DNA from: Rhizobium sp. R711
GTDB taxonomy: Bacteria; Pseudomonadota; Alphaproteobacteria; Rhizobiales; Rhizobiaceae
Direction of reading: 5' to 3'
Assembly (NCBI RefSeq): GCF_002211365.1
Contig: NZ_LOKZ01000001.1
Coordinates: 372,001-436,000, forward strand
Length of the DNA stretch: 64,000 nt
Shown: positions 1 through 64,000 of the stretch, one piece after another
Numbering within the stretch: position 1 is the stretch's first letter
Layout of the letters: each line of letters opens with the position of its first letter
Position numbers and translations under genes: made by a program
The notes under the pieces: model-generated
What the model saw: the letters and a program-made list of their open reading frames with translations, nothing else
Database searches by the model: none
Told to the model about the DNA's origin: nothing

Positions 1-550
1 TCACGCCAGCGTCACCCGGTTCAATAGCGGTGACATGCTCGCCGAAGTGAAGAACAGCACCGTCCTCGGCGGCCAGCTTGAGATAGCTCATGACCGCAGC
101 CTCGGGTCTGAGATAGCCGCCCTGGGGATCGAGGACAGCGATCTCGCCTTTGTCCAGCTGAAAGGCAGGAAACCGACGCGCCATCTCAGCTTTGTCCAGC
201 ACGTCGTGCTTCAATTGATGCAACTTGCAGGATGCGCGCGTTCCGGCAACGATCTTGCTATCTTCGGCGCCAATTTGCAGGACGCCGGTGATCGTCAATA
301 TGTCTGCGTGAAGCCGGGCCTCCAAAGCGCGCCAGTTGCGATAGGCACGCTGCAGCAGCGGCACATAGGATGGATCCTCGAAATAACCGAGCCGAATGAG
401 GCGGCTGTCTCCATGCGAGGAGCCGAGCACATGGGCCGGAAAATAGGCATCGATCCCGATCGTCCTGGCGCCGCGTGCCGAAAGATAGGAGAGTGCCGCG
501 CTGCCCATGGCGCCAAGCCCGATGACGGCGACGTCAAATTCAGCTGTCAT
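1..550 (-). CDS. Monomeric sarcosine oxidase / N-methyltryptophan oxidase-like FAD oxidase (partial)
   Basis: The visible N-terminal 183 residues run off the left edge, so the C-terminus and any covalent-flavin cysteine cannot be checked. The protein opens with a Rossmann FAD motif (VAVIGLGAMGSAA, residues about 7-19). It is followed by GSSHGDSRLIR, typical of monomeric sarcosine and N-methyltryptophan oxidases, which oxidise secondary amines to an amine, formaldehyde and H2O2. The ATG start lies 9 bp after the stop of the histidine ammonia-lyase-like gene, so the two are probably cotranscribed with the amino acid ABC transporter upstream. Substrate is not inferable; the context suggests an imported amino acid derivative. 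The family call is firm. Confidence 0.82.
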   Translation of the reverse strand, partial: MTAEFDVAVIGLGAMGSAALSYLSARGARTIGIDAYFPAHVLGSSHGDSRLIRLGYFEDPSYVPLLQRAYRNWRALEARLHADILTITGVLQIGAEDSKIVAGTRASCKLHQLKHDVLDKAEMARRFPAFQLDKGEIAVLDPQGGYLRPEAAVMSYLKLAAEDGAVLHFGEHVTAIEPGDAGV

Positions 551-559
551 GTCTGATAC

Positions 560-2053
560 TCACATCAGTTCCGGCGGCGCTTCATGACGGATGAAGGTTA
601 AAAGTGCCTCTATGTCGCCGGCAAGAGGACGATCGTCGTCATAATGGGCAACGACGTGGCGCACGGCGCGGTGAATTGCGTCCGTCCCCCCGGCGCGGTC
701 AGCCGTTGATGCAAGAAAGTCGTGCGCCTGGGCTGCGGCCATCAACTCGATTGCGACAATATACTCGGCATTGTCGATCACGGACAAAAGCTTGTTTGCC
801 GCCGCCGTCGGATGGGCAAGAAAGTCCTCCTGCAGGCCGGAGGTGAGGCCACCATCGGTGGAGGCTGGTGCAGCGAGCCTGCGGTTCTCGTTGCAGAGCG
901 CCGCTGCGGTGTATTGCGCGATCATGAAGCCGGAATGACTGCCGGCGTCGCTCGCCAGAAACGGTGGCAAGCCGCTGACCAGAGGATTGACGAGGCGGTC
1001 CACGCGACGCTCGCTGATCGCCGATATCTGCGCAAGGGCGATCGCCAGGCTGTCTGAGGCTTGCGAAAGCAAGGGAGCGACGGCGTGAGCCTCCGACGAG
1101 ACGACAGGATGTTCGGGGGTGCCTGAGACCGCCGGATTGTCGGTGACCGAGGCAAGCTCGCGATCGACAACATCAGAGGCAATGTCAAAGACATCGCGGG
1201 CTGCCCCATGCGCATGCGGCACCGAACGCAGGCTCAGCGCATCCTGCATGCGCTTTCCAAGCGCTGCCGCGATCAGACCGCTACCATCCAGGCGCCGCCT
1301 CAAAGATGCTCCGACGGAAGCGATACCGCGCGATGGGCGCAGTGCCAAGACCGCTTCGTCAAAAGCCGCCATCTGGCATCCGGCCGCCTCCAGCGTCAGG
1401 GCGGCGACCGCATCAGCCCAGTCGAGCAGGCGGCTGGCTCGCGCCAATGCGACGCTCGCCAGACCTGTTGCACAGGCCGTGCCATTGACAAGGCTCAATC
1501 CCTCCTTCGCGCCCAGTACGAGTGGCAACAGACCGATCGCACTGAGTGCCTCGCCACCGCTCATGCGCTTGCCAGCCACTGAAGCGGTTCCGGCGCCGAT
1601 GAGGACGAGCGCAGTGTGGGCATTATGCGTCAGGTAGCCGACTGAGCCTTTTGATGGGATATCCGGCACGCAATCCTGTTCAAGAAATGTGATGAGATGG
1701 CGGATAATGTCCGCGCGCACGCCGGAATGGCCGTGGGCAAAATTGGCGATTTGCGCAGCCATGATCGCTCGCACCTCGCGCGCCGCCAACAGCTCGCCGA
1801 CACCGCATGCATGGCTCAAGATGATATTGCGCGACAATCGGCTTTGGGCGGGGCGATCGACCACCGTATCGGAAAGCGCCCCGACACCGGTATTGATACC
1901 GTAGGCACGCATGCCGGTTTCGACGATCCGCTCGACGATTCGGCTAGCATTGTCGACGCGCGCCCATGCCGGCTTAGAAAGTGCAAGTGTCTCCCCGCTT
2001 GCCACGCGCGCCACCTCATGCCAGCCGATCCGCGTGTCGATGGTGACCGTCAT
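560..2053 (-). CDS. Histidine ammonia-lyase-like protein lacking the MIO triad
   Basis: This 497-residue protein aligns along its length with HutH/PAL-type lyases. It keeps the Tyr of YGINTG (Y51), the His of SHACG (H81), the Asn of LVNGT (N190), the Arg of SLR (R276), the Phe of SGFMIAQ (F376) and the Glu of QED (E409). The segment that in active enzymes reads GSVGASGDLAPLAH is here [11 protein letters not shown] (residues 136-146). The Ala-Ser-Gly that cyclises to methylidene-imidazolone is therefore absent and the loop is three residues shorter. The position of HutH Tyr280 (DPYSLR) is also changed (DALSLR). Canonical deamination is thus unlikely as written. The start is the ATG overlapping the end of the upstream ABC ATPase gene by 4 bp. 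An open frame extends further upstream but only through that ATPase gene. Confidence 0.85.
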
Positions 2054-2826
2054 TGTGTGCTTCCGAAATGGCCGATGAACTGGCGGAAGGCGGGCGAGGC
2101 GCCGCCACCAAACATCTCGTCGGGAGCACCGCTGCTCTCGACCAGGCCTTCCTTCATGAAGACAACCCGGTTGGAGACATTGCGAGCAAAGCTCATCTCG
2201 TGCGTGACGACCAGCATGGTCATCCCCTCTTCGGCAAGCGCCCGCATGACACGCAACACCTCGCCGACAAGTTCGGGGTCGAGCGCCGAAGTCGGCTCGT
2301 CGAACAGCATGACCTTCGGTTTCATCGCGAGTGCGCGGGCGATTGCGGCACGCTGCTGCTGGCCTCCCGACAGGTGTGCCGGATAGGCATGGCGCTTGTC
2401 GGCTATGCCGACCTTTTCCAAAAGCACCTCGGCCTCCGCGATACATTCGCCACGCGGACGCTTTAACACATGAACGGGTCCCTCGATCACGTTCTGCAGG
2501 ATCGTCATGTGTGACCAGAGATTGAAGGACTGGAAGACCATGCCGAGCTCCGAGCGGATGTGGTCGACCTGCTTCTGGCTCGCAGGCCGGCTCACACCGC
2601 CCTTGTGGATCATCCGGATCTGTTCTCCATCCACCCAGATCTCGCCGTCCGTTGCCGTCTCCAAGAGGTTGATGCAACGCAGGAAGGTCGACTTTCCGGA
2701 GCCGGATGCCCCAAGCAGGGAGATGACGTCGCCATCTTGGGCATCGAGCGAGATACCGCGCAGGACCTCATGCGTGCCGAAGCTCTTTCGGATATTGCGG
2801 ACGGAAAGCCGGGTAACGCCTGGCAT
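2050..2826 (-). CDS. Polar amino acid ABC transporter ATP-binding protein
   Basis: This 258-residue HisP/GlnQ-type ATPase energises import of a polar amino acid through the two permeases encoded just upstream. Visible motifs are Walker A GASGSGKS (about residues 40-47), signature LSGGQQQR, Walker B VMLFDEP and the switch His in VVTHEM. The insertion between Walker A and the signature (ending [12 protein letters not shown]) is typical of the histidine/lysine/arginine subfamily. Its stop overlaps the start of the lyase-like gene by 4 bp, which ties the lyase to this transporter by translational coupling. The substrate is unknown; histidine or a derivative is an inference from the neighbours. 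Confidence 0.93.
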
Positions 2827-2854
2827 GAAAGCTCCAATCTTGTCCGTTCGGCTC

Positions 2855-3559
2855 TCAGGCTTTCAACGCCGGCGGGATCGCACGGCGGTGTCGAGAGAGC
2901 GAATATTCAAGCAGGGACATCGCCTGCAGAATGATGAAGTTGAGAACGAGGTAGATGATGGCCGCACACAGAAACACTTCCATCGTGCGATATGTTTGCG
3001 AGATCAGGCGCTGCGCCACACCGGTCACTTCCCACACGGTGACCAGACTTGCGAGCGCCGTTGATTTCATCATCAGGACGATTTCGGTGGAATAGGCGGG
3101 AAGCGCATGTCGGAAGGCGATCGGCGCCAGGATGCGACGCACGAGCAGCGCGCCTGACATACCGATCGAACGAGCGGCCTCGATCTCGCGCGGTGAGACC
3201 GCGCGAATGCCACCACGGAAGATCTCGGCCGAGTAGCCGGCCGTGCAGAGCGCCAGAGACAGCACCGCGCAAACGAATGGTTCACGCAGGAACGGCCAAA
3301 GGAACGAATAGCGGATGAAGCCGAACTGACCGAGCCCGTAGAAGACAAGAAACATCTGGATGAGCAGCGGAGAACCACGAAAGACGAAGACGTATCCCTT
3401 GGCGATCGCAGATAGAACCGGGTTGCCGCCTACGCGCATCCAGACGATCAGGAGCGCCAGAAGACCACCAAAAAAGACCGATAGGGAAAACAGTGCCAAG
3501 GTCATTGGCACAGCCTTGAGCAAGGTCGTCATCGTTTGGGCGAGAAAAACGAGATCCAT
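2855..3559 (-). CDS. Polar amino acid ABC transporter permease (HisM type)
   Basis: The protein is 234 residues long with about five hydrophobic membrane segments. It carries the cytoplasmic EAA loop ([19 protein letters not shown]) that docks to the ATPase. The [14 protein letters not shown] stretch is characteristic of the HisM/HisQ/GlnP family. It lies 10 bp downstream of a second permease gene, so the two likely form a heterodimeric inner-membrane channel. Order in the operon is binding protein, permease, permease, ATPase, lyase-like protein, amine oxidase. Confidence 0.93.
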
Positions 3560-3569
3560 CGTTGCTACC

Positions 3570-4295
3570 TCACGCCTTTCCCATTGCCGCGCTCGGCATG
3601 CTGCGATTGGCGCGCCGCTCGGCGCCGTTGAAGACCCGGTCAGAAAGGCTCGTCAGTATTAGGTACAGGATGCCGCCGACGATGAAGAACAGAAAATACT
3701 GTCGCGTCGAACCGGCGGCGACCTGACTGGTGCGCATCAACTCCGCCAGGCCCGTTACCGAGATCAGCGCCGAATCCTTGAGGCTAAGCTGCCAGACATT
3801 GCCGAGGCCGGGAATCGCAAAACGCAGCACCTGCGGGATGATGATCCGGCGAAACCTGAGACCATGATGCATGCCGATCGCCGATGCCGCCTCCAATTCG
3901 CCCTTGGAAATGGCAAGGTAGGCTCCGCGGAAAACTTCCGCCTGATAGGCGCCGGAGATGATACCCACGGCCAGTGCGCCGGCCAGAAACGAGGGCAGCC
4001 CGAGGAAACCCTCATAGCCCATTGCCTTGCCGATCGAGGTGACGGCAGACGAGCCTCCGAAATAGATGAGGTAGATGATCAGCAGTTCCGGCACGCCGCG
4101 AAAGACGGTCGTGTAGACGTTGCCGAGTGCAACGAGCCACGCCTTGCCGGACAGCTTGGCTGCTGAAATTATCGCTCCAAGCACGGCGCCGATCGCAAGT
4201 GCGCTTGCGGTCACGCAAAGCGTCATCAGTGCGGCGAGCAAAAGCAGCGCGCCCCATCCGGACGAGCCGAATCCAATCAGTTCCAGTGTTGCCAT
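3570..4295 (-). CDS. Polar amino acid ABC transporter permease (HisQ type)
   Basis: This 241-residue inner-membrane protein has an EAA loop (ELEAASAIGMHHGLRFRRII) and the GAYQAEVFRGAY motif of amino acid permeases. It is the first permease in the operon, about 100 bp after the binding-protein gene. Together with the HisM-type partner it would form the translocation pore. The family assignment is clear; substrate specificity is not encoded here. Confidence 0.93.
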   Translation of the reverse strand: MATLELIGFGSSGWGALLLLAALMTLCVTASALAIGAVLGAIISAAKLSGKAWLVALGNVYTTVFRGVPELLIIYLIYFGGSSAVTSIGKAMGYEGFLGLPSFLAGALAVGIISGAYQAEVFRGAYLAISKGELEAASAIGMHHGLRFRRIIIPQVLRFAIPGLGNVWQLSLKDSALISVTGLAELMRTSQVAAGSTRQYFLFFIVGGILYLILTSLSDRVFNGAERRANRSMPSAAMGKA

Positions 4296-4394
4296 ATCAT
4301 GTTCCCCGCGCCCGCCGCTGTCTCGGCAGTGTCAGAATAGCATGCGGTCCCCGGCATTGAAGCCGGAGACCGGACGTCCGGCCTGCGCCCGACG

Positions 4395-5237
4395 TCAGTT
4401 CTGCGGGCTGACGTCGACCTTGAACCACTTCATCGACAGGTTCTTGACGGTGCCGTCAGCGAGCGCGGACTTGATCGCCTCGTTGAACTTGTCGCGAAGA
4501 TCTGTATCGGCCTGACGGACGCCTAGACCTTCACCCTCGCCCCAGATCGAGCCTACGATTTCAGGGCCTGTAAAGGCCAGCGTGTCATTTGCGGACTGGA
4601 ACGCATTGGCAAAGTAGACAGCATCGTCGAAGCCCAAATCGATGCGACCGTTCTGCAGATCGAGATCGCGGTCAGCACCGGTCTTGTATTCGCGGATTTC
4701 TGCAATATCGCCGAAATTGTCGTAGACGAATTTCGCATAGACGGTGGCGGCCTGAATGCCAATCGTCTTGCCCTTGAAGGATTCCTTCAGCGCATCGATT
4801 TCCTTAACCCCGGTCTGGCCTGGCGTCATCTTGATCGTTGCGCCGGTGCCGGCTGCATTGGCAAGCGGGCTGTCCTTGGCTGTGGCAAAGGCTGCCGGCG
4901 TCGCAGCGTAGGGGATCGTGAAGCCGATCACCTTCTTGCGGTCGTCGGTGATGGACAGGGCATCCATGATGACATCGAACTTGCCGGCATTGAGTGCCGG
5001 GATCATGCCGTCCCAGTCGGAAGCGACGAGCTTGCATTCGATCTTGGCGCGTTCGCACAGAACCTTCGCAAGCTCTGGTTCGAAGCCGCCGAGCGTACCG
5101 TCGGCATTCGTCATGTTCCAGGGTGCGTAGGCACCCTCAAGTGTAATCGTGGCAGTCTTCCAGTCCTTGGCTGCAACGGGAGCAGCGAAGGCACAAAGCA
5201 CAAAGGCGCCGGAAAGAAGAAGCGCGCTTGATCTCAT
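4395..5237 (-). CDS. Periplasmic polar amino acid-binding protein (family 3)
   Basis: This is a 280-residue solute-binding protein with a cleavable N-terminal signal peptide (hydrophobic ALLLSGAFVLCAFA, then AAPVAAKDWK). The ligand-binding fold resembles HisJ/ArgT: an N-lobe with GFEPELAKVLCERA and a second lobe with KGKTIGIQAATVYAKFV. It is the first gene of the minus-strand transport/catabolic operon. The SD-like AGGAG precedes the ATG by about 8 bases. It faces the divergent HutC-like regulator across a 190-bp promoter region containing a candidate operator. Lysine, arginine, ornithine or histidine are the usual ligands of this group. Confidence 0.92.
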   Translation of the reverse strand: MRSSALLLSGAFVLCAFAAPVAAKDWKTATITLEGAYAPWNMTNADGTLGGFEPELAKVLCERAKIECKLVASDWDGMIPALNAGKFDVIMDALSITDDRKKVIGFTIPYAATPAAFATAKDSPLANAAGTGATIKMTPGQTGVKEIDALKESFKGKTIGIQAATVYAKFVYDNFGDIAEIREYKTGADRDLDLQNGRIDLGFDDAVYFANAFQSANDTLAFTGPEIVGSIWGEGEGLGVRQADTDLRDKFNEAIKSALADGTVKNLSMKWFKVDVSPQN

Positions 5238-5337
5238 TTGTACTATCTCCTCTGAAGTGACGATTGACCTTATCGGTCCGACACCGGTCTTCGCCGGCTT
5301 GCCCGATGCCGACCTCGCTGGTCGATCTTTCGAGAGG

Positions 5338-5358
5338 TTGTATAGGGTACCATATGGG
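5338..5358. promoter_or_regulatory. Candidate HutC-type operator upstream of the amino acid operon
   Basis: The sequence GTTGTATAGGGTACCAT lies between the divergent binding-protein and GntR-regulator genes. A closely matching element, GTTGTATATGGAACAAT, occurs just after the regulator gene (14 of 17 positions identical). Both begin with TTGTATA, resembling the TTGTATA-type half-sites recognised by HutC-family GntR repressors. Binding is inferred, not shown. Confidence 0.45.
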
Positions 5359-5427
5359 AAATTTTGTGTTATGCAAGAGGAAAGTCTACTTATCGAGCGG
5401 ATTCCGCAGTTGCAAAAGGAATGAGCA

Positions 5428-6174
5428 ATGAAGCGTCCAAGCGAGATGAAGCGGGACCACGATACCGCACCGCTCTATGCCGGTGTCAAGCAGATGATAC
5501 TGGACCGGATCCATAGCGGCGAGTGGCCTCCGAAGCATCGCGTGCCTTCCGAAAACGAACTGGTCACCGAGCTCGGGGTCAGCAAGATGACCGCCAACCG
5601 GGCGCTGCGGGAATTGGCAAGCGAGGGCGAACTGGTGCGCATTCAGGGCGTTGGCTCCTTTGTCGCCGAACGCAAGGGCTACTCCGCGCTCTTCGAAGTG
5701 CGCAACATCGCCGAAGAGATCGCCGAGCGCGGTCACGCGCACGAGGCTGCGGTGGTAGTTCTAGCCCGGGAAGCCGCCTCCCCCGAGACGGCGGACGCGC
5801 TGGAGCTTGATATCGGCGCACCTGTCTTTCACTCTCTGATCGTGCACAGTGAAAATGGCGTACCGGTGCAGATCGAGGATCGTTTCGTCAATCCGGCAGC
5901 AGCTCCCGACTACCTGGCGCAGGATTTCGCTTCCCTGACACCGAATGCCTACCTGACGGCGGCCGCACCGCTCAGCGGTTCCGAACATATCGTCGAAGCA
6001 GCCATGCCGCAGTCATGGGAATGCAAGCTATTGACCATCCTCAAGAACGAGCCGTGCCTTTCGATTCGTCGTCGGACCTGGTCGGGGCGCCACGTCGTCT
6101 CCACAGCACGCCTTGTTTACCCCGGCAACCGCTACCGACTTGAGGCGCGCACCGGTAAGGTCTTTGAGGAATAG
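5428..6174 (+). CDS. GntR-family (HutC subfamily) transcriptional repressor
   Basis: The 248 residues comprise an N-terminal winged helix (about 18-85, with RVPSENELVTELGVSKMTANRALREL) and a C-terminal UTRA effector domain (about 100-240, with QIEDRFVNP and CLSIRRRTWS). This is the HutC architecture, in which a pathway intermediate such as urocanate relieves repression. It is divergent from the amino acid uptake/lyase operon, which is its likely target. Because the neighbouring lyase lacks the MIO triad, the inducer may not be urocanate. Confidence 0.9.
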   Translation: MKRPSEMKRDHDTAPLYAGVKQMILDRIHSGEWPPKHRVPSENELVTELGVSKMTANRALRELASEGELVRIQGVGSFVAERKGYSALFEVRNIAEEIAERGHAHEAAVVVLAREAASPETADALELDIGAPVFHSLIVHSENGVPVQIEDRFVNPAAAPDYLAQDFASLTPNAYLTAAAPLSGSEHIVEAAMPQSWECKLLTILKNEPCLSIRRRTWSGRHVVSTARLVYPGNRYRLEARTGKVFEE

Positions 6175-6182
6175 GCGCAAGT

Positions 6183-6200
6183 TGTATATGGAACAATCGG
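6183..6200. promoter_or_regulatory. Second copy of the HutC-type box
   Basis: GTTGTATATGGAACAAT, with TTGT and ACAA ends forming an imperfect palindrome, lies 10 bp past the regulator stop in a convergent intergenic gap. Its match to the box upstream of the transport operon suggests the same factor. The location downstream of both flanking genes is odd for a promoter operator and might instead serve looping or autoregulatory roadblock. Confidence 0.35.
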
Positions 6201-6215
6201 TCTGTTTTGCGGTTC

Positions 6216-7028
6216 CTAGCCGATCCGGGCATAGCCGAGCGCGGCGGCCTGACGCTCCAATGCCAAAAGAGGCTCATAGTCGGCATCCGCAAGGGTGGCA
6301 AAACCGGAGAGAGCAAGCCTATCGCGAACCAAAGCCAACGACGGATCGCTGATCGCCGCCTGAAGCGCGTTTTGCAATTGCTCGACCTCTTCATCTGATG
6401 ACCCGCTGGAGGTGACGAAGGGCAGGCCCGGGCCGCTGGTCGTCTCGGCAAGTATGCGCAGGTTGGAAAGCCTTTCGGGCTCAAAGCGGCGTATGTTGCC
6501 AAAGGTCACACAATCGATTGCGGCAACATCGGCGCTGCCTTCGGCAACCGCAGTGATGCTGGCGGCATGACCGCCGGTCTCGATCACTTTGGAAAAGAAG
6601 CGCCCGCCCTGAGCGCGCGGGGCTATCTCAGCGCGGAAGAAATTGCTGCCCGAATTGCTCTCGTGGTTGTTGACTGCGGCTGTCAGGTCGCGAAGATCGG
6701 CAAGCGATCGAGCGGAGGCGCCGTTGTGAACGACAATGAAGCTGCGCATCAGTGGACCGTCGCAGCCAGGCAGGTTGTAAGTCGGCGTCGCCACGAGGCG
6801 AACGGAACCGCGCAGCCGCTTCGCATAGGGATAGCCGCAGCTCTGCGCAAGAATGAGATCTGGATGCAGCCACGCCTCGTCATAAGGCAGTGAGCGGTCG
6901 AGTTCCGCCGGCACACCAGACAGCCCGGCCTCGTGTCGCAGGTAGTTGCTGATATAGCGCCACAACTCAGCGGTTGCGTCCATCAACGGCTGAGGATCGA
7001 CATACATCGACAGGCTGGCAAGTCGCAT
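6216..7028 (-). CDS. PhnD/SsuA-like periplasmic-type binding protein, no signal peptide
   Basis: The 270-residue protein resembles the PhnD/phosphonate-phosphite binding-protein superfamily. It has an N-terminal strand leading to a WRYISNYLR helix, an ALD-type loop (ASARSLADLRDLTAAVNNHES) and an ITAVAEGSADVAAIDCVT motif typical of the ligand cleft. There is no evident signal peptide with the chosen ATG start, nor with an upstream GTG 21 bp earlier. No permease or ATPase gene is adjacent. It may be a cytosolic sensor-like or secondarily adapted protein. Function is unknown. Confidence 0.7.
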   Translation of the reverse strand: MRLASLSMYVDPQPLMDATAELWRYISNYLRHEAGLSGVPAELDRSLPYDEAWLHPDLILAQSCGYPYAKRLRGSVRLVATPTYNLPGCDGPLMRSFIVVHNGASARSLADLRDLTAAVNNHESNSGSNFFRAEIAPRAQGGRFFSKVIETGGHAASITAVAEGSADVAAIDCVTFGNIRRFEPERLSNLRILAETTSGPGLPFVTSSGSSDEEVEQLQNALQAAISDPSLALVRDRLALSGFATLADADYEPLLALERQAAALGYARIG

Positions 7029-7095
7029 TTTCCAAGACTCTACGTTCACGCGCCGCGACCATAGTCACGCGCCGACGAATTGCCAATGATCTCGG

Positions 7096-7947
7096 TCAGC
7101 CTTGCACATCGAGCCCGATATCCAGCGTCGGAGCACTGTGCGTGCACCAGCCAACCGACACGAGATCGACACCTGAGGCTGCGATTGCTGCAACGGTTGC
7201 CGGCGTTACCCGCCCGGAGGCCTCGGTGATTGCGCGCCCATTGACGATTGCGACTGCCTCGCGCAATTGATCCGGCGTCATATTGTCGAGCAGGACTGCA
7301 TCGACGCCATGCTTTATCGCCTCTCGCAGTTGCTCAAGCGTATCCACTTCGACCTCGATCTTGACCATATGCCCGACACTGGCGCGCGCCCGGCCGATCG
7401 CCTCTGCCACGCCCCCGGCAATCGCCACGTGATTGTCCTTGATCAGGACGGCATCATGAAGTGCGAAGCGATGGTTCATGCCGCCGCCGGCGCGGACGGC
7501 GTATTTTTCCAAGGCCCGTAGCCCCGGGGTCGTCTTGCGGGTGCAGGCAATCGATGCTCTCGTTTCCTTGATGGCCTCGACCAGACTCGCTGTCACCGTC
7601 GCAATGCCGGACAGATGTCCGAGAAAATTGAGTGCGGTGCGCTCCCCCGTCAGCAAGCCACGCGACGGCCCGGTTATGGTCGCGATGGTGTCGCCTGGTC
7701 CGACGTGCGATCCGTCGGCCTTGTGACGGGTTACCGTGATTGCCGGTTCGATCAGCTGGAAAGCGAGTTCGGCGGCGTCAAGACCGGCAACAACGCCAGG
7801 CTGCCGCGCCACCATGATCAAGGACGAACGATGATCTGCCGGGATCACCGCGGCCGAGGTGACGTCACCTGCAAGGCCGAGGTCTTCAAGCAGAGCAGCA
7901 CGAACCAGCGGTTCGATAATAAGACGTGGCAATGCAGCAAGGGGCAT
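7096..7947 (-). CDS. nadC: Nicotinate-nucleotide pyrophosphorylase (carboxylating)
   Basis: NadC converts quinolinate and PRPP to nicotinate mononucleotide, the third step of de novo NAD synthesis. The sequence shows GLAGDVTS near the N-terminus, the CTRKTTPGLRALEKYAV signature, GGGMNHR for phosphoribosyl binding and IEVEVDTLEQL with DAVLLDNM. The ATG at 7947 is chosen because it gives the usual N-terminus (PLAALPRLIIEPLVR) and sits 1 bp from the nadB stop. An upstream in-frame start would run into nadB. Last gene of the nadA-nadB-nadC operon; 283 residues, the normal family length. Confidence 0.96.
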   Translation of the reverse strand: MPLAALPRLIIEPLVRAALLEDLGLAGDVTSAAVIPADHRSSLIMVARQPGVVAGLDAAELAFQLIEPAITVTRHKADGSHVGPGDTIATITGPSRGLLTGERTALNFLGHLSGIATVTASLVEAIKETRASIACTRKTTPGLRALEKYAVRAGGGMNHRFALHDAVLIKDNHVAIAGGVAEAIGRARASVGHMVKIEVEVDTLEQLREAIKHGVDAVLLDNMTPDQLREAVAIVNGRAITEASGRVTPATVAAIAASGVDLVSVGWCTHSAPTLDIGLDVQG

Positions 7948-7948
7948 G

Positions 7949-9487
7949 TCAGGCACTCCGGGCAAAAGAATGGGTGTGGGTATGGGCGGCATCCAAAACG
8001 TCGGCGAGTGTCATGAAACGGCGTTCGGCAACCGGAAGTGCCAATGGAAAGTCTGTGCGTGCATGCGCGCCCCGGCTTTCCTTGCGCAGCATTGCAAATA
8101 CGGCAATTGTCAAGCCAACAATGGCCGGATCGGCGCAAGGTCCATCGGATTCTGCAAGCGGCAACAGCGCGGCCATCGCCCCTCGCAGAGCTCCAGCATT
8201 CCGTAGCACGCCGAGATGGCGCGACACGATCGAGCGCACGAACGAGGCATCAGGCGCGCAGACAGACTGTATCCTCGGGACCGGGCGAAGAGAGCCCGCC
8301 GCAGTTGCGGCAATATCACGGGCCGCCCGCATGCCGAGGACCGCCGCCTCAAGCAACGAGTTGCTGGCCAGTCGATTGGCGCCGTGCAGTCCGCTCGATG
8401 CCGCCTCGCCAACGACCCAGAGGCCAGGGACCGAGCTGCGTCCCGTCAGGTCCGTCGCAACGCCACCCATGTGGTAGTGAACGGCAGGTCGCACCGGGAT
8501 GAGATCGATTGCCGGGTCGATGCCGGCCTCATGGCATAAAGCATGGATCGTCGGAAATCTAACTGCAAACCTGGCGCCAAGCGCGTGGCGCGCGTCCAGG
8601 AAGACACGTCGTCCGAGCGAAAGCTCGGCACTGATGGCGCGCGCAACAACGTCGCGTGGGGCCAGTTCTCGTCCATCAATGCCCGACATGAAGCGTTCGC
8701 CCCTGTCGTTGACGAGGGTGGCGCCCTCGCCACGCACCGCCTCGCTGACGAGCGCCAGCGGGCGGCGGGCGGAATCGAGGCCGGTCGGATGAAATTGAAC
8801 GAATTCCATGTCGGCAAGCCGTGCCCCTGCCCTCGCCGCCAGCGCGAGCCCCTGACCGAAATTCGACATCGGATTGGTCGTGGCATCGTAGAGCCCGCCA
8901 ATCCCGCCCGTCGCCAGCACTACCCTGTCGGTCATGATGGCTGCGACCTGCCCTTTTCTGGAAAGGATAAGGCCGCTGACACGGTCGTCGTGGATCAGAA
9001 GCGAGCGCACCTCGGTTGCATCGACGACCGTAATCGAAGGCGTGTTTGCAACCGCTCGCACGAGAGCAGCGACGATTGCAGCACCAGATCCGTCACCCGA
9101 TGCGTGTACGATGCGACGGCACGAGTGCGCCGCCTCCAGACCGAGTGCGAGCCTTCCTTGGCTGTCTTTATCGAAAGCCACTCCGGCGTGCTCCAAGGCG
9201 GCAATGACGGCCGGGCCCTCGGCGACAATCTCAAAAGCCGCCTGGGCGTTGCACAATCCGTCACCGGCAGCAAGCGTATCGGAAAGGTGCGATTGAACGC
9301 TGTCATCATCACCGACACATGCCGCAATTCCGCCTTGCGCCCATGCGCTCGAGGTCTGCGCCCCGATCGCACCGCGGGTAACGAGCACGACAGGCTGCGG
9401 CGCAAGTACCAATGCCGTCATCAGTCCGGCAAGCCCGCTTCCAACGACGACAACCTGCCCACTCAAGGCGTCGAGAGGCTCGGTCAT
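7949..9487 (-). CDS. nadB: L-aspartate oxidase
   Basis: This 512-residue flavoprotein oxidises L-aspartate to iminoaspartate. It carries the FAD motif GSGLAGL (about 16-22), the [12 protein letters not shown] flavin-binding segment, [11 protein letters not shown], and MEFVQFHPT with the active-site region of the succinate dehydrogenase/fumarate reductase superfamily. [24 protein letters not shown] near residue 350 is diagnostic. It overlaps nadA by 4 bp and nadC follows after 1 bp, so the three are translationally coupled. Confidence 0.96.
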
Positions 9488-10455
9488 ATCGCAAGCATTC
9501 GTTCGACGGCCCTGCGCGCGGCAACGGCAACGTCAGGATCAACCGTGACCTCGTGGCGATTTTCCTCCAGCGCAGCGCGGATGTTGGCAAGCGTGATCCG
9601 CTTCATGTGCGGACAAAGATTGCAGGGTCGGATGAACTCGACATCGGGATGATGGACTGCAACGTTGTCGCTCATCGAACACTCGGTCAAGAGAACGACG
9701 CGTGCTGGACGCTCATGTCCGACGAAATCGGACATCACCGCGGTCGATCCGGCAAAATCCGCCTCGGCGACGACATCCGGCGGACATTCGGGATGTGCCA
9801 GCACCGTGACGCCCGGATAATTCTCGCGCAGTTGCCTGACGTCATCGGCGCTAAACAGTTCGTGGACTTCGCAATGGCCATGCCAGGCAAGCACCTCGAC
9901 TGTCGTTTCGCGCGCTACATTTTGGGCAAGATACTCGTCGGGGATCATTAGCACCCTCGGCACGCCGAGCGACTCGACTACCTGTTTGGCGTTTCCTGAC
10001 GTGCAGCAAATGTCTGACGCCGCCTTCACGGCCGCCGACGTATTCACATAGGTGATGATTGGCACGCCTGGGTGTGCTTGGCGCAGCAACGCCACATCCT
10101 GCGGCGTGATCGAATCGGCCAACGAGCATCCCGCACCCATATCCGGGATGAGCACCGTCTTGCCCGGATTGAGGAGCTTGGCCGTTTCGGCCATGAAATG
10201 CACCCCGGCAAGCACGATGATGTCAGCCTCGACGTCGACAGCCTTGCGCGCCAGCGCCAGACTGTCACCGACGATATCGGCAACCCCGTGGAATATCTCG
10301 GGCGTCTGATAATTGTGCGCGAGAATAACGGCGTTGCGCTGCCGCTTCAGTTCAAGGATCGCCTCGACGTCATCTTCGAACGATATCCACTCCGCTTTGG
10401 GAATGACGCGGCGAACGCGCTCGTAAAGGGAGGACGCGGAAACGCGGTGATTCAT
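9484..10455 (-). CDS. nadA: Quinolinate synthase A
   Basis: NadA condenses iminoaspartate with dihydroxyacetone phosphate to quinolinate using a [4Fe-4S] cluster. The three expected cysteine sites are visible: [15 protein letters not shown] and [16 protein letters not shown] and HFMAETAK are family motifs. The start at 10455 is preferred. Initiating further upstream (to 10521) would translate straight through the two operators. First gene of nadABC; the promoter region carries tandem NadQ-type sites. Confidence 0.96.
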
Positions 10456-10470
10456 GGCCGACTCCTGTTT

Positions 10471-10487
10471 ATACTCAAATTGAGCAT
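10471..10487. promoter_or_regulatory. NadQ-type operator 1
   Basis: The 17-bp near-palindrome ATACTCAAATTGAGCAT sits 16 bp upstream of the nadA start. It matches a second site upstream at 15 of 17 positions. The location and symmetry fit the operator of the Nudix-related repressor NadQ that controls nadABC in Rhizobiales; a NadQ-like gene is present at 45.5 kb. Confidence 0.75.
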
Positions 10488-10504
10488 AATAGGGCGCCAT
10501 TGTT

Positions 10505-10521
10505 ATCCTCAAAATGAGCAT
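10505..10521. promoter_or_regulatory. NadQ-type operator 2
   Basis: ATCCTCAAAATGAGCAT, the second near-palindrome, has its centre 34 bp from that of operator 1, slightly over three helical turns. This would let two repressor dimers bind the same face of the DNA over the nadA promoter. Confidence 0.72.
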
Positions 10522-11154
10522 ATGTCAATTGCAGAAGAGCGGTGGTTAACAGACACCTCGCCGACCTCAAAACGTCATAAGATAACAGATCATTAGCCAG
10601 CGGAAGCTCGCCGCTTCGGCTCCGACGCCTTCTTGCAGCATCGCGGCCAATTCGTTCTGCATCACATGGGGTCTTGCTGCGCGTGCCCTCCATTCCGATT
10701 AGCCGACGACTGCGCACCTGATGGACCCTTCATTCCATTTGCCTCGGCTTGTCGCCACTGCTGAGCAAGGCCGTATTCGGCGCGTCTGTATCGTCAGCTC
10801 GTGAATCCTCGGCAGACTCTTGTTGGAAATCTCGGGTAAGACAGGCGCGTTCGTGGATGCTGATCCCCATCTGGTGGTGCCCTGCGCACACTTCTCAACA
10901 GTCGACGGATGCGTAGGCCGCACGGGCGCGAAACTCGCCTGCTCGCTGCCCAGATCAACTCCTATCGATCCACTTTCTTCCATCGACTTGCGAGAAGCGC
11001 TAGCCAGCGGGCTGCACCTGTGGGGCGACGTGCAAAAGCACGCCCCTGTCGACAGTAACAGGTGACAGCGATGCGGAGGCTGAGAAAGCTGGGGTGGGGA
11101 GCAAGCGTCTGGCCCGCGCGTTGGGAGCCCGGCTAAGTGGAGAAGCGATGAGAC
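10522..11154. other. Gene-poor region, no supported gene
   Basis: No reading frame here has recognisable motifs, a convincing ribosome-binding site or homology I can recall. The promoter of nadABC lies at its left end. The remainder reads like eroded sequence next to a toxin remnant. Confidence 0.5.
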
Positions 11155-11410
11155 GTGTCACTATCGGCTCCCGAACCGCTCACCTGCGCGCATGACGTTT
11201 GCGATTTTTCCTGCGACAAATCCATGCTCGATCATTGGTGGAGACGCGCGCTCTCCAATCAGCAAAAGGGCTTCGCGGCCGTTCTCGTCGTCCACGAGGC
11301 CGGCCAGGTGGTCGGATATCATGGTCTTGCGCCGACGGCCGTGATCCCTCGATTTCTTGATCGACACGGGGCAGCCGCCCGATACGGTTCCCCGCCTATC
11401 CGGTTTCCTC
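11155..11410 (+). pseudogene. Remnant of a TacT-like GNAT acetyltransferase toxin
   Basis: The first part reads LSAPEPLTCAHDVCDFSC, then SNQQKGFAAVLVVHEAGQVV and GYHGLAPTAVIPR. This matches the N-terminal half of tRNA-acetylating GNAT toxins, normally about 160-170 residues and paired with an RHH (DUF1778) antitoxin. After VIPR the frame shifts: IDTGQPPDTVPR continues in another frame, and homology then stops. No antitoxin gene is present upstream. It is therefore a truncated, frameshifted relic without function. Confidence 0.65.
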
Positions 11411-11448
11411 TCGGTGCCTGCCGGCCTGACGATCGTCAACCTGGATAA

Positions 11449-12126
11449 CAGCTAGCAGATGAACTGGCGTCGTCATCACGGTGCTGGGCTGGTTGATGAT
11501 GATCGCTGGCACCATCGGATTGTCTTGCCTCAAGTTGCGATTTTTGTAGGTTCAACCATCTAAAGCGGACGCACCTCTGTGATCGTCGCCGCACTGCGTC
11601 AAGGCTTACATACAGCGTTCCTAAGCCAGAAAATTTCAATATCGATGATCCCGGCCGCCGCCCCGACGCCGCGGCGCAGCGGCGCAGGATCGGTCCAGTT
11701 ATCGTCGTTGCGCAATCGGGACGGAAGCTGGGGTGGCCTCCCTATTCCTCCGCAAGCTTTCTTCAACAGGGAATAAGCTTAACGAGATCGGCATTTTCGT
11801 TCGATCAAATGACAAAATCGCTCTCACATCGAAGGTCGCCAGACCCGCGATGGTCAAAACCACATCATCGCCTGCAGAACGAAACCCGAAGGGCCGGTTC
11901 CCATCGGTGCGATGCATCGGCGGCTTGAATGGCAAAATATTCAAGTTTCGGTGGTTGGGGCTCAAAACCAACGATTCCTGCGATTGGTCGAAAGGCCTGT
12001 ACCGAGGCTAGCGGCTTAGGCTGTAGATGTGAACCCAGTACGAATCTCTCGCCTTGAAAGGATACGAACCGCGGACCCGCTCATCAGCGGCACGATGACG
12101 GCGCTCATGGTTTAGGAATCTATCGG
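11449..12126. other. Gene-poor region with one arm of a dispersed repeat
   Basis: No credible gene is visible. Near the right end (12043-12070) lies a 28-bp element that recurs at 15501-15528 in the same orientation with 23 of 28 matches. Several stop-free frames exist but lack codon bias or recognisable domains. Confidence 0.45.
12043..12070. repeat. 28-bp direct repeat, copy A
   Basis: The element contains the core CGCCTTGAAAGGATACGAAC and matches 15501-15528 at 23 of 28 positions. The pair brackets the AbiE genes and the broken ABC ATPase, so the 3.4 kb between them may have moved as a unit. It is not obviously a tRNA end. Confidence 0.4.
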
Positions 12127-12993
12127 CTAAAGCAGAAGCTTAGGGAATTTCTTCGCTCGAAGCTGCTCTATCGCCTTCTCCGACGATTTCCATGGCTCAC
12201 CTTTAAGCAGGGGCAGGACATCGTTCCAAATCACGCCGAATGCATGAATGGCATCCTCGTCCGTGAACTCCACGCCCGGGGGAAGCAAGGGCGCGATGTC
12301 CTCCATCAGGCTTTTTGTCAGCTTTTCAAGCATTCGTTGCTCAGCGTTCGCGCGCGTGATTACATTCTCCTCGAGCGAAAGGTAGTGCTCGAAAGCAGCC
12401 ACGAGCCGTCCCGCGTCGAGAGAAAGCTCGCGCCAGCCTTCATGTAGATCAAAGAGATCGCGGTTCTTTCGCCGCTGCAGGAGGGCCCTGAGCTTTGTGC
12501 CAAACAACTCCTCCTTGTCATAGGATACGATATCCGCGGTGCCGGCGAACCACTCATTTTCTACCTTGAACGGGTACGCGTGAGTCCCAAACAACGATTT
12601 GTGCTCACGTGTATTGATCTCCACCTTTAGCTTGAGCGGCGCTTCAGGCTCCGCCTCCGGCGCGAAGCGGAAGATAAGGTGGGTCGAATGACCCGCCTGC
12701 TCTCTTTTGAACTTCCCCAGCCATGAAAGAGCGTCGCGGATTGCATCGATCGTAGGCCCAATTGGTTCGGCCGTGATCTGAACCAAATCGATATCTTCCG
12801 AATAGCGCAAGGGCCGCTTGAAAAGCAGTTTGTTGATTGCCGTGCCACCTCGGAAGGCGATTTTGCCCTGGAGCTTCGGTGCCGAAAAGAGGTCACAGAG
12901 CGCGCGCGAAATAATGAGATCTTGTTCGATCTGTCGAGAATCCGGCCATGGTGCCTGCTTAGCCCAGGCTGTCAGATGCGCTTTCGGGATCAA
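12127..12993 (-). CDS. abiEii: AbiEii-family nucleotidyltransferase toxin
   Basis: This 288-residue protein is the toxin half of an AbiE (type IV toxin-antitoxin/abortive infection) module. The DUF1814 nucleotidyltransferase core is evident: AFRGGTAINKLL (about 48-59), the metal-binding SEDIDL (about 70-75), and the downstream EELFGTKLRALLQRRKNRDLFDL motif (about 160-182). Toxins of this family modify cellular RNA or otherwise halt growth on phage infection. It starts 4 bp inside the end of the antitoxin gene, the usual coupled arrangement. Confidence 0.9.
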   Translation of the reverse strand: MIPKAHLTAWAKQAPWPDSRQIEQDLIISRALCDLFSAPKLQGKIAFRGGTAINKLLFKRPLRYSEDIDLVQITAEPIGPTIDAIRDALSWLGKFKREQAGHSTHLIFRFAPEAEPEAPLKLKVEINTREHKSLFGTHAYPFKVENEWFAGTADIVSYDKEELFGTKLRALLQRRKNRDLFDLHEGWRELSLDAGRLVAAFEHYLSLEENVITRANAEQRMLEKLTKSLMEDIAPLLPPGVEFTDEDAIHAFGVIWNDVLPLLKGEPWKSSEKAIEQLRAKKFPKLLL

Positions 12994-13808
12994 AAGTCGA
13001 TCTCCACGGTTTCATTGATGTCGAGACGCCACCGCTCATCTCTTGTTTCGGAGAAGGAAAGTCCCTCGATCAGAGGCCTCACTGATGGGTCGAGTGGCGT
13101 ATACTTGTCGGTTTGCTGGGCGAATGGTTGCAATGCGTCAGCCTGTTTCTTGTGGTGCGACAGATCGAGCAAATAGCCGAGACGTCGCACGGACGTATTT
13201 TCGAAGTGCTGCGCAATGGATGCCAGCTTCTTCGGACTTGCGCGGTCGCCAATGTCCTTTGCAATTTGCGCGACACCGCTAATACCGGTGGCGCGCTTGA
13301 AGTAACGGATGCAGTCGAGGAGGGTTAGCTCAACGCCTGCGGCTTGAGCGTAGCCGGCATCTGTTTTCAGTGACGTCAGCCATTCCTTGTGGTTGGTTGC
13401 GCTAAAGATGGCAGGCGCCAAATAAATGAACTGGATTCGATGGCGCCCGATCACGATTGATCGGAACTGCTGGGGGACGACAACTTGAAACACCATCGCG
13501 GCCTGGTGCGAGGAGCCGTGCATCGCGGCCGCGCGTAAGAGGGATATCCGGTAGTCGAGGCCCAGATATTTCATTAGGGGGCCGATCCAGCGTGCGGGAT
13601 CCGGAGCGCCAGCAATCCTATCCTCGGGCCGGAGGATGATGTAAAATCCATGCCTTGGGTTGGCTAACTTCTTTTTGGATATTTGCCGCGTCAATGCTGC
13701 GGTGAAAGCGTCCTGGCTAAGAGGCAGTTCAGCCAAAGCCTCCTCGCGGGTGAACGTCGAGTACCCGCTTATCAGCTTCTTTTCAATGTAGTCGTCCAGA
13801 GATGGCAT
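12990..13808 (-). CDS. abiEi: AbiEi-family antitoxin / autoregulator
   Basis: The 272-residue protein has an N-terminal winged helix (about 10-60, YSTFTREEALAELPLSQDAFTAAL) and a C-terminal AbiEi antitoxin domain (SLLRAAAMHGSSHQAAMVFQVVVP, later TLLDCIRYFKRATGI). AbiEi proteins neutralise AbiEii and repress their own promoter by binding inverted repeats. Such repeats are present immediately upstream. The ATG at 13808 is chosen because a longer frame would read through those repeats. Confidence 0.88.
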   Translation of the reverse strand: MPSLDDYIEKKLISGYSTFTREEALAELPLSQDAFTAALTRQISKKKLANPRHGFYIILRPEDRIAGAPDPARWIGPLMKYLGLDYRISLLRAAAMHGSSHQAAMVFQVVVPQQFRSIVIGRHRIQFIYLAPAIFSATNHKEWLTSLKTDAGYAQAAGVELTLLDCIRYFKRATGISGVAQIAKDIGDRASPKKLASIAQHFENTSVRRLGYLLDLSHHKKQADALQPFAQQTDKYTPLDPSVRPLIEGLSFSETRDERWRLDINETVEIDF

Positions 13809-13811
13809 CCG

Positions 13812-13862
13812 CCAATCATACGCGAAATCGCACAAAATCATAGCGGTTTTGCATATGATTGG
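13812..13862. promoter_or_regulatory. AbiEi operator: 20-bp inverted repeats
   Basis: CCAATCATACGCGAAATCGC (13812-13831) and the complement of 13843-13862 (CCAATCATATGCAAAACCGC) match at 17 of 20 positions and are separated by 11 bp. They begin 4 bp upstream of the antitoxin start. The arrangement matches the negatively autoregulated promoters known for AbiE systems, where AbiEi binds two inverted repeats. Confidence 0.75.
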
Positions 13863-13920
13863 CGAGGACGCTGGCACAGCGCCGGGCTTGACCACGTAAC
13901 TTTGTCGGAGGGATCGCAAA

Positions 13921-14988
13921 TGTCTGGCTTGAGCATCAGAAACGTCATGAAGTCCTTCGGCGCTGTCGATATCATCCACGGCGTCGCGTCGAGATCGCCG
14001 ATGGCGAATTCACCATCCTCGTCGGTCCCTCCGGCTGCGGCAAATCCACATTGCTGCGCATGATCGCCGGCTCGAGGACATTACCAGCGGTGAGATCAGC
14101 ATCGACGGGCGGGTGGTGAACAATCTGCAGCCCAAGGATCGCGACATTGCGATGGTCTTCCAGAACTACGCCCTCTATCCTCAGATGACGGTCTCCCAGA
14201 ACATGGGCTTCGCGCTGGAGCTTGCCGGCGCCAAGCGGCCGGAGATCGAGAAGAAGGTCGGCGAGGCCGGGGCTATCCTCGGCCTGCAGCCGCTGCTCGA
14301 CCGCAAGCCGGCGCAGCTTTCCGGCGGCCAGCGCCAGCGCGTCGCCATGGGCCGAGCCATCGTCCGTGATCCGAAAGTCTTCCTGTTCGACGAGCCGCTT
14401 TCCAACCTCGATGCCAAGCTGCGCGTGAAGATGCGCGCCGAGATCAAGGCGCTGCACCAGCGCCTGAAGACCACGATCGTCTATGTCACCCACGATCAGA
14501 TCGAAGCCATGACCATGGCCGATAAGATCGTCGTGCTGCATAGCGGCCGCGTCGAGCAGATCGGCAGCCCGCTCGAACTTTACGACAAGCCGCGCAACAT
14601 CTTCGTCGCCGGCTTCCTCGGCTCCCCCGCCATGAATTTCCTCGAAGGCACCATCGCCGATGTCGGCAGCCCGGCGCTGGCGCTGAACGGCGGTTCGCGC
14701 ATGAAACTCTTACGCGCTCCGGCCCATTCCGCCAACCGGCCGCTGACGCTCGGCATCCGTCCCGAAGACATTGCCTTTGGCGGCGAGACCGCGTCGATGC
14801 CGTGGTCAAGGTGGTCGAGCCGACGGGTTCGGAAACTCATGTCGCAGTGGAAGTCGACGGGCAGGGAATTGACCTGGGTGGTGCGCGAGCGTGTCGCCCT
14901 TGCCCCGGAACAGCGGGTGAAACTTTCCTTCGAAACCTCGAAGGTACATTTCTTCGACCAGCAGACGCAGCAGCGTCTCAGCGCCTGA
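13921..14988 (+). pseudogene. Frameshifted sugar ABC transporter ATPase (UgpC/MalK type)
   Basis: The homology is to a 355-360-residue carbohydrate ABC ATPase with TOBE domain, but in pieces. [20 protein letters not shown] is in one frame. [20 protein letters not shown] (Walker A) is in a second, broken around 13986. The rest, from GEISIDGR through LSGGQRQR and [16 protein letters not shown], is in a third frame after a break near 14070. A further pair of compensating shifts spans about 14795-14880. No permease or binding-protein genes adjoin. Four or more indels in 1 kb indicate a decaying orphan copy rather than one sequencing slip. Confidence 0.8.
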
Positions 14989-15553
14989 TTCTCGCCGTGA
15001 ACACCCATTGGAAGCGATATCCGTCGCGATCGGATCCATGGTGAATGTCGTCAACGCTTGTATCGTCTCGTCGGAGCAGACCAGGCTGCTGCGGCTGATG
15101 GGCAATGGTATCTGTAGAATATGCTCGGCTGCGATACGGCCTTCATTCGGGCGCTGAACCTCTGCAGTTATAGGCGCTCCGGCACCTGCACTTGGCGGCG
15201 TTTGACAGGTGGGTGGGACGCCAGCACGCGATACCGGATGCTGCAGTGCGATGCGATGGCGCGTGCTGCAGACCATACGATCTGAAATTGCCGTTTCTCT
15301 CAATTAGCAGATGTTCGAAAACGCAACGGTGGCCATAACATCCTTGATCGCGCTGCCCCTGCGGAAATTCCAGCATCAGTGACCAAGGGTGGACGAACAC
15401 CCCACCTCCCTTCACCCCTCCTCTGCGAGAGCACATTGTGACCAGCAAAATGCGTAGGCCCCTGGCCTCGCCGGGGTAAGTGCAATTTTTTCTTAGGGGT
15501 AATCCTACGCCTTGAAACGACACGAACCTACGACACCTAGATCCATACTGTCG
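14989..15553. other. Gene-poor region with second arm of the dispersed repeat
   Basis: No gene is supported. The 28-bp repeat copy B lies at 15501-15528. The remainder shows no domain-like reading frame on either strand. Confidence 0.45.
15501..15528. repeat. 28-bp direct repeat, copy B
   Basis: The core CGCCTTGAAACGACACGAAC is the counterpart of 12043-12070 in direct orientation. Together they bracket the AbiE operon and the broken ABC ATPase gene. Confidence 0.4.
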
Positions 15554-15973
15554 TTATCGGGACCAGGGATTAATCACTTTCAACCCGGCGGTCTCGAACG
15601 GGCTCGTGTCGCGAGTTGCGACCGCGAGGCCGTTTGCCACTGCTGTGGCTGCAATGTAGCCATCAGCCGTGCCAATCGCCTTCCCAGATCCTCGAGCGCG
15701 AGACATCAGTTCCGAGTAGAACTGTGAAGTCGCCAGATTGAAGGGCAGGATGCGCTCGGAAAAGTGAGGGAGCACTTCGCCCTCAAGGCGGTCGCGAAAG
15801 ATGGTTTGCCGTTTCCCCGGGGGCATGGCAGCAATTCCGAACCGAAGTTCAGCAATCGTTATTGCGGATAGGAATAGCGTCTCGATGGCTTGGGCGTCCA
15901 ACCAGGCGACCACTGCCTCATCAGGAGCCGGTTTCCAAGGCTCGGATATAATGTTGGTGTCAAGCAAGATCAT
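15554..15973 (-). CDS. fitB: PIN-domain toxin (VapC/FitB type)
   Basis: This 139-residue PIN-domain ribonuclease has the acidic catalytic residues in their usual places: Asp in ILLDTNIISE (about residue 5), Glu in TIAELRFGI (about 42) and Asp residues in IGTADGYIAATA (about 103) and VATRDTSPF (about 121). PMPPGKR-type spacing and the C-terminal FETAGLKVINPW are typical of FitB/VapC. It overlaps its antitoxin gene by 4 bp. The expected target is tRNA or rRNA cleavage, as for VapC toxins generally. Confidence 0.9.
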   Translation of the reverse strand: MILLDTNIISEPWKPAPDEAVVAWLDAQAIETLFLSAITIAELRFGIAAMPPGKRQTIFRDRLEGEVLPHFSERILPFNLATSQFYSELMSRARGSGKAIGTADGYIAATAVANGLAVATRDTSPFETAGLKVINPWSR

Positions 15974-16224
15974 TCGAAGGTCATCGGTTCAGCAGGCGTC
16001 TTGTCGCGACTTTTCTGCAGGGCTTCAACGTCGCTGTCCGAAAACTCAGCGTCGCGACCAATGGCCATCAGTAAGGTGCCGAGCTTAACACGTTCAGAGG
16101 GACGAACAGCAGCTTCGATAATGTCACGGATCTCGGCCTCTGTGCTTCGACCATGATGGGCCGCTCGCACCCGCAAGGCACGATGTGTTTCGTCAGAAAG
16201 ATTCCGAATGGTGACTGCCGGCAT
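15970..16224 (-). CDS. fitA: FitA-like ribbon-helix-helix antitoxin
   Basis: The 84-residue antitoxin has an N-terminal Arc/FitA ribbon-helix-helix (PAVTIRNLSDETHRALRVRA) and a C-terminal tail that would wrap the PIN toxin. The ATG at 16224 is preferred over one 15 bp upstream because GGAGGTGATATCA gives a strong ribosome-binding site directly before it. That same segment contains one of three TGATATCA boxes, so antitoxin binding could block both transcription and initiation. Confidence 0.88.
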   Translation of the reverse strand: MPAVTIRNLSDETHRALRVRAAHHGRSTEAEIRDIIEAAVRPSERVKLGTLLMAIGRDAEFSDSDVEALQKSRDKTPAEPMTFE

Positions 16225-16281
16225 TGATATCACCTCCATGGAAAGGATAGGTTTGATATCAAAGTATGCAGAATGATATCA
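16225..16281. promoter_or_regulatory. Triple TGATATCA operator of the FitAB module
   Basis: The 8-bp palindrome TGATATCA occurs at 16225-16232, 16254-16261 and 16274-16281, overlapping the antitoxin RBS and its presumed promoter. FitAB of Neisseria binds paired TGCTATCA/TGATAGCA half-sites, so these boxes are good candidates for autoregulatory binding. Confidence 0.65.
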
Positions 16282-16617
16282 ATTTTCAAGAGGTTCAATA
16301 CGAGGAGGAAAAAACACGTTTGTTCAGGTCTCCCGCCTTGAAGCGGGTTCGGACCATCGACCAAGTTATGAGACCATTTATAACGGACAAATATAGAAAA
16401 AGACTCAACTGGCTAAAGCCCCTGATGATTTCGACCTTCCGCGGACAAATGAATCCGGCGCCCTGGCCGTTTAGGACTATTGAAGAGATCAACAAGCCTC
16501 CAGGAGTAATGGGTACCGCACCGTCTGGATCCAAACGATCGTCAGTCCGGCAAGGGCTGCTTTCGGCCGATCCAATCAGCCCCTTTCGGAGCGCTCCGAC
16601 AGTGACGCGCCGTCGCC
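16282..16617. other. Junction region without a supported gene
   Basis: A 125-residue frame on the plus strand has no recognisable features. The region separates the toxin-antitoxin module from the truncated rhodanese-like gene, so a recombination junction probably lies here. Confidence 0.4.
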
Positions 16618-16748
16618 TAGGTCTCATTCGCAAACAGCGGTGAAGCGTAGCCGACGTCTTCTGTCGGCCGGATATCAAGCACCGCCAGTTCCAGCCCGTC
16701 GCCCAGCCAGTCGATCAATGTGGCCTTGTCTATCAGATATCTAGTCAT
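16618..16748 (-). pseudogene. Truncated rhodanese-like gene (N-terminal 43 residues)
   Basis: Downstream of the family-5 binding-protein gene an ATG opens TRYLIDKATLIDWLGDGLEL and AVLDIRPTEDVGYASPLFAN, then stops at once. This resembles the start of a rhodanese-related sulfurtransferase (the LDIRP turn and the following GY/H-type segment), normally several hundred residues long. No catalytic cysteine loop survives. The break marks the left boundary of the organosulfur block. Confidence 0.55.
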
Positions 16749-16766
16749 GTTTTCTGCTCCTCGACA

Positions 16767-18365
16767 TCAAGCGTTCGGATCGAGCCACAAGTCGCCAAAG
16801 CTCCAGTTGAGCCCCTGCGATCCCGTGACGTAGTTCTTCACCCGCCTGTTGGCGACGATCTGGGCGCCGGCGGCGACGAGGTCCACGGAGGCCACCTCGT
16901 CGTGGATGAGGTGCTGGAACTTGCTCCACACTTCCCAGCGCTTCTTCTCATCCGGCTCGATCGCGGCCGCCTCGAGCAGCGCATCCGCCTTGGCGTTCGA
17001 ATAGTGGCTGGCATTCGAGAACGGCAGACCGATCTTGAAGTTCTTGCTCCAATAGGCGCGCTGGATGCCGAGCGACGGATCGAAGGTGTTGGAGAGCGAC
17101 TCCACGACCAGATCGAAGGCGCGGTCCGTGTAGACGGTCTTCAGGAAGGTCGGCAGGTCGTATTTCTTGATCTCGATGCCGACGCCGATCTTTTCCAGCT
17201 GACTCTTCAGCACATCGGCATAGCCTTGCGGCAGGTAGGAATTGTAGGTGAGCCTCAGATCGAAGCGCTTGCCGTCGGCCTTGCGCGGATAGCCTGCCTC
17301 ATCGAGCAGCTTCTCGGCAGCAGCCGGATCGAAGGGATGCGCCACGACGCTGTTGTCATACCACTGCGGCAAGGCCGTGCTGACCGGGCTCGGCGACACC
17401 TGCGCGTAGCCATAGAGCGCGACGTCGACGATTTCCTGCAGGTTGATCGCCTGGGCGATGGCAAGCCTCACCTCGCGCTTGGCAAACAGCGGATTGTCGT
17501 AGTTGAAGAACAACTGCTGCTGGGGGCCGGAATAGGCATAGGTGGTGGTGTCAACGATGAGATTGGGGACCTGCTTCAGCCGGTCGAGATCGGCAAGCGG
17601 CACCGGATTGTCGCCGATATCGGCTTCGCCCGTTTCAAGCGCCGCCGAGCGGGCGGCCGGATCGATAACGACGCGCAGGATGATGCGATCGAGATAGGGC
17701 TTGCCTGCATCCCAATAGTCGGGGTTTCGTTCGAAGATCAGATGGCTGCCGGCCACCCATTCCGTCAGCTTGAAGGGGCCGGTGCCGATCGCTGTCTGCA
17801 GCGTCTGTCCGTCGCCCGGCGCCAGCTCCTCGAAGATGTGCTTCGGCACGATCGGCGATTCCGAGCTCGACTGAGCTGAGAGCAGGAAGGGAGCTGGCTT
17901 CGACAGCACGATAACTGCGGTCAGTGGATCCGGCGTCTCGACCGCCACCACGTTCTGGTAGGTGATGCGGCCGCGCGGATGGGCTTCCTTCAGCCGGAAG
18001 ATCGAAAAGGCGACGTCATCGGAGGTTAAGTCCTTGCCGTCATGCCACTTCACGCCCTTGCGGAGCTTGAAGGTGTATCGAAGATTGTCATCGGAAATCG
18101 ACCATTCCGTTGCGAGAAGCGGCTGCGGCCTGACATCGAGGTCGAAGGTGAGCAGACCCTCGACGATCTTGGGGCCGATCGCCTGACCGGTGCCCGACGA
18201 CGTGTTGATGGCAAAAAGTGCGTTGCCGGGATCTACCCGGTAGAGCCAGTTCAAGGTGCCGCCTGTCGCCGGCACGGCGCTCTGTCCAAAGGAGATCGAC
18301 GGGAGCAAGGTGCTTGCGCTTGCAAGCAACATCAGCTGGTTGAAACTGCGACGGTTGATGGACAC
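16767..18365 (-). CDS. Family-5 ABC solute-binding protein, copy 1 (Tat-type signal)
   Basis: This 532-residue dipeptide/nickel-type periplasmic binding protein begins with a GTG start preceded by GAGGAG. The signal contains a twin-arginine-like INRRSFNQLMLL followed by an ASTLLPSISFGQSA cleavage region. Family-5 hallmarks are present (KLRKGVKWHDGKDLTSDDVAFSI, IGTGPFKLTEW, LIFERNPDYWDAGKPYLDRI). Two close paralogues occur at 26373 and 37101, but only one permease/ATPase set exists in the window. It lies next to DszC/DszA-like genes, so a sulfur-containing ligand is inferred rather than a peptide. Confidence 0.9.
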   Translation of the reverse strand: MSINRRSFNQLMLLASASTLLPSISFGQSAVPATGGTLNWLYRVDPGNALFAINTSSGTGQAIGPKIVEGLLTFDLDVRPQPLLATEWSISDDNLRYTFKLRKGVKWHDGKDLTSDDVAFSIFRLKEAHPRGRITYQNVVAVETPDPLTAVIVLSKPAPFLLSAQSSSESPIVPKHIFEELAPGDGQTLQTAIGTGPFKLTEWVAGSHLIFERNPDYWDAGKPYLDRIILRVVIDPAARSAALETGEADIGDNPVPLADLDRLKQVPNLIVDTTTYAYSGPQQQLFFNYDNPLFAKREVRLAIAQAINLQEIVDVALYGYAQVSPSPVSTALPQWYDNSVVAHPFDPAAAEKLLDEAGYPRKADGKRFDLRLTYNSYLPQGYADVLKSQLEKIGVGIEIKKYDLPTFLKTVYTDRAFDLVVESLSNTFDPSLGIQRAYWSKNFKIGLPFSNASHYSNAKADALLEAAAIEPDEKKRWEVWSKFQHLIHDEVASVDLVAAGAQIVANRRVKNYVTGSQGLNWSFGDLWLDPNA

Positions 18366-18715
18366 GCGAAGAGCTCCTCTCGGGTTGGATTGTGGTCCGC
18401 TGAGGGGGAGCTTCCGTGCTGCGTCCGAAAAGGCGAAGTCAAAGTTTCTTCTCGTCCGGGAAAGAATAATTGCGTCCGAACGATCGTTCGCGACCAATGC
18501 GATACAAAGGAACCGCTGCTCATTGTCCATGCTTTGGCAGGATGATATTTCGTCGATGGGCACGCCGACGAAACACAGGAATCGCGCGCACCGGCGAAAG
18601 AATTTCTTTCCGTAAAATCAAGCAGATATTTCTGGACTTGAACGGCCGGCCAGCCAACCGTTGACGGGAAATACCGGGGCGCACGGCCCCTTTACCGTCA
18701 TTTCCGGGAGGCGAT
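18366..18715. promoter_or_regulatory. Divergent promoter region between binding protein and dszC-like gene
   Basis: The gap separates divergent genes and should hold both promoters. A perfect 14-bp palindrome CGAACGATCGTTCG at 18477-18490 is the most distinct element and could be an operator. A palindrome of this length is expected a few times by chance in 64 kb, so the case rests on location alone. Confidence 0.4.
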
Positions 18716-19894
18716 ATGCCGTTCGAAACAGATGCAGACGACACGCTTCTGGCAAAGGCCGCCGCGCTGCGCCAGGCGTTTCATCTCGATGCCGTCGAGA
18801 GAGACAAAGAGGGCGGCAGACCCGTCGAGCAGATCAGGCTCCTGAAGGCAAGCGGACTGCCGTCCGCACAGATCGCCAGGGAGTATGGTGGCCAAGGCGC
18901 CTCATGGCTGACGATCCTGCGCATCGTCAGGGAATTCGCCAAGACGGACGGATCGCTCGCCCATCTCTTCGGGTATCATTACCTGCCGCTCAACCTCATC
19001 CTGTTTCGCGGCTCGGCCGCGCAGAAAGAAAAGTGGCTGACCGGCTCGGCGGCCGGTAACTGGATCTGGAGCAATTCCGGAAACGCCTTGTCGAAAACAT
19101 CGAGCGGCGAAAGAACCGCCGGGGGCTGGATCATCAACGGCAGCCGCCCGTTCTCCTCGGGCACGCATATTGCCGACTATATCCAGATCTCCTGGGAGAA
19201 TGCCGAGGGCGCGCGACTGACCGCCGCCGTCCCGGCCGACCGCGACGGCATCGTCATCGAGAATGACTGGGACGGCATCGGACAACGGCAGACCGGAAGC
19301 GGCACCGTGCGCTTCGTCAACCTCGAGGTTCTGGATGACGAGCTGATCAGCGCGCCCGACGTGCCGCTGACGCCCTACTCCTCCCTGACCTCGCTCTTCC
19401 AGCAGAGCGTCCTCCTCAATGTCTTCGTCGGCAGCGCGCAGGGCATACTGGAAGAAGGCCGTGACTATACGACGACGAGTTCGCGGCCATGGATCTACTC
19501 CGGCGTCGAGCGGCACATCGACGACCCCTGGATCAAACGCCAGTATGGCGACCTTTATATCCGCACGCTCGCGGCAACCGAGCTCGCGGACAAGGCGGCT
19601 CGCAGCCTTGATGCCGCCTACGCCGAGGGACCTTCGCTGACCGCCACGGAACGCGGTGCGGCTGCGATCGATATCGCGACCGCCAATGTCTATGCCGGCG
19701 AGGTCGGGCTTGCCATTTCCAGCGAGGTCTTCGAGGTCATGGGCGCGCGCTCGGCGACCACGGCCAACGGCTTCGACCGCTTCTGGCGCAATGTCCGGAC
19801 CCACACGCTCCACAATCCCGCCGAGTACAAGAAGCGCACCGTCGGCACATGGCTGCTGACCGGCGACTTCCCCGTGCCGGCCATCTATCGCTAA
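18716..19894 (+). CDS. Acyl-CoA dehydrogenase-fold flavin monooxygenase (DszC/SfnC-like), copy 1
   Basis: This 392-residue protein belongs to the DszC-type branch of the acyl-CoA dehydrogenase superfamily. These enzymes use reduced flavin and O2 to oxidise sulfur or nitrogen instead of dehydrogenating CoA esters. Recognisable blocks are GRPVEQIRLLKASGL, AKTDGSLAHLFGYHY, FSSGTHIADY, WDGIGQRQTGSG and the C-terminal FDRFWRNVRTHTLHNPAEYK, with the TLHNP region typical of DszC. It is about 70% identical to the copy at 21631 in the C-terminal half by eye. It leads a plus-strand run of five genes. Confidence 0.87.
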   Translation: MPFETDADDTLLAKAAALRQAFHLDAVERDKEGGRPVEQIRLLKASGLPSAQIAREYGGQGASWLTILRIVREFAKTDGSLAHLFGYHYLPLNLILFRGSAAQKEKWLTGSAAGNWIWSNSGNALSKTSSGERTAGGWIINGSRPFSSGTHIADYIQISWENAEGARLTAAVPADRDGIVIENDWDGIGQRQTGSGTVRFVNLEVLDDELISAPDVPLTPYSSLTSLFQQSVLLNVFVGSAQGILEEGRDYTTTSSRPWIYSGVERHIDDPWIKRQYGDLYIRTLAATELADKAARSLDAAYAEGPSLTATERGAAAIDIATANVYAGEVGLAISSEVFEVMGARSATTANGFDRFWRNVRTHTLHNPAEYKKRTVGTWLLTGDFPVPAIYR

Positions 19895-19906
19895 AAGGAA
19901 CCGCAA

Positions 19907-21265
19907 ATGGCGAAACGCAAGGACAAGATCAAGCTCGGCGCATTTCTGCTCTTTACCGGGCACCATGTCGCCGCATGGCGCCATCCGAAGGCTTCTGTCG
20001 GCACCGAGTTCGAGAACTATCTGGAACTCGCCAAGCTCGCCGAAGCGGCGAAGTTCGACACGATCTTCTTCGCCGATGGCGTTGCCGCGCGCATCAAGGA
20101 TGTCGAGGCGGCAAGCCGCAAGGCCCACAGCGGTGTATACCCGTTTGAGCCGATTACCCTCCTCTCGGCGCTGTCATCCGTCACCCGCAATATCGGGCTG
20201 ATCGCCACGGCCTCCACCAGCTACTCCGATCCCTACAATCTCGCCCGCCAATTTGCCTCTCTCGACCGGCTGAGCGGCGGCCGGGCCGGCTGGAATCTGG
20301 TTACGTCGTCGGATCCCGACGCCGCCTTCAATTTCGGCCATGAAACGCAGATCCTTCATTCCGACCGCTATGAACGGGCGGAGGAATTCGCCGATGTCGT
20401 GCTCGGCCTCTGGGACAGCTGGGACGACGATGCCTTTCTTCGGGACCGCGAGAGCGGCCGGTACTTCGATCCGGCCAAGCTGCACCGGCTCAACCACAGC
20501 GGCCGGCACTTCAACGTGCGCGGGCCGCTTAATATTCCACGCTCGCCACAGGGCAGGCCTGTTGTCGTTCAGGCCGGTGCCTCCGAGCCCGGCAAGGAGC
20601 TTGCCGCCCGCACCGCGGAAGCCATCTTCGCCGCCCAGATCACGCTCGGCGAAGCGACCGGCTTCTATGCCGACGTCAAGGGACGGCTTGCCAAATACGG
20701 ACGCTCGCGTGACGACCTGAAGATCCTTCCCGGCATTTTCCCTGTTGTCGCCCGCACGCGATCGGAAGCCGAGGAGAAGTTCGAATCCCTTCAGGAACTC
20801 ATCCAGCCCGAGGTCGGCCTGAACCTGATCTCGCAGCTGTCGGGCGTCGACCTCAGGGATTATCCGCTCGATGGTCCGGTGCCCGAAAATCCGCCCGCGA
20901 CGAATGCCGGCAAGAGCCGGCAGGCGCTGGTTCTGGATCTCGCTCGGCGCGAAAACCTGACGATCCGCCAGCTCTATCTGCGCATTGCCGGCGCGCGCGG
21001 CCATTGGCAGGTCGTCGGCACGCCTGACGATATCGCCGATCAACTCGAGGAGCGCTTCGAGAACTACGGCGCCGACGGCTTCAACATCATGTCGCCGATC
21101 ATGCCGGGCGGGCTTTCCGATTTCATCGAGCTCGTGGTGCCGGAACTGCGCCGGCGCGGTCTCTTCCGCCACGAATATGAAGGCACGACGCTGCGCGAGA
21201 ACCTTGGCCTTAAGCGCCCCGAAAACAGCCTCGCCGCCCGCGGCGGCGCGGTCGCGGCCGAGTGA
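19907..21265 (+). CDS. DszA/NtaA-type flavin-dependent monooxygenase, copy 1
   Basis: This 452-residue protein is close in length to DszA (453), the sulfone monooxygenase of the 4S pathway, and belongs to the NtaA/SnaA/DszA luciferase-like clade. DszA-like blocks are FDTIFFADG, the STSYSDPYNLARQFASLDRL segment, SGGRAGWNLVTSSDPDAA, RYERAEEFADVVLGLWDSWD, RGPLNIPRSPQGRPVVVQAG and LFRHEYEGTTLRENLGL. It needs FMNH2 from a separate reductase. It follows the DszC-like gene by 12 bp, consistent with sequential oxidation. The true substrate is unknown. Confidence 0.9.
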   Translation: MAKRKDKIKLGAFLLFTGHHVAAWRHPKASVGTEFENYLELAKLAEAAKFDTIFFADGVAARIKDVEAASRKAHSGVYPFEPITLLSALSSVTRNIGLIATASTSYSDPYNLARQFASLDRLSGGRAGWNLVTSSDPDAAFNFGHETQILHSDRYERAEEFADVVLGLWDSWDDDAFLRDRESGRYFDPAKLHRLNHSGRHFNVRGPLNIPRSPQGRPVVVQAGASEPGKELAARTAEAIFAAQITLGEATGFYADVKGRLAKYGRSRDDLKILPGIFPVVARTRSEAEEKFESLQELIQPEVGLNLISQLSGVDLRDYPLDGPVPENPPATNAGKSRQALVLDLARRENLTIRQLYLRIAGARGHWQVVGTPDDIADQLEERFENYGADGFNIMSPIMPGGLSDFIELVVPELRRRGLFRHEYEGTTLRENLGLKRPENSLAARGGAVAAE

Positions 21266-21275
21266 GGGGAAACAC

Positions 21276-21617
21276 ATGAGCCGCGACACTCTTTTTCTCG
21301 TCGCCCCCGGCTTTTCGGATCCGAAACAGCCCGGCCAGACCTTCGTCTGCCCTCATTGCAACGCGATCGAGGGACTGCTTTCGAGCTTCCCCGAGCTGGC
21401 GAACCGGCTCGACATTCACCGCGTTCCCTTCCCTCGTCCGCGGACACGCGTGATCGAGGCGGTGGGCGAAGAGAACCAGTCCCTGCCGGTGCTGGTACTC
21501 GCCTCCAACCCGCCACCCGATGCCGCGGACTGGAAAGGCAAGCGCTTCGTCTCGAAGACCAGCCGCATCCTCGAGCTGCTCGCCGAGCGACATGGCTTCC
21601 CGCGACTGCACGACTGA
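21276..21617 (+). CDS. DUF3088-family protein with CPHC motif
   Basis: This small 113-residue protein carries a CPHC tetrad (about residues 27-30, FVCPHCNAIEG) in a thioredoxin-like context, followed by PRPRTRVIEAVGEENQSLPV. It matches the DUF3088 family as I know it; no activity is established. It sits between two dszC/dszA-like gene pairs with an SD-like GAGGGGA before the ATG. A role in sulfur transfer or redox handling is inferred only from the motif and context. Confidence 0.75.
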   Translation: MSRDTLFLVAPGFSDPKQPGQTFVCPHCNAIEGLLSSFPELANRLDIHRVPFPRPRTRVIEAVGEENQSLPVLVLASNPPPDAADWKGKRFVSKTSRILELLAERHGFPRLHD

Positions 21618-21630
21618 CGGAGGAACGACG

Positions 21631-22851
21631 ATGACCGTAAAGCCCGCAGGCTTCGAACCAGCCGCATTGCCGCCCGTGCTATTCAAGCCGGACCGAACCG
21701 ACCCCTATCTCGCCAAAGCCGTCGAACTTCGCGACATCTTCGCGACCGACGCCGTCGAGCGGGATCAAAGAGGCGGGGGTCCCGCCGAGCAGGTCCGGCT
21801 GCTGAAGGAGAGCGGTCTCGTCAACCTCCTCATTCCCAGGGAGTTCGGTGGCGAGGGACAGCCCTACTCAACGGCACTACGGATCGTGCGCGAATTCGCC
21901 AAGGTCGACGGTTCGCTCGGCCATCTCTTCGGCTATCACTTCAGCCCGATCCAGAATGCCCTGACGAGTGGTAACGACGAACGATCGGCCGCGATCCTGC
22001 GGCAATCGGCCGAGGGCCGGTGGTTCTGGGGCAACACGACGAACAGCTTCTCCAAGAGCCTCTTCGGCAGGAAGGTCGAAGGCGGCGTTCTGTTGAACGG
22101 CTACCGGCCTTTCGCCTCCGGTTCCCACGTCGCCGACTACGTGATGGTCGCCTGGGAGGACGAGGAGACTTACGCGCGCAGCTTCGCCTATATCCCCGCA
22201 AACCGGCCCGGCATCGCGATCGCCCACGACTGGGATGGTATCGGCCAGCGGCAGACCGGCAGCGGCCGCGTCTTCTACAAGGATGTCGCGATCACGGATG
22301 ACGAAGTCCTGTCGGAGCGGCCCAAGGATCCGGCTGCGCTGCTGATACCCCAGCAACAGCAGAGCGTTCTTCTCAATGTCTTCATCGGCAGCGCCCAGGG
22401 CGCGTTTATCGCCGCGCGCGACTACACCATCACGAAATCCCGCCCCTGGATCTATTCGGGCGTCGAGCGCCATGCCGACGATCCGTGGATCAAGCGGCAA
22501 TACGGCGAACTCTGGACCAAGGTGCAAGCTGCCACCGCGCTCGCCGACCGTGCCGCCACCAGTATCGACGCCGCCTATGCCAAGGGCCCGGCGCTGACGG
22601 CCGAGGAGCGCGGCGCCACGGCAATCGCGGTCGCCTCGGCCAATGTGCTGGCCGGCAAGGTTGCGCTCGAGGTCACCAGCGAAATATTCGAAGTCATGGG
22701 AGCCCGCTCCGCAGTGCGCCCCCATGGCTTCGATCGCTTCTGGCGCAACGTCCGTATCCACACGCTTCACAATCCGGCCGAGTACAAGACCCGCAATGTC
22801 GGTTCATGGTTCCTGACCGGCGATTACCCCGAGCCGGGTGTTTTCCAATGA
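21631..22851 (+). CDS. Acyl-CoA dehydrogenase-fold flavin monooxygenase (DszC/SfnC-like), copy 2
   Basis: At 406 residues it is a clear paralogue of the 18716 gene. Shared blocks include AKVDGSLGHLFGYHFSP, FASGSHVADYV, HDWDGIGQRQTGSG, QQSVLLNVFIGSAQG, SRPWIYSGVERHADDPWIKR and FDRFWRNVRIHTLHNPAEYK. The ATG at 21631 follows GGAGGAACG. Its stop overlaps the next DszA-like gene by 4 bp. Tandem duplication of a C-A gene pair is the simplest explanation for this arrangement. Confidence 0.87.
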   Translation: MTVKPAGFEPAALPPVLFKPDRTDPYLAKAVELRDIFATDAVERDQRGGGPAEQVRLLKESGLVNLLIPREFGGEGQPYSTALRIVREFAKVDGSLGHLFGYHFSPIQNALTSGNDERSAAILRQSAEGRWFWGNTTNSFSKSLFGRKVEGGVLLNGYRPFASGSHVADYVMVAWEDEETYARSFAYIPANRPGIAIAHDWDGIGQRQTGSGRVFYKDVAITDDEVLSERPKDPAALLIPQQQQSVLLNVFIGSAQGAFIAARDYTITKSRPWIYSGVERHADDPWIKRQYGELWTKVQAATALADRAATSIDAAYAKGPALTAEERGATAIAVASANVLAGKVALEVTSEIFEVMGARSAVRPHGFDRFWRNVRIHTLHNPAEYKTRNVGSWFLTGDYPEPGVFQ

Positions 22852-24173
22852 GCTGGCGACAGCTTCATCTCAACATCAACATCCTGCATTCCGGCTTTTC
22901 CCCCGCCGCCTGGCGAATGGAAGGCAGCGATCCTCGCGCCTTCTTCGACATCAACCACTACATCAAGGTGGCGAAGATCGCCGAACGCGGCACCTTCGAC
23001 GCCGTCTTCCTTGCCGATCAGGCGGCCATATCGGACCGCATCGACTTCCGGCCGCTGACTTCGCTGGAGCCGACCATCGTTCTGGCCTTGGTCGCGGCCA
23101 ACACCGACCGCATAGGGCTGATCGGCACGGCCTCCACCACCTACAACGAGCCCTACAATATCGCGCGGCGCTTCGCGACGCTCGATCATGCCAGCGGCGG
23201 GCGCGCGGGCTGGAACATCGTCACCAGCGCGGACCTGGCACAAAGCAGAAACTTCGGCCTCGAAAAGCCCGTAGCGCATGCAAGCCGCTATGAACGCGCC
23301 GGCGAGTTCGCCGCCGTCGTCAAGGCGCTCTGGGACAGCTGGGAGGAAGAGGCTTTCGTCGGCGATGTCGCGACGGGCCGCTTCGTCGATCCCGGCCGCG
23401 TTCACGCAATCGCCCACAGTGGCAAGCACTTTACGGTGCATGGGCCGCACAATATTCCGCGCCCTCCGCAGGGACACCCTGTTGTCGTGCAGGCAGGCGG
23501 GTCGGACGACGGACGCGAGCTCGCCGCCGAGCATGCCGAAGCCGTCTTCTCAGCTTCGCAATCCTTCGAGGAATCCCTGGATTACGCCAGGGACCTGCGC
23601 CGTCGCGCGGCCCGTTATGGGCGGCGGGAAAATAGCATCCTCGTTCTCGCGGGCCTCGCCACCATCATCGGCAGCACCGAGGCGGAGGCCAGACAGAGGC
23701 AGGAAGAACTGCGAGACCTGATCCCGCTGGAATACAGCCTCGCCCGGCTTGCGGGTGTCCTGCAGGTCGATCCTAATCGGCTCGAGCTCGACAAGCCGCT
23801 CCTTGACGACATCCCGCTGCCGGCCGACGGCGGGCATACGTTCTTCCGCGCGACGCTAGCGCTGGCGCGGCACCAGGGTTTGACCGTTCGCGGCCTGATG
23901 CGGGCGCTCGATGGCGGAACCGGGCATCGCACGATCGTCGGTACGCCTGCCGCCATTGCCGATGACATCGAGACCTGGTTCAGCGCCGGCGCGGCCGATG
24001 GTTTCAATCTCATGCCGGACGTGCTGCCGCATGGCCTTGAGGTCTTCGTCGACGAAGTGGTTCCGATCCTGCGTCGGCGCGGCCTCTTCCGGCGCGAATA
24101 CACCGGCCACACACTGCGCGACCACCTCGGCCTGTCGCGGCCCCACAACCCCTACGCCAGCGCGGCGGAATGA
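22848..24173 (+). CDS. DszA/NtaA-type flavin-dependent monooxygenase, copy 2
   Basis: This 441-residue luciferase-like monooxygenase of the DszA/NtaA clade is paralogous to the 19907 gene. Key stretches are ILHSGFSPAAWRMEGSDPRA, FDAVFLADQAA, SGGRAGWNIVTSADLAQSRN, RYERAGEFAAVVKALWDSWEE, HGPHNIPRPPQGHPVVVQAG and LFRREYTGHTLRDHLGLSRP. The ATG is embedded in the stop of the preceding DszC-like gene. The substrate may differ from copy 1, since identity outside the core is modest. Confidence 0.9.
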   Translation: MSWRQLHLNINILHSGFSPAAWRMEGSDPRAFFDINHYIKVAKIAERGTFDAVFLADQAAISDRIDFRPLTSLEPTIVLALVAANTDRIGLIGTASTTYNEPYNIARRFATLDHASGGRAGWNIVTSADLAQSRNFGLEKPVAHASRYERAGEFAAVVKALWDSWEEEAFVGDVATGRFVDPGRVHAIAHSGKHFTVHGPHNIPRPPQGHPVVVQAGGSDDGRELAAEHAEAVFSASQSFEESLDYARDLRRRAARYGRRENSILVLAGLATIIGSTEAEARQRQEELRDLIPLEYSLARLAGVLQVDPNRLELDKPLLDDIPLPADGGHTFFRATLALARHQGLTVRGLMRALDGGTGHRTIVGTPAAIADDIETWFSAGAADGFNLMPDVLPHGLEVFVDEVVPILRRRGLFRREYTGHTLRDHLGLSRPHNPYASAAE

Positions 24174-24194
24174 CGACACGGAAAGGACGATCCC

Positions 24195-25042
24195 GTGACG
24201 CCATCCCTTGCTGCAAAGGCAACCGATAATGATCGGCTGGCGGCCCTCGCCGCCCAGCGCTATCGCCAGGCGCAGCACCTCGGCAGCGAATGGAACGAGA
24301 CGATTGATACGCTGCTTTCTCACTGCAGCGTGCGCAGCTATCTGCCAGATCCGATTCCGCACGCCGCTGTCGAACTCGCGGTTGCCGCCGCGCAGTCGGC
24401 CGCCAGCTCGTCCAATCTGCAGGCATGGAGCGTCGTTGCCGTTGAAGACACCGAACGTCGAAACAGGCTGAACGCCATTGCCGGCAGCCAGCGCCAGATC
24501 GCGCAGGCCCCTCTCCTGCTCGTGTGGCTCGCGGACCTTGCCCGGCCCCGTGCGATCGCTGCGGAAGGCGGCTCCTCGGGAGACGGCCTCGACTATATCG
24601 AGAGCTTTCTGCTTGGCGTGATCGACGCGGCGCTCGCTGCGCAGAACGCGGTCGTTGCCTTTGAATCGCTCGGGCTCGGAACCTGCTACATCGGTGCGAT
24701 CCGCAACGATCCGGAGACCGTTGCACGGGAACTCGCCTTGCCGAAAGGCGTCTTCCCGGTTTTCGGCCTGACGGTCGGCGTTCCCGACCCGGCGCAGCCC
24801 ACCGACGTGAAGCCGCGCTACCGCAGTCGACGGTTCTGCACCGCGAGCAATATGCGGATGACGCACGCACACGCGATCTTGCCGGCTACAACAGGGCGCT
24901 GAGAAGCTTCCAGGCGCAACAAGCGATGCCGGCGATTGACTGGACGGATCAGGTGCGCAATCGCATCGGCACAGTCGAGGCGCTGAAGGGTCGGCATGTG
25001 CTGGCCGCGGCGGCGCGCAAACTAGGTTTCCCGCTCAAATAG
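24195..25042 (+). pseudogene. Nitroreductase-family flavoprotein with a C-terminal frameshift
   Basis: The first 235 codons encode a nitroreductase-family protein: HCSVRSYLPDPIP, AQSAASSSNLQAWSVVAVED and VAFESLGLGTCYIGAIRNDP. At about 24820 one base appears to be missing. The next frame then continues coherently with PQSTVLHREQYADDARTRDL, AGYNRALRSFQAQQ and a stop at 25042, giving about 282 residues, close to NfsA-like relatives. As sequenced the protein would end at 24902 with a foreign tail. It could supply reduced flavin to the monooxygenases. Similar single-base losses recur at 28.8 and 29.7 kb. Confidence 0.75.
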
Positions 25043-25066
25043 AGCGACTGAGCTTCCAGGAATGAG

Positions 25067-26077
25067 TTACTCGGCCGCCATCATGTCGGCGGCCGGCTCG
25101 ATGCGGCGTGCGATGATCTCGTCCATCGTCTGCAGGGCGCGTGCCTCGGCAAGCAGCCACTCGCGAAACAGATCGACGCGCATCAGCCGCGCCGTATGCG
25201 CCGTGGTGGCGAAAAAGTAGGAGGAGCTGACCGGCTGCGGGACGCCGAAGGGGCTGACCAGCCGTCCGGAACGGATGTCGGCTTCCGCCAGCCGGATCTT
25301 GCCGAGCCCCAGACCCTGTCCTGCCAGCGCGGCATCGAGGACAAGAGACGATTGATTGAGCCGGAACCCGCCCTGCGACAGACGATGGGTTAGCCCGGCA
25401 GCACGCAGCCATCCGCCCCAGTCCGGGCACGACTGATCATGCTCGGCTCCCTCCTCGTGCAGTAGCGGCACATCTTCGATCGTCTCCGGCCTGCCCCACA
25501 GCCCATGCGTATCGGCAAATTCCGGGCTGCAGACCGGCAGCACGGCCTCGGAAAAGAGATGATCGACGATAAGCCCCGGATACGGTCCGCTTCCATAGCG
25601 GATCACGCAATCGGCGTCGCCGGCATCGAGGTTGGTCAGCTGGGTCGACGCATCGACAAGCACCTGCAGCCCGGGAGCCGCCCGCCGCAGCGCGTCCAGC
25701 CGCGGGATGAGCCATTTGCTGGCAAAGGACGGGGCGACCGAGATGCAGATTGGCTGTTCATGGTCGCTTTGAACGAATTGGGCCATGGCGGCGAGAACGG
25801 CGTCGAAGGCGCCGGTCAATCCAGGCACCAGGGCCAGCCCGGCGGGCGTCAGGTGCAATTGGCCACGGACACGGTCGAAAAGCGCCTGACCGAGGTAGTC
25901 CTCCAGCAGGCGAATCTGTTGACCGACCGCTGCCGAGGTTACATGCAGCTCTTCGGCGGCGCGAACGAAATTCAGATGTCGCGCCGTCGCGACGAAGGCC
26001 CGCAGCGATGTCAGCGGCGGCAGTCGCGCAAGCGTCGGCTGGATTGCTTTTCTGCGAGAGTCGGCAAAAGTGCTCAT
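25067..26077 (-). CDS. LysR-family transcriptional regulator (GcvA-like)
   Basis: This 336-residue LysR regulator has an N-terminal winged helix (PPLTSLRAFVATARHLNFVRAA, then AAVGQQIRLLEDYLG) followed by a substrate-binding-type effector domain (ISVAPSFASKWLIPRL). The start at 26077 is chosen over an upstream one because it gives the standard LysR N-terminus. It is divergent from the family-5 binding-protein gene at 26373 and is the only regulator within the organosulfur block, so it probably controls it. Confidence 0.9.
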   Translation of the reverse strand: MSTFADSRRKAIQPTLARLPPLTSLRAFVATARHLNFVRAAEELHVTSAAVGQQIRLLEDYLGQALFDRVRGQLHLTPAGLALVPGLTGAFDAVLAAMAQFVQSDHEQPICISVAPSFASKWLIPRLDALRRAAPGLQVLVDASTQLTNLDAGDADCVIRYGSGPYPGLIVDHLFSEAVLPVCSPEFADTHGLWGRPETIEDVPLLHEEGAEHDQSCPDWGGWLRAAGLTHRLSQGGFRLNQSSLVLDAALAGQGLGLGKIRLAEADIRSGRLVSPFGVPQPVSSSYFFATTAHTARLMRVDLFREWLLAEARALQTMDEIIARRIEPAADMMAAE

Positions 26078-26372
26078 GAGACGATTGCACCACAAACCTC
26101 CCCATGAAGACGAGAACCGCCTTTCCTTCCCGCGCTGCCGACGGAACATTTTCTTGCGCCGCGAACCTTGATCGGAGACGCAAAAACTCATTTTTGTTAT
26201 TTGTCTATATTTTTAGTAGATTACAGTGCTCAGCGCCTGCCGCCGCCCCCCAATGCGAAGTTTTCCTTTTCCGGACAGGCAGAAAAACATTCTTCCGGTT
26301 TTGCGCCACGCTGCCCGATGATGCCGGCGACGACGCTTCGATTGAGCCGTCCATCGCAATTCAGGGGTATTC
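26078..26372. promoter_or_regulatory. Divergent AT-rich promoter region
   Basis: Between the LysR gene and the binding-protein gene lies an unusually AT-rich tract at about 26185-26228 (TTTTTGTTATTTGTCTATAT and following). This is the likely location of promoters and the LysR-binding site. No clear -35/-10 pair with correct spacing could be fixed. Confidence 0.4.
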
Positions 26373-27989
26373 ATGGATATCAGCAGACGCCAACTCAACA
26401 AACTTCTCGCCGCGACGGGCCTCACCGCATTCCTGCCGCTCAGCGCCTTCGCCGAGACTGCGGCACCGACAAAAGGCGGCACGCTAAATTTCATCGTCGA
26501 GCCGGAGCCGCCGACGATCCTGACGCTCGCCCACACGGCTGGCGGCACCCAGAAAGTCAGCCCGAAGATCACCGAAGGCCTCCTGACCTATGATTTCGAT
26601 CTGACGCCGAAGCCGCAGCTCGCCACGGAATGGTCGATCAGCGACGATGGGTTGAGCTACACCTTCAAGCTTCGCCCGAACGTGAAGTGGCATGACGGCA
26701 AGCCCTTCGCATCGGATGACGTCGCCTATTCCATCGAGCTTCTGAAGCAGGTCCACCCGCGTGGCCGCGGCACCTTCGCCAACGTGACCAAGGTCGAAAC
26801 GCCGGACCCGCTGACCGCCGTGATCCGGCTTTCCAAGCCGGCCCCCTATCTCCTCAGCGCGCTTTACGGGGCGGAATCGCCGATCGTGCCCAAGCACGTC
26901 TATGACGGCGTTGCGATCGCGGACGTGCCGACCAATCCGAACGGTAGCGCCCCGATCGGCACGGGGCCGTTCGTCTTCAAGGAGTGGGTGCGCGGATCGC
27001 ACATCATCCTGGATCGCAACCCTGATTACTGGGATGCCGGCAAACCCTATCTCGACCAGGTCATCGTGCGTTTCGTGCCTGATGGCGCGGCCCGTGCTGC
27101 CGGCTTCGAAACCGGCGAATTCGATATCGGCGGCGACAATCCGATCCCGTTGAGCGATCTGGAACGCGTCAAGGCGCTCCCGAATATCGCTGTCGATTCC
27201 CGCGGCTACGAGACCAAGGGCGACCAGACGCAGCTCATCTTCAATCTCGACAACGAGTATCTGAAGGACGTCCGTGTCCGTCGCGCCATCGCCCATGCGA
27301 TCGACCTCGACGTCATCCTGAACACCGTCTGGTACGGCTATGGCCATGTGTCGCCGACCCCGATCAGCACCTTCCTGCCGCGCTATCTCGACACCTCGAT
27401 CAAGCCCTACGCTTTCGATCTGAAGGCCGCTGAACAGTTGCTCGACGAGGCCGGCTACAAGCGCGGCGCTGACGGCCTACGCTTCAACCTGCGGCTCACC
27501 CACAATTCCTACAATGAAGGCTTCAAGCGGGTTGCCGAATACCTGAAGCAGAACCTGACGCGCATCGGCATCAACGCCACGATAGATTCCTACGATTTCT
27601 CCACCTACATCAAGAAGGTCTACACCGACCGCGCCTTCGACGTGACGGCGGAATATCTCGGCAACCAGTTCGATCCGACGCTCGGGGTGCAGCGCATCTA
27701 TTGGTCGAAGAACTTCAAGCTCGGCCTGCCCTTCTCGAACGCCAGCCACTATGCCAACCCGGAGGTGGACGAGCTACTCGAAGCCGCATCCGTCGAGATC
27801 GACGATGCGAAACGCAAGGAGCAGTTCTTCGCCTTCCAGAAGATCATTGCCGATGAAGTGCCTGTCGTGAACCTGATTGCGCTCGAAAACGTCACCGTGT
27901 TCAACAAGCGGGTCAAGAACCATACGATCGGGGCCGAGGGCGTGCAGTCCAACTTCGCTGATACCTACATCAAGGACGGCGAAGGCTGA
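26373..27989 (+). CDS. Family-5 ABC solute-binding protein, copy 2 (Tat-type signal)
   Basis: The 538-residue periplasmic binding protein has an N-terminal ISRRQLNKLLAATGL twin-arginine-like signal ending near AFAET. Family-5 motifs include KLRPNVKWHDGKPFASDDVA, LSKPAPYLLSALYGAESPIV, IGTGPFVFKEWVRG and ILDRNPDYWDAGKPYLDQV. It is a paralogue of the 16767 and 37101 genes, all of 532-538 residues. The gene stands alone between the LysR regulator and a strong hairpin terminator. It is presumably a ligand-specific receptor feeding the permease complex encoded at 32.9-36.8 kb. Confidence 0.92.
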   Translation: MDISRRQLNKLLAATGLTAFLPLSAFAETAAPTKGGTLNFIVEPEPPTILTLAHTAGGTQKVSPKITEGLLTYDFDLTPKPQLATEWSISDDGLSYTFKLRPNVKWHDGKPFASDDVAYSIELLKQVHPRGRGTFANVTKVETPDPLTAVIRLSKPAPYLLSALYGAESPIVPKHVYDGVAIADVPTNPNGSAPIGTGPFVFKEWVRGSHIILDRNPDYWDAGKPYLDQVIVRFVPDGAARAAGFETGEFDIGGDNPIPLSDLERVKALPNIAVDSRGYETKGDQTQLIFNLDNEYLKDVRVRRAIAHAIDLDVILNTVWYGYGHVSPTPISTFLPRYLDTSIKPYAFDLKAAEQLLDEAGYKRGADGLRFNLRLTHNSYNEGFKRVAEYLKQNLTRIGINATIDSYDFSTYIKKVYTDRAFDVTAEYLGNQFDPTLGVQRIYWSKNFKLGLPFSNASHYANPEVDELLEAASVEIDDAKRKEQFFAFQKIIADEVPVVNLIALENVTVFNKRVKNHTIGAEGVQSNFADTYIKDGEG

Positions 27990-28013
27990 GGTGCGGCGGC
28001 GGACCTGCACAGG

Positions 28014-28039
28014 AAAGGGGCGCCGCGAGGCGCCCCTTT
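28014..28039. terminator. Hairpin terminator between convergent genes
   Basis: AAAGGGGCGCC (28014-28024) and GGCGCCCCTTT (28029-28039) form a perfect 11-bp stem with a 4-base loop, followed by a pyrimidine-rich stretch. It lies between the binding-protein stop and the end of the opposing flavoprotein gene and could act in both directions. Confidence 0.75.
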
Positions 28040-28057
28040 CTGCTCTGCGCGATGAGA

Positions 28058-29472
28058 TCAGGCGACGCGGATTGGCGTGAATTTCGCGAGGATGCGGTCG
28101 GCAAGCGCAATCGCCTGGGCGCGCTGCTCGGTGATCGAGCTTGATTCCCACGCAACGCCGCGCAGCGGATGCCCGATGGCGCTGAGATTGCGATGAACAC
28201 GGCCTTCCTCGTTGATGAGGTCGCCGGCGGGGGTCGCATCGATGCCGTAACCGGTGCTGTGAGGACGAACTTCGCCGCTTGCGAGCAGGCTCTTCACGAA
28301 GGGATCGGATATCCGGCGCCAGTCATGCAGCTGATGCCCCCGGCAATCGATCACGCCGTCGAACGACACCGTCTCGACGTCCGCCCCCGTCTTTAGGCTG
28401 GCGGTGATATCGCCATCCTCGGCGGCAAATCCGAGGATGCGGGCGCGGCCATGCTTCAGCCGACCTTCAGAAATGACGCTCTCGACGATCTGGTGGCTCT
28501 CCGGCGCCGAGCGGTGCGCGGTCACGTCCCAGAAGGCCCTGAGATGCCTGGTGAACCGCAGCCGCTCGCGATCGCTGGCACCCTGCCACAGCGACAGAAT
28601 ATGCGGACGGATCGCCAGCGGCAGGCCCTGCCAGTCCGCACCGCCAGCCGCTATCGCCCGCCGTTCCGCCTTGACGCGTGACAGCAGCTCGCGCGTGGTC
28701 GCCGGCAATGGGCCATCGGCCAGAAAGTCGCGCGCCGCCTCGACGGTCCTGCGCCCTTCCACGAACTGGCCACGACGCGATATGGCGCGGTAGCGCCGCG
28801 ATAGCCCCTCGCCTCCATGCTGGCGATGGCATCGACCATCGACAGGCTGGAACCGATCAGCAGGATTTCGTCGCAATCGACCAGCCGATCGAGCGCGCGC
28901 GTGTCCCACGGATTGGCCGCGAAGCGCGGATGGCCGGCAAGCTGGGATTCGGCTTCCGACAGCCGAGGCTGGAAGGCGCCAAGGGCCAGAATGGCCTCGT
29001 CGGCCTCGACGACAGCACCGTCGGTGATGGTGATCCGGATTCGGCTCGGCGCGGCGACAAGTGCAGATGCCGACGACCGGATATGCCGCAACGTCGAGCC
29101 AAGTCGCGCATTGGCCACCGCACGCGCGAGTTCGTCGCGAACATAGGTTCCGTAGAGATAGCGCGGCGGACTGCTTGAGCCCACCTCGGCGGGCGGCGTC
29201 CAGCCATTGGCGAGGCCGTGCTCGACCAGCCAACGCGAAAGATGGTCCGGGTCTTCGGGATGGAGGGAGAAGATCTCCGCCGGTCCGTTGACGAGATGGA
29301 CCGGCTCCGGCGTGCTGTAGGCAATGCCGCGACCGAGCTCCTCGCGCCGTTCGATGATGGTGATCGCCAGCGGCACCTCGGTGCGATCAAGCAGCTTGAG
29401 CGCGGTCGCCGCGCCGGCAAAGCCGCCCCCGACGATGGCGATGGAGTGATGCGGAATACGATCAATGCGCAA
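28058..29472 (-). pseudogene. FAD/NAD(P)-binding protein (COG4529-like), single frameshift
   Basis: The N-terminal half (from 29472) shows SIAIVGGGFAGAATALKLLD, the IIERREELGRGIAYST motif, GPAEIFSLHPEDP and ILLIGSSLSMVDAIASMEAR. Around 28795 one base is missing. The homologous remainder (SRRGQFVEGRRTVEAARDF, then RFTRHLRAFWDVTAHRSAPE, DGVIDCRGHQLHDW and NLSAIGHPLRGVAWE) continues in the next frame to 28058. Restored, it would be about 471 residues, like the FAD/NAD(P)-binding proteins found beside sulfonate or siderophore genes. Role unknown. Confidence 0.75.
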
Positions 29473-29507
29473 TGAGCCTCCTTTCCCACCGGTGTCGATG
29501 GGGCGTG

Positions 29508-30499
29508 CTATGCCTGACGTGGAACGGGCGGACGCCGCTTATCAATCAGCCGGTTGCGGGCGTGGCGATGACCTTTCAGCAGTTCAAGGGCATTGCGGCT
29601 GGCAATCAGCTCTGCCTCATGCTCGCTCAATCCGGCCGCCTTAAAGGCTGCTGCCAGTCCGTCCTGTGTCGGATCGTGTCCGAGGATCGGCCAGTCACTG
29701 CCGGTCAGAACATGATCGGCGCCAGGAGGCCGGTCACGAAGCGGATGAAGCGCGCCTCGGATGGCATGATGTCGATGTAGAGATGGCGCCGCTTGCCGGC
29801 CGGCGCATCGGTGAAAATGGACGGCAGTTCGCCGAAGGGACCGGTCAGCGCAAGCGCCGAAACCCCGAGAGCGGTAATGACGACCCGAAGCTCCGGCAGC
29901 TCCTCGAAAACGCCTGATGTCACCAGCGAGATCGCGGCGGCGGCGTTGATCGTGCCGCGGCTCAGGCGGGTGCCAAGCCTGCCGAGGCCTGATAGCTGCG
30001 TCGCAAGCGGCTCGGGATTGATCGGATGCAGGAAGACGGGAACGCCGAGCTCCGCGGCGACCCGCAGCACAGGCCGCGCTTCCGGCGCTTCGATCAGCCT
30101 GTCGCCCTTTGCGCTGTCGAGAAACAGACCGGACAGGTTGAGTTCGATGATGGCGCGCCGCGCCTCGGCCGCGGCTGCCTCACCGCCGAATGCATCCACG
30201 GTCGCCAAGGCGAAGAGGCGATCCGGACGGCGCGCAACCGTCGCCGCGAGATCGTCATTCAGCCGCCGGGTCACGGAGCCGAGATCCGCATCGGGCCCAG
30301 CGACCATGGAATGGGCAACGCCAATGACTCGCAGCGCGATACCAGCCGCATCACTATCGGCGATCAGCGCATCGAGATCGGAGATCTTCGTGCCGATCCG
30401 TGCCCATAGCGGATCGAGCGGGCGACCGGGCGCGTGGTACACTTCCCAGCCCTTCGGCAGGAAATGTGTATGGAAATCGACGATATCGAGCCTGCTCAT
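29508..30499 (-). pseudogene. Amidohydrolase-2 family enzyme, single frameshift near C-terminus
   Basis: The first 260 residues form an amidohydrolase_2/ACMSD-like metal hydrolase. The N-terminal metal motif DFHTHFLP is visible, then a VPVFLHPINPEPL histidine strand and MPSEARFIRF. Near 29722 one G appears lost. The next frame then gives GADHVLTGSDWPILGHDPTQ, containing the conserved GSDWP motif with the metal Asp, and ends at 29508. Without the shift the annotated product would lack that Asp. It lies between the acyl-CoA-dehydrogenase-like gene and the flavoprotein gene on one minus-strand operon. Confidence 0.76.
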
Positions 30500-30532
30500 G
30501 GTAACTCCGTGACGATCGCTGCGCGGCAGGCT

Positions 30533-31774
30533 TTAGAAGACCTTACCTTCCTCCAGGTGCGTCGTGGTTCCGTTGATGTAGAAGTCGCCGACCACGCGCG
30601 CCTTGTGCAGCAGCGGGTTGTGGTTGAGCACCGTGCGGATGTTGCGCCAGTGCCGGTCGAGATTGAGGTGGCGCGACGTCGCGGAACCGCCGCCGAGTTC
30701 GAAGATGTTCGTGGCGGCGGCAAGCGCGATTTGCGAGGCGACGATCTGCGTGCGCGCCGTCGTCAGCGCGCTCTCGATCAGCGCGGGCTCGAGCGCCTGC
30801 GGATCGCCCGCGCCGAATGCCGCCGCCGTCCTGTCGAGCGCACGGGCGCTTTCGCGGATGAGCGTATCGACGGCAAAGGAGCCGGCGGCGATCTCGCCGA
30901 GAATCTTTTGCACGAAGGGATCGGCATTGGCGGTCTCGGCCGCGCTATGGGCCGCCGAGCGCGCCTGCCGGCGCACATAGTCCGTCCCTTCGGCCAGCGC
31001 GCCACGCACGGCACCCGCCATCGAGGCCGCGAGGTGGAGCTGCCGCAAGGTCGAGGTGTGGCGACCGACCAGCGTGTTGAGCCCGCGCGTGGAGATTTCA
31101 TGCGGCAGCACTTCAACATTTTCGAGGAGAACGCCACCGCTTGCGGTCAACCGCTGACCCATGCCGTCCCAGTCGTCGAGAATGGAGATGCCGGGACGAT
31201 CGACAGGCAGCAGGACACTCACGAACTCGCCGTCGTCGTTCTTCGCGCTGAAGGAGGCGAAGTCCGAGAATGCCGTACCGGTCGCATACCATTTGCGGCC
31301 GTTGAGGCGGTAATGATCGCCTGATTTCGTCAACCGCGTCGTTACTTCGCCGGGGCGCTTCGTGCCCTGTTCGGTATGCGCACCGCCGAAAAGCTTGCCC
31401 GACAGAACCCGCCCGAGCTGCGTGCGATCGATCGCCGTATTGGGCGTCAGAATAAGGGTTTCGGTGAAGTTGAAATGGCTGCGCAGCGCATGCGCGATGT
31501 TCGAATCCGCAGCCCCGATCGCCATGATGGTTTCGATGTAATCGGCAACAGATCCGCCGGGGCCTCCGAGCGCGACCGGAATACGCAGCGCGCCAAGCCC
31601 CGCTTCCTTGAACTGGCGGAAGGCCTCGAAGGGAAGCTCGCGCTCTAGATCCCGCTTGGCCGCCTCCTTCGCGATTTCCGCCGCCAGATCAGGGATCTTC
31701 GCGAGCAGCGTCGAGAGCTCACCGCCCTCTTGCGTGGGCGTGGCGGACAGTGCTGAAGGAGCGGTATTCGGCAT
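30533..31774 (-). CDS. Acyl-CoA dehydrogenase-fold monooxygenase (SfnB/DszC-like), copy 3
   Basis: The 413-residue protein is of the same superfamily as the two DszC-like copies but more divergent: FKEAGLGALRIPVALGGPGG, IGAADSNIAHALRSHFNFTE, WDGMGQRLTASGGV and the C-terminal HLNLDRHWRNIRTVLNHNP. The WRNIRT..HNP ending is typical of DszC/SfnB oxygenases rather than beta-oxidation enzymes. It is preceded by a hairpin that may lower expression relative to the transporter genes upstream. The substrate is unknown; sulfur compounds are inferred from neighbours. Confidence 0.85.
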   Translation of the reverse strand: MPNTAPSALSATPTQEGGELSTLLAKIPDLAAEIAKEAAKRDLERELPFEAFRQFKEAGLGALRIPVALGGPGGSVADYIETIMAIGAADSNIAHALRSHFNFTETLILTPNTAIDRTQLGRVLSGKLFGGAHTEQGTKRPGEVTTRLTKSGDHYRLNGRKWYATGTAFSDFASFSAKNDDGEFVSVLLPVDRPGISILDDWDGMGQRLTASGGVLLENVEVLPHEISTRGLNTLVGRHTSTLRQLHLAASMAGAVRGALAEGTDYVRRQARSAAHSAAETANADPFVQKILGEIAAGSFAVDTLIRESARALDRTAAAFGAGDPQALEPALIESALTTARTQIVASQIALAAATNIFELGGGSATSRHLNLDRHWRNIRTVLNHNPLLHKARVVGDFYINGTTTHLEEGKVF

Positions 31775-31807
31775 GCGGGACCCTTCTCGGCCGGGAAAGA
31801 GATGATG

Positions 31808-31830
31808 GGACCCGCCGCACCGCGGGTCCC
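31808..31830. terminator. Hairpin between aldo/keto reductase and oxygenase genes
   Basis: GGGACCCGC and GCGGGTCCC form a 9-bp perfect stem with a 5-base loop inside the gap separating two co-directional minus-strand genes. There is no U tract, so it may be an attenuator or mRNA-processing hairpin rather than a full terminator. Confidence 0.45.
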
Positions 31831-31854
31831 TGTCTTGTGATCAAGAGGTCATGA

Positions 31855-32913
31855 TCAGGCGACGGCGCGCGTCAGCGGCACGACATTGTCGGCGCCAGCT
31901 GCCGCGCTGCGCGGCACGCGGCCTTCGACCGGATGGCTCGGATCGTTGAAGCCGGGGGTCGACGGGTGGCCGGTTGTGACCAGCCGGTCGACCAGCGCCT
32001 CGTCCTCGGCGTCGAGCTTGACGTCGAGCGCGCGGATATAGCTGTCCCAATGCTCTTCCGTGCGTGGTCCGGTGATCGCCGCCGAGATCAGCTTGTTGTT
32101 CAGCACCCAGGCGAGCGCGAACTCGGTCGGCGAAATCCCCTTGCGGGCGGCGTGCGAGGCGATCTCGCTGGCGATCGCAATCGATTCCGGACGCCATTCG
32201 GTCTCTAGGATACGCTTGTCGCCGCGACCGGCGCGGGTATCGGCGGCGGGTTCCTTGCCCGGCTCATACTTGCCGGTCAGCACGCCACGTGCGAGCGGCG
32301 AGTAGGAAACGACACCGAGACCGTAGTGGTGGGCGGCCGGCAGCTGCTCCGCCTCCGCAGTGCGGTTGACGATGTTGTAGAGCGGCTGGCTCGCCACCGG
32401 GCGGTCGATCCCGAGTTCATCGGCAAGCTGTGCGATCTCGGCAATGCGCCAGCCGCGGAAATTGGAGACGCCGAAATAGCGCAGCTTGCCGGCGCGGATC
32501 AGGTCGGCGATCGCGCGCACCGGCTCTTCCAGCGGTGCATCGAAGACGGCCCGGTGAAAATAGAGAATGTCGATATACTCAGTGTTGAGGCGACGCAGCG
32601 AATTCTCCACGGTCTCGATCACCCACTTGCGCGAATGACCGCCGAGGTTCGGACCCTTCTTGTGCGAGTTGACGAACTTCGTCGCCAGCACCCAGTGATC
32701 GCGATGCGCCTTGATGCCCTTGCCGACAACCTCTTCCGACTTGCCGTCGTGATAGACATCGGCCGTATCGATGAAATTGATCCCCTGCTCGCGCGCCTTG
32801 TCGATGATGCGGAACGCGACGTCGTCAGGCGTCGGCCCACCGAACATCATGGTTCCCAGGCTGAGCGGTGACACCTTGAGCGCGCTGCGCCCGAGATAGC
32901 GATAATCGACCAT
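31855..32913 (-). CDS. Aldo/keto reductase
   Basis: This 352-residue NADPH-dependent oxidoreductase has the AKR tetrad in sequence: Asp of DTADVY, Tyr four residues on, Lys of ATKF and His of YFHRA. Further motifs are GTMMFGG near the N-terminus, RYFGVSNFRGW and the NADP-binding ISAAITGPRTEEHWDSYI. It belongs to the YajO/potassium-channel-beta-like group. The ATG at 32913 is the family start; a longer frame would overlap the upstream ATPase gene. It sits 14 bp after the transporter ATPase and probably reduces an aldehyde or ketone released during degradation. Confidence 0.92.
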   Translation of the reverse strand: MVDYRYLGRSALKVSPLSLGTMMFGGPTPDDVAFRIIDKAREQGINFIDTADVYHDGKSEEVVGKGIKAHRDHWVLATKFVNSHKKGPNLGGHSRKWVIETVENSLRRLNTEYIDILYFHRAVFDAPLEEPVRAIADLIRAGKLRYFGVSNFRGWRIAEIAQLADELGIDRPVASQPLYNIVNRTAEAEQLPAAHHYGLGVVSYSPLARGVLTGKYEPGKEPAADTRAGRGDKRILETEWRPESIAIASEIASHAARKGISPTEFALAWVLNNKLISAAITGPRTEEHWDSYIRALDVKLDAEDEALVDRLVTTGHPSTPGFNDPSHPVEGRVPRSAAAGADNVVPLTRAVA

Positions 32914-32927
32914 TGTATTCTTCCTTC

Positions 32928-33843
32928 TTACTGAGCGTGATGGCAGGCGGCGGCATGGCCGTTGCCGAACTGGCGGAACGCCGGGTCTTCGGCCCGGCAG
33001 ATATCGGTGGCGAGCGGACAGCGCGTATGGAAACGGCAGCTGGACGGCGGATTGTGCGGGCTCGGCAGATCGCCTGTGATCGGCACCGCCTGCTTGCGCC
33101 GCGACGGATCCGGCACGGCTGCAAGCAGCGCCTGCGTGTAGGGATGCTTGGCGCCCTTCCAGAGCTCGCTCGTCGGCGCGCTCTCGACGATGCGGCCGAG
33201 ATACATGACGAGCACCCGGTCGGCGAAATAGCGCACGACGGAGAGGTCGTGCGAAATGAAGAGATAGGATAGCGACAGCTCCGTCTTCATCTCGACCAGC
33301 AGGTTGAGGATCTGCGCCTGGATAGACAGGTCGAGCGCCGAGACGGGCTCGTCGCAGATGACCAGTTCCGGCTGCAGGATCAGTGCACGGGCGATGCCGA
33401 TGCGCTGGCGTTGGCCGCCGGAGAACTCGTGCGGGTAGCGATCGAGCGAATCCGCCGGGAGGCCGACATGGGCCACCATCTGAGCCGCGATCGCCTCGCG
33501 CTGCTTGCGCTCGCCGATGCCATGGACCGCGAGAGGTGCCGTCAGGATGGTGCGGATCGTCTGCCTCGGATTGAGCGAGGCGAAGGGATCCTGGAAGATC
33601 ATCTGGATGCTGCGCCGGACCGATTTCAGTTCGCGCCCCGCCATGGCGGTAACGTCCCTGCCCTTGAAGGTCACGTTCCCCGACGACGGATCGACAAGCC
33701 GCACCAGCGATTTGCCGAGCGTGGACTTGCCACAACCGGATTCACCGACCAGCGCCACGGTCTCGCCTTCGGCGATCTCAAGCGACACGCCATCGACGGC
33801 GCGCACCGTGCCTGCAGCTCCGGCGTAATGGGTCGAGAGCCGG

Positions 33844-33863
<20 letters not shown>
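32928..33863 (-). CDS. Peptide/nickel-type ABC transporter ATPase (DppF type)
   Basis: The 311-residue OppF/DppF-class ATPase shows Walker [11 protein letters not shown], signature FSGGQRQRIGIARAL, Walker B LVICDEPVSALDLS and the C-terminal oligopeptide-transporter extension (CRFHTRCPLATDICR). The start at 33863 gives the usual N-terminus and overlaps the DppD-type gene by 20 bp. It powers the permease pair encoded upstream. With three binding proteins available in the window, the complex may serve several ligands. Confidence 0.93.
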
Positions 33864-34835
<972 letters not shown>

Positions 34836-34836
<1 letters not shown>

Positions 34837-35840
34837 CAGCGATCCTCCGAAAAGCGCGGGTTCAGCGCGTCGTTCAGGCCATCGCCAATCAGGTTGAGCG
34901 AGAGCACGCTGAAGACGATCGCCAGACCCGGCAGCGCCGTCAGGTACCAGGCGGTGCGGATGACATCGCGGCCAGCGCCGATCATCGAGCCCCAGGAGAC
35001 GCGGTTGGGATCGCCCAGGCCCATGAAGGAGAGTGCCGATTCCATCAGGATCGCGCTTGCCACCATCACCGACGAGGTGACGATCAGCGGCGGCAGCGCA
35101 TTGGGAAGGATCTCGCGGAAGATGATGCGTGTGTGGCCGAAGCCGAGGCTGCGGGCGGCCTGCACATAGTCCTTCTCACGGATCGCCCGGAATTCGGCAC
35201 GCGTCAGCCGCGCCACCGTCGGCCAGGAGACGATCGCGATGGCAATGGTCACGGTTGCCGTCGTCGGCTGGGCGATCGCCACGAGGACGACGAGCAGCAC
35301 GAAGCTCGGAATGGTCTGGAATATCTCGATGAACTTGACGAGGATATCGTCGATCAGGCCGCCGAAATATCCGGCCACGGCGCCGATCGCGATCCCCGCC
35401 GTCAGCCCGAGCGCGGTGGCCGCCAGCCCAACCGTCAGCGAGATCCGCGCGCCATGCACGATGCCGGCCAGCACGTTACGTCCCATGGAATCCGTGCCGA
35501 GCGGATAGGCAGGGTTCTGGCCGGGCCAGAGGAAGGGTCGCGCCACCATCTCGAGCGGATCGCCCGGGAAGAGAAGTGGTGCGAATAGCGCAGACAGCGC
35601 GACCAGAAGCAGGATCGCCGTGCCGAACAATGCGTTGTAATTGGCGAGGAAGACCTTCAGCTCCCGGCGCACGCCGCGCCATGCCGTCCCCGAAACCGAG
35701 GCGCGCACATCGGGCGCGTGAATATGTGTCCAGCGCGGCTGCTTTGGCGCTTCCGGGGCTGGCTGGGCGGTCTCTGCCTTTGCCTGCGGCGCGAAGTCGA
35801 TCGCCCGGCCGGCCAGTGTTCCAAGTTTCTGACTGTTCAT
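34836..35840 (-). CDS. Peptide/nickel-type ABC transporter permease (DppC type)
   Basis: This 334-residue inner-membrane permease has a long N-terminal cytoplasmic region (rich in Ala/Pro), about six membrane spans and an EAA-type loop. The loop runs through EKDYVQAARSLGFGHTRIIF. The GTDSMGRNVLAGIVHGARIS stretch is a family-5 permease hallmark. It overlaps its partner permease gene by 4 bp. Confidence 0.92.
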
Positions 35841-36826
35841 CGGCTTGCTCCAATTCGGGGATCGATCCAGGCCTGCAGCAGGTCGACGGCCGCGTTGGCG
35901 ACGATCACGAGGAAGGATGAAAGCAAAAGGATGCCGAGCAGCACGCTGAAATCGCGCGCCATGACGGCTTCGAAGGCAAGGCGCCCGAGGCCCGGCCAGC
36001 TATAGACGGTCTCGACCACGACCGCGCCGCCGAGCATCCCGCCGAAGTGCATGCCGGCCATGGTGGTGATCGGGATGAGAGCATTGCGAAGCACGTGCCG
36101 GGTGGTCAGCACGAAGGGCGAGACACCCTTGGCGCGTGCGGTGCGCACGAAATCCTGCGACTTCACCTCCAGCATCGAGGCGCGCGTCAGCCGGGCATAG
36201 ATCGCGAGATAAAAGAGCGCGAGCGAGGTTGCCGGCAGCACCATGTAACGCGCTCTGTCGAGCAACGCCGGGACACCCGTCAGCCGTGAGCCGATCGTGC
36301 TGTCGCCGCCACTCGGCAGCCAGCCAAGCTTGACCGAGAAGAGCAGGATCAGCATCAGGCCGATCCAGAAGCCGGGGATCGAATAGAAAAGCAGCGAAAT
36401 CACCGAGATGATGCGATCCGGCAGGCGTCCGGAGAAGGTCGCCATCAGCGAGCCGAGAAGCAACCCGACCGCAATTGCAATGGTCAATGCCGCAAGCATG
36501 AGCAGAAGCGTACCCGGGAGGCGCTGGCCGATCAGATCGGCGACGGACATGCCATAGCGCGGCGAAAAGCCGAGACTGAAATGCGCGAGGTTATTGAGGT
36601 AATTGGCGAGCTGCACCAGGATCGGATTATCGAGCCCGAAACGCTCGCGCAGCGCCGCCATGGTCTCGACCGTAGCCGAACCCGATTCCGCCGCCATAAC
36701 GTCGGCGGCATCGCCGGGTGCCAGTTTCAACAGGAAGAAATTGAGGATGACGATCCCAAGCATTGTAGGCACGGCCTGAATGATCGTCCTGATGATCGTT
36801 CGACCGATCCGCCTGTAAGCCGACAT
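35837..36826 (-). CDS. Peptide/nickel-type ABC transporter permease (DppB type)
   Basis: The 329-residue permease begins with the typical short N-terminal membrane span and LKLAPGDAADVM, then RFGLDNPILVQLANYLNNLA. The EAA region (KSQDFVRTARAKGVSPFVLT) and GGAVVVETVYSWPGLGRLA are diagnostic of DppB/OppB. It is the first gene of the eight-gene minus-strand operon running to 28058, divergent from the third binding-protein gene. Confidence 0.93.
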   Translation of the reverse strand: MSAYRRIGRTIIRTIIQAVPTMLGIVILNFFLLKLAPGDAADVMAAESGSATVETMAALRERFGLDNPILVQLANYLNNLAHFSLGFSPRYGMSVADLIGQRLPGTLLLMLAALTIAIAVGLLLGSLMATFSGRLPDRIISVISLLFYSIPGFWIGLMLILLFSVKLGWLPSGGDSTIGSRLTGVPALLDRARYMVLPATSLALFYLAIYARLTRASMLEVKSQDFVRTARAKGVSPFVLTTRHVLRNALIPITTMAGMHFGGMLGGAVVVETVYSWPGLGRLAFEAVMARDFSVLLGILLLSSFLVIVANAAVDLLQAWIDPRIGASR

Positions 36827-37100
36827 GTCCCCTACCTCGCGATCCGAAAAGATTTCACCTCGTTCCGTCGCTTAGTAGTTGACTAATTCTGTGGGTTTTG
36901 TCAAATCCATATTGGTAAATAATTCCAACCACATCGCTTCCTAGCGACCTTTTAGAAACATGATACCGCATATCGCGACTTGTTAGAAGTTCATGCCCCT
37001 TCATAGCGATGAAGGGGCAAAAATCTCTAAGGCAGGATCGATCGGCGGAATGGCACTGAAGCGGGCCGCGACGGCCCCTGGATCATGAGGGTTGAACAAG
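36827..37100. promoter_or_regulatory. Divergent promoter region with 11-bp hairpin
   Basis: The region should contain promoters for both the permease operon and binding-protein gene. TGCCCCTTCAT (36994-37004) and ATGAAGGGGCA (37009-37019) form a perfect stem with an AGCG loop, followed by AAAAA on the plus strand, so it is not a standard terminator for either gene. It would lie in the 5' leader of the binding-protein mRNA. A weak TTGTCA/TAATTC-like promoter is visible around 36898-36925. Confidence 0.5.
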
Positions 37101-38708
37101 ATGTCACTATTTCCCGCACCCACGCGCCGCAGCTTTCTCCTGGCCTCGGTCGCGCTCGGCGTCACCGCAACGGCAGGGCTTCCGGCCTTTGCAGCAACCG
37201 CAACACGCGGCGGCACGGCAACGCTTCTGCTTGCGGCCGAGCCGCCAGTCCTGACGACGATCGCCCACACCGCGTATAACGCGGTCTACGTCTCGCCGAA
37301 GACGACGGAAGGGCTGCTCACCTACGACTTCGAACTCAATCCGAAGCCGCTGCTGGCCAAGGAATGGACCGTCAGCCCCGATGGCCTCACCTATACCTTC
37401 AAGCTGCGGGACGGCGTGAAATGGCATGACGGACAGGCCTTCACGTCCGCCGACGTCGCCTTCTCGATCAAGACCCTGAAGGAAGTGCACCCGCGCGGCC
37501 GCAACACCTTCCTCAATCTCGTCGACGTCGAAACCCCCGACGCGCAGACGGCCATCCTGAAGCTCTCCAAGCCGGCGCCCTATCTGATCACCGCGCTTGC
37601 CGCCTCCGAAACGCCAATCGTGCCGCGTCATATCTATGAGGGCACCAAGGTCGCGGAGAACCCGGCCAATCTGGCGCCGATCGGAACCGGCCCCTTCAAA
37701 TTCAAGGAGTGGGTGCGTGGCAGCCATATCGTCTACGAGCGCAACCCCGATTATTGGGACCAGCCCCGCCCCTATCTCGACCAGCTGATCATCCGCTTCA
37801 TCCCGGATGCCGCCGCTCGCTCAATCGCGATCGAGACCGGCGAAATCGATCTCGCGCCCTCGACGCCTGTGCCGCTCAGCGACCTCGAACGGCTGCAGAG
37901 CGCCGAAGGGCTCGCTTTCGAAACCAAGGGCTATCAATACCAGAACGGCGTCAGCCGCATCGAGTTCAACCTCGAGCGCCCCTTCTTCAAGGATGTGCGG
38001 GTGCGCCGCGCCTTTGCCCATGTGATCGACCGCAACGTCATCCTCAATACCATCAATTACGGCTACGGCGCCGCGATCCCCGGACCGATCAATCCCAATC
38101 TTGCCAAATGGTACGTGCCGGATCTCAAGACCTATCCGATCGATCTTGCCGCCGCCGGGAAGCTTCTCGACGAGGCGGGCTACACGCGCGGTGCCGATGG
38201 CATCCGCGCGCGCATCAATCTCGACTACGTGCCGAGCGGCGAGACCTATCCGCGCGGCTCCGAGTATATCCGCCAGGCACTCGCCAAGGTCGGCATCGAC
38301 GCCACCGTTCGCAGCCAGGATTTCGCGACCTATACGAAGCGCATCTACACCGACCGCGACTTCGACTTCGCCTTCGAGGGCATGAGCAACCTCTTCGATC
38401 CGACAGTTGGCGTGCAGCGCCTCTACTGGAGCAAGAACTTCAAGCCCGGCGTCCCCTTCTCGAACGGGGCTGCCTACAGCAACCCCAAGGTCGACGAACT
38501 GCTCGAGGCAGCCGCCATCGAGGTCGATCCGGCGAAGCGTGTCGAGCAGTGGCGCCAGATCCAGCAAATCCTCGTCGAGGACGTTCCGGCGATCGACATC
38601 GTCAGCCAGCCGGAACTAACGATCTACAACCAGCGGATCTCCGACCACACGATCGGCGGCGAAGGCATCGCGGGCAGCCTCGCCTTTGCCTACGTCGCAG
38701 CGTCCTGA
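37101..38708 (+). CDS. Family-5 ABC solute-binding protein, copy 3 (Tat-type signal)
   Basis: This 535-residue binding protein carries the signal APTRRSFLLASVALGVTATA followed by GLPAFAATA. Core motifs are KLRDGVKWHDGQAFTSADVA, LSKPAPYLITALAASETPIV, IGTGPFKFKEWVRG and VYERNPDYWDQPRPYLDQLI. The ATG at 37101 is preferred over a TTG nine bases upstream because GAGG is better spaced to it. It is the third member of a paralogous trio, first gene of a plus-strand run with SfnG-like, DszB-like, DszC-like and SsuD-like genes. Confidence 0.91.
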   Translation: MSLFPAPTRRSFLLASVALGVTATAGLPAFAATATRGGTATLLLAAEPPVLTTIAHTAYNAVYVSPKTTEGLLTYDFELNPKPLLAKEWTVSPDGLTYTFKLRDGVKWHDGQAFTSADVAFSIKTLKEVHPRGRNTFLNLVDVETPDAQTAILKLSKPAPYLITALAASETPIVPRHIYEGTKVAENPANLAPIGTGPFKFKEWVRGSHIVYERNPDYWDQPRPYLDQLIIRFIPDAAARSIAIETGEIDLAPSTPVPLSDLERLQSAEGLAFETKGYQYQNGVSRIEFNLERPFFKDVRVRRAFAHVIDRNVILNTINYGYGAAIPGPINPNLAKWYVPDLKTYPIDLAAAGKLLDEAGYTRGADGIRARINLDYVPSGETYPRGSEYIRQALAKVGIDATVRSQDFATYTKRIYTDRDFDFAFEGMSNLFDPTVGVQRLYWSKNFKPGVPFSNGAAYSNPKVDELLEAAAIEVDPAKRVEQWRQIQQILVEDVPAIDIVSQPELTIYNQRISDHTIGGEGIAGSLAFAYVAAS

Positions 38709-38731
38709 GCAAGACCAACGGGAGCATAATC

Positions 38732-39910
38732 ATGTCCATTCAACATCGTCCCGGCTCGATCGTCGGCCTGCCGAAATTCGCCGCCCCGACCGATTTCCCG
38801 GAAAGCCCGCTGTCCCAGGCGCTGAAACAGCCCGTGCTTCTCGGCCTCTTCCTGCCGATCCAGGCCGGCGGCTGGACGCAATCGACGCTGGAGCGATCGA
38901 CCGACTGGCGTTTCGACTACAACAAGGCCCTGACAATGAAGGCCGAGGAACTCGGCTTCGATCTCGTCTTCGCCCTGTCGCAATGGCTGCCCAAGGGCGG
39001 CTATGGCGGCGTCTTCGACGGGCAGGCGCTCGACAGCTTCGTCTCGACGGCGGCGCTGGCCGGCCTCACAAAGAAGATCATGCTGATCTCGACCATGCAT
39101 GTGCTTTATGGCCCATGGCATCCGCTGCATCTGGCGAAGTTCGGCGCAACGCTCGACCATATCACCGGCGGGCGCTGGGGCATCAACGTGGTCACCGGCC
39201 ACCGGGCGGTCGAACACGAGATGTTCGGCTGGCCGCGCATCGAGCACGACAAGCGGTATGAACTGGCGGCCGAATTCCTCGAGGTCGTCCAGCGCCTGTG
39301 GAGCGACAGCGAGAACTTCTCATTCGAAGGTGAAAGCAGCTGGAAGCTCGGTGGCGGCTTCGTCACGCCGAAGCCCAATTTCGGCCGCCCGATCCTCGTC
39401 AACGCCACCGGTTCGGATGCCGGCATCGCCTTTGCCGGCCGTTACTCCGATATCGTCTTCATCACCAGCCCGACGGGCGCCGACATCGACAGCGCGCTGG
39501 AATCGCTTCCGGCGCATGCGAAGCGCGTCAAGGACGCGGCCATCGGCGTCGGCCGCACCGTGCGTACGCTGCTGAACCCGATGGTGATCTGCCGGCCGAC
39601 GGAGAAGGAGGCCTGGGAGCTTGCCAACCGCATTGTCGCCCATGCCGACCAGCGTTCGCCGCAGGGATTCCAGTCGCTGAACTCGGATGCTCAAGCCTGG
39701 AAGGGCCGTGATCCGCAGGATCCTTACCGTGCCATCGGCGGCAATATTCGCGTCATCGGTTCGCCCGAGCAGGTCGTCGATCAGTTCGTCAAGTTGAGGG
39801 AGGCCGGCGTCGATGGCCTGCAGCTCAGCTTCTTCGACTTCCGCGACGATCTTGAATTCTTCGGCTCGGACGTCCTGCCGCTGATGAAGCAAGCCGGCCT
39901 GCGCCACTAG
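38732..39910 (+). CDS. SfnG-like luciferase-family flavin monooxygenase
   Basis: This 392-residue LLM-class monooxygenase resembles SfnG, the FMNH2-dependent dimethylsulfone monooxygenase. It has STDWRFDYNKALTMKAEELG (compare the DWGLDYN motif of SfnG), GPWHPLHLAKFGATLDHITG, INVVTGHRAVEH, IEHDKRYELAAEFLEV and the C-terminal DFRDDLEFFGSDVLPLM. Position between a binding protein and a DszB-like desulfinase suggests oxidation of a sulfone or sulfonate. Other LLM functions cannot be excluded. Confidence 0.82.
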   Translation: MSIQHRPGSIVGLPKFAAPTDFPESPLSQALKQPVLLGLFLPIQAGGWTQSTLERSTDWRFDYNKALTMKAEELGFDLVFALSQWLPKGGYGGVFDGQALDSFVSTAALAGLTKKIMLISTMHVLYGPWHPLHLAKFGATLDHITGGRWGINVVTGHRAVEHEMFGWPRIEHDKRYELAAEFLEVVQRLWSDSENFSFEGESSWKLGGGFVTPKPNFGRPILVNATGSDAGIAFAGRYSDIVFITSPTGADIDSALESLPAHAKRVKDAAIGVGRTVRTLLNPMVICRPTEKEAWELANRIVAHADQRSPQGFQSLNSDAQAWKGRDPQDPYRAIGGNIRVIGSPEQVVDQFVKLREAGVDGLQLSFFDFRDDLEFFGSDVLPLMKQAGLRH

Positions 39911-39919
39911 GAGAACGCC

Positions 39920-40957
39920 ATGACAAGCAATGACATTTCCGAAATCTGGTACACGCGCTGCCCGGTGCCGACGCCCGTCGGGCTTGCCGCGCAGCTCGGC
40001 TACCTCGAGGAAAACTTCCGCAAGGAGGGCGTGACGCTGAAGTCGATCATCGACTCCCCCGATCGCAACATTCGTCAGAGCCATTTCAACCACACGCTCG
40101 ACTGGTCGTTCCGCCATGGCGGCAACGTGCCGCCAATCCGTGCCCGCTCCGAAGGCCGCAAGACGCGGCTGGTCGGCATCACCTGGACCGACGAATTCCA
40201 GGCGATCATCACCCTGCCGGAAACCGCCATCAAGACCACGAAGGACCTGAAGGGGCGCCGCTTCGGCATCGCCCGCCGCCCCGAGGGCATCGTCGACTTC
40301 ATGCGCGCCACGGCTCTCAAGGGGCTCGTTTCCGCCCTCTCGCTCGAAGGCCTGGCGCTCGACGACGTCGAGATCGTCGACATCGCGCTTTCGGATTCCG
40401 TGCTGTCGACACAGGAAGGTCCGTCCCTCTTCGGCCTGAAGCGCCGACAGGCCTATGGCGAGGAAGTCGCCGCGCTTATTCGCGGCGACGTCGACGCCAT
40501 CTACGTGAAAGGCACGGCGGGGATCAATGTCGCCAACCTGATTGGTGCCGTTGAAGTGGCCGAGTTCGGCTTCCACCCCGATCCGAAGATCCGCATCAAT
40601 TCCGGCTCGCCTCGCGTGCTGACGGTGGACGAGCTGCTGGCCGACGAGCGGCCGGATCTCGTCGCGCGCCTGCTGGACTCGATCTTCAAGGCAAGTGCCT
40701 GGGCCGAGGCCCATCCTGAAGAAACGAGGCGTTTCGTCGCGCGCGAGGCGGGTGCCACCGAAGAGCAGGTTCTCGCCGCCAATGGTCCTGACATCCACAA
40801 GCACCTCGGCCTTGGCCTGCAGCCAGAGCTGGTGGACGCAATCGGCCACTACAAGGACTTCCTGCGCGACTTCGGCTTCCTCGCCGCCGACTTTGACATC
40901 GCGCACTGGGTCGACCGCCGTCATATCGACGCTTTCGACCAGCGCGCCGTGGCCTGA
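39920..40957 (+). CDS. DszB-like sulfinate desulfinase
   Basis: This 345-residue protein shares DszB (2'-hydroxybiphenyl-2-sulfinate desulfinase) landmarks. YTRCPVPTPVGLAAQLGYL contains Cys14 at the position of the DszB nucleophile Cys27 in NCPVP. A His lies in SHFNHTLDW, like DszB His60 in VHFTYD. FRHGGNVPP and GRKTRLVGIT correspond to RFGGEIPP and GRTRLLGIT of DszB, supplying the catalytic Arg. The fold is that of an SsuA-type binding protein, but there is no signal peptide, as expected for a cytosolic enzyme. It would release sulfite from an organosulfinate. An SsuA-like sensor role is the alternative. Confidence 0.8.
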   Translation: MTSNDISEIWYTRCPVPTPVGLAAQLGYLEENFRKEGVTLKSIIDSPDRNIRQSHFNHTLDWSFRHGGNVPPIRARSEGRKTRLVGITWTDEFQAIITLPETAIKTTKDLKGRRFGIARRPEGIVDFMRATALKGLVSALSLEGLALDDVEIVDIALSDSVLSTQEGPSLFGLKRRQAYGEEVAALIRGDVDAIYVKGTAGINVANLIGAVEVAEFGFHPDPKIRINSGSPRVLTVDELLADERPDLVARLLDSIFKASAWAEAHPEETRRFVAREAGATEEQVLAANGPDIHKHLGLGLQPELVDAIGHYKDFLRDFGFLAADFDIAHWVDRRHIDAFDQRAVA

Positions 40958-40976
40958 ACCGGGAGACCCGAACATT

Positions 40977-42131
40977 ATGCTTCAGGAAAAGATCGATCCG
41001 GTCGACAAAGCGCGGCGGCTCGCCGTGGATTTCGCCGAACGCGCCGCCCACTATGACGCAACAGGAGACTTCCCATTCGAGAATTTCACGCGTCTCTTCG
41101 ATGCCGGGCTGCTTGGGCTGGTAACGGCGCCTGAACATGGCGGCCATGGTGGCGGTCTTGCCGAGGCACAAGCCGTGATCAGCGAGATCGCGCGCGGCGA
41201 ACCCTCGACCGCGCTTGTGCTCGCCATGCACTACAACAGCCACTACAGCCTGCGCCGCTTCGCCAGGTGGCCCGCCCATCTCGCCGAGCGCGTGCTGACG
41301 GCCAACCGGCTCGGCCCTGCCTTGATCAACGCCGCCCAGGCCGAGCCGCGCATCGGCTCCCCCGCGCACGGCGCACTGCCCGAGACCATCGCGCGCCGCG
41401 ACGGCGACACCTGGCGCATCAGCGGTCACAAGAGCTACGTGACCGGCATACCCGTGCTCAAGTGGGTGTCACTGCTGGCACTGACGGATGAAGCAGAACC
41501 CCGCTTGGCTTCCTTCCTCGTTCCCACCGACAGCCCCGGCTTGCGCATCGAAAAGGCATGGAACGCCGCCGGCATGCATGCGACGGCGAGCGACGATGTC
41601 ATCCTCGACGACGTCGTCATCCCGCTCGAAGACATCATCGAAGCCCAACTCGCCTCCGAGCCCCTTCGTCGCGAAGAACATGCAACGGCCTTCTTCTTCT
41701 CGCTGATCGGAGCGGTCTACCATGGCGTGGCGCTTGCCGCCCGTGACCGCGTCCTCGCCTTCGCCGCCCACCACACGCCGGCAAGCCTCGGCGCGCCGCT
41801 ATCGACCGTTCCCCGCATTCAGGATGGCCTCGGAGAAATCGAAGTCCGGCTTGCGACCAACGCCCGACTGCTGCGCTCGCTCGGCGAAGACGTCGATGCC
41901 GGCAGGGTCGTGGGAATGGATGGCATGCATGTCCGCCATGTCGTCATCGACAATGCCGTCGCGATCACCAGCCTCGCCCTCGACCTCGCCGGAAATCCCG
42001 GCCTCAGCCGTGATTTTCAACTCGAGCGCCATCATCGCGACGCGATAACCGCGCGTTCGCATGCACCCCAGAGCCATATGATCAGATCGATTGCCGCGCG
42101 CAATGCGCTCAGCCGCGTTGCATCCCACTAG
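40977..42131 (+). CDS. Acyl-CoA dehydrogenase-fold flavoprotein (SfnB/DszC-like), copy 4
   Basis: The 384-residue protein starts at an ATG 19 bp after the DszB-like gene, preceded by GGGAGA. Superfamily motifs are FDAGLLGLVTAPEHGGHGGG, ISEIARGEPSTALVLAMHYN, WRISGHKSYVTGIPVLKWVS and WNAAGMHATASDDVILDDV. The last lacks the DGIGQRQTGSG form of copies 1 and 2, so its chemistry may be dehydrogenation or desulfurisation-linked oxygenation. Confidence 0.8.
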   Translation: MLQEKIDPVDKARRLAVDFAERAAHYDATGDFPFENFTRLFDAGLLGLVTAPEHGGHGGGLAEAQAVISEIARGEPSTALVLAMHYNSHYSLRRFARWPAHLAERVLTANRLGPALINAAQAEPRIGSPAHGALPETIARRDGDTWRISGHKSYVTGIPVLKWVSLLALTDEAEPRLASFLVPTDSPGLRIEKAWNAAGMHATASDDVILDDVVIPLEDIIEAQLASEPLRREEHATAFFFSLIGAVYHGVALAARDRVLAFAAHHTPASLGAPLSTVPRIQDGLGEIEVRLATNARLLRSLGEDVDAGRVVGMDGMHVRHVVIDNAVAITSLALDLAGNPGLSRDFQLERHHRDAITARSHAPQSHMIRSIAARNALSRVASH

Positions 42132-42197
42132 CAATTCGGGACGCTTGGTCACCGACGGCCTTGCGTTTCGCCCCGTCATTCCACGTGCAGGCAAGAC

Positions 42198-43268
42198 ATG
42201 AGCAAAAACAGTGAGTTTCTCTGGTACATACCCAATGACATCAGAGCGGGCCACCGCGGCGATTCAGTGGCTGAAAACCACAACAGCCTGGCGACTTTGA
42301 CGGAACATGCCAAGGCACTTGAAGAGCATGGTTGGAAAGGCGCGCTCATCGGAACGGGATGGGGAAGGCCCGACACGTTCACTGTTGCTGCCGCGCTCGC
42401 GGCATGCACGACGAGCTTCGAGCCGCTGATCGCAATTCGCCCGGGCTACTGGCGACCAGCGAACGTTGCCTCGGCCGTCGCTACCCTCGATCACCTGACG
42501 GGCGGGCGCGTGCGCGTCAACATCGTGTCCGGTCTCGACAACCTTGCCGCCTATGGCGATGAGGAGGGAGATCAAGCGCAGCGTTACGCCCGCACCAAAG
42601 AATTCATGCGGCTGGTTCGCAGGCTCTGGACCGAAGAAAATGTCAGCTACCGTGGTGAGCATTTTCGTGTCAGCGAGTCTACGGTCGTGCCACGCATTGA
42701 GAGCCGCGGCGATCGGCGTCACCCGAAGCTTTATTTCGGCGGCGCCTCGCAAGCCGCGGAGAGAGTGGCGGCGACCGAGGCCGATGTTCAACTTTTCTGG
42801 GGCGAGACATTGGATGGGGTTCGCGAGCGGATCGAACGCCTGAAGGTGCTAAGCCGGGATCTGGACCGCGATCTCCCGCCCCTGGAGTTCGGCCTGCGGA
42901 TCACGACGCTGGTGCGCGACACCACGGAGCAGGCCTGGGCCGATGCCGAGGCAAAGGTTGCGCAAATGGCAAAGGGCGGCGGCGCTGGGTGGAGCGATCA
43001 CCGCAGAGCCGTCGCGGTCGGACAACAGCGCCTGCTCGATCTGCACCGAGCCGGCGATGTCCTTGACGACAACCTCTATACCGCACCCGGCAAATTCGGC
43101 GGCGGCGGCGCCGGCACGACCTGGCTGGTCGGCTCGGCCGCGGACGTTGCCCGCTCCCTGCGCAAATACCAGGATCTGGGCATCACGCACTTCGTGCTCT
43201 CCGACACGCCTTACCTCACTGAGATCAAGCGTCAGGGCAACCAGCTGCTGCCTCACCTGGTCAATTGA
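42198..43268 (+). CDS. SsuD-type alkanesulfonate monooxygenase-like protein
   Basis: This 356-residue LLM monooxygenase shares the SsuD block structure: GTGWGRPDTFTVAAALAACT, IRPGYWRPANVASAVATLDH, LTGGRVRVNIVSGLDNLAAY, RYARTKEFMRLVRRLW and the C-terminal VGSAADVARSLRKYQDLGIT with FVLSDTPYL. SsuD uses FMNH2 and O2 to split alkanesulfonates into aldehyde and sulfite. It has no SsuE reductase beside it, so a flavin reductase elsewhere, or the frameshifted nitroreductase, would be required. Last gene of the organosulfur block. Confidence 0.87.
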   Translation: MSKNSEFLWYIPNDIRAGHRGDSVAENHNSLATLTEHAKALEEHGWKGALIGTGWGRPDTFTVAAALAACTTSFEPLIAIRPGYWRPANVASAVATLDHLTGGRVRVNIVSGLDNLAAYGDEEGDQAQRYARTKEFMRLVRRLWTEENVSYRGEHFRVSESTVVPRIESRGDRRHPKLYFGGASQAAERVAATEADVQLFWGETLDGVRERIERLKVLSRDLDRDLPPLEFGLRITTLVRDTTEQAWADAEAKVAQMAKGGGAGWSDHRRAVAVGQQRLLDLHRAGDVLDDNLYTAPGKFGGGGAGTTWLVGSAADVARSLRKYQDLGITHFVLSDTPYLTEIKRQGNQLLPHLVN

Positions 43269-43561
43269 GCTTCCCGGCGGGGCCATCTGCCGACGGCCCG
43301 ATTAAGCTATGTCTCGCGAGTACGGCCACTGGGTTGCGGGGTCAGGATTTAAACCTACGGCTTCAGGTTATGAGCAGTTTTGATCAAGGGCGCGCGCCGC
43401 TGCCGCGTCGAGCAAAGGCTCAACGCAAGATTCCGATCGCTCGTCCGATTTCGGGCGCCGCACGATCGACGCGCCGAACCCGCGCCTTTGCAACACATTG
43501 CTTCACCTTCCAAGGAGAGGCAACCGTCCTGCGGTGAGTTTGACCGGGTGAGCCTTACGCT
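43269..43561. other. Junction region with a tRNA remnant
   Basis: No protein gene is supported. The stretch holds the 3' part of a tRNA-fMet-like sequence and joins the organosulfur block to an unrelated glycosidase gene. Confidence 0.5.
43332..43374 (-). pseudogene. 3' fragment of a tRNA-fMet (CAU)-like gene
   Basis: Read on the minus strand the segment gives CTCATAACCTGAAG, an anticodon loop with CAU, then GTAGGTTTAAATCCTGACCC and CGCAACCC. This is the anticodon-loop-to-acceptor half of a bacterial initiator tRNA with a few substitutions (T-loop GTTTAAATCC instead of GTTCAAATCC). The 5' half is missing. Such fragments are commonly left where an integrative element recombined with a tRNA gene. 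Confidence 0.75.
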
Positions 43562-45241
43562 TCAATAGCGCGCGTCTTCAAGGCCGCAAAATGGATCCAC
43601 CGGGTTCGTGCCAAGGAAAGGCATGCGCCCGAGCATGCAGTCCACAACGGCCTGCTGCACGGCGTCCATGGTCGAGTAGGCGTTGATATAGGCTGGTATG
43701 CGTGGTGCGTCGTAAAGATGATATGGATGGCCAAATGAGATCATCACCGAGGGAATATTCGTCCAGGGTCGGTACATGGCCTTGAACAGACCCCCGCCTC
43801 CCATTCGATGCCAATCAACAAAAATCCGGCCTCGCACGAGTAGCGATTCGTCGCCCAGCGCGTAAATCACCAGATCGAAATCGTCAGGGCTCGGCACGAT
43901 GTCCGGTCGGTCGATCGTGACTTCAAATCCCTCTTTCGTCAGGAGCTCCGGCAGCACGAATTTCGGTGGCTGCTGCATGAGCGGATGGACGATACCTCCA
44001 TCGACCAACAGCACGCGTTTTGACTTGGCCGGATCAAGCGGAAAGATGCTGTGAACATCCTTCACGAGCGTGGGTGAGCGAGCGATGTACGACCTCGAAG
44101 CCGCAACGCTGTCAGGATGCGCAAGCAGGCCGCGCGCTTGCGCAGCGTCGGGCAGGACGTCCGATGGCTGAAAGAGTTTGAGGTGCGCTTTGAGAGCCAG
44201 CACGCGAAGAACCGCCTCCTCTAGTCGCTCAGGCGTTATTCGCCCATCGACGACAGCGGACCTGACCGCTGCCATATCCTCCTGCGGCGCGTCGCTGAAG
44301 AGGATCATGTCACAGCCATTCGCGATGATATCAGGCATGGTCTGCGTGTGATGGCCCCAGGCCGACAGGCCACCCATTGGAGTGGCGTCAGAGACAATGA
44401 TGCCATTGAAGCCCAGCTGATTGCGCAGCAGATCGATGTTCAGCAATCGCGAAACCGAGGCCGGGCGGAAAGCTTCAAGGCCAGCATCAGGGATCTTGGA
44501 CCGGACGTAAGCCGGCAGCGAAATATGCGCACTCATCACGGCCAGCACGCCCTCGCCGATCAGCCGTTTGTAAAGTCGTCCGAAGGTTTCTCCCCATTGG
44601 TCCATCGAGAGTGGATTGACGGTCGTGACAAGATGCTGATCACGGTCGTCGTAGCCTTCGCCCGGCCAGTGCTTGGCGGTGGCGGCAATTCCATTTTGCT
44701 GGAGGCCGCGAACATGGGCGACGGCGTGGCGCTCAATTCTGTCGACATCGGAACCGTAAGAGCGCGTGCCGACGATCGCTGATCGGAAGGCGGCATTGAT
44801 GTCGATGACCGGCGTGAACGACCACCGCACTCCCATTGCCCGACCCTCGCGGGCAAGGATTTGTGAACTTTTCTCGGTCGCCTCTATGTCGTCGACGGCG
44901 GCGAGACCAAGTTGTCCGAGCACCGGAGTGCCGAAAGCGAAGGAATGGCGGCTTCCTTCCAGATCCGCGCTGATGATCGGTGGCACTTTGCTTCTGGCGA
45001 CCAGGTCCGAGATGACGCGCCGTTCGAAGTCGAGGTCAGGCGTGAAAAACCGGGTGACGCCACCTGGCCTCAACTGACCGACACGCTTGAACTCCTCTTC
45101 ATCCGTCCCAATCATGACCAGGGTGAAGAGCTGGCCGATTTTGTCGTCGAGGTCGAGCGATGCATAAACATCACGCACCCAGGCGATCGCGGCGTCATCA
45201 AGGCTGAACGGTGGCTTGCGAAGTTCATCGTAAATCGTCAC
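43562..45241 (-). CDS. Glycoside hydrolase family 3 (beta-N-acetylhexosaminidase-like)
   Basis: This 559-residue GH3 protein has a NagZ-like catalytic barrel: KIGQLFTLVMIG near the N-terminus, SADLEGSRHSFAFGTP, VRWSFTPVIDINA, TAAKHWPGEGYDDRDQH-type loop and LGFNGIIVSDATPMGGL with the nucleophile Asp. Where most NagZ enzymes have KHFPGHG, this has KHWPGEG, and DQH replaces the usual DSH. A C-terminal GH3_C-like domain follows. The start is a GTG with GAGGGGA five bases upstream. A TTG 18 bp earlier overlaps that SD and is less likely. The target is likely a beta-linked amino sugar glycoside. Confidence 0.87.
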   Translation of the reverse strand: MTIYDELRKPPFSLDDAAIAWVRDVYASLDLDDKIGQLFTLVMIGTDEEEFKRVGQLRPGGVTRFFTPDLDFERRVISDLVARSKVPPIISADLEGSRHSFAFGTPVLGQLGLAAVDDIEATEKSSQILAREGRAMGVRWSFTPVIDINAAFRSAIVGTRSYGSDVDRIERHAVAHVRGLQQNGIAATAKHWPGEGYDDRDQHLVTTVNPLSMDQWGETFGRLYKRLIGEGVLAVMSAHISLPAYVRSKIPDAGLEAFRPASVSRLLNIDLLRNQLGFNGIIVSDATPMGGLSAWGHHTQTMPDIIANGCDMILFSDAPQEDMAAVRSAVVDGRITPERLEEAVLRVLALKAHLKLFQPSDVLPDAAQARGLLAHPDSVAASRSYIARSPTLVKDVHSIFPLDPAKSKRVLLVDGGIVHPLMQQPPKFVLPELLTKEGFEVTIDRPDIVPSPDDFDLVIYALGDESLLVRGRIFVDWHRMGGGGLFKAMYRPWTNIPSVMISFGHPYHLYDAPRIPAYINAYSTMDAVQQAVVDCMLGRMPFLGTNPVDPFCGLEDARY

Positions 45242-45489
45242 AGGTCCCCTCGTTGGCAAAGCTCAGTGATGATGGTACGTGTGCGCCTGAATTCATGCCT
45301 CCAGGCAAGCAACTATCCACTCACTTGACGCAGAAGGCAACGCTTGCTCGCGAGCTGCTCAAGCGCGCTTTCGCGCTCTTGCACGCCGTAACAATACTTT
45401 GAGCGGTTCAGTCGCTAGGGTCGAGCGTTCGCGCCAGGGCTCGAAATGACACAAATACGGGTTAAATCGCAGTCGTCACCAGATCGGAT

Positions 45490-46365
45490 CTAGATTTGTG
45501 ACTCGTATTCGCGATCTTCACTTCGATAGCGGAACAGCTTTGCGGGGCGGCCGCCCGTTTCGCTGGTCGTATCGCCAGTTTCCTCGACCAGTTCCTGCTG
45601 CTCGATCAACCGTCGGAAATTCTGCTTATGGAGTGTCAAGCCGGCGAGCGCCTCAACACTGCGCTGCAATTGCAGCAAGGTAAAGCTTGCCGGCATCAAC
45701 TCGAAGACGACGGGCCGATATTTGATTTTCGCCCGCAATCGAGCAATGCCAGTCGCAAGAATGCGCCGATGATCGGCAAACATCGGCCGACCGCAATTTA
45801 CCTCCGGTGGGCAGCCCGCCTCTTTTACGAGACCGGCCTCGTAGAGGATTTCATAGCGCTGCAGCACCAGGTCTTCGTTCCAGGCGAGCTCACCGCTTCC
45901 AAAAGCGAAGTTCACTCGGCGCAACCGCTCCTCCTGACGAACGCGGTCGCGCTTTGTCCAGGCGACCAGATGCGCAACGATATCGTCTAGGACGGCGGGG
46001 CGCCCGGCGCGCCAGTCCTCCCAGGGAAAATAGCTGTACCAGCCATGCCAGGCAGGCCCGCCCGCCCCCCTTGCGGCCTGCTCCCGCACCAGACCGAGAT
46101 AACTGATGGAGATCGTCCTGCCGCCAAGGATCTCGGTATTTCGGTCGCGATCGGCGAAGGTATAGAGCTGCTCGAGGTAGCCGACCGGATGGCCTGTTTG
46201 CTCCTGAACCCATTCACGCAGCCCGCTCTGCAAGGTGCGATGACCCATTTCGAACGGACCAGACGGCAAGGCCTCTCCGGACCGGATCGTCATCACACGC
46301 GGTTCGCCGCCCGTTACTGCCACGAGCACGGCTATCAATTCGGCATGCGCAAACCCGATCGTCAA
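45490..46365 (-). CDS. nadQ: NadQ-like Nudix/winged-helix regulator of NAD synthesis
   Basis: This 291-residue protein pairs an N-terminal Nudix-like domain (GEALPSGPFEMGHRTLQSGL, then EQTGHPVGYLEQLYTFADRD and WYSYFPWEDW) with a C-terminal winged helix (AGLTLHKQNFRRLIEQQELV, ending GGRPAKLFRYR). That is the NadQ architecture, a repressor of nadABC in alphaproteobacteria, which fits the tandem operators at 10.5 kb. The TTG start at 46365 is chosen because AGGAGG lies ten bases upstream. Starting earlier would translate the SD itself. No matching operator is seen in its own promoter region. Confidence 0.8.
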   Translation of the reverse strand: MTIGFAHAELIAVLVAVTGGEPRVMTIRSGEALPSGPFEMGHRTLQSGLREWVQEQTGHPVGYLEQLYTFADRDRNTEILGGRTISISYLGLVREQAARGAGGPAWHGWYSYFPWEDWRAGRPAVLDDIVAHLVAWTKRDRVRQEERLRRVNFAFGSGELAWNEDLVLQRYEILYEAGLVKEAGCPPEVNCGRPMFADHRRILATGIARLRAKIKYRPVVFELMPASFTLLQLQRSVEALAGLTLHKQNFRRLIEQQELVEETGDTTSETGGRPAKLFRYRSEDREYESQI

Positions 46366-46474
46366 GAAAAATACGCCTCCTGTTGTCAGACAGGCAATCT
46401 CTGACACAACGGATAGACTTGAGGAAGAACGGCCAGGCACGAATATGCTTCAAGTTCACCGGTGATTGATCCGT

Positions 46475-47587
46475 CTAGCGCAGGAACTGCCTGAAGCGAC
46501 GCAGTGCAAGATAGAAGAAGATGGCGCCAATCGTCGCAAGTGCCGCAAGCTGTGGCCAAACCACGGCAAGGCCAGCCCCGCGGAATAAAACGGCCTGCGA
46601 CAAGATCACGAAGTGGGTATTTGGCGCTGCCAGCATGATGTTCTGGATTATCTCCGGCATGCTTTCGCGCGGCGTCGTTCCACCGGAGAGCAACTGAAGG
46701 GGGATCAGCACCAACATCAGGAGCAGGCCGAACTGCGGCATCGAGCCTGCGACCGTTGCAAGGAAAATGCCGAGACAATTGGTGGCAAACACGACAAGCG
46801 TGGTCCCGATCACAAAGAGCACAAAGGAGCCTTCGATCGGCACTTCGAGCAGCCCCTGAACGATAACAATTAGAGAAAAAGTGGAGGCGGCAACGACAAT
46901 CAGGCCCATCGACCATATCTTGCTCAGCATGATCTCCAGCGGCGTGATGGGCATGACGAGCAGATGCTCGATCGTGCCATGTTCACGCTCGCGGATCAGC
47001 GCCGCACCGGTCAGGATGATCGAAAGCATCGTGATTGAAGAAATGACATTGTTGATCGAGCCGAACCAGCTCTTGTCCAACTCGGGATTGAACCGCGATC
47101 GCAGCGTCAATGCCACCGGTACCGGATCACCGCCGCGATGTCGGTTGACGAACTCGTTAACCTCGCCCGAGACGATCGACTGAACGTAGCCTCCCCCCGT
47201 AAAGGCCTGGGATATCCGTGTCGCATCGATGTTCAGCTGAATACTCGGCGATCTGCCGGCAAGGACATCCCTTTGGAAATTCGGTGGAATGACAAGTGCG
47301 AATGTATCCAGCCCGGCATCCATGCGGCGATCGACCTGCGAGAGCGCAATGACATTCGGAACAACGAAGTAGGGCGGATAGAATGCTGTTATGATGCGAG
47401 CGGAAAGTGGCGACTGATCTTCATCCACAATGGCGATGGCAGCCCGGTTCAGCGTTTCAGGCAGAGAGTTCGACGCCGTGTAAATTGATAGGGTGAAGGA
47501 ATAGATAATCAGAACGAGGAGCATCGGATCGCGTGCGACGCCCCAGAGCTCCTTGATCCCCAGTCGATAAACACTGGCTGGACGCAT
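46475..47587 (-). CDS. ABC-2 type exporter permease (YhhJ-like)
   Basis: This 370-residue permease has one N-terminal membrane span, a large periplasmic loop (about 40-175) and a cluster of five C-terminal spans. It carries the REREHGTIEHLLVMPITPLE motif characteristic of ABC-2 drug/polysaccharide exporters. It starts 3 bp after the RbbA-like gene stop. With the membrane-fusion protein and the fused ATPase it forms a three-gene exporter of the YhiI-RbbA-YhhJ type. Substrate unknown. Confidence 0.9.
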   Translation of the reverse strand: MRPASVYRLGIKELWGVARDPMLLVLIIYSFTLSIYTASNSLPETLNRAAIAIVDEDQSPLSARIITAFYPPYFVVPNVIALSQVDRRMDAGLDTFALVIPPNFQRDVLAGRSPSIQLNIDATRISQAFTGGGYVQSIVSGEVNEFVNRHRGGDPVPVALTLRSRFNPELDKSWFGSINNVISSITMLSIILTGAALIREREHGTIEHLLVMPITPLEIMLSKIWSMGLIVVAASTFSLIVIVQGLLEVPIEGSFVLFVIGTTLVVFATNCLGIFLATVAGSMPQFGLLLMLVLIPLQLLSGGTTPRESMPEIIQNIMLAAPNTHFVILSQAVLFRGAGLAVVWPQLAALATIGAIFFYLALRRFRQFLR

Positions 47588-47589
47588 GG

Positions 47590-50361
47590 TTAATTCGCCT
47601 GTTTTTTCAAAAGCACTGCCCCCAGGCCCATCACCACCGGGGCGGCAATCAGCAACGGTACGAAGGAGCCGACCAGGTCGTCAAAGCCCAATGCCTTGGA
47701 AAAGGTGCCACGCGAAATTGTGACAAAATGGGCGGCAGGATAAATCTTACCGATGAAGGCGCCGAGCCCTTGGAGCGATGATACGGGATCGATCATGCCC
47801 GAGTATTGCACGGCGGGAATAAGGGTTATCAGAGCAGTCCCGAAAATCGCTGCTATCTGACTGTTCATGAAGGCTGAGATCAGCAACCCCATACCGGTCG
47901 TTATCGTCACATAGATCAGCGCGGCAAGGGCAAAAGTCAAAAAGCTGCCCGTGAAGGGGACGCGAAAGATGAACACAGCGAAAGCTGTCAACATGAAGAA
48001 GTTCAGCATCGCAAGCCCGATATAGGGCAATTGCTTGCCAAACAGGAATTCGATGCGCGTAACCGGCGTCACGTAAAAATTGATGATGGAGCCGAGTTCC
48101 TTTTCACGCACGACGCTAACGCCGGCAAGCATTGCGGGGATCATCATCAGCAGGAGGGGAATGACACCGGGCACCATGGCAACAAGGCTTTGCACGTCGG
48201 GATTGTAGCGGTAGCGCACATCCAGGTGGAAATTTGCAGCGGTCGCTGCCACGCTGGCGCGCTCGCGCGCTTTGCGTGCAAGCCATTCAGCGTGCATTCC
48301 CTCGACGTAACCGCGAACTGTTTCGGCCCGGCTCGGCATGGCGCCATCGATCCAGGCCCCGATCTCGACGCTATGGCCACGCGAGACGTCCCTGCCGAAG
48401 CCCGGCGGGATCTCGATGGCGAGGCTGAGTTCCCCCGACCTCATCCGGCGATCCATATCCGCATAGTCGATGATCGGCGACCGTTCATCGAAGTAGCGCG
48501 AACCGGATATCTGCAGGATATAGTCCTGGCTGATCGTCGTATCGTCGCGGTCAAGGACGGCGAAGGTGAGGTTCTCGACATCCATGTTGATGCCGTAGCC
48601 AATGACGAACATGAGGATGACACTCCCGAGGATCGCCAGCGTCGCACGAATGGGATCGCGTCTCAGTTCAAGCGCCTCACGGCGAGTGTAGGCGAACATC
48701 CTTCGAAAATCGAAGATCCGCCCTGGCCTACCGGACTCTTGCTTTTCCGCAGCTTCGTCCGCTTTGACATTCGCAGCAGCAAAGCTTGCAGGCGCTGACT
48801 GCCTGTCTGCGATCGCATCTTCGAGATAGGCGATGAAGGCCTCTTCGAGGCTGGTCGCCAAACGCGCTTTCACAAGCGCGCCAGGTGCATCGCTCACAAG
48901 CACCTTTCCGGCATGCATCAACGATATCCGATCACACAGGGCCGCCTCGTTCATGAAATGGGTCGAGACGAAAATCGTAACATTCTCGTTTCGCGACAGA
49001 TCCGACAGGATCTGCCAGAAATTGTCACGGGCGACAGGGTCGACGCCTGACGTCGGCTCGTCAAGGATCAGAATATCTGGGGAATGGATCATTGCCACTG
49101 CCAGCGACAGGCGCTGGCGTATGCCGAGCGGCAGGGCATCGGGCAAGGCGTCCATGACATCGCTCAGATCGAACCGCTGCATGGTTTCCTCAATGCGAAC
49201 CGGTATCATCTGTGGGTCCATGCTGAACAGGCGCGCATGAAGGTCGAGGTTTTGGCGAACCGTCAACTCGGTATAGAGGGAAAAAGCCTGCGACATATAG
49301 CCGACGCGACGACGGATCTCGATATCTTGTGGTTCGACCTCGCGACCGAAGAGATGCGCCGTTCCTTCGCTTGCCGGCAGAAGGCCCGTCAGCATTTTCA
49401 TCGTCGTCGTCTTGCCGCAGCCGTTCGAGCCCAGGAACCCGAATATCTCGCCTCGCGCTATGCGAAAACTGACGTCATCGACGGCTGTGAAGCTGCCAAA
49501 GCGCATCGTCAGATGGCTGGCCTCTATCGCGATCTCGTCTTGCGCGCCAACCGCGCGCGGTGGCATTTCAACAGCGCTGTGTCCGGCGCGCTTCTCCTCG
49601 GGAAGAAGCGCGATGAAGGCCGCATCGAGATTAGCCGTTGCGGTGGCCTTCATGAGCTCGGCCGGCGTTCCAGTTGCCAGGATCCTGCCACCATCCATCG
49701 CGACCAGCCAGTCAAAACGCGCTGCTTCCTCCATATAGGCCGTTGCAACAACGACGCTCATGTGCGGGCGAGCCTGCCGAATGCTGTCGATCAGCTCCCA
49801 GAACTGGCGCCGCGACAGAGGATCGACGCCGGTCGTCGGCTCATCGAGAATGAGCAAATCGGGGTCATGGATCAGCGCACAGCAAAGACTGAGTTTTTGC
49901 TTCATTCCCCCAGACAACTTGCCGGCCGGCCGATCGGCAAAGGAGCTGAGCTCTGTCCCCTTCAGTAGTCCTGCAATGCGCGCCTCCCGCTCCTTCTTTG
50001 CCTGACCAAAGAGCCTGGCAAAGAAGTCGACGTTCTCGAAAACCGACAGTGTGGGGTAAAGGTTCTTGCCGAGCCCCTGCGGCATGTAGGCGATCTTCGG
50101 GGCGGTTATGCTGCGATGTGTCACATCGGCAATATTGCCGCCGAGGACCTCAACCGTCCCTGTCTGGATAACACGCGCACCTGCGATCAGAGAAAGAAGG
50201 CTCGACTTGCCAACGCCATCGGGACCGATCAAGCCAATCATGCGGTTCACCGGCAACTCGAGCGTTATGTTGTCAAGCGCCTTTGTTTTTCCGTAGGCAA
50301 GGCTGACGCCCGCGATGCGGGCGACCGGGCGATCTGTCGCGCCGGTTGGCTCGCCACTCAT
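47590..50361 (-). CDS. rbbA: RbbA-like fused ABC ATPase-ATPase-permease
   Basis: This 923-residue protein has two nucleotide-binding domains followed by an ABC-2 permease domain. The first has Walker [11 protein letters not shown], signature LSGGMKQKL and Walker [14 protein letters not shown]. The second has Walker [11 protein letters not shown], a degenerate signature [14 protein letters not shown] and Walker [14 protein letters not shown]. The membrane domain (about residue 560 on) contains [15 protein letters not shown], the periplasmic loop and [20 protein letters not shown]. RbbA is a ribosome-associated ATPase in E. coli, but the YhiI/YhhJ context points to export. The start overlaps the HlyD-like stop by 4 bp. 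Confidence 0.92.
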
Positions 50362-51425
50362 TGCAGCACCGGCCCGGAAATATGGTCGGGCCACTCCGCC
50401 TTGGGGTCAAGCTGGACATAGGCCATGCCCGGGAGGCCCGTCTTGACGAACTGAACATATTTGCGCAGCAGGTCCGGCGGGATCCGGGCCTTGATCCTGA
50501 ACATCAGCTTGGTGCGTTCTTCCTGCGTCTCGACGGTCTTAGGCGTGAACTGGGCGACGTCTGCAACAAAGGTCACGCTGGCCGGTATGATATATTTCGG
50601 TGCCGCATCAAGCACCAGCCGTACCTCTGCCCCCATCGCCACGCGCCCCGCTTGGTCTGTCGGCAAGAAGAACGTCATGTAGACATCACTCAAGTCGACG
50701 ATGTTGAGCACCCGTCCACCTGCTGCAAGGACTTCGCCCGGCTGCGCCACCTTATATTGCACACGGCCCTCACGCGGCGACTTCAGGACGCTGTCGGCGA
50801 TGTCGGCCTCGATGCTTTCGATCTCGGCCTCCGTGGCATCGACGGCAGCTTCCGCGTCAACCACCTGCGCCTTCGCAGAAGTGATGGCGGCCTCTGCGGC
50901 GGCAAGCTGCGCCTGGGCTGCCGCAACCGCAGCCTTTGCTCCTTGGGCAGCGGCGCGATCGTCATCCAGAATCTGCTGCGAAATCGTGTTGCTCTTGCGC
51001 AATTGCTCCGACCGCGCGAGCTTGGTCTGCGCCGCGTCGGCCTCCGCCTCGCGCTGAGCAACGACGGCGATGGCCGCGGCGTGCTCTGCTTCACGTTGTT
51101 TGACAAGACTGTTTGCGGTGTCAACTCCGATGACGGCCCGGCGCAACTGCGCCTGGCCCTGACGGCGTCGCGCTTCGAGCTGCTCGGTGTCCATTCGGGC
51201 AAGCACTTGGCCGGCTGCGACGAAATCACCCTCATTGACGACAATGTCCTGAATGCGGCCTGCAGTCTTTGTCGAGATGTCGATTTCGGTCGCTTCAATG
51301 CGCCCATTGCCGCTGGCAATACCATCAGGCAGGCCCCCGTTCGAGAATGTCTGCCATGCGTAGTAACCACCGACGACCAAAATGGCGAGCAAGGCAATGA
51401 AAAGCCAATTCTTCTTTGCCGACAT
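50358..51425 (-). CDS. HlyD/EmrA-type membrane-fusion protein
   Basis: The 355-residue periplasmic adaptor has one N-terminal anchor ([18 protein letters not shown]), then a biotinyl-lipoyl half ([20 protein letters not shown]), a long alanine/glutamate-rich coiled coil (about 90-215) and a second lipoyl half ([20 protein letters not shown]). It belongs to the YhiI group and would link the inner-membrane ABC exporter to an outer-membrane channel. First gene of the export operon. Confidence 0.9.
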
Positions 51426-51663
51426 GCTGACCTCTCAAATTTATTCGAATAGCAGTCACGATCTATGGTTGATCACAACAATAACAGTGTTTTGACGTTA
51501 AAATCATCACGAATCTTGTGGATGGCCGCTTCTTCAATACCTTGAGCGATCCACTCGACACAAAATAAAAACGGAACAACACAATTGATCCGTTCAATTA
51601 TCTCCGTTAGGTTGATCGCTAGCATAATAGTCGCGCAACAACCCGCTTTGGAAGGAGAGAACC
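51426..51663. promoter_or_regulatory. Divergent promoter region (exporter / XRE regulator)
   Basis: The 238-bp AT-rich gap separates the exporter operon from the XRE regulator gene. No confident -35/-10 pairs were assigned. An AAGGAGAG ribosome-binding site stands directly before the XRE gene. Confidence 0.4.
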
Positions 51664-52056
51664 ATGAAAGATGGACCCCATGCAGTTGATGTTCACGTCG
51701 GAAAGACGATCCGCATAAAGCGTTTGATGCGCAAGGTATCGCAGACCGAGCTTGGCGATCGGGTCGGCGTCACGTTTCAACAGATTCAAAAATACGAAAA
51801 GGGATCGAACCGCGTTTCCGCGAGCATGCTTGTTGAGATCGCCGGCGCGCTCGATGTCGATGTCCGATCGTTCTTCGAGGACGTCCAACCCGGCATCGCC
51901 AACGACAATCCGACGCCCAGCGAGGAATTCGTTGTTTCCCGCGACGGCGTAATGCTTAACGCCGCATTCCTGTCGATCAAAAATGAACAGGTTCGCAAGA
52001 AGATCGTAAAGCTCGTGCAGGCAATTGCCGGCATGGAATTGGGCGAAACCGAATAG
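51664..52056 (+). CDS. XRE-family HTH transcriptional regulator
   Basis: This 130-residue protein has a Cro/C1-type helix-turn-helix (about 12-66): VGKTIRIKRLMRKVSQTELG then VGVTFQQIQKYEKGSNRVSA. A short C-terminal region (VRKKIVKLVQAIAGMEL) may dimerise. This size and sequence class is abundant in rhizobia. Its target is not evident; it could act on the divergent exporter operon. Confidence 0.87.
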   Translation: MKDGPHAVDVHVGKTIRIKRLMRKVSQTELGDRVGVTFQQIQKYEKGSNRVSASMLVEIAGALDVDVRSFFEDVQPGIANDNPTPSEEFVVSRDGVMLNAAFLSIKNEQVRKKIVKLVQAIAGMELGETE

Positions 52057-52086
52057 CTCCGTGATCGCAGATCGGCGGTCCGAGCG

Positions 52087-52356
52087 TCAATGGCAGTCGA
52101 GAAGCACGAGGTTCTCGCTGGCATCCTTCATTGCGACCTGCGTCTTCTTGCCGATCAGCTTTTCGAGGTTGGCATCAAGCTCGCGTTCAGGGTCGATGCC
52201 GTCCCAATCGATCACCACCTGCAGGAGTGCCATATTGGTCAAGTGCAGCAGATTGTGCAGCTTGAGCTTCTGGGCCTCATCTTTCGCGGCAGAGAGCAAC
52301 CGGAAGATCCTGGCGTACTCGCTACCCGTTCCCTCGTCCCTCGTCAGAATGTTCAT
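52087..52356 (-). CDS. Conserved-looking small protein of unknown function
   Basis: The 89-residue frame starts at an ATG with AGAAGG nine bases upstream. It reads NILTRDEGTGSEYARIFRLL, then LHLTNMALLQVVIDWDGIDP and GKKTQVAMKDASENLVLLD. It is probably helical and soluble, without cysteines or membrane segments, and I do not recognise it. It is convergent with the XRE gene and follows the TfuA gene in the opposite-end order, so it may be the last gene of the YcaO-TfuA transcript. Confidence 0.5.
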   Translation of the reverse strand: MNILTRDEGTGSEYARIFRLLSAAKDEAQKLKLHNLLHLTNMALLQVVIDWDGIDPERELDANLEKLIGKKTQVAMKDASENLVLLDCH

Positions 52357-52421
52357 TGCCGTCGCCTTCTCTGTTGATGAGCCTTCCAAGCTTCAACGAT
52401 TCCCATCATTCGGGTCGGGCG

Positions 52422-53168
52422 TTACTCGAGCGTTACAGGCGTAACGGCTGTCGTGACTTCCGCCCGCAAGTGCTCCCAATGAGAGGTGGCGGCGAAGCCC
52501 CAGTCACGCTCTTGATCGGCAAACTCCACCTCCTGCAAATACTCGAGGACGCGTTCGGCATCCTGACGCTTGCGCTCGATCCTTCTGGCGCGGATCAGCC
52601 GCAGGATCGTGTTCGCGCGACCCTCGCCGACAAATGCACAGCTCTCCACGGCCCTTTGATAGGTGCGCTCTGAAAAGTGGAGCGCACGACCGGCAAGCAA
52701 CAGCATCTTGTGTTCAGCAAGCGAGAGGGCGCCCTGCCGGTACAGGCCATCGACCGTCGGCTGAAAGTCGACCCAAGGGATCGACAACGGCAACCAGCCG
52801 AGTTCTTCCGGCGCATGCACAAGCGCCACAGCTTCATCGTCGATCAGGCGACCTTCCGCATAGTCCTCATAGATCGAACCCAGGCCGACCATCCCGAACG
52901 CTGCGCATTCGGCAGCGCGCAGCGCGCCCATGCTGGCGCCGCCTGCAACGACGACATTGTGCTCCAATGCATAGAGGATTTCCTTGTGCCATACGGATGG
53001 TACTTCGCCAAAGTAACCATCGACAATCCCGATCGCCCGAGCGCCCTGCTGCACAGCCTGCAGTATATCACCGCGCGCTGCCGGGCTGCGAAACGCGATA
53101 AACGGGTTCTCGTGCCGAAGCCTGCCAATATCGGCGCCGAAGCTTGGGCCTGCAAATATGACCTTCAT
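52422..53168 (-). CDS. tfuA: TfuA-domain protein
   Basis: This 248-residue TfuA-like protein shows VIFAGPSFGADIGRL at the N-terminus, a GDILQAVQQGARAIGIVDGY block, the KEILYALEHNVVVAGGASMG nucleophile-like elbow with GALRAAECAAFGMVG, and EELGWLPLSIPWVD. TfuA partners act with YcaO enzymes to install backbone thioamides, with TfuA thought to deliver sulfur. The start overlaps the YcaO stop by 4 bp. It is named after the trifolitoxin locus of Rhizobium. Confidence 0.92.
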   Translation of the reverse strand: MKVIFAGPSFGADIGRLRHENPFIAFRSPAARGDILQAVQQGARAIGIVDGYFGEVPSVWHKEILYALEHNVVVAGGASMGALRAAECAAFGMVGLGSIYEDYAEGRLIDDEAVALVHAPEELGWLPLSIPWVDFQPTVDGLYRQGALSLAEHKMLLLAGRALHFSERTYQRAVESCAFVGEGRANTILRLIRARRIERKRQDAERVLEYLQEVEFADQERDWGFAATSHWEHLRAEVTTAVTPVTLE

Positions 53169-54424
53169 TGCATTTTCCCCTGCATGGCGTTGACGGCGCG
53201 CAGTCCGAGTTGGATGAACTCGCCACTGACATCTACCTCGAGGCCCGGAACGATCATGCGGACGACCGAAACCGGCAGGCGTGGATGGGCAAGCGGCACA
53301 GCCACCACCTGATCGACACCTCTCGCCTTGAGGCGTTCGAGGACGTTGCTGATATTTTCCTGGATGCTGCGCGGCGCCGCGTCGAAAGAGAACATGGGCG
53401 CGACGGGCACTTCGTCGCAAAGATTGATGAGGTCCTGCATCGGCCCTCCCTTGTCGAGCCTCTGGTATAAACGCGGGGAAAAATCGTCGCGGCTACCGGC
53501 GATCGCGGTCAAACGGCTCTGTGCTGCCTCGGTGATGGCGCGCAGCGCTGCGCGGACAGGATCGGGGTGGCATCCGCATCCTCCGCAAACATGGGTCCAG
53601 CGAGCATCCACGCGCTCCCCAAGGTGATCGGGAATGATTACGGCGAGAAAACTGGGAACGGCAATATCGGTCGTCATGTCGAGCAGGAGGAGACGCATTC
53701 CAGCGCGCTTGATGCGATCGACGATGATATCCACGACGGCATCGCCGAAGGCGGCCGGGTCGATCCGGGCGCCACGCAGCTGCTCGTATGGACGCAATTG
53801 CGTCAGCGCCCAGGCATCACGTTCGACGAGCTCGCAAAGTCCGTGAAGCACAGCTTCCGCCGGCCGATTTCCGGATGCAAGACCATCGCTCGATTGCTCG
53901 AATCCGGAGGGGCGCACGCCCCGATGATCAAGACCGACAAGCGGCCACGGCACGAAAACAGGGCGCCCGGACATGATGTCAAGGCCCTCGCTCCAGGCGA
54001 TCGGCTGCGACCCGATCTCCGAGGGAACACATCGGGCGACCGACTCGAGGTCGATGATCGGCGCATGCTCGGCCCTCATCCCCTCCAGCGTCGACATCAC
54101 CAGGTCGCCTGGCTGGATTTCCGCAATGCGCGTCTCGACGGCTTCCATCGCGGCCGAGGTCATTGCGGCCTCTTCGTCGATGCCTTTTCCCTGAAAAACG
54201 GAAAGCGTGTAGCTGTTCGGACGCGTCGCGAAAGCAACGGGGATCTCGATCAGGTCGAGCGCGGTGAGCAATCCCACCCGCGTAATGCCGAGTTCCTTGA
54301 AATAGGGCTTGATGGCCGCGAATGTCTGTCCAGGCGTCAGTGAACGGTCGTGATAGCTGTTGATGCTGGCCGATGACAAGCTGAGATCTTGCGCCAGGCG
54401 CTCGAGTGCGGTCTGAACAGACAT
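53165..54424 (-). CDS. YcaO-family ATP-dependent peptide-modifying enzyme
   Basis: This 419-residue YcaO protein shows the ATP/Mg-binding residues in order: SAAMEAVE (S90, E94, E97), AEAVLHGLCELVERDA (E190, E198, E201) and GCGCHPDPVRAALRAITEAAQSR near residues 282-304. YcaO enzymes phosphorylate backbone amides to make azolines, amidines or, with TfuA, thioamides. The C-terminus (QLGLRAVNAMQG) lacks the PxPxP motif of azoline-forming members, which fits TfuA partnership. The ATG at 54424 follows GAGG; a TTG 15 bp earlier overlaps the small upstream gene's stop. Confidence 0.92.
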   Translation of the reverse strand: MSVQTALERLAQDLSLSSASINSYHDRSLTPGQTFAAIKPYFKELGITRVGLLTALDLIEIPVAFATRPNSYTLSVFQGKGIDEEAAMTSAAMEAVETRIAEIQPGDLVMSTLEGMRAEHAPIIDLESVARCVPSEIGSQPIAWSEGLDIMSGRPVFVPWPLVGLDHRGVRPSGFEQSSDGLASGNRPAEAVLHGLCELVERDAWALTQLRPYEQLRGARIDPAAFGDAVVDIIVDRIKRAGMRLLLLDMTTDIAVPSFLAVIIPDHLGERVDARWTHVCGGCGCHPDPVRAALRAITEAAQSRLTAIAGSRDDFSPRLYQRLDKGGPMQDLINLCDEVPVAPMFSFDAAPRSIQENISNVLERLKARGVDQVVAVPLAHPRLPVSVVRMIVPGLEVDVSGEFIQLGLRAVNAMQGKMQ

Positions 54425-54435
54425 TCGCTTCGGCC

Positions 54436-54567
54436 TCAACGAAACTTCAGCGCATGAACGATGTTTGCCGTGGCGTTCGTGTCAAGCTGGATGGCTTCCT
54501 GCTTAAGAACGGCCTGGGCGGCAGCGGAAAGGCGGACTGCGACTGGCTTGATCTGGGTGGTCGTCAT
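54436..54567 (-). CDS. 43-residue peptide, candidate RiPP precursor for YcaO-TfuA
   Basis: A short gene with its own AGGAG eight bases before the ATG ends 11 bp before the YcaO ATG. The peptide begins TTTQIKPVAVRLSAAAQAV, continues LKQEAIQLDTN and ends ATANIVHALKFR. It has no cysteine, so thioamide or amidine modification is more plausible than thiazoline formation. The N-terminal part also resembles a mini ribbon-helix-helix strand-helix, so a regulatory peptide is the alternative. Its size, location and coupling to the modifying enzyme are the evidence; no homologue is recognised. Confidence 0.6.
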   Translation of the reverse strand: MTTTQIKPVAVRLSAAAQAVLKQEAIQLDTNATANIVHALKFR

Positions 54568-54692
54568 TGTGTCATCTCCTGCTGGAAGCAGCGTCATGCT
54601 GCGGACAGGAGAAGCATGCCTCAACGGGCGTTATTTCGGCGTGACCAAGATCCGTGCTAAGGGCGCCCTTAAAGCGCCGCAGGTGTAACGCT

Positions 54693-56639
54693 TCAGGACA
54701 ATCCTGCCATCCGAAGACCGTCAATCAGCTGACGCGTGTCGTCGGGGTTGCGGTCCGGCACGAATTGCCAGACGTCATCCGTGCGGAAATCGGGAAAATT
54801 CTCAAGCACGATTGAGGCGTATCGGGACGCAGTTTTCAAGTCACCGTTCTTCGCGTGAGATGCAGCAAGAAGCCTAGAGGTTGCAGGACGATCCTTGACG
54901 CGATCCAGGACCTCGATCGCCTTTGCGTAGTTTTCCTGGACGAAATGGATACCACCGAGGTTCCAGTAATAATAGTCAGGAGGCAAAGGATTGAGCTTCA
55001 GCGCTGCCAGGCTCAACTCCAGCGCCCGATCACTTTGACCATCATGCAGCAAGGCATCAGCATGATCGGCGAGAATGTCGGCATCATTCGGGTTCAGCAT
55101 CTGCGCTTCGGCAAAAAAGTCGAGACTATCGTCGAAGCGGCGGCGATAGAGAGCGACGAAGCCCAGTTCGCGCATTGCCCTGCCACTGTTGGGGTCGCTG
55201 TCGCGTGCAAGCCAGGCGGAGCGGTCCGCCTCCTCCAGCAACTGCGTATCCTTCATCCCGCGCACGAGCCACTCCATACCGAGCACGCGGGCCATTCCAG
55301 CGTGAGCCGATGAAAACCTGTCGTGGCGGGAGAGCGCCGATTTGAACCACTTGCGCGCCTGGCGCAGATGCTGCAGATCGGTCTTCGAAACCAGGCGCTT
55401 TCCCTCGAGGTACAAGCGATAGGCCGATGGATTGACGTCATGCGTCATATCGAGAAGCTCGCGCCGCTCGATGGTATCGGCAAGCGTCATCACAATACGT
55501 CGCGCAAGCTGAGCAAAGGACTGATTGACCTTCTGCATGGCAAGCGGCAGATCGATCGCCCAGAGCACCTCCGCCGTCGAGGTCTTCGTCAGTCGGCACG
55601 TCGAGTAGATGTCGTCCTCACGACCATGGATGGTGACATAGACAGTGTAGTCGAACCGCAGCTCGGGGGGCGTCGGCACGATGGCATCGCCAGTGAGACT
55701 GCGATTGACGATTTCCAGGCTCGTGTGCGCGGCAATCACCTTGAAGCCGCGCTGCTGGCTCAACCCGATCGTGACCTCTTCCAAAAGTGCTCTTCCCACG
55801 CGCTGCAGCACCGGATCAGACAAGATCGTGTCTGGCGGCAGAATGAGCACCCGCGGTTGACCGACCGGATCAGTGGGTATGTTGCCCGGGACGATCTTCA
55901 ACGGCCCTTGAAGCGAGGCAGGTGAAATGATGCCGAGTTCCTGCGCCAAAGCCAGGGTCTGGGCAGCCGGCTCTGCGCCATATTCTGCTTTCAGCTCATT
56001 GCGGCAACGCAAATACACCTGGCGAGCAGCGGCGAGATCGCCGGCATCCACATGTCGTCGCATCAGCGCCCGGCAGGCGACTTCGTTCGCAGCGTCGGCT
56101 TCAAGCAGCGAGCCTGCAAGCATCAGGATGTCGTCAGACGTCCGTTTCTCCGGCGTGTCCAGTAGCGCGACGATATGTGCCTCGCGGCGTTGCTCGATGC
56201 GCTGACGCTCGACGACAATCCTCTCTTCGGCCTCAATCGTCGGAGCCTTGAAACCCTCGACAAGATCGCCGCGAAGCAGCGCCCACTCTGGTCGCGCCAG
56301 GGGCGGCGCAGTATCGTGAAGAACCAGCACGTCTGCGTCCCAGTCATCATGGTTGAAAATGACGTGGGTATTCGTCGCCTTGACCAGACGTGGCAGGCTG
56401 TCGGGGACGCTGCGGTCAATTCGCGCCAGAAGCTGGCGCAGGCTGCCGGCTCGTTGTTTGGATTGATCGGACTGCCACAGGATTGCCCGCAGGATCTCCC
56501 GCTCCATCGTGTATTGCGGTGCAGTTACGAGGAAAGCAAGTAACCCGTAAGCCTTCTCCGGCAAGACGATCTCGCCGCCCTCGGCAAAAAGCGCGGGCGT
56601 TCCAAGTAGACGGAGAAGACGGTTCTGTTTGCCTGTCAC
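54693..56639 (-). CDS. SARP/BTAD-type regulator with C-terminal TPR repeats
   Basis: This 648-residue protein opens with an OmpR-like DNA-binding region (RLLRLLGTPALFAEGGEIVL with ILWQSDQSKQRAGSLRQLL), followed by a bacterial transcriptional activation domain (RHVDAGDLAAARQVYLRCRN). After a middle segment (VLILPPDTILSDPVL) come TPR-like repeats (about 400-620: RQARKWFKSALSRHDRFSSA, then MRELGFVALYRRRFDDSLDF, ALELSLAALKLNPLP and NYAKAIEVLDRVKD). SARP regulators often sit in specialised-metabolite clusters. It lies 126 bp upstream of the small peptide gene on the same strand and likely controls or heads the cassette. Confidence 0.87.
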   Translation of the reverse strand: MTGKQNRLLRLLGTPALFAEGGEIVLPEKAYGLLAFLVTAPQYTMEREILRAILWQSDQSKQRAGSLRQLLARIDRSVPDSLPRLVKATNTHVIFNHDDWDADVLVLHDTAPPLARPEWALLRGDLVEGFKAPTIEAEERIVVERQRIEQRREAHIVALLDTPEKRTSDDILMLAGSLLEADAANEVACRALMRRHVDAGDLAAARQVYLRCRNELKAEYGAEPAAQTLALAQELGIISPASLQGPLKIVPGNIPTDPVGQPRVLILPPDTILSDPVLQRVGRALLEEVTIGLSQQRGFKVIAAHTSLEIVNRSLTGDAIVPTPPELRFDYTVYVTIHGREDDIYSTCRLTKTSTAEVLWAIDLPLAMQKVNQSFAQLARRIVMTLADTIERRELLDMTHDVNPSAYRLYLEGKRLVSKTDLQHLRQARKWFKSALSRHDRFSSAHAGMARVLGMEWLVRGMKDTQLLEEADRSAWLARDSDPNSGRAMRELGFVALYRRRFDDSLDFFAEAQMLNPNDADILADHADALLHDGQSDRALELSLAALKLNPLPPDYYYWNLGGIHFVQENYAKAIEVLDRVKDRPATSRLLAASHAKNGDLKTASRYASIVLENFPDFRTDDVWQFVPDRNPDDTRQLIDGLRMAGLS

Positions 56640-56814
56640 GAGCAGCTCGCGATTATAAGATCCAAGTCAAGTATAGGGGCAAACAATGGCAACGCAAAAG
56701 GATTATGCGTGTTCGGTTGAATTTATCAACCGGTAGATGATTTTCGCAAGGAACTTACCGAAACGCCACCGCCCGGAAATGTTCTTCCGGTCCATCCACC
56801 TCTGCTGAAGTCAC

Positions 56815-56856
56815 CAAAAAACAAATGGCGCCGATCTTCCGATCGACGCCATTTTG
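56815..56856 (-). terminator. Rho-independent terminator of glnII
   Basis: On the minus strand, an AAATGGCG.. stem with the loop around GGAA (pairing 56823-56836 with 56841-56854) is followed by GTTTTTT. It lies 20 bp past the glnII stop. Confidence 0.8.
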
Positions 56857-56875
56857 CAGAATGCAGCTCAGACGC

Positions 56876-57916
56876 TTATGCAGCAGCCGAAGCAAATCCA
56901 GCGGTCGGGACTTCAGAGATCGTCTTCAGAACCTGGGAAGCGATCTGGTAGGGGCAACCCTGTGAGTTCGGGCGACGATCTTCCAGGTAACCGCGATAGT
57001 CGTTCTTGACGAAGGAGTGCGGTACACGGATCGAAGCACCACGGTCAGCAACACCATAGGAGAACTTGTTCCACGGGGCCGTCTCATGCTTGCCTGTCAG
57101 GCGTAGGTGGTTGTCAGGGCCATAGACGTCGATGTGAGCCTGCAAGTTCTTATCGAACTGGGCCATCAGCGCCTCGAAATAGGCCTTGCCGCCAACTTCG
57201 CGCATGAACTTGGTCGAGAAGTTGCAGTGCATTCCGGAGCCGTTCCAGTCGGTGTCACCGAGCGGCTTGCAGTGGAATTCGATGTCGATTCCATACTTTT
57301 CGCAGAGGCGCAGGAGCAGATAGCGAGCCATCCAGATCTGGTCGGCCGCGCGCTTGGAACCCTTGCCGAAAATCTGGAACTCCCACTGACCCTTGGCCAC
57401 TTCGGCGTTGATGCCTTCATGGTTGATGCCGGCCGCAAGGCACAGGTCGAGGTGCTCTTCGACGATCTCGCGAGCGATCGAGCCGACATTCTTGTAGCCC
57501 ACGCCGGTATAGTACGGGCCCTGCGGAGCCGGATAGCCGGTTTCCGGGAAGCCAAGCGGACGACCGTTCTCGTAGAAAAAGTATTCCTGTTCGAAGCCAA
57601 ACCAGGCATCTTCGTCGTCAAGGATGGTGGCGCGGCTGTTCGACGAATGCGGAGTGACGCCATCGGGCATCATGACTTCGCACATGACAAGAACGCCGTT
57701 CGTGCGCGCCGGATCCGGATAGATCGCGACCGGCTTCAGCACGCAGTCAGAGCTGCGGCCTTCTGCCTGCATCGTGGAGGAACCGTCGAAGCCCCACAGC
57801 GGCAGCTGCTCGAGCGTCGGAAAAGCGTCGAATTCCTTGATCTGCGTCTTGCCGCGGAGATTTGGTACCGGGGTGTACCCATCGAGCCAGATGTACTCGA
57901 GCTTATACTTGGTCAT
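56876..57916 (-). CDS. glnII: Glutamine synthetase II (eukaryotic type)
   Basis: This 346-residue GSII enzyme is typical of rhizobia: YKLEYIWLDGYTPVPNLRGK, WGFDGSSTMQAEGRSSD with the beta-grasp region, the FGFEQEYFF catalytic glutamates, and GQWEFQIFG. GMHCNFSTKFMRE and the NDYRGYLEDRRPNSQGCPYQ-type C-terminal signature complete it. It makes glutamine from glutamate and ammonia in the cytosol and lacks the adenylylation tyrosine loop of GSI. The start at 57916 is the family start; an in-frame start 15 bp upstream is rejected. A sigma-54 promoter lies about 90 bp upstream. Confidence 0.97.
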   Translation of the reverse strand: MTKYKLEYIWLDGYTPVPNLRGKTQIKEFDAFPTLEQLPLWGFDGSSTMQAEGRSSDCVLKPVAIYPDPARTNGVLVMCEVMMPDGVTPHSSNSRATILDDEDAWFGFEQEYFFYENGRPLGFPETGYPAPQGPYYTGVGYKNVGSIAREIVEEHLDLCLAAGINHEGINAEVAKGQWEFQIFGKGSKRAADQIWMARYLLLRLCEKYGIDIEFHCKPLGDTDWNGSGMHCNFSTKFMREVGGKAYFEALMAQFDKNLQAHIDVYGPDNHLRLTGKHETAPWNKFSYGVADRGASIRVPHSFVKNDYRGYLEDRRPNSQGCPYQIASQVLKTISEVPTAGFASAAA

Positions 57917-58005
57917 TTGCGAGTCTCTCAAACATAAATCGTGAGCAAATCCTCAAGCGAACCGACCGTTTTGGCGAGCAGCCCGCGAAGGGATGCCTAA
58001 TCACA

Positions 58006-58021
58006 TGCACGCGGCGTGCCA
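58006..58021 (-). promoter_or_regulatory. Sigma-54 promoter of glnII
   Basis: Minus strand TGGCACGCCGCGTGCAT carries a perfect -24 element TGGCACG and a -12 element GTGCA in place of the usual TTGCA, with the required four-base gap. It lies 90 bp upstream of the glnII start, as expected for an NtrC-dependent rhizobial glnII gene. Confidence 0.8.
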
Positions 58022-58335
58022 GTTTGGGTACCGCGAGTGAAGCCGATCGAGATCACTCGGCAATCCGGTCCACCGAGCTTGCCTCTTGAGAGAAGAGCGC
58101 GTAGCGAACTGACAGAGGAGTCAAGCAGTTAGATGCCGACGACAATGGCGCAGCGTGCATTCTGCCGCTGTCGTTCAGGGGTGGCGGCGATCCAAACATT
58201 TTTTCGCAGCACGACACAATTGTCTGATTTCTATGCAATTGATTACACTTTCAACATTTTGAAAGCCTGATTTAAATGCGAGCAGATTCGAATGCTCACA
58301 ATTCCAACAAATCGTGCACTTTTTTCAATCAGATC

Positions 58336-58350
58336 GCGCAATAACTGTGC
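58336..58350. promoter_or_regulatory. Candidate NtrC enhancer site
   Basis: GCGCAATAACTGTGC fits the GC-N11-GC NtrC pattern with one mismatch from GCAC-N7-GTGC. It lies about 330 bp from the sigma-54 promoter of glnII and near the divergent DUF2735 gene. The distance is within enhancer range but longer than usual. Confidence 0.5.
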
Positions 58351-58406
58351 ATGTCTGCTATAGTCGCTTCAACGTTCTCGGGCGTCGACGAGCAAGGAGG
58401 CTTTCC

Positions 58407-58610
58407 ATGGCCATTGGTGTGAACCATGAGACCGCAACAGTTTACGCGTTTCCGGCAAAGCGCTTTTCCACGACGGAGCGACGTCCTGCAGTCGACATTG
58501 AACGGGATTTGATCCCTTCAGTCTATGAAAGCTGCTGGTACCACGACGAGGCGATCAATGAAACCGCAGAGCCAACACTGCCAAAGTTCACGCCCCGCGT
58601 CGTTGATTGA
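58407..58610 (+). CDS. DUF2735-family small protein
   Basis: This 67-residue protein reads AIGVNHETATVYAFPAKRFS, then ESCWYHDEAINETAEPT, matching the DUF2735 family commonly found divergent from glnII in rhizobia. An AAGGAGG ribosome-binding site precedes the ATG. It is soluble, short and of unknown function; conserved synteny suggests a link to nitrogen metabolism. Confidence 0.82.
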   Translation: MAIGVNHETATVYAFPAKRFSTTERRPAVDIERDLIPSVYESCWYHDEAINETAEPTLPKFTPRVVD

Positions 58611-58780
58611 TGTCTTGTGAAGCTGCCGCTGCCTGATGGCGGGGCTTGGGACGTCCTATGCGAGGGAACACACGACCGGCGGCGCACAGCGCCTGCTGTA
58701 TCGCTGGCTCATCGATCAGGATTGCGAAAAATGTGGGCGGCGCATGGCCAAGGGCTTTGGCCGCCTTTAAAATCAGAACG

Positions 58781-58966
58781 TCAGCTTGAGGCCCGGTCTG
58801 GCTTTCCCTTGCGTTTTGTCGAGGCAAACTCCTCGAGCTGTTTTTCACTCATGCTGTCGACCATCTCCTTGGATGCTCCCTTCAGCCTGCTCTTTGACAT
58901 CTGACCACGCTTTGCCGCAAGGGCGGCTCCGGCGGCTTTTTGCTGCGCTTTGGATTTTGCTGGCAT
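58781..58966 (-). CDS. DUF3008-family small basic protein
   Basis: The 61-residue product reads PAKSKAQQKAAGAALAAKRG, then KSRLKGASKEMVDSMSEKQL, a Lys/Ala-rich DUF3008 profile. Such proteins are small, often stress-associated and uncharacterised. It lies between the DUF2735 gene and a short-chain dehydrogenase gene, in its own transcription unit with AGGAGAAGG before the ATG. Confidence 0.8.
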   Translation of the reverse strand: MPAKSKAQQKAAGAALAAKRGQMSKSRLKGASKEMVDSMSEKQLEEFASTKRKGKPDRASS

Positions 58967-59147
58967 CTTGCCTTCTCCTCATCTCGGGAACAGGAAACGG
59001 TTCGCAGGCGACAAAGTTCCTGCTTCGGCTGCCCGGCTCACGAGCACGCAAAAGGTGCCTTCTGCCCGACCAGGACTGCCGTTACCTCCAAGCTCCTGTG
59101 GCCAGGGCAGGATCAGAGCAACCAGTGGACGCGTCGTGCGCGCGGCA

Positions 59148-60104
59148 TCAATATCCGCCAACGATTGGCAGGATCTCGCCGGTGATGTAACTCGACATTT
59201 GTGGTGATGCGAAAAACACGTATGCCGGGGCGATCTCTTCAGGCTGCGCGGGGCGCTTCATTGCCGTTTGAGATCCGAATTTCTCCACATCCCCGGCCTC
59301 CTTGTCTGAAGGATTGAGCGGCGTCCACACCGGCCCTGGCGCGACGGCGTTGACGCGAATACCGCGCGGCACAAGCTGGGCTGCAAGTGATCGCGTAAAC
59401 GCGTGAATGCCGCCTTTTGTCATGGCGTAATCGAGCAAATCCTTGGATCCGTCGAGACCTGTAACCGAACCCGTGTTGATGATCGCGGAGCCATTCTTGA
59501 GATGCGAGATGGCCGCTTTTGCCATGTAGAAATAGCCATATAAGTTCGTCTTCAGGGTCTCATCGAAGTGCTCGTCGCGAAGATTTTCGATGCTCTGGGT
59601 ATGAACCTGAAAGGCGGCGTTGTTGACGAGGATGTCGAGATGCCCGAATTGCATCACGGTCTTCTCAACGGCCGTCCGGCAAAAGGCGGGATCCTTGACG
59701 TCGCCGCGGATAATCAAGCACTTGCGTCCCTCCTTTGCGATTGCAGCTCTGGTTTGTTCGGCGTCTTCAGCTTCGTCGAGGTGCACGATGGCAATATCAG
59801 CCCCCTCGCGGGCAAACAGGATCGCCACTGATCGTCCAATGCCGGAATCTCCGCCGGTGATGAGTGCAACCTTGTTCATCAGCTTCTCCGATCCCTTATA
59901 GAACGGCGCATCGCACATTGGGGCTAAGGGAAGATCGGCTTGCGAGCCTGGTTTGTCTTGATGGATTTTCGGCAATGGTGGCTCCGGATAGCGACGGGCT
60001 CCGGCCTGCATTGCTCCGGACGGCTTTGGTTTTGCATTCCTGTCGGCGTGTTCGACTTCCTTCTGGATCTCTCGCTGCTTCTGAGCGGTGGCTTTCGATG
60101 ACAT
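59148..60104 (-). CDS. Short-chain dehydrogenase/reductase (YghA/YhxC-like)
   Basis: This 318-residue SDR has a disordered N-terminal tail (KAT AQKQREIQKEV, then KPKPSGAMQAGARRYPEPPL). The Rossmann core shows ALITGGDSGIGRSVA (about 80-94), NNAA, the catalytic Ser in NTGSVTGLDGS, YAMTKGG with Tyr/Lys, and VNAVAPGPVWTPL. The group is often general-stress-inducible. The ATG at 60104 follows AAGGAGGAAGAC; longer frames upstream lack an SD. Substrate unknown. Confidence 0.92.
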   Translation of the reverse strand: MSSKATAQKQREIQKEVEHADRNAKPKPSGAMQAGARRYPEPPLPKIHQDKPGSQADLPLAPMCDAPFYKGSEKLMNKVALITGGDSGIGRSVAILFAREGADIAIVHLDEAEDAEQTRAAIAKEGRKCLIIRGDVKDPAFCRTAVEKTVMQFGHLDILVNNAAFQVHTQSIENLRDEHFDETLKTNLYGYFYMAKAAISHLKNGSAIINTGSVTGLDGSKDLLDYAMTKGGIHAFTRSLAAQLVPRGIRVNAVAPGPVWTPLNPSDKEAGDVEKFGSQTAMKRPAQPEEIAPAYVFFASPQMSSYITGEILPIVGGY

Positions 60105-60482
60105 GTCTTCCTCCTTGGTTGAGAAGGTAGAACTCCGAACCGCGCGAAAAGTTTGCCGCGCCCGAGCATTTGCGAATGTGCGGCGCAAGAGGGAGGTAAA
60201 GAGGAAAGCCGCTCTTGTGATGGAACCGCTTCCTCGTGAGTAACGAACGTGACAATCCAAGCATCATCGCTGCTGGAGACCAGACGCGGTCACCATTCTC
60301 GAAAGATCAAGCCACTGCTGTTTGAGGTGATCGGCGTTAAGTGGCGTCAGAAGCGCCAGACATTTTGGAGGTCCTTCGCGGACGAACCTATTGCCGTAAC
60401 GGACTGCAGAGTGAGGTTTGCAACCCGAACTCGGCTTCCCGAGCACGCCCCTCAGACAATGCACAGCGACTGCATTCACTAG
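60105..60482. other. Gap between dehydrogenase gene and IS element
   Basis: No gene is supported. The right end carries CTAG (60479-60482), the probable target duplication of the insertion sequence. Confidence 0.5.
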
Positions 60483-60498
60483 CAGGCTGTTGAAGAAG

Positions 60499-60843
60499 TC
60501 AGTCGCGTTCGCAGACGAAGCCTGAATCTTCTCCGTTGTGGACGTAGAAGTGCCCGACAAGGCGTCCGGCGGAGCCGAGAGCTGCCCATCCGCGACCACA
60601 AACCGGGTCGCTCTCGTCTTGTCCCTCCCATGAGAACTCTGCACAGGCTGATCCGTCGCGTGTGCCGTAGCGGACATCGAGGAAGCCCTTGAGCGCGACG
60701 AAGGCGATTTCGCCGTCTGACGCGCCGTGGAATGTCAGATGCGCCTCTTCGACGAGATCGAGGACGTCGTTGTCCCAGTTGTCCGTCTCGACGATGCGCC
60801 AACGACCGGCGAAAGCCTTGGCGAAGGGAGATATTCTGGCCAT
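60499..60843 (-). CDS. IS-carried passenger protein of unknown function
   Basis: The 114-residue protein begins ARISPFAKAFAGRWRIVETD and contains HLTFHGASDGEIAFVALKGF, SWEGQDESDPVCGRGWAALG and VGHFYVHNGEDSGFVCERD. It looks like a small beta-rich protein, and I do not recognise a function. Its ATG shares the TGATG junction with the transposase stop, so the two are translationally coupled, and it lies wholly between the terminal repeats. It may regulate transposition or simply be captured cargo. Confidence 0.7.
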   Translation of the reverse strand: MARISPFAKAFAGRWRIVETDNWDNDVLDLVEEAHLTFHGASDGEIAFVALKGFLDVRYGTRDGSACAEFSWEGQDESDPVCGRGWAALGSAGRLVGHFYVHNGEDSGFVCERD

Positions 60844-61931
60844 CAGCCTGTCTCCGTCATGAGCTTCGGAAGCCGCACCAGATTATAGGCGGCGGCCGTG
60901 AAGGTGAAGGCCCATCCGACGCGGTCGCGGCCGCGGAACTTCGTCTTGTCCTGCCCCGCGACGGTCTTGATCCAGCCGAACGCCTCCTCGATGCGCTTGC
61001 GGATGCGCAGACTGACCCCATAGCGCGAATGGCGCGTCGTGCGCCCATCAATGGCCGAGCGGCGACCATTGACGTTCTGCGCCACATGCGGCGTCACCTT
61101 CATCGACCGCAAATCTTTGACGAAGTCTTTGGTGTCATAGGCCTTGTCGGCACCCAGCGTGATTGCCTGTGGCCGGCTGCAGAAAGGTTCGACCATGTGA
61201 AGAGCCGCGATGCGTTCGGCATAACCGCTGGCCTCTGTCAAATAGGCATTCACTAGCAGGCCATGGCGGTTTTCCATCAGCCCATGCCCCATGAAGCACA
61301 GCTTGGCCTCCTTGCCTTTTCCCTTCCTATATAGCTTTGCATCCGGATCGGTCGTTGAAGCATGCGTCTCGTTGGAACGCTTTTCGCCATGGAAGTCGGC
61401 TTCCACATTCCGACCGCCGGCATCCGACGGTGATTCACCCGAACCTCCCTTCGGCTTGAAGCTCTTGATCGACGCCCAGGCTTCGATCAGCGTGCCATCG
61501 ACCGAGAAGTGGTCCGTTGACAGCAGCCGCTTTACCTTGGGCTGAGATAGGATTGCACCCAGGAACTTTGCAGCGATGTCACCTTCAAGCAACCGGTCGC
61601 GGTTCTTCGAAAACACCGAATGGTCCCAAGAGCGATCGTCAATGCCGATGTCGACGAACCAGCGGAAGAGAAGATCGTATTCCAACCGTTCCATCAGCAG
61701 TCGCTCTGAACGGATCGAATAGAAGGCCTGCAAAAGCATGGCACGTAGAAGCTTTTCAGGCGCGATCGACGGCCGTCCGATCGGTGAATAAAGCGCCGCA
61801 AAATCTCGTTCCAGTGAAACGAGCGCTTCGTTGACGATCTGCCGGATGGCCCGTAGAGGATGATCTTTTCGAACACGATCCTCCAGATCGACATAGCTGA
61901 AGAGTTCCGTCCTTACATCGCCGCCGCGCAT
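60843..61931 (-). CDS. IS5-family transposase
   Basis: This 362-residue DDE transposase begins with RTELFSYVDLEDRVRKDHPL, then ERDFAALYSPIGRPSIAPEK, typical of the ISL2/IS1031-like IS5 subgroups. DDE-type segments are visible: STDHFSVDGTLIEAWAS (first D), ITLGADKAYDTKDFVKDL (second D) and RKRIEEAFGWIKTVAG (E). It appears full length and probably functional. It overlaps the passenger gene by 1 bp. Confidence 0.92.
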   Translation of the reverse strand: MRGGDVRTELFSYVDLEDRVRKDHPLRAIRQIVNEALVSLERDFAALYSPIGRPSIAPEKLLRAMLLQAFYSIRSERLLMERLEYDLLFRWFVDIGIDDRSWDHSVFSKNRDRLLEGDIAAKFLGAILSQPKVKRLLSTDHFSVDGTLIEAWASIKSFKPKGGSGESPSDAGGRNVEADFHGEKRSNETHASTTDPDAKLYRKGKGKEAKLCFMGHGLMENRHGLLVNAYLTEASGYAERIAALHMVEPFCSRPQAITLGADKAYDTKDFVKDLRSMKVTPHVAQNVNGRRSAIDGRTTRHSRYGVSLRIRKRIEEAFGWIKTVAGQDKTKFRGRDRVGWAFTFTAAAYNLVRLPKLMTETG

Positions 61932-62008
61932 CCATCAGCTCCAAATCGCCATGAAGCGAGTGAATCACGACAAGAGTCTGTGCGCCAGGGTCTTTTTCAG
62001 CAGCCTGG

Positions 62009-63097
62009 CTAGGGCGTTTGAGGAAACCGTGCCACCAGCGCGCCGTTCTTCAGTCTATGGTCAAAAGCCTCAATGGCCAAATTGATCAATTCCTCGTGGA
62101 TTTCGAGGCGCGAATGCCCATCGCCATCGGAACAAATGGGTTCGTCGATATCTTCGGATTTGGCTATTTCCGACACACCCGGCTTGCACACTCCGAACAT
62201 GCTGTAATGGCTTGCATTCCTTATCGCCGAATACATGCCCCCCGGGATGGCTCTTGCGATTCCTGAGGCGAGCACGGTCGGGGGGATCGCGCCAGGTTGG
62301 CCCAGGTTTACGATCTCGACGGGGATGGAAACCTTAGAAAATGGTCCTGTCTTAAAAACATCTACTGGGGCGGGGTCGATTGCCATAGCAAACTCGATCC
62401 GCTTGTCCTCGTTGTCGCGATCAGCAAGTTTCATGTCCATGGCATGAAGGTCAACGCCACTTTGCTTTATCCATCCGCAAAGTGAAGGATTGAGAGCGTC
62501 GTTGTCACAATAGCTCGCCAGACGGATTGGATCGATACGACCACCAGCCAAGGCCAAGGCTGTATTGCCGCCCATCGAAAGCCCAAGCACACCGGTCTTT
62601 CCCGCGTCAAGGTGATCTTCGAAAAGCGGCTGCTTTTCCAGCGCGTCGAGCGTTGCGCTGATATCGGCAGGCCGTAGCCAAAGTTTCATCGTTTCGGCTG
62701 CCGACTTGTTAGCCCCTGCGTTCCCGAAATGAACAGGTGCTGCCACGATGAACCCGTGCTTTGCTAAGGGCGTTGCAATCCAACTCATCGCTAGGGGCGT
62801 TCCCCCTAAACCAGCGCCGTGAGATAGCAAGATAATGGGATATCGTCCGTGCGCGATAGGGGCGTCGAGCATGGCGTCAGTTCCGTAAAAGAACCGACTC
62901 TCGCCGAGCGTGACAGGCCTGCCACCAGCTTCGGCCGGATACCAAACGGTCACTGGAAGTTCAGTGCCTCGCTCCTTGGAGGGCGCTGTGATCTGCCGTA
63001 CGCCGACGAATGCACTTGCTGCGGCTGAATGCTGCGCTATGGTGAGTGAAAGAACGCTGGCGCAGAAGGTTGCAGCGATTTTGACCAATACTTGCAT
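62009..63097 (-). CDS. Exported alpha/beta hydrolase (dienelactone/PAF-acetylhydrolase-like)
   Basis: The 362-residue protein has a signal peptide (VKIAATFCASVLSLTIAQHS, cleaved near AAASA) and an alpha/beta-hydrolase core: ILLSHGAGLGGTPLAMSWIA for the oxyanion region and TGVLGLSMGGNTALALAGGR for the nucleophile Ser. A His candidate lies in RNASHYSMFG. The start at 63097 follows GAGGAG. The TAG stop lies inside the CTAG that flanks the IS element, so the C-terminus may be slightly altered relative to the original gene. Substrate unknown; likely an ester. Confidence 0.85.
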   Translation of the reverse strand: MQVLVKIAATFCASVLSLTIAQHSAAASAFVGVRQITAPSKERGTELPVTVWYPAEAGGRPVTLGESRFFYGTDAMLDAPIAHGRYPIILLSHGAGLGGTPLAMSWIATPLAKHGFIVAAPVHFGNAGANKSAAETMKLWLRPADISATLDALEKQPLFEDHLDAGKTGVLGLSMGGNTALALAGGRIDPIRLASYCDNDALNPSLCGWIKQSGVDLHAMDMKLADRDNEDKRIEFAMAIDPAPVDVFKTGPFSKVSIPVEIVNLGQPGAIPPTVLASGIARAIPGGMYSAIRNASHYSMFGVCKPGVSEIAKSEDIDEPICSDGDGHSRLEIHEELINLAIEAFDHRLKNGALVARFPQTP

Positions 63098-63475
63098 GAC
63101 GCTCCTCACGCTCGGGGTTGTGTTGGAACCTGTGTCGAACTGGAAAGCGATGCGCGCCCTAGATCGTGATTTCGAACGTCCAGGATCACGATTTAGAACG
63201 TTACGTGCATTAATGTTTAAAAAAATGTTTGTGTTTGAAATGGACGCTCGTGTGGGCCGCCCACGCACGGCAAAAGTCCTGCGTCAACATCGTCTGATGT
63301 TGCTCAGCACTGCCCCAAGCTTTCGCATTTTGTCGTGTTAACCGCCGGGTCGTTAGCTTGTCCTCTCTGCATTGATACTGGCGCGTGCGCGGCCGCAATC
63401 TTGTAAATCCGCTCAAAAGGCTCACCTGGAACAATCGACCTAACACTCCTGTTATGTTTGAGAAAGGATGAGGCG
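63098..63475. other. Intergenic region with a tandem repeat
   Basis: No gene is supported. An 18-bp tandem element GATCGTGATTTCGAACGT (63162-63179) and GATCACGATTTAGAACGT (63184-63201) matches at 15 of 18 positions with 22-bp spacing, two helical turns. It may be an operator for the hydrolase gene. Confidence 0.45.
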
Positions 63476-63679
63476 ATGAACAAAATGCTAGATCCGCGCG
63501 GTATTGTTATCTCGTCAGACCGTCTTGAAGACTGCAAAGCGTATTTAGGAAGCGAATTTCAGACGTTGGTCGATCACGCCCTGAGTGCCGGTTGGTCCCT
63601 TGATGAGGTGGTGGTCGCACTCGATGGCCTCGCAGCCGAGGAGATAGCAGTGCCCGCGCGAGCGATGACCTTGCATTGA
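63476..63679 (+). CDS. Small protein of unknown function
   Basis: The 67-residue frame reads NKMLDPRGIVISSDRLEDCK, then YLGSEFQTLVDHALSAGWSL and DEVVVALDGLAAEEIA. It resembles small helical regulators or chaperone-like proteins of rhizobia, but I do not recognise it. The ATG at 63476 is chosen for its AAAGGATGAGG spacing; a TTG 18 bp upstream is less likely. Confidence 0.55.
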   Translation: MNKMLDPRGIVISSDRLEDCKAYLGSEFQTLVDHALSAGWSLDEVVVALDGLAAEEIAVPARAMTLH

Positions 63680-64000
63680 CGTGTTGCGGGCAGCCACGAC
63701 CGGCAAGAGCCGGTGTGTTGAAGCCGCGGCTGCGGCACCCGCAAGCGGCCGTCGGAAACGTTCTCATTGTCGCGTCCCTTTTAAAGGAAGAACCCTTCAC
63801 AAACCAGCCGGATACCCCAGACGAAAGGGCGGCGTCAGCGTCATCTCGGGATCAAAAGGCGGATTGCCTCGAAATTTGCGCCATGGTAGCCCGCGATGCG
63901 ACGCTATTCTCGCCTCTGTTAGCAACAAAATAGACCCGAGCGCGCTCGGGTCCCTTGCGATCGAAAGAATGGAAGATGGTTTGGGGTCGTCCAGGAGTGC
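63680..64000. other. Right-end region without a supported gene
   Basis: Short frames on both strands show no recognised domains. A 20-bp palindrome with T-rich sequence on the minus side suggests termination of a minus-strand gene entering from beyond the window. Confidence 0.4.
63933..63952 (-). terminator. Palindromic hairpin, probable minus-strand terminator
   Basis: GACCCGAGCGCGCTCGGGTC is a perfect 20-bp palindrome. On the minus strand it is followed by TATTTTGTTG, which is suitable for a weak intrinsic terminator. The gene it would serve lies mostly off the window. Confidence 0.5.

Follow-up and report, generated by a model that had tools for sequence, protein, structure and literature searches.

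In fuel desulfurization, the final carbon-sulfur bond is cleaved by DszB, and biodesulfurization is described as being limited by the slow turnover of this enzyme (PMC12168087). According to PMC6100217, the enzyme works without a cofactor, its C27S variant is inactive, H60Q causes an approximately 17-fold loss, and R70 variants are insoluble. The same source counts Ser25 and Gly73 as further parts of the active site, relates that the Y63F variant is more active than the wild type, and describes a loop (residues 187-204) that turns helical when substrate binds. It also presents a density-functional study in which the favored step is transfer of a proton from the Cys27 thiol to the aromatic carbon, with His60 steadying the thiolate. 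Because an RxGG motif had earlier been noted there among DszB homologs, relatives of this enzyme were already known to exist. In the open-access literature, we recognized no functional study of a rhizobial clade of the DszB family.

The window analyzed here is a stretch of 64,000 nucleotides from Rhizobium sp. R711 (contig NZ_LOKZ01000001.1), and all coordinates below refer to it unless a locus is named. Positions 39920..40957 of the forward strand hold an open frame, with an ATG at 39920 and a TGA at 40957, that encodes a DszB-family protein of 345 amino acids (hereafter B). The preliminary description of this gene had claimed that it carries a DszB-type catalytic triad in the proper order and context, and pairwise alignment bears this out: Cys14 (within CPVP), His55, and Arg65 lie opposite DszB Cys27, His60, and Arg70. 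His55 is the first histidine of the segment SHFNHT, and Arg65, which immediately precedes HGG, opens the RxGG motif (Arg65-x-Gly67-Gly68). Elsewhere, DszB Gly73 is kept as Gly68, Ser25 becomes Thr12, and Tyr63 is replaced by His58, the second histidine of SHFNHT. Tyr63 is present in both DszB rows compared and is perhaps a defining residue of EC 3.13.1.3. DszB Gln65 corresponds to Leu60 in B, but this position does not separate the groups because it is occupied by His in mycobacterial DszB and by Gln in two distant rows of the family.

These residues are highly conserved. An alignment of DszB with 99 relatives (100 rows; 25 of 124 open reading frames, those from loci L085-L109, had been excluded as mostly re-finds and SsuA-like proteins) retains Cys14, His55, and His58 in 99 rows each and Arg65 in all 100. 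A wider set of 33 family rows has the cysteine in 30, the histidine in 32, and both the arginine and Gly68 in every row.

B is approximately 26% identical to DszB. A phmmer search of solved chains ranks DszB (2de2) best, with an E value of 6.4e-13 over B residues 9-326 and the next chain at 0.04, and a 41-row profile finds DszB at 4.2e-27 and only one other protein up to an E value of 0.01, namely SsuA (0.003). The preliminary description had suggested modeling B against DszB, and the predicted model (pLDDT 87.4, pTM 0.86) indeed has DszB as its closest fold. Foldseek places DszB first (8.4e-20; first SsuA, 1.3e-14), and VIA-align gives a Z score of 32.1 for substrate-bound DszB (2de3; rmsd 3.1 over 315 residues), 30.0 for 2de2, and 25.7 for SsuA (3uif). 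Since SsuA trails DszB only moderately, the shared fold is no proof of function. The single long low-confidence inner segment of the model, residues 164-175, lies opposite the DszB 187-204 loop in the pairwise alignment, and a helix at residues 49-57 is approximately opposite a second such DszB loop, 55-62. A large distance between the triad residues in a model would not be decisive, because Cys27 and His60 of DszB are 17 Å apart when no substrate is bound (PMC6100217).

A maximum-likelihood tree built from 47 rows has one branch (98/99) that divides the 33 family rows, two DszB rows included, from 14 binding proteins, several of whose branches are long and were flagged by the tool. Two genomes with SsuA-like, C-terminal-only matches (G557 and G583) were left out of this tree. 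The two DszB rows are sister to the remaining 31 family rows, which form a separate branch as the preliminary description had expected, with a long branch (1.53 changes per column) leading to DszB. On these sequence comparisons, the membership of B in the DszB-containing family, taken in a wide sense, is well supported. B is neither DszB itself nor the DszB of a dsz operon, because its identity to DszB is low, Tyr63 is changed, and its adjacent partners are different.

Homologs of DszB outside actinobacterial dsz operons had been thought scarce in the preliminary description, a view that does not survive a survey of genomes and plasmids. At E values up to 1e-10, B was found in 19 of 60 genomes of the genus, its own included, and 5 further genomes (24 matching in all) gave weak SsuA-like matches only. 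A scan of genome contigs yielded 105 encoding stretches, of which 80 were kept (69-97% identical), from Rhizobium, Agrobacterium, Mesorhizobium, Ensifer/Sinorhizobium, Devosia, Chelatococcus, Sphingobium, Acetobacter, and other genera. When 72,556 plasmid records were searched with DszB, 81 matched, one at more than 60% identity; rhizobial genera account for 73 of these matches. With B as the query, 106 of the same 72,556 records matched, the weakest being SsuA-type. Among the best 50 of these 106, the named rows all read "ABC transporter substrate-binding protein"; the other names on matches to the DszB query include "hypothetical protein" and "monooxygenase". B was absent from 40 of 40 genomes of other families in the order (E up to 1e-10), and it occurred in 4 of 385 genomes of a class-wide sample, its own included. 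In a phylum-wide sample, 8 of 299 genomes matched, again counting its own, and two of the eight (G557 and G583) are SsuA-like. The full residue set is also carried by more distant members in Burkholderia, Paraburkholderia, Paracoccus, and Streptomyces.

B belongs to a forward-strand run of genes that were assigned by homology. The run consists of a family-5 (Opp-type) solute-binding protein gene (37092..38708), an SfnG-like FMN monooxygenase gene of the LLM class directly 5′ of B (A, 38732..39910), B itself, a gene for a protein with an acyl-CoA dehydrogenase fold (C, 40977..42131), and an SsuD-like FMN monooxygenase gene (D, 42198..43268). The best match of A is the dimethylsulfone monooxygenase SfnG and that of D is SsuD, both below the NCBIfam cut-offs. 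Divergent from this run, on the reverse strand, lies an Opp-type importer with two ATPases and two permeases (32928..36826), named by homology after genes of Rhizobium sp. T136. Its reading frames are 32928-34214 (with an internal true start), 33844-34836, 34836-35840, and 35837-36826. Also on the reverse strand is an aldo/keto reductase gene, assigned by homology (31855..32913).

To describe the neighborhood of B more widely, we used 80 loci of at most 8 kb per side, some ended by contig edges. Many are near relatives and so are not independent, and the following counts are raw, without a chance baseline for rhizobial oxygenase genes. A C homolog lies directly 3′ of B in 71 of the 80 loci and an A homolog directly 5′ in 41, with the order A-B-C in 36; among the nine loci that differ on the C side, the contig stops at that point in L030. 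Homologs of the Opp permease (>60% identity) occur in 78 loci, of the aldo/keto reductase in 77, of the LLM class in 75, and of the acyl-CoA dehydrogenase type in 75, the last two being found together in 70. The order LLM-B-acyl-CoA dehydrogenase type is that of dszABC, but we do not take it as proof because the adjacent partners are not orthologous. The possibility that the adjacent genes are dszABC orthologs was rejected, since A resembles SfnG most and C shares only 23% identity with DszC.

Judged by homology and fold, the product of C is probably a flavin monooxygenase. Its nearest solved chains are 5gj7/5z8t (3.6e-51; next chain, 7e-24), and its best fold match is 5z8t, titled a flavin-containing monooxygenase (Z 43.0), followed by acyl-CoA dehydrogenases (39.6) and TdsC (37.6). 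Because ordinary acyl-CoA dehydrogenases come this close, C cannot be called a monooxygenase by its fold alone. In acyl-CoA dehydrogenases, the glutamate of the YEG segment is the catalytic base, and another glutamate position is known in isovaleryl-CoA dehydrogenase. C reads HAP where the solved acyl-CoA dehydrogenases read YEG in printed alignments, and with this replacement, at the one position compared, the acyl-CoA dehydrogenase reading of C was dropped. A CoA-dependent 3-sulfinopropionyl-CoA desulfinase was likewise rejected, as C matches that family below its cut-off (95.2 versus 600 bits). Two histidine columns of DszC are kept in the C group (25 and 26 of 26 rows, among them DszC and the proteins C0 and C1 described below), one of which would hold His391, the named catalytic residue of DszC (PMC11134501). 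Our search of the literature on 5GJ7/5Z8T found nothing of use.

B lies in an island of approximately 27 kb that carries DszC-, DszA-, SfnB-, SfnG-, and SsuD-like genes together with the Opp-type importer. C0 (21631..22851, forward strand) encodes an MsuC/DszC-like monooxygenase that is 40% identical to mycobacterial DszC and has MsuC (1e-83) and DszC (6e-80) as its nearest solved relatives. A0 (22848..24173, forward strand) encodes an NtaA/DmoA-family monooxygenase that is 41% identical to mycobacterial DszA, with YtnJ/MoxC (3e-97) and DszA (6e-85) nearest. Next to these is a gene of the nitroreductase family, a candidate supplier of reduced flavin (24195..24902, forward strand). A second DszC-like and DszA-like pair, 38% and 40% identical to the mycobacterial proteins, is located at 18716-19894 and 19907-21265 of the same strand. 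C1 (30533..31774, reverse strand) is an SfnB-like flavin oxidoreductase that scores 294 bits against a curated cut-off of 430.9. The island further encodes a regulator of the LysR type and another two family-5 binding proteins. DszC-, DszA-, and DszB-like proteins are therefore found within approximately 25 kb, none clearly orthologous to its dsz counterpart. By sequence, the island has proteins that resemble every 4S enzyme class, and the likeness is one of kind rather than clear orthology.

Some further features of the island deserve mention. Its three family-5 binding proteins (16767-18563, 26373-27989, and 37092-38708; pairwise identity 46% and 55% for two of the pairs) are grouped around an Opp-type importer, as if several ligands were taken. 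On the reverse strand, a FAD/NAD(P)-binding gene (28061-29472) is split between two frames relative to Rhizobium sp. T136, which indicates either a pseudogene or a sequencing error, and an amidohydrolase gene (29544-30499) is broken near 29723 relative to the same strain.

Several genomes have more than one member of the family. In loci such as L061, L062, L071, and L072, C is followed immediately by another gene of the DszB family (approximately 10280-11310 of these loci; 52-59% identity to B), and the hosts are Devosia, Ensifer/Sinorhizobium, Neorhizobium, and Chelatococcus. Acetobacter senegalensis carries a third type, 33% identical, beside a C1-like gene (L082:722-1672, reverse strand). 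In three natural members (L125, L127, and L061:11-865 on the reverse strand), serine replaces the catalytic cysteine, the same change as in the inactive C27S variant of DszB. Two of these, L125 and L127, stand in tandem with copies that have the cysteine (L121 and L119) in two genomes, and a further tandem is L120/L126.

We consider it fairly probable that B acts in the cytoplasm as a sulfinate desulfinase of the DszB family, needs no cofactor, and helps the cell to acquire sulfur. This prediction draws on homology, residue conservation, the predicted fold, the lack of a signal-peptide-like start, and recurrent neighbors of the monooxygenase type. Because its predicted fold, its active-site residues, and the kind of its neighbors resemble those of DszB systems, B probably helps to take sulfur from organic compounds. 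We infer the import, order of steps, turnover, and substrate as follows. The Opp-type importer would bring an organosulfur compound into the cell, where the flavin monooxygenases of the island would turn it by oxidation into a sulfone and break one carbon-sulfur bond to give a sulfinate. B would bind this sulfinate through Arg65 and the RxGG loop, and His55 would close in together with a mobile lid (approximately residues 163-177). The Cys14 thiol would then protonate the sulfur-bearing carbon, which would release sulfite for assimilation. By analogy with DszB, such a mechanism would fit an aryl or alkenyl sulfinate, and an alkyl substrate would need another route. The substrate is probably not derived from dibenzothiophene.

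It seems rather doubtful that B applies DszB-like machinery to some other reaction, be it a decarboxylation-type protonation of carbon or the turnover of a sulfonate or a cyclic sulfur substrate. The presence of His58 in place of Tyr63 and the long branch to DszB are consistent with such a change, and proteins of the same fold do carry out other chemistry, since Thi5 (Z 17.7) and 4,5-dihydroxyphthalate decarboxylase (Z 14.7) appear among the lower fold matches of the model. However, the entire Cys/His/Arg/Gly-Gly set is retained in B, and its neighbors are akin to monooxygenases of sulfur compounds. We think it quite improbable that B belongs with the SsuA/NMT1 binding proteins, as its name in plasmid records and the rank of SsuA as its second-best fold match would have it. 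B passes the Pfam family NMT1/THI5-like (PF09084; 3.3e-11, 44 bits against a cut-off of 20.5), although this family is broad and unites binding proteins with enzymes of the same fold, Thi5 among them, but fails the SsuA family TIGR01728 (82.9 bits against a curated cut-off of 163.5). An SsuABC-type importer is encoded near B in two distant relatives (L135 and L147), yet SsuA-type genes of its own are present there, and the importer adjoining B in two annotated close relatives is Opp-type and likewise has its own binding protein. The Cys-His-Arg set occurs in none of 14 binding-protein controls (eight of NMT1 type from the genome of B and six others), one of which, L141, has a lone cysteine at the first column. 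A crude N-terminal hydropathy scan gives B, at 0.95, no signal-peptide-like N-terminus, with 12 of the 14 controls at 1.81-2.62 and the 33 family rows at or below 1.80; the dividing value was chosen post hoc, start codons were guessed for some rows, and the gap at the edge is nil, the top family value of 1.80 being that of mycobacterial DszB and lying inside the core of that protein. One of the two low controls, L142, was probably assigned too late a start. With the score below the SsuA cut-off, the residue set, the tree, and the hydropathy relative to the 14 controls all pointing away from it, the binding-protein reading was set aside.

Far less plausible still is a true 4S pathway that desulfurizes dibenzothiophene or benzothiophene. 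All of its parts have counterparts in the cluster, namely the two DszC-like (40% and 38%) and two DszA-like (41% and 40%) proteins, the DszB-like protein (26%), and the nitroreductase, but the nearest solved relatives of C0 and A0 are MsuC and YtnJ/MoxC, and the Opp-type importer would suggest polar substrates. As described in PMC3868597 and PMC6630823, Sinorhizobium KT55 takes sulfur from benzothiophene and can also draw it from dimethyl sulfone. On pSymA of S. meliloti 1021, two copies of B flank a C homolog. The link between the KT55 phenotype and B-type genes of Sinorhizobium is a lead rather than proof. A 4S desulfurization of dibenzothiophene has also been reported for Chelatococcus, with a DszB peptide printed in that report (PMC4839641). 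This peptide is identical to that of Rhodococcus DszB and therefore points to a classical dszB rather than to the clade of B, so this report was discarded as a lead; a different Chelatococcus genome does have a B-C-B′ set.

Returning to B as a predicted sulfinate desulfinase, we tentatively propose, with somewhat less than even confidence, that it represents a widespread and misannotated cofactor-free desulfinase clade of soil- and plant-associated proteobacteria. Members of this clade might perform a 4S-like scavenging of natural (plant or soil) sulfones and thioethers rather than thiophenes, and some lineages might maintain tandem Cys and Cys-to-Ser copies, the latter perhaps as binding partners or decoys. 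A large and diverse set of natural DszB relatives, filed as transporter proteins, would be a broad source of variants. The clade also offers a way to ask what desulfinase chemistry evolved for, and it supplies a gene candidate for benzothiophene desulfurization by Sinorhizobium.

Among known systems, SsuA (3uif, 2x26) shares with B the overall binding-protein fold but is exported, lies on the opposite side of the tree split, and lacks the cysteine, histidine, and arginine in the rows compared. Thi5, the pyrimidine synthase of the NMT1/THI5 family, is like B a binding-protein fold made into an enzyme, but it has different residues and acts in a different pathway. The bdsABC operon of Gordonia terrae C-6 is described as combining a desulfinase, an FMNH2 monooxygenase, and an alkanesulfonate-type monooxygenase with low similarity to dsz (PMC3868597); it resembles the cluster of B by this description, and unlike that cluster it is actinobacterial. 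DszB (2de2, 2de3) resembles B in its fold, as predicted for B, in the Cys-His-Arg set and RxGG, in a hydroxyl residue at position 25 (12 in B), in a flexible segment at the lid position, in having no signal-peptide-like start, and in its adjoining genes of the flavin-monooxygenase type. B departs from DszB in its identity of approximately 26%, its long branch, His58 in place of Tyr63, an adjoining Opp-type importer, and partners that are SfnG-like and 5z8t-like instead of DszA and DszC.
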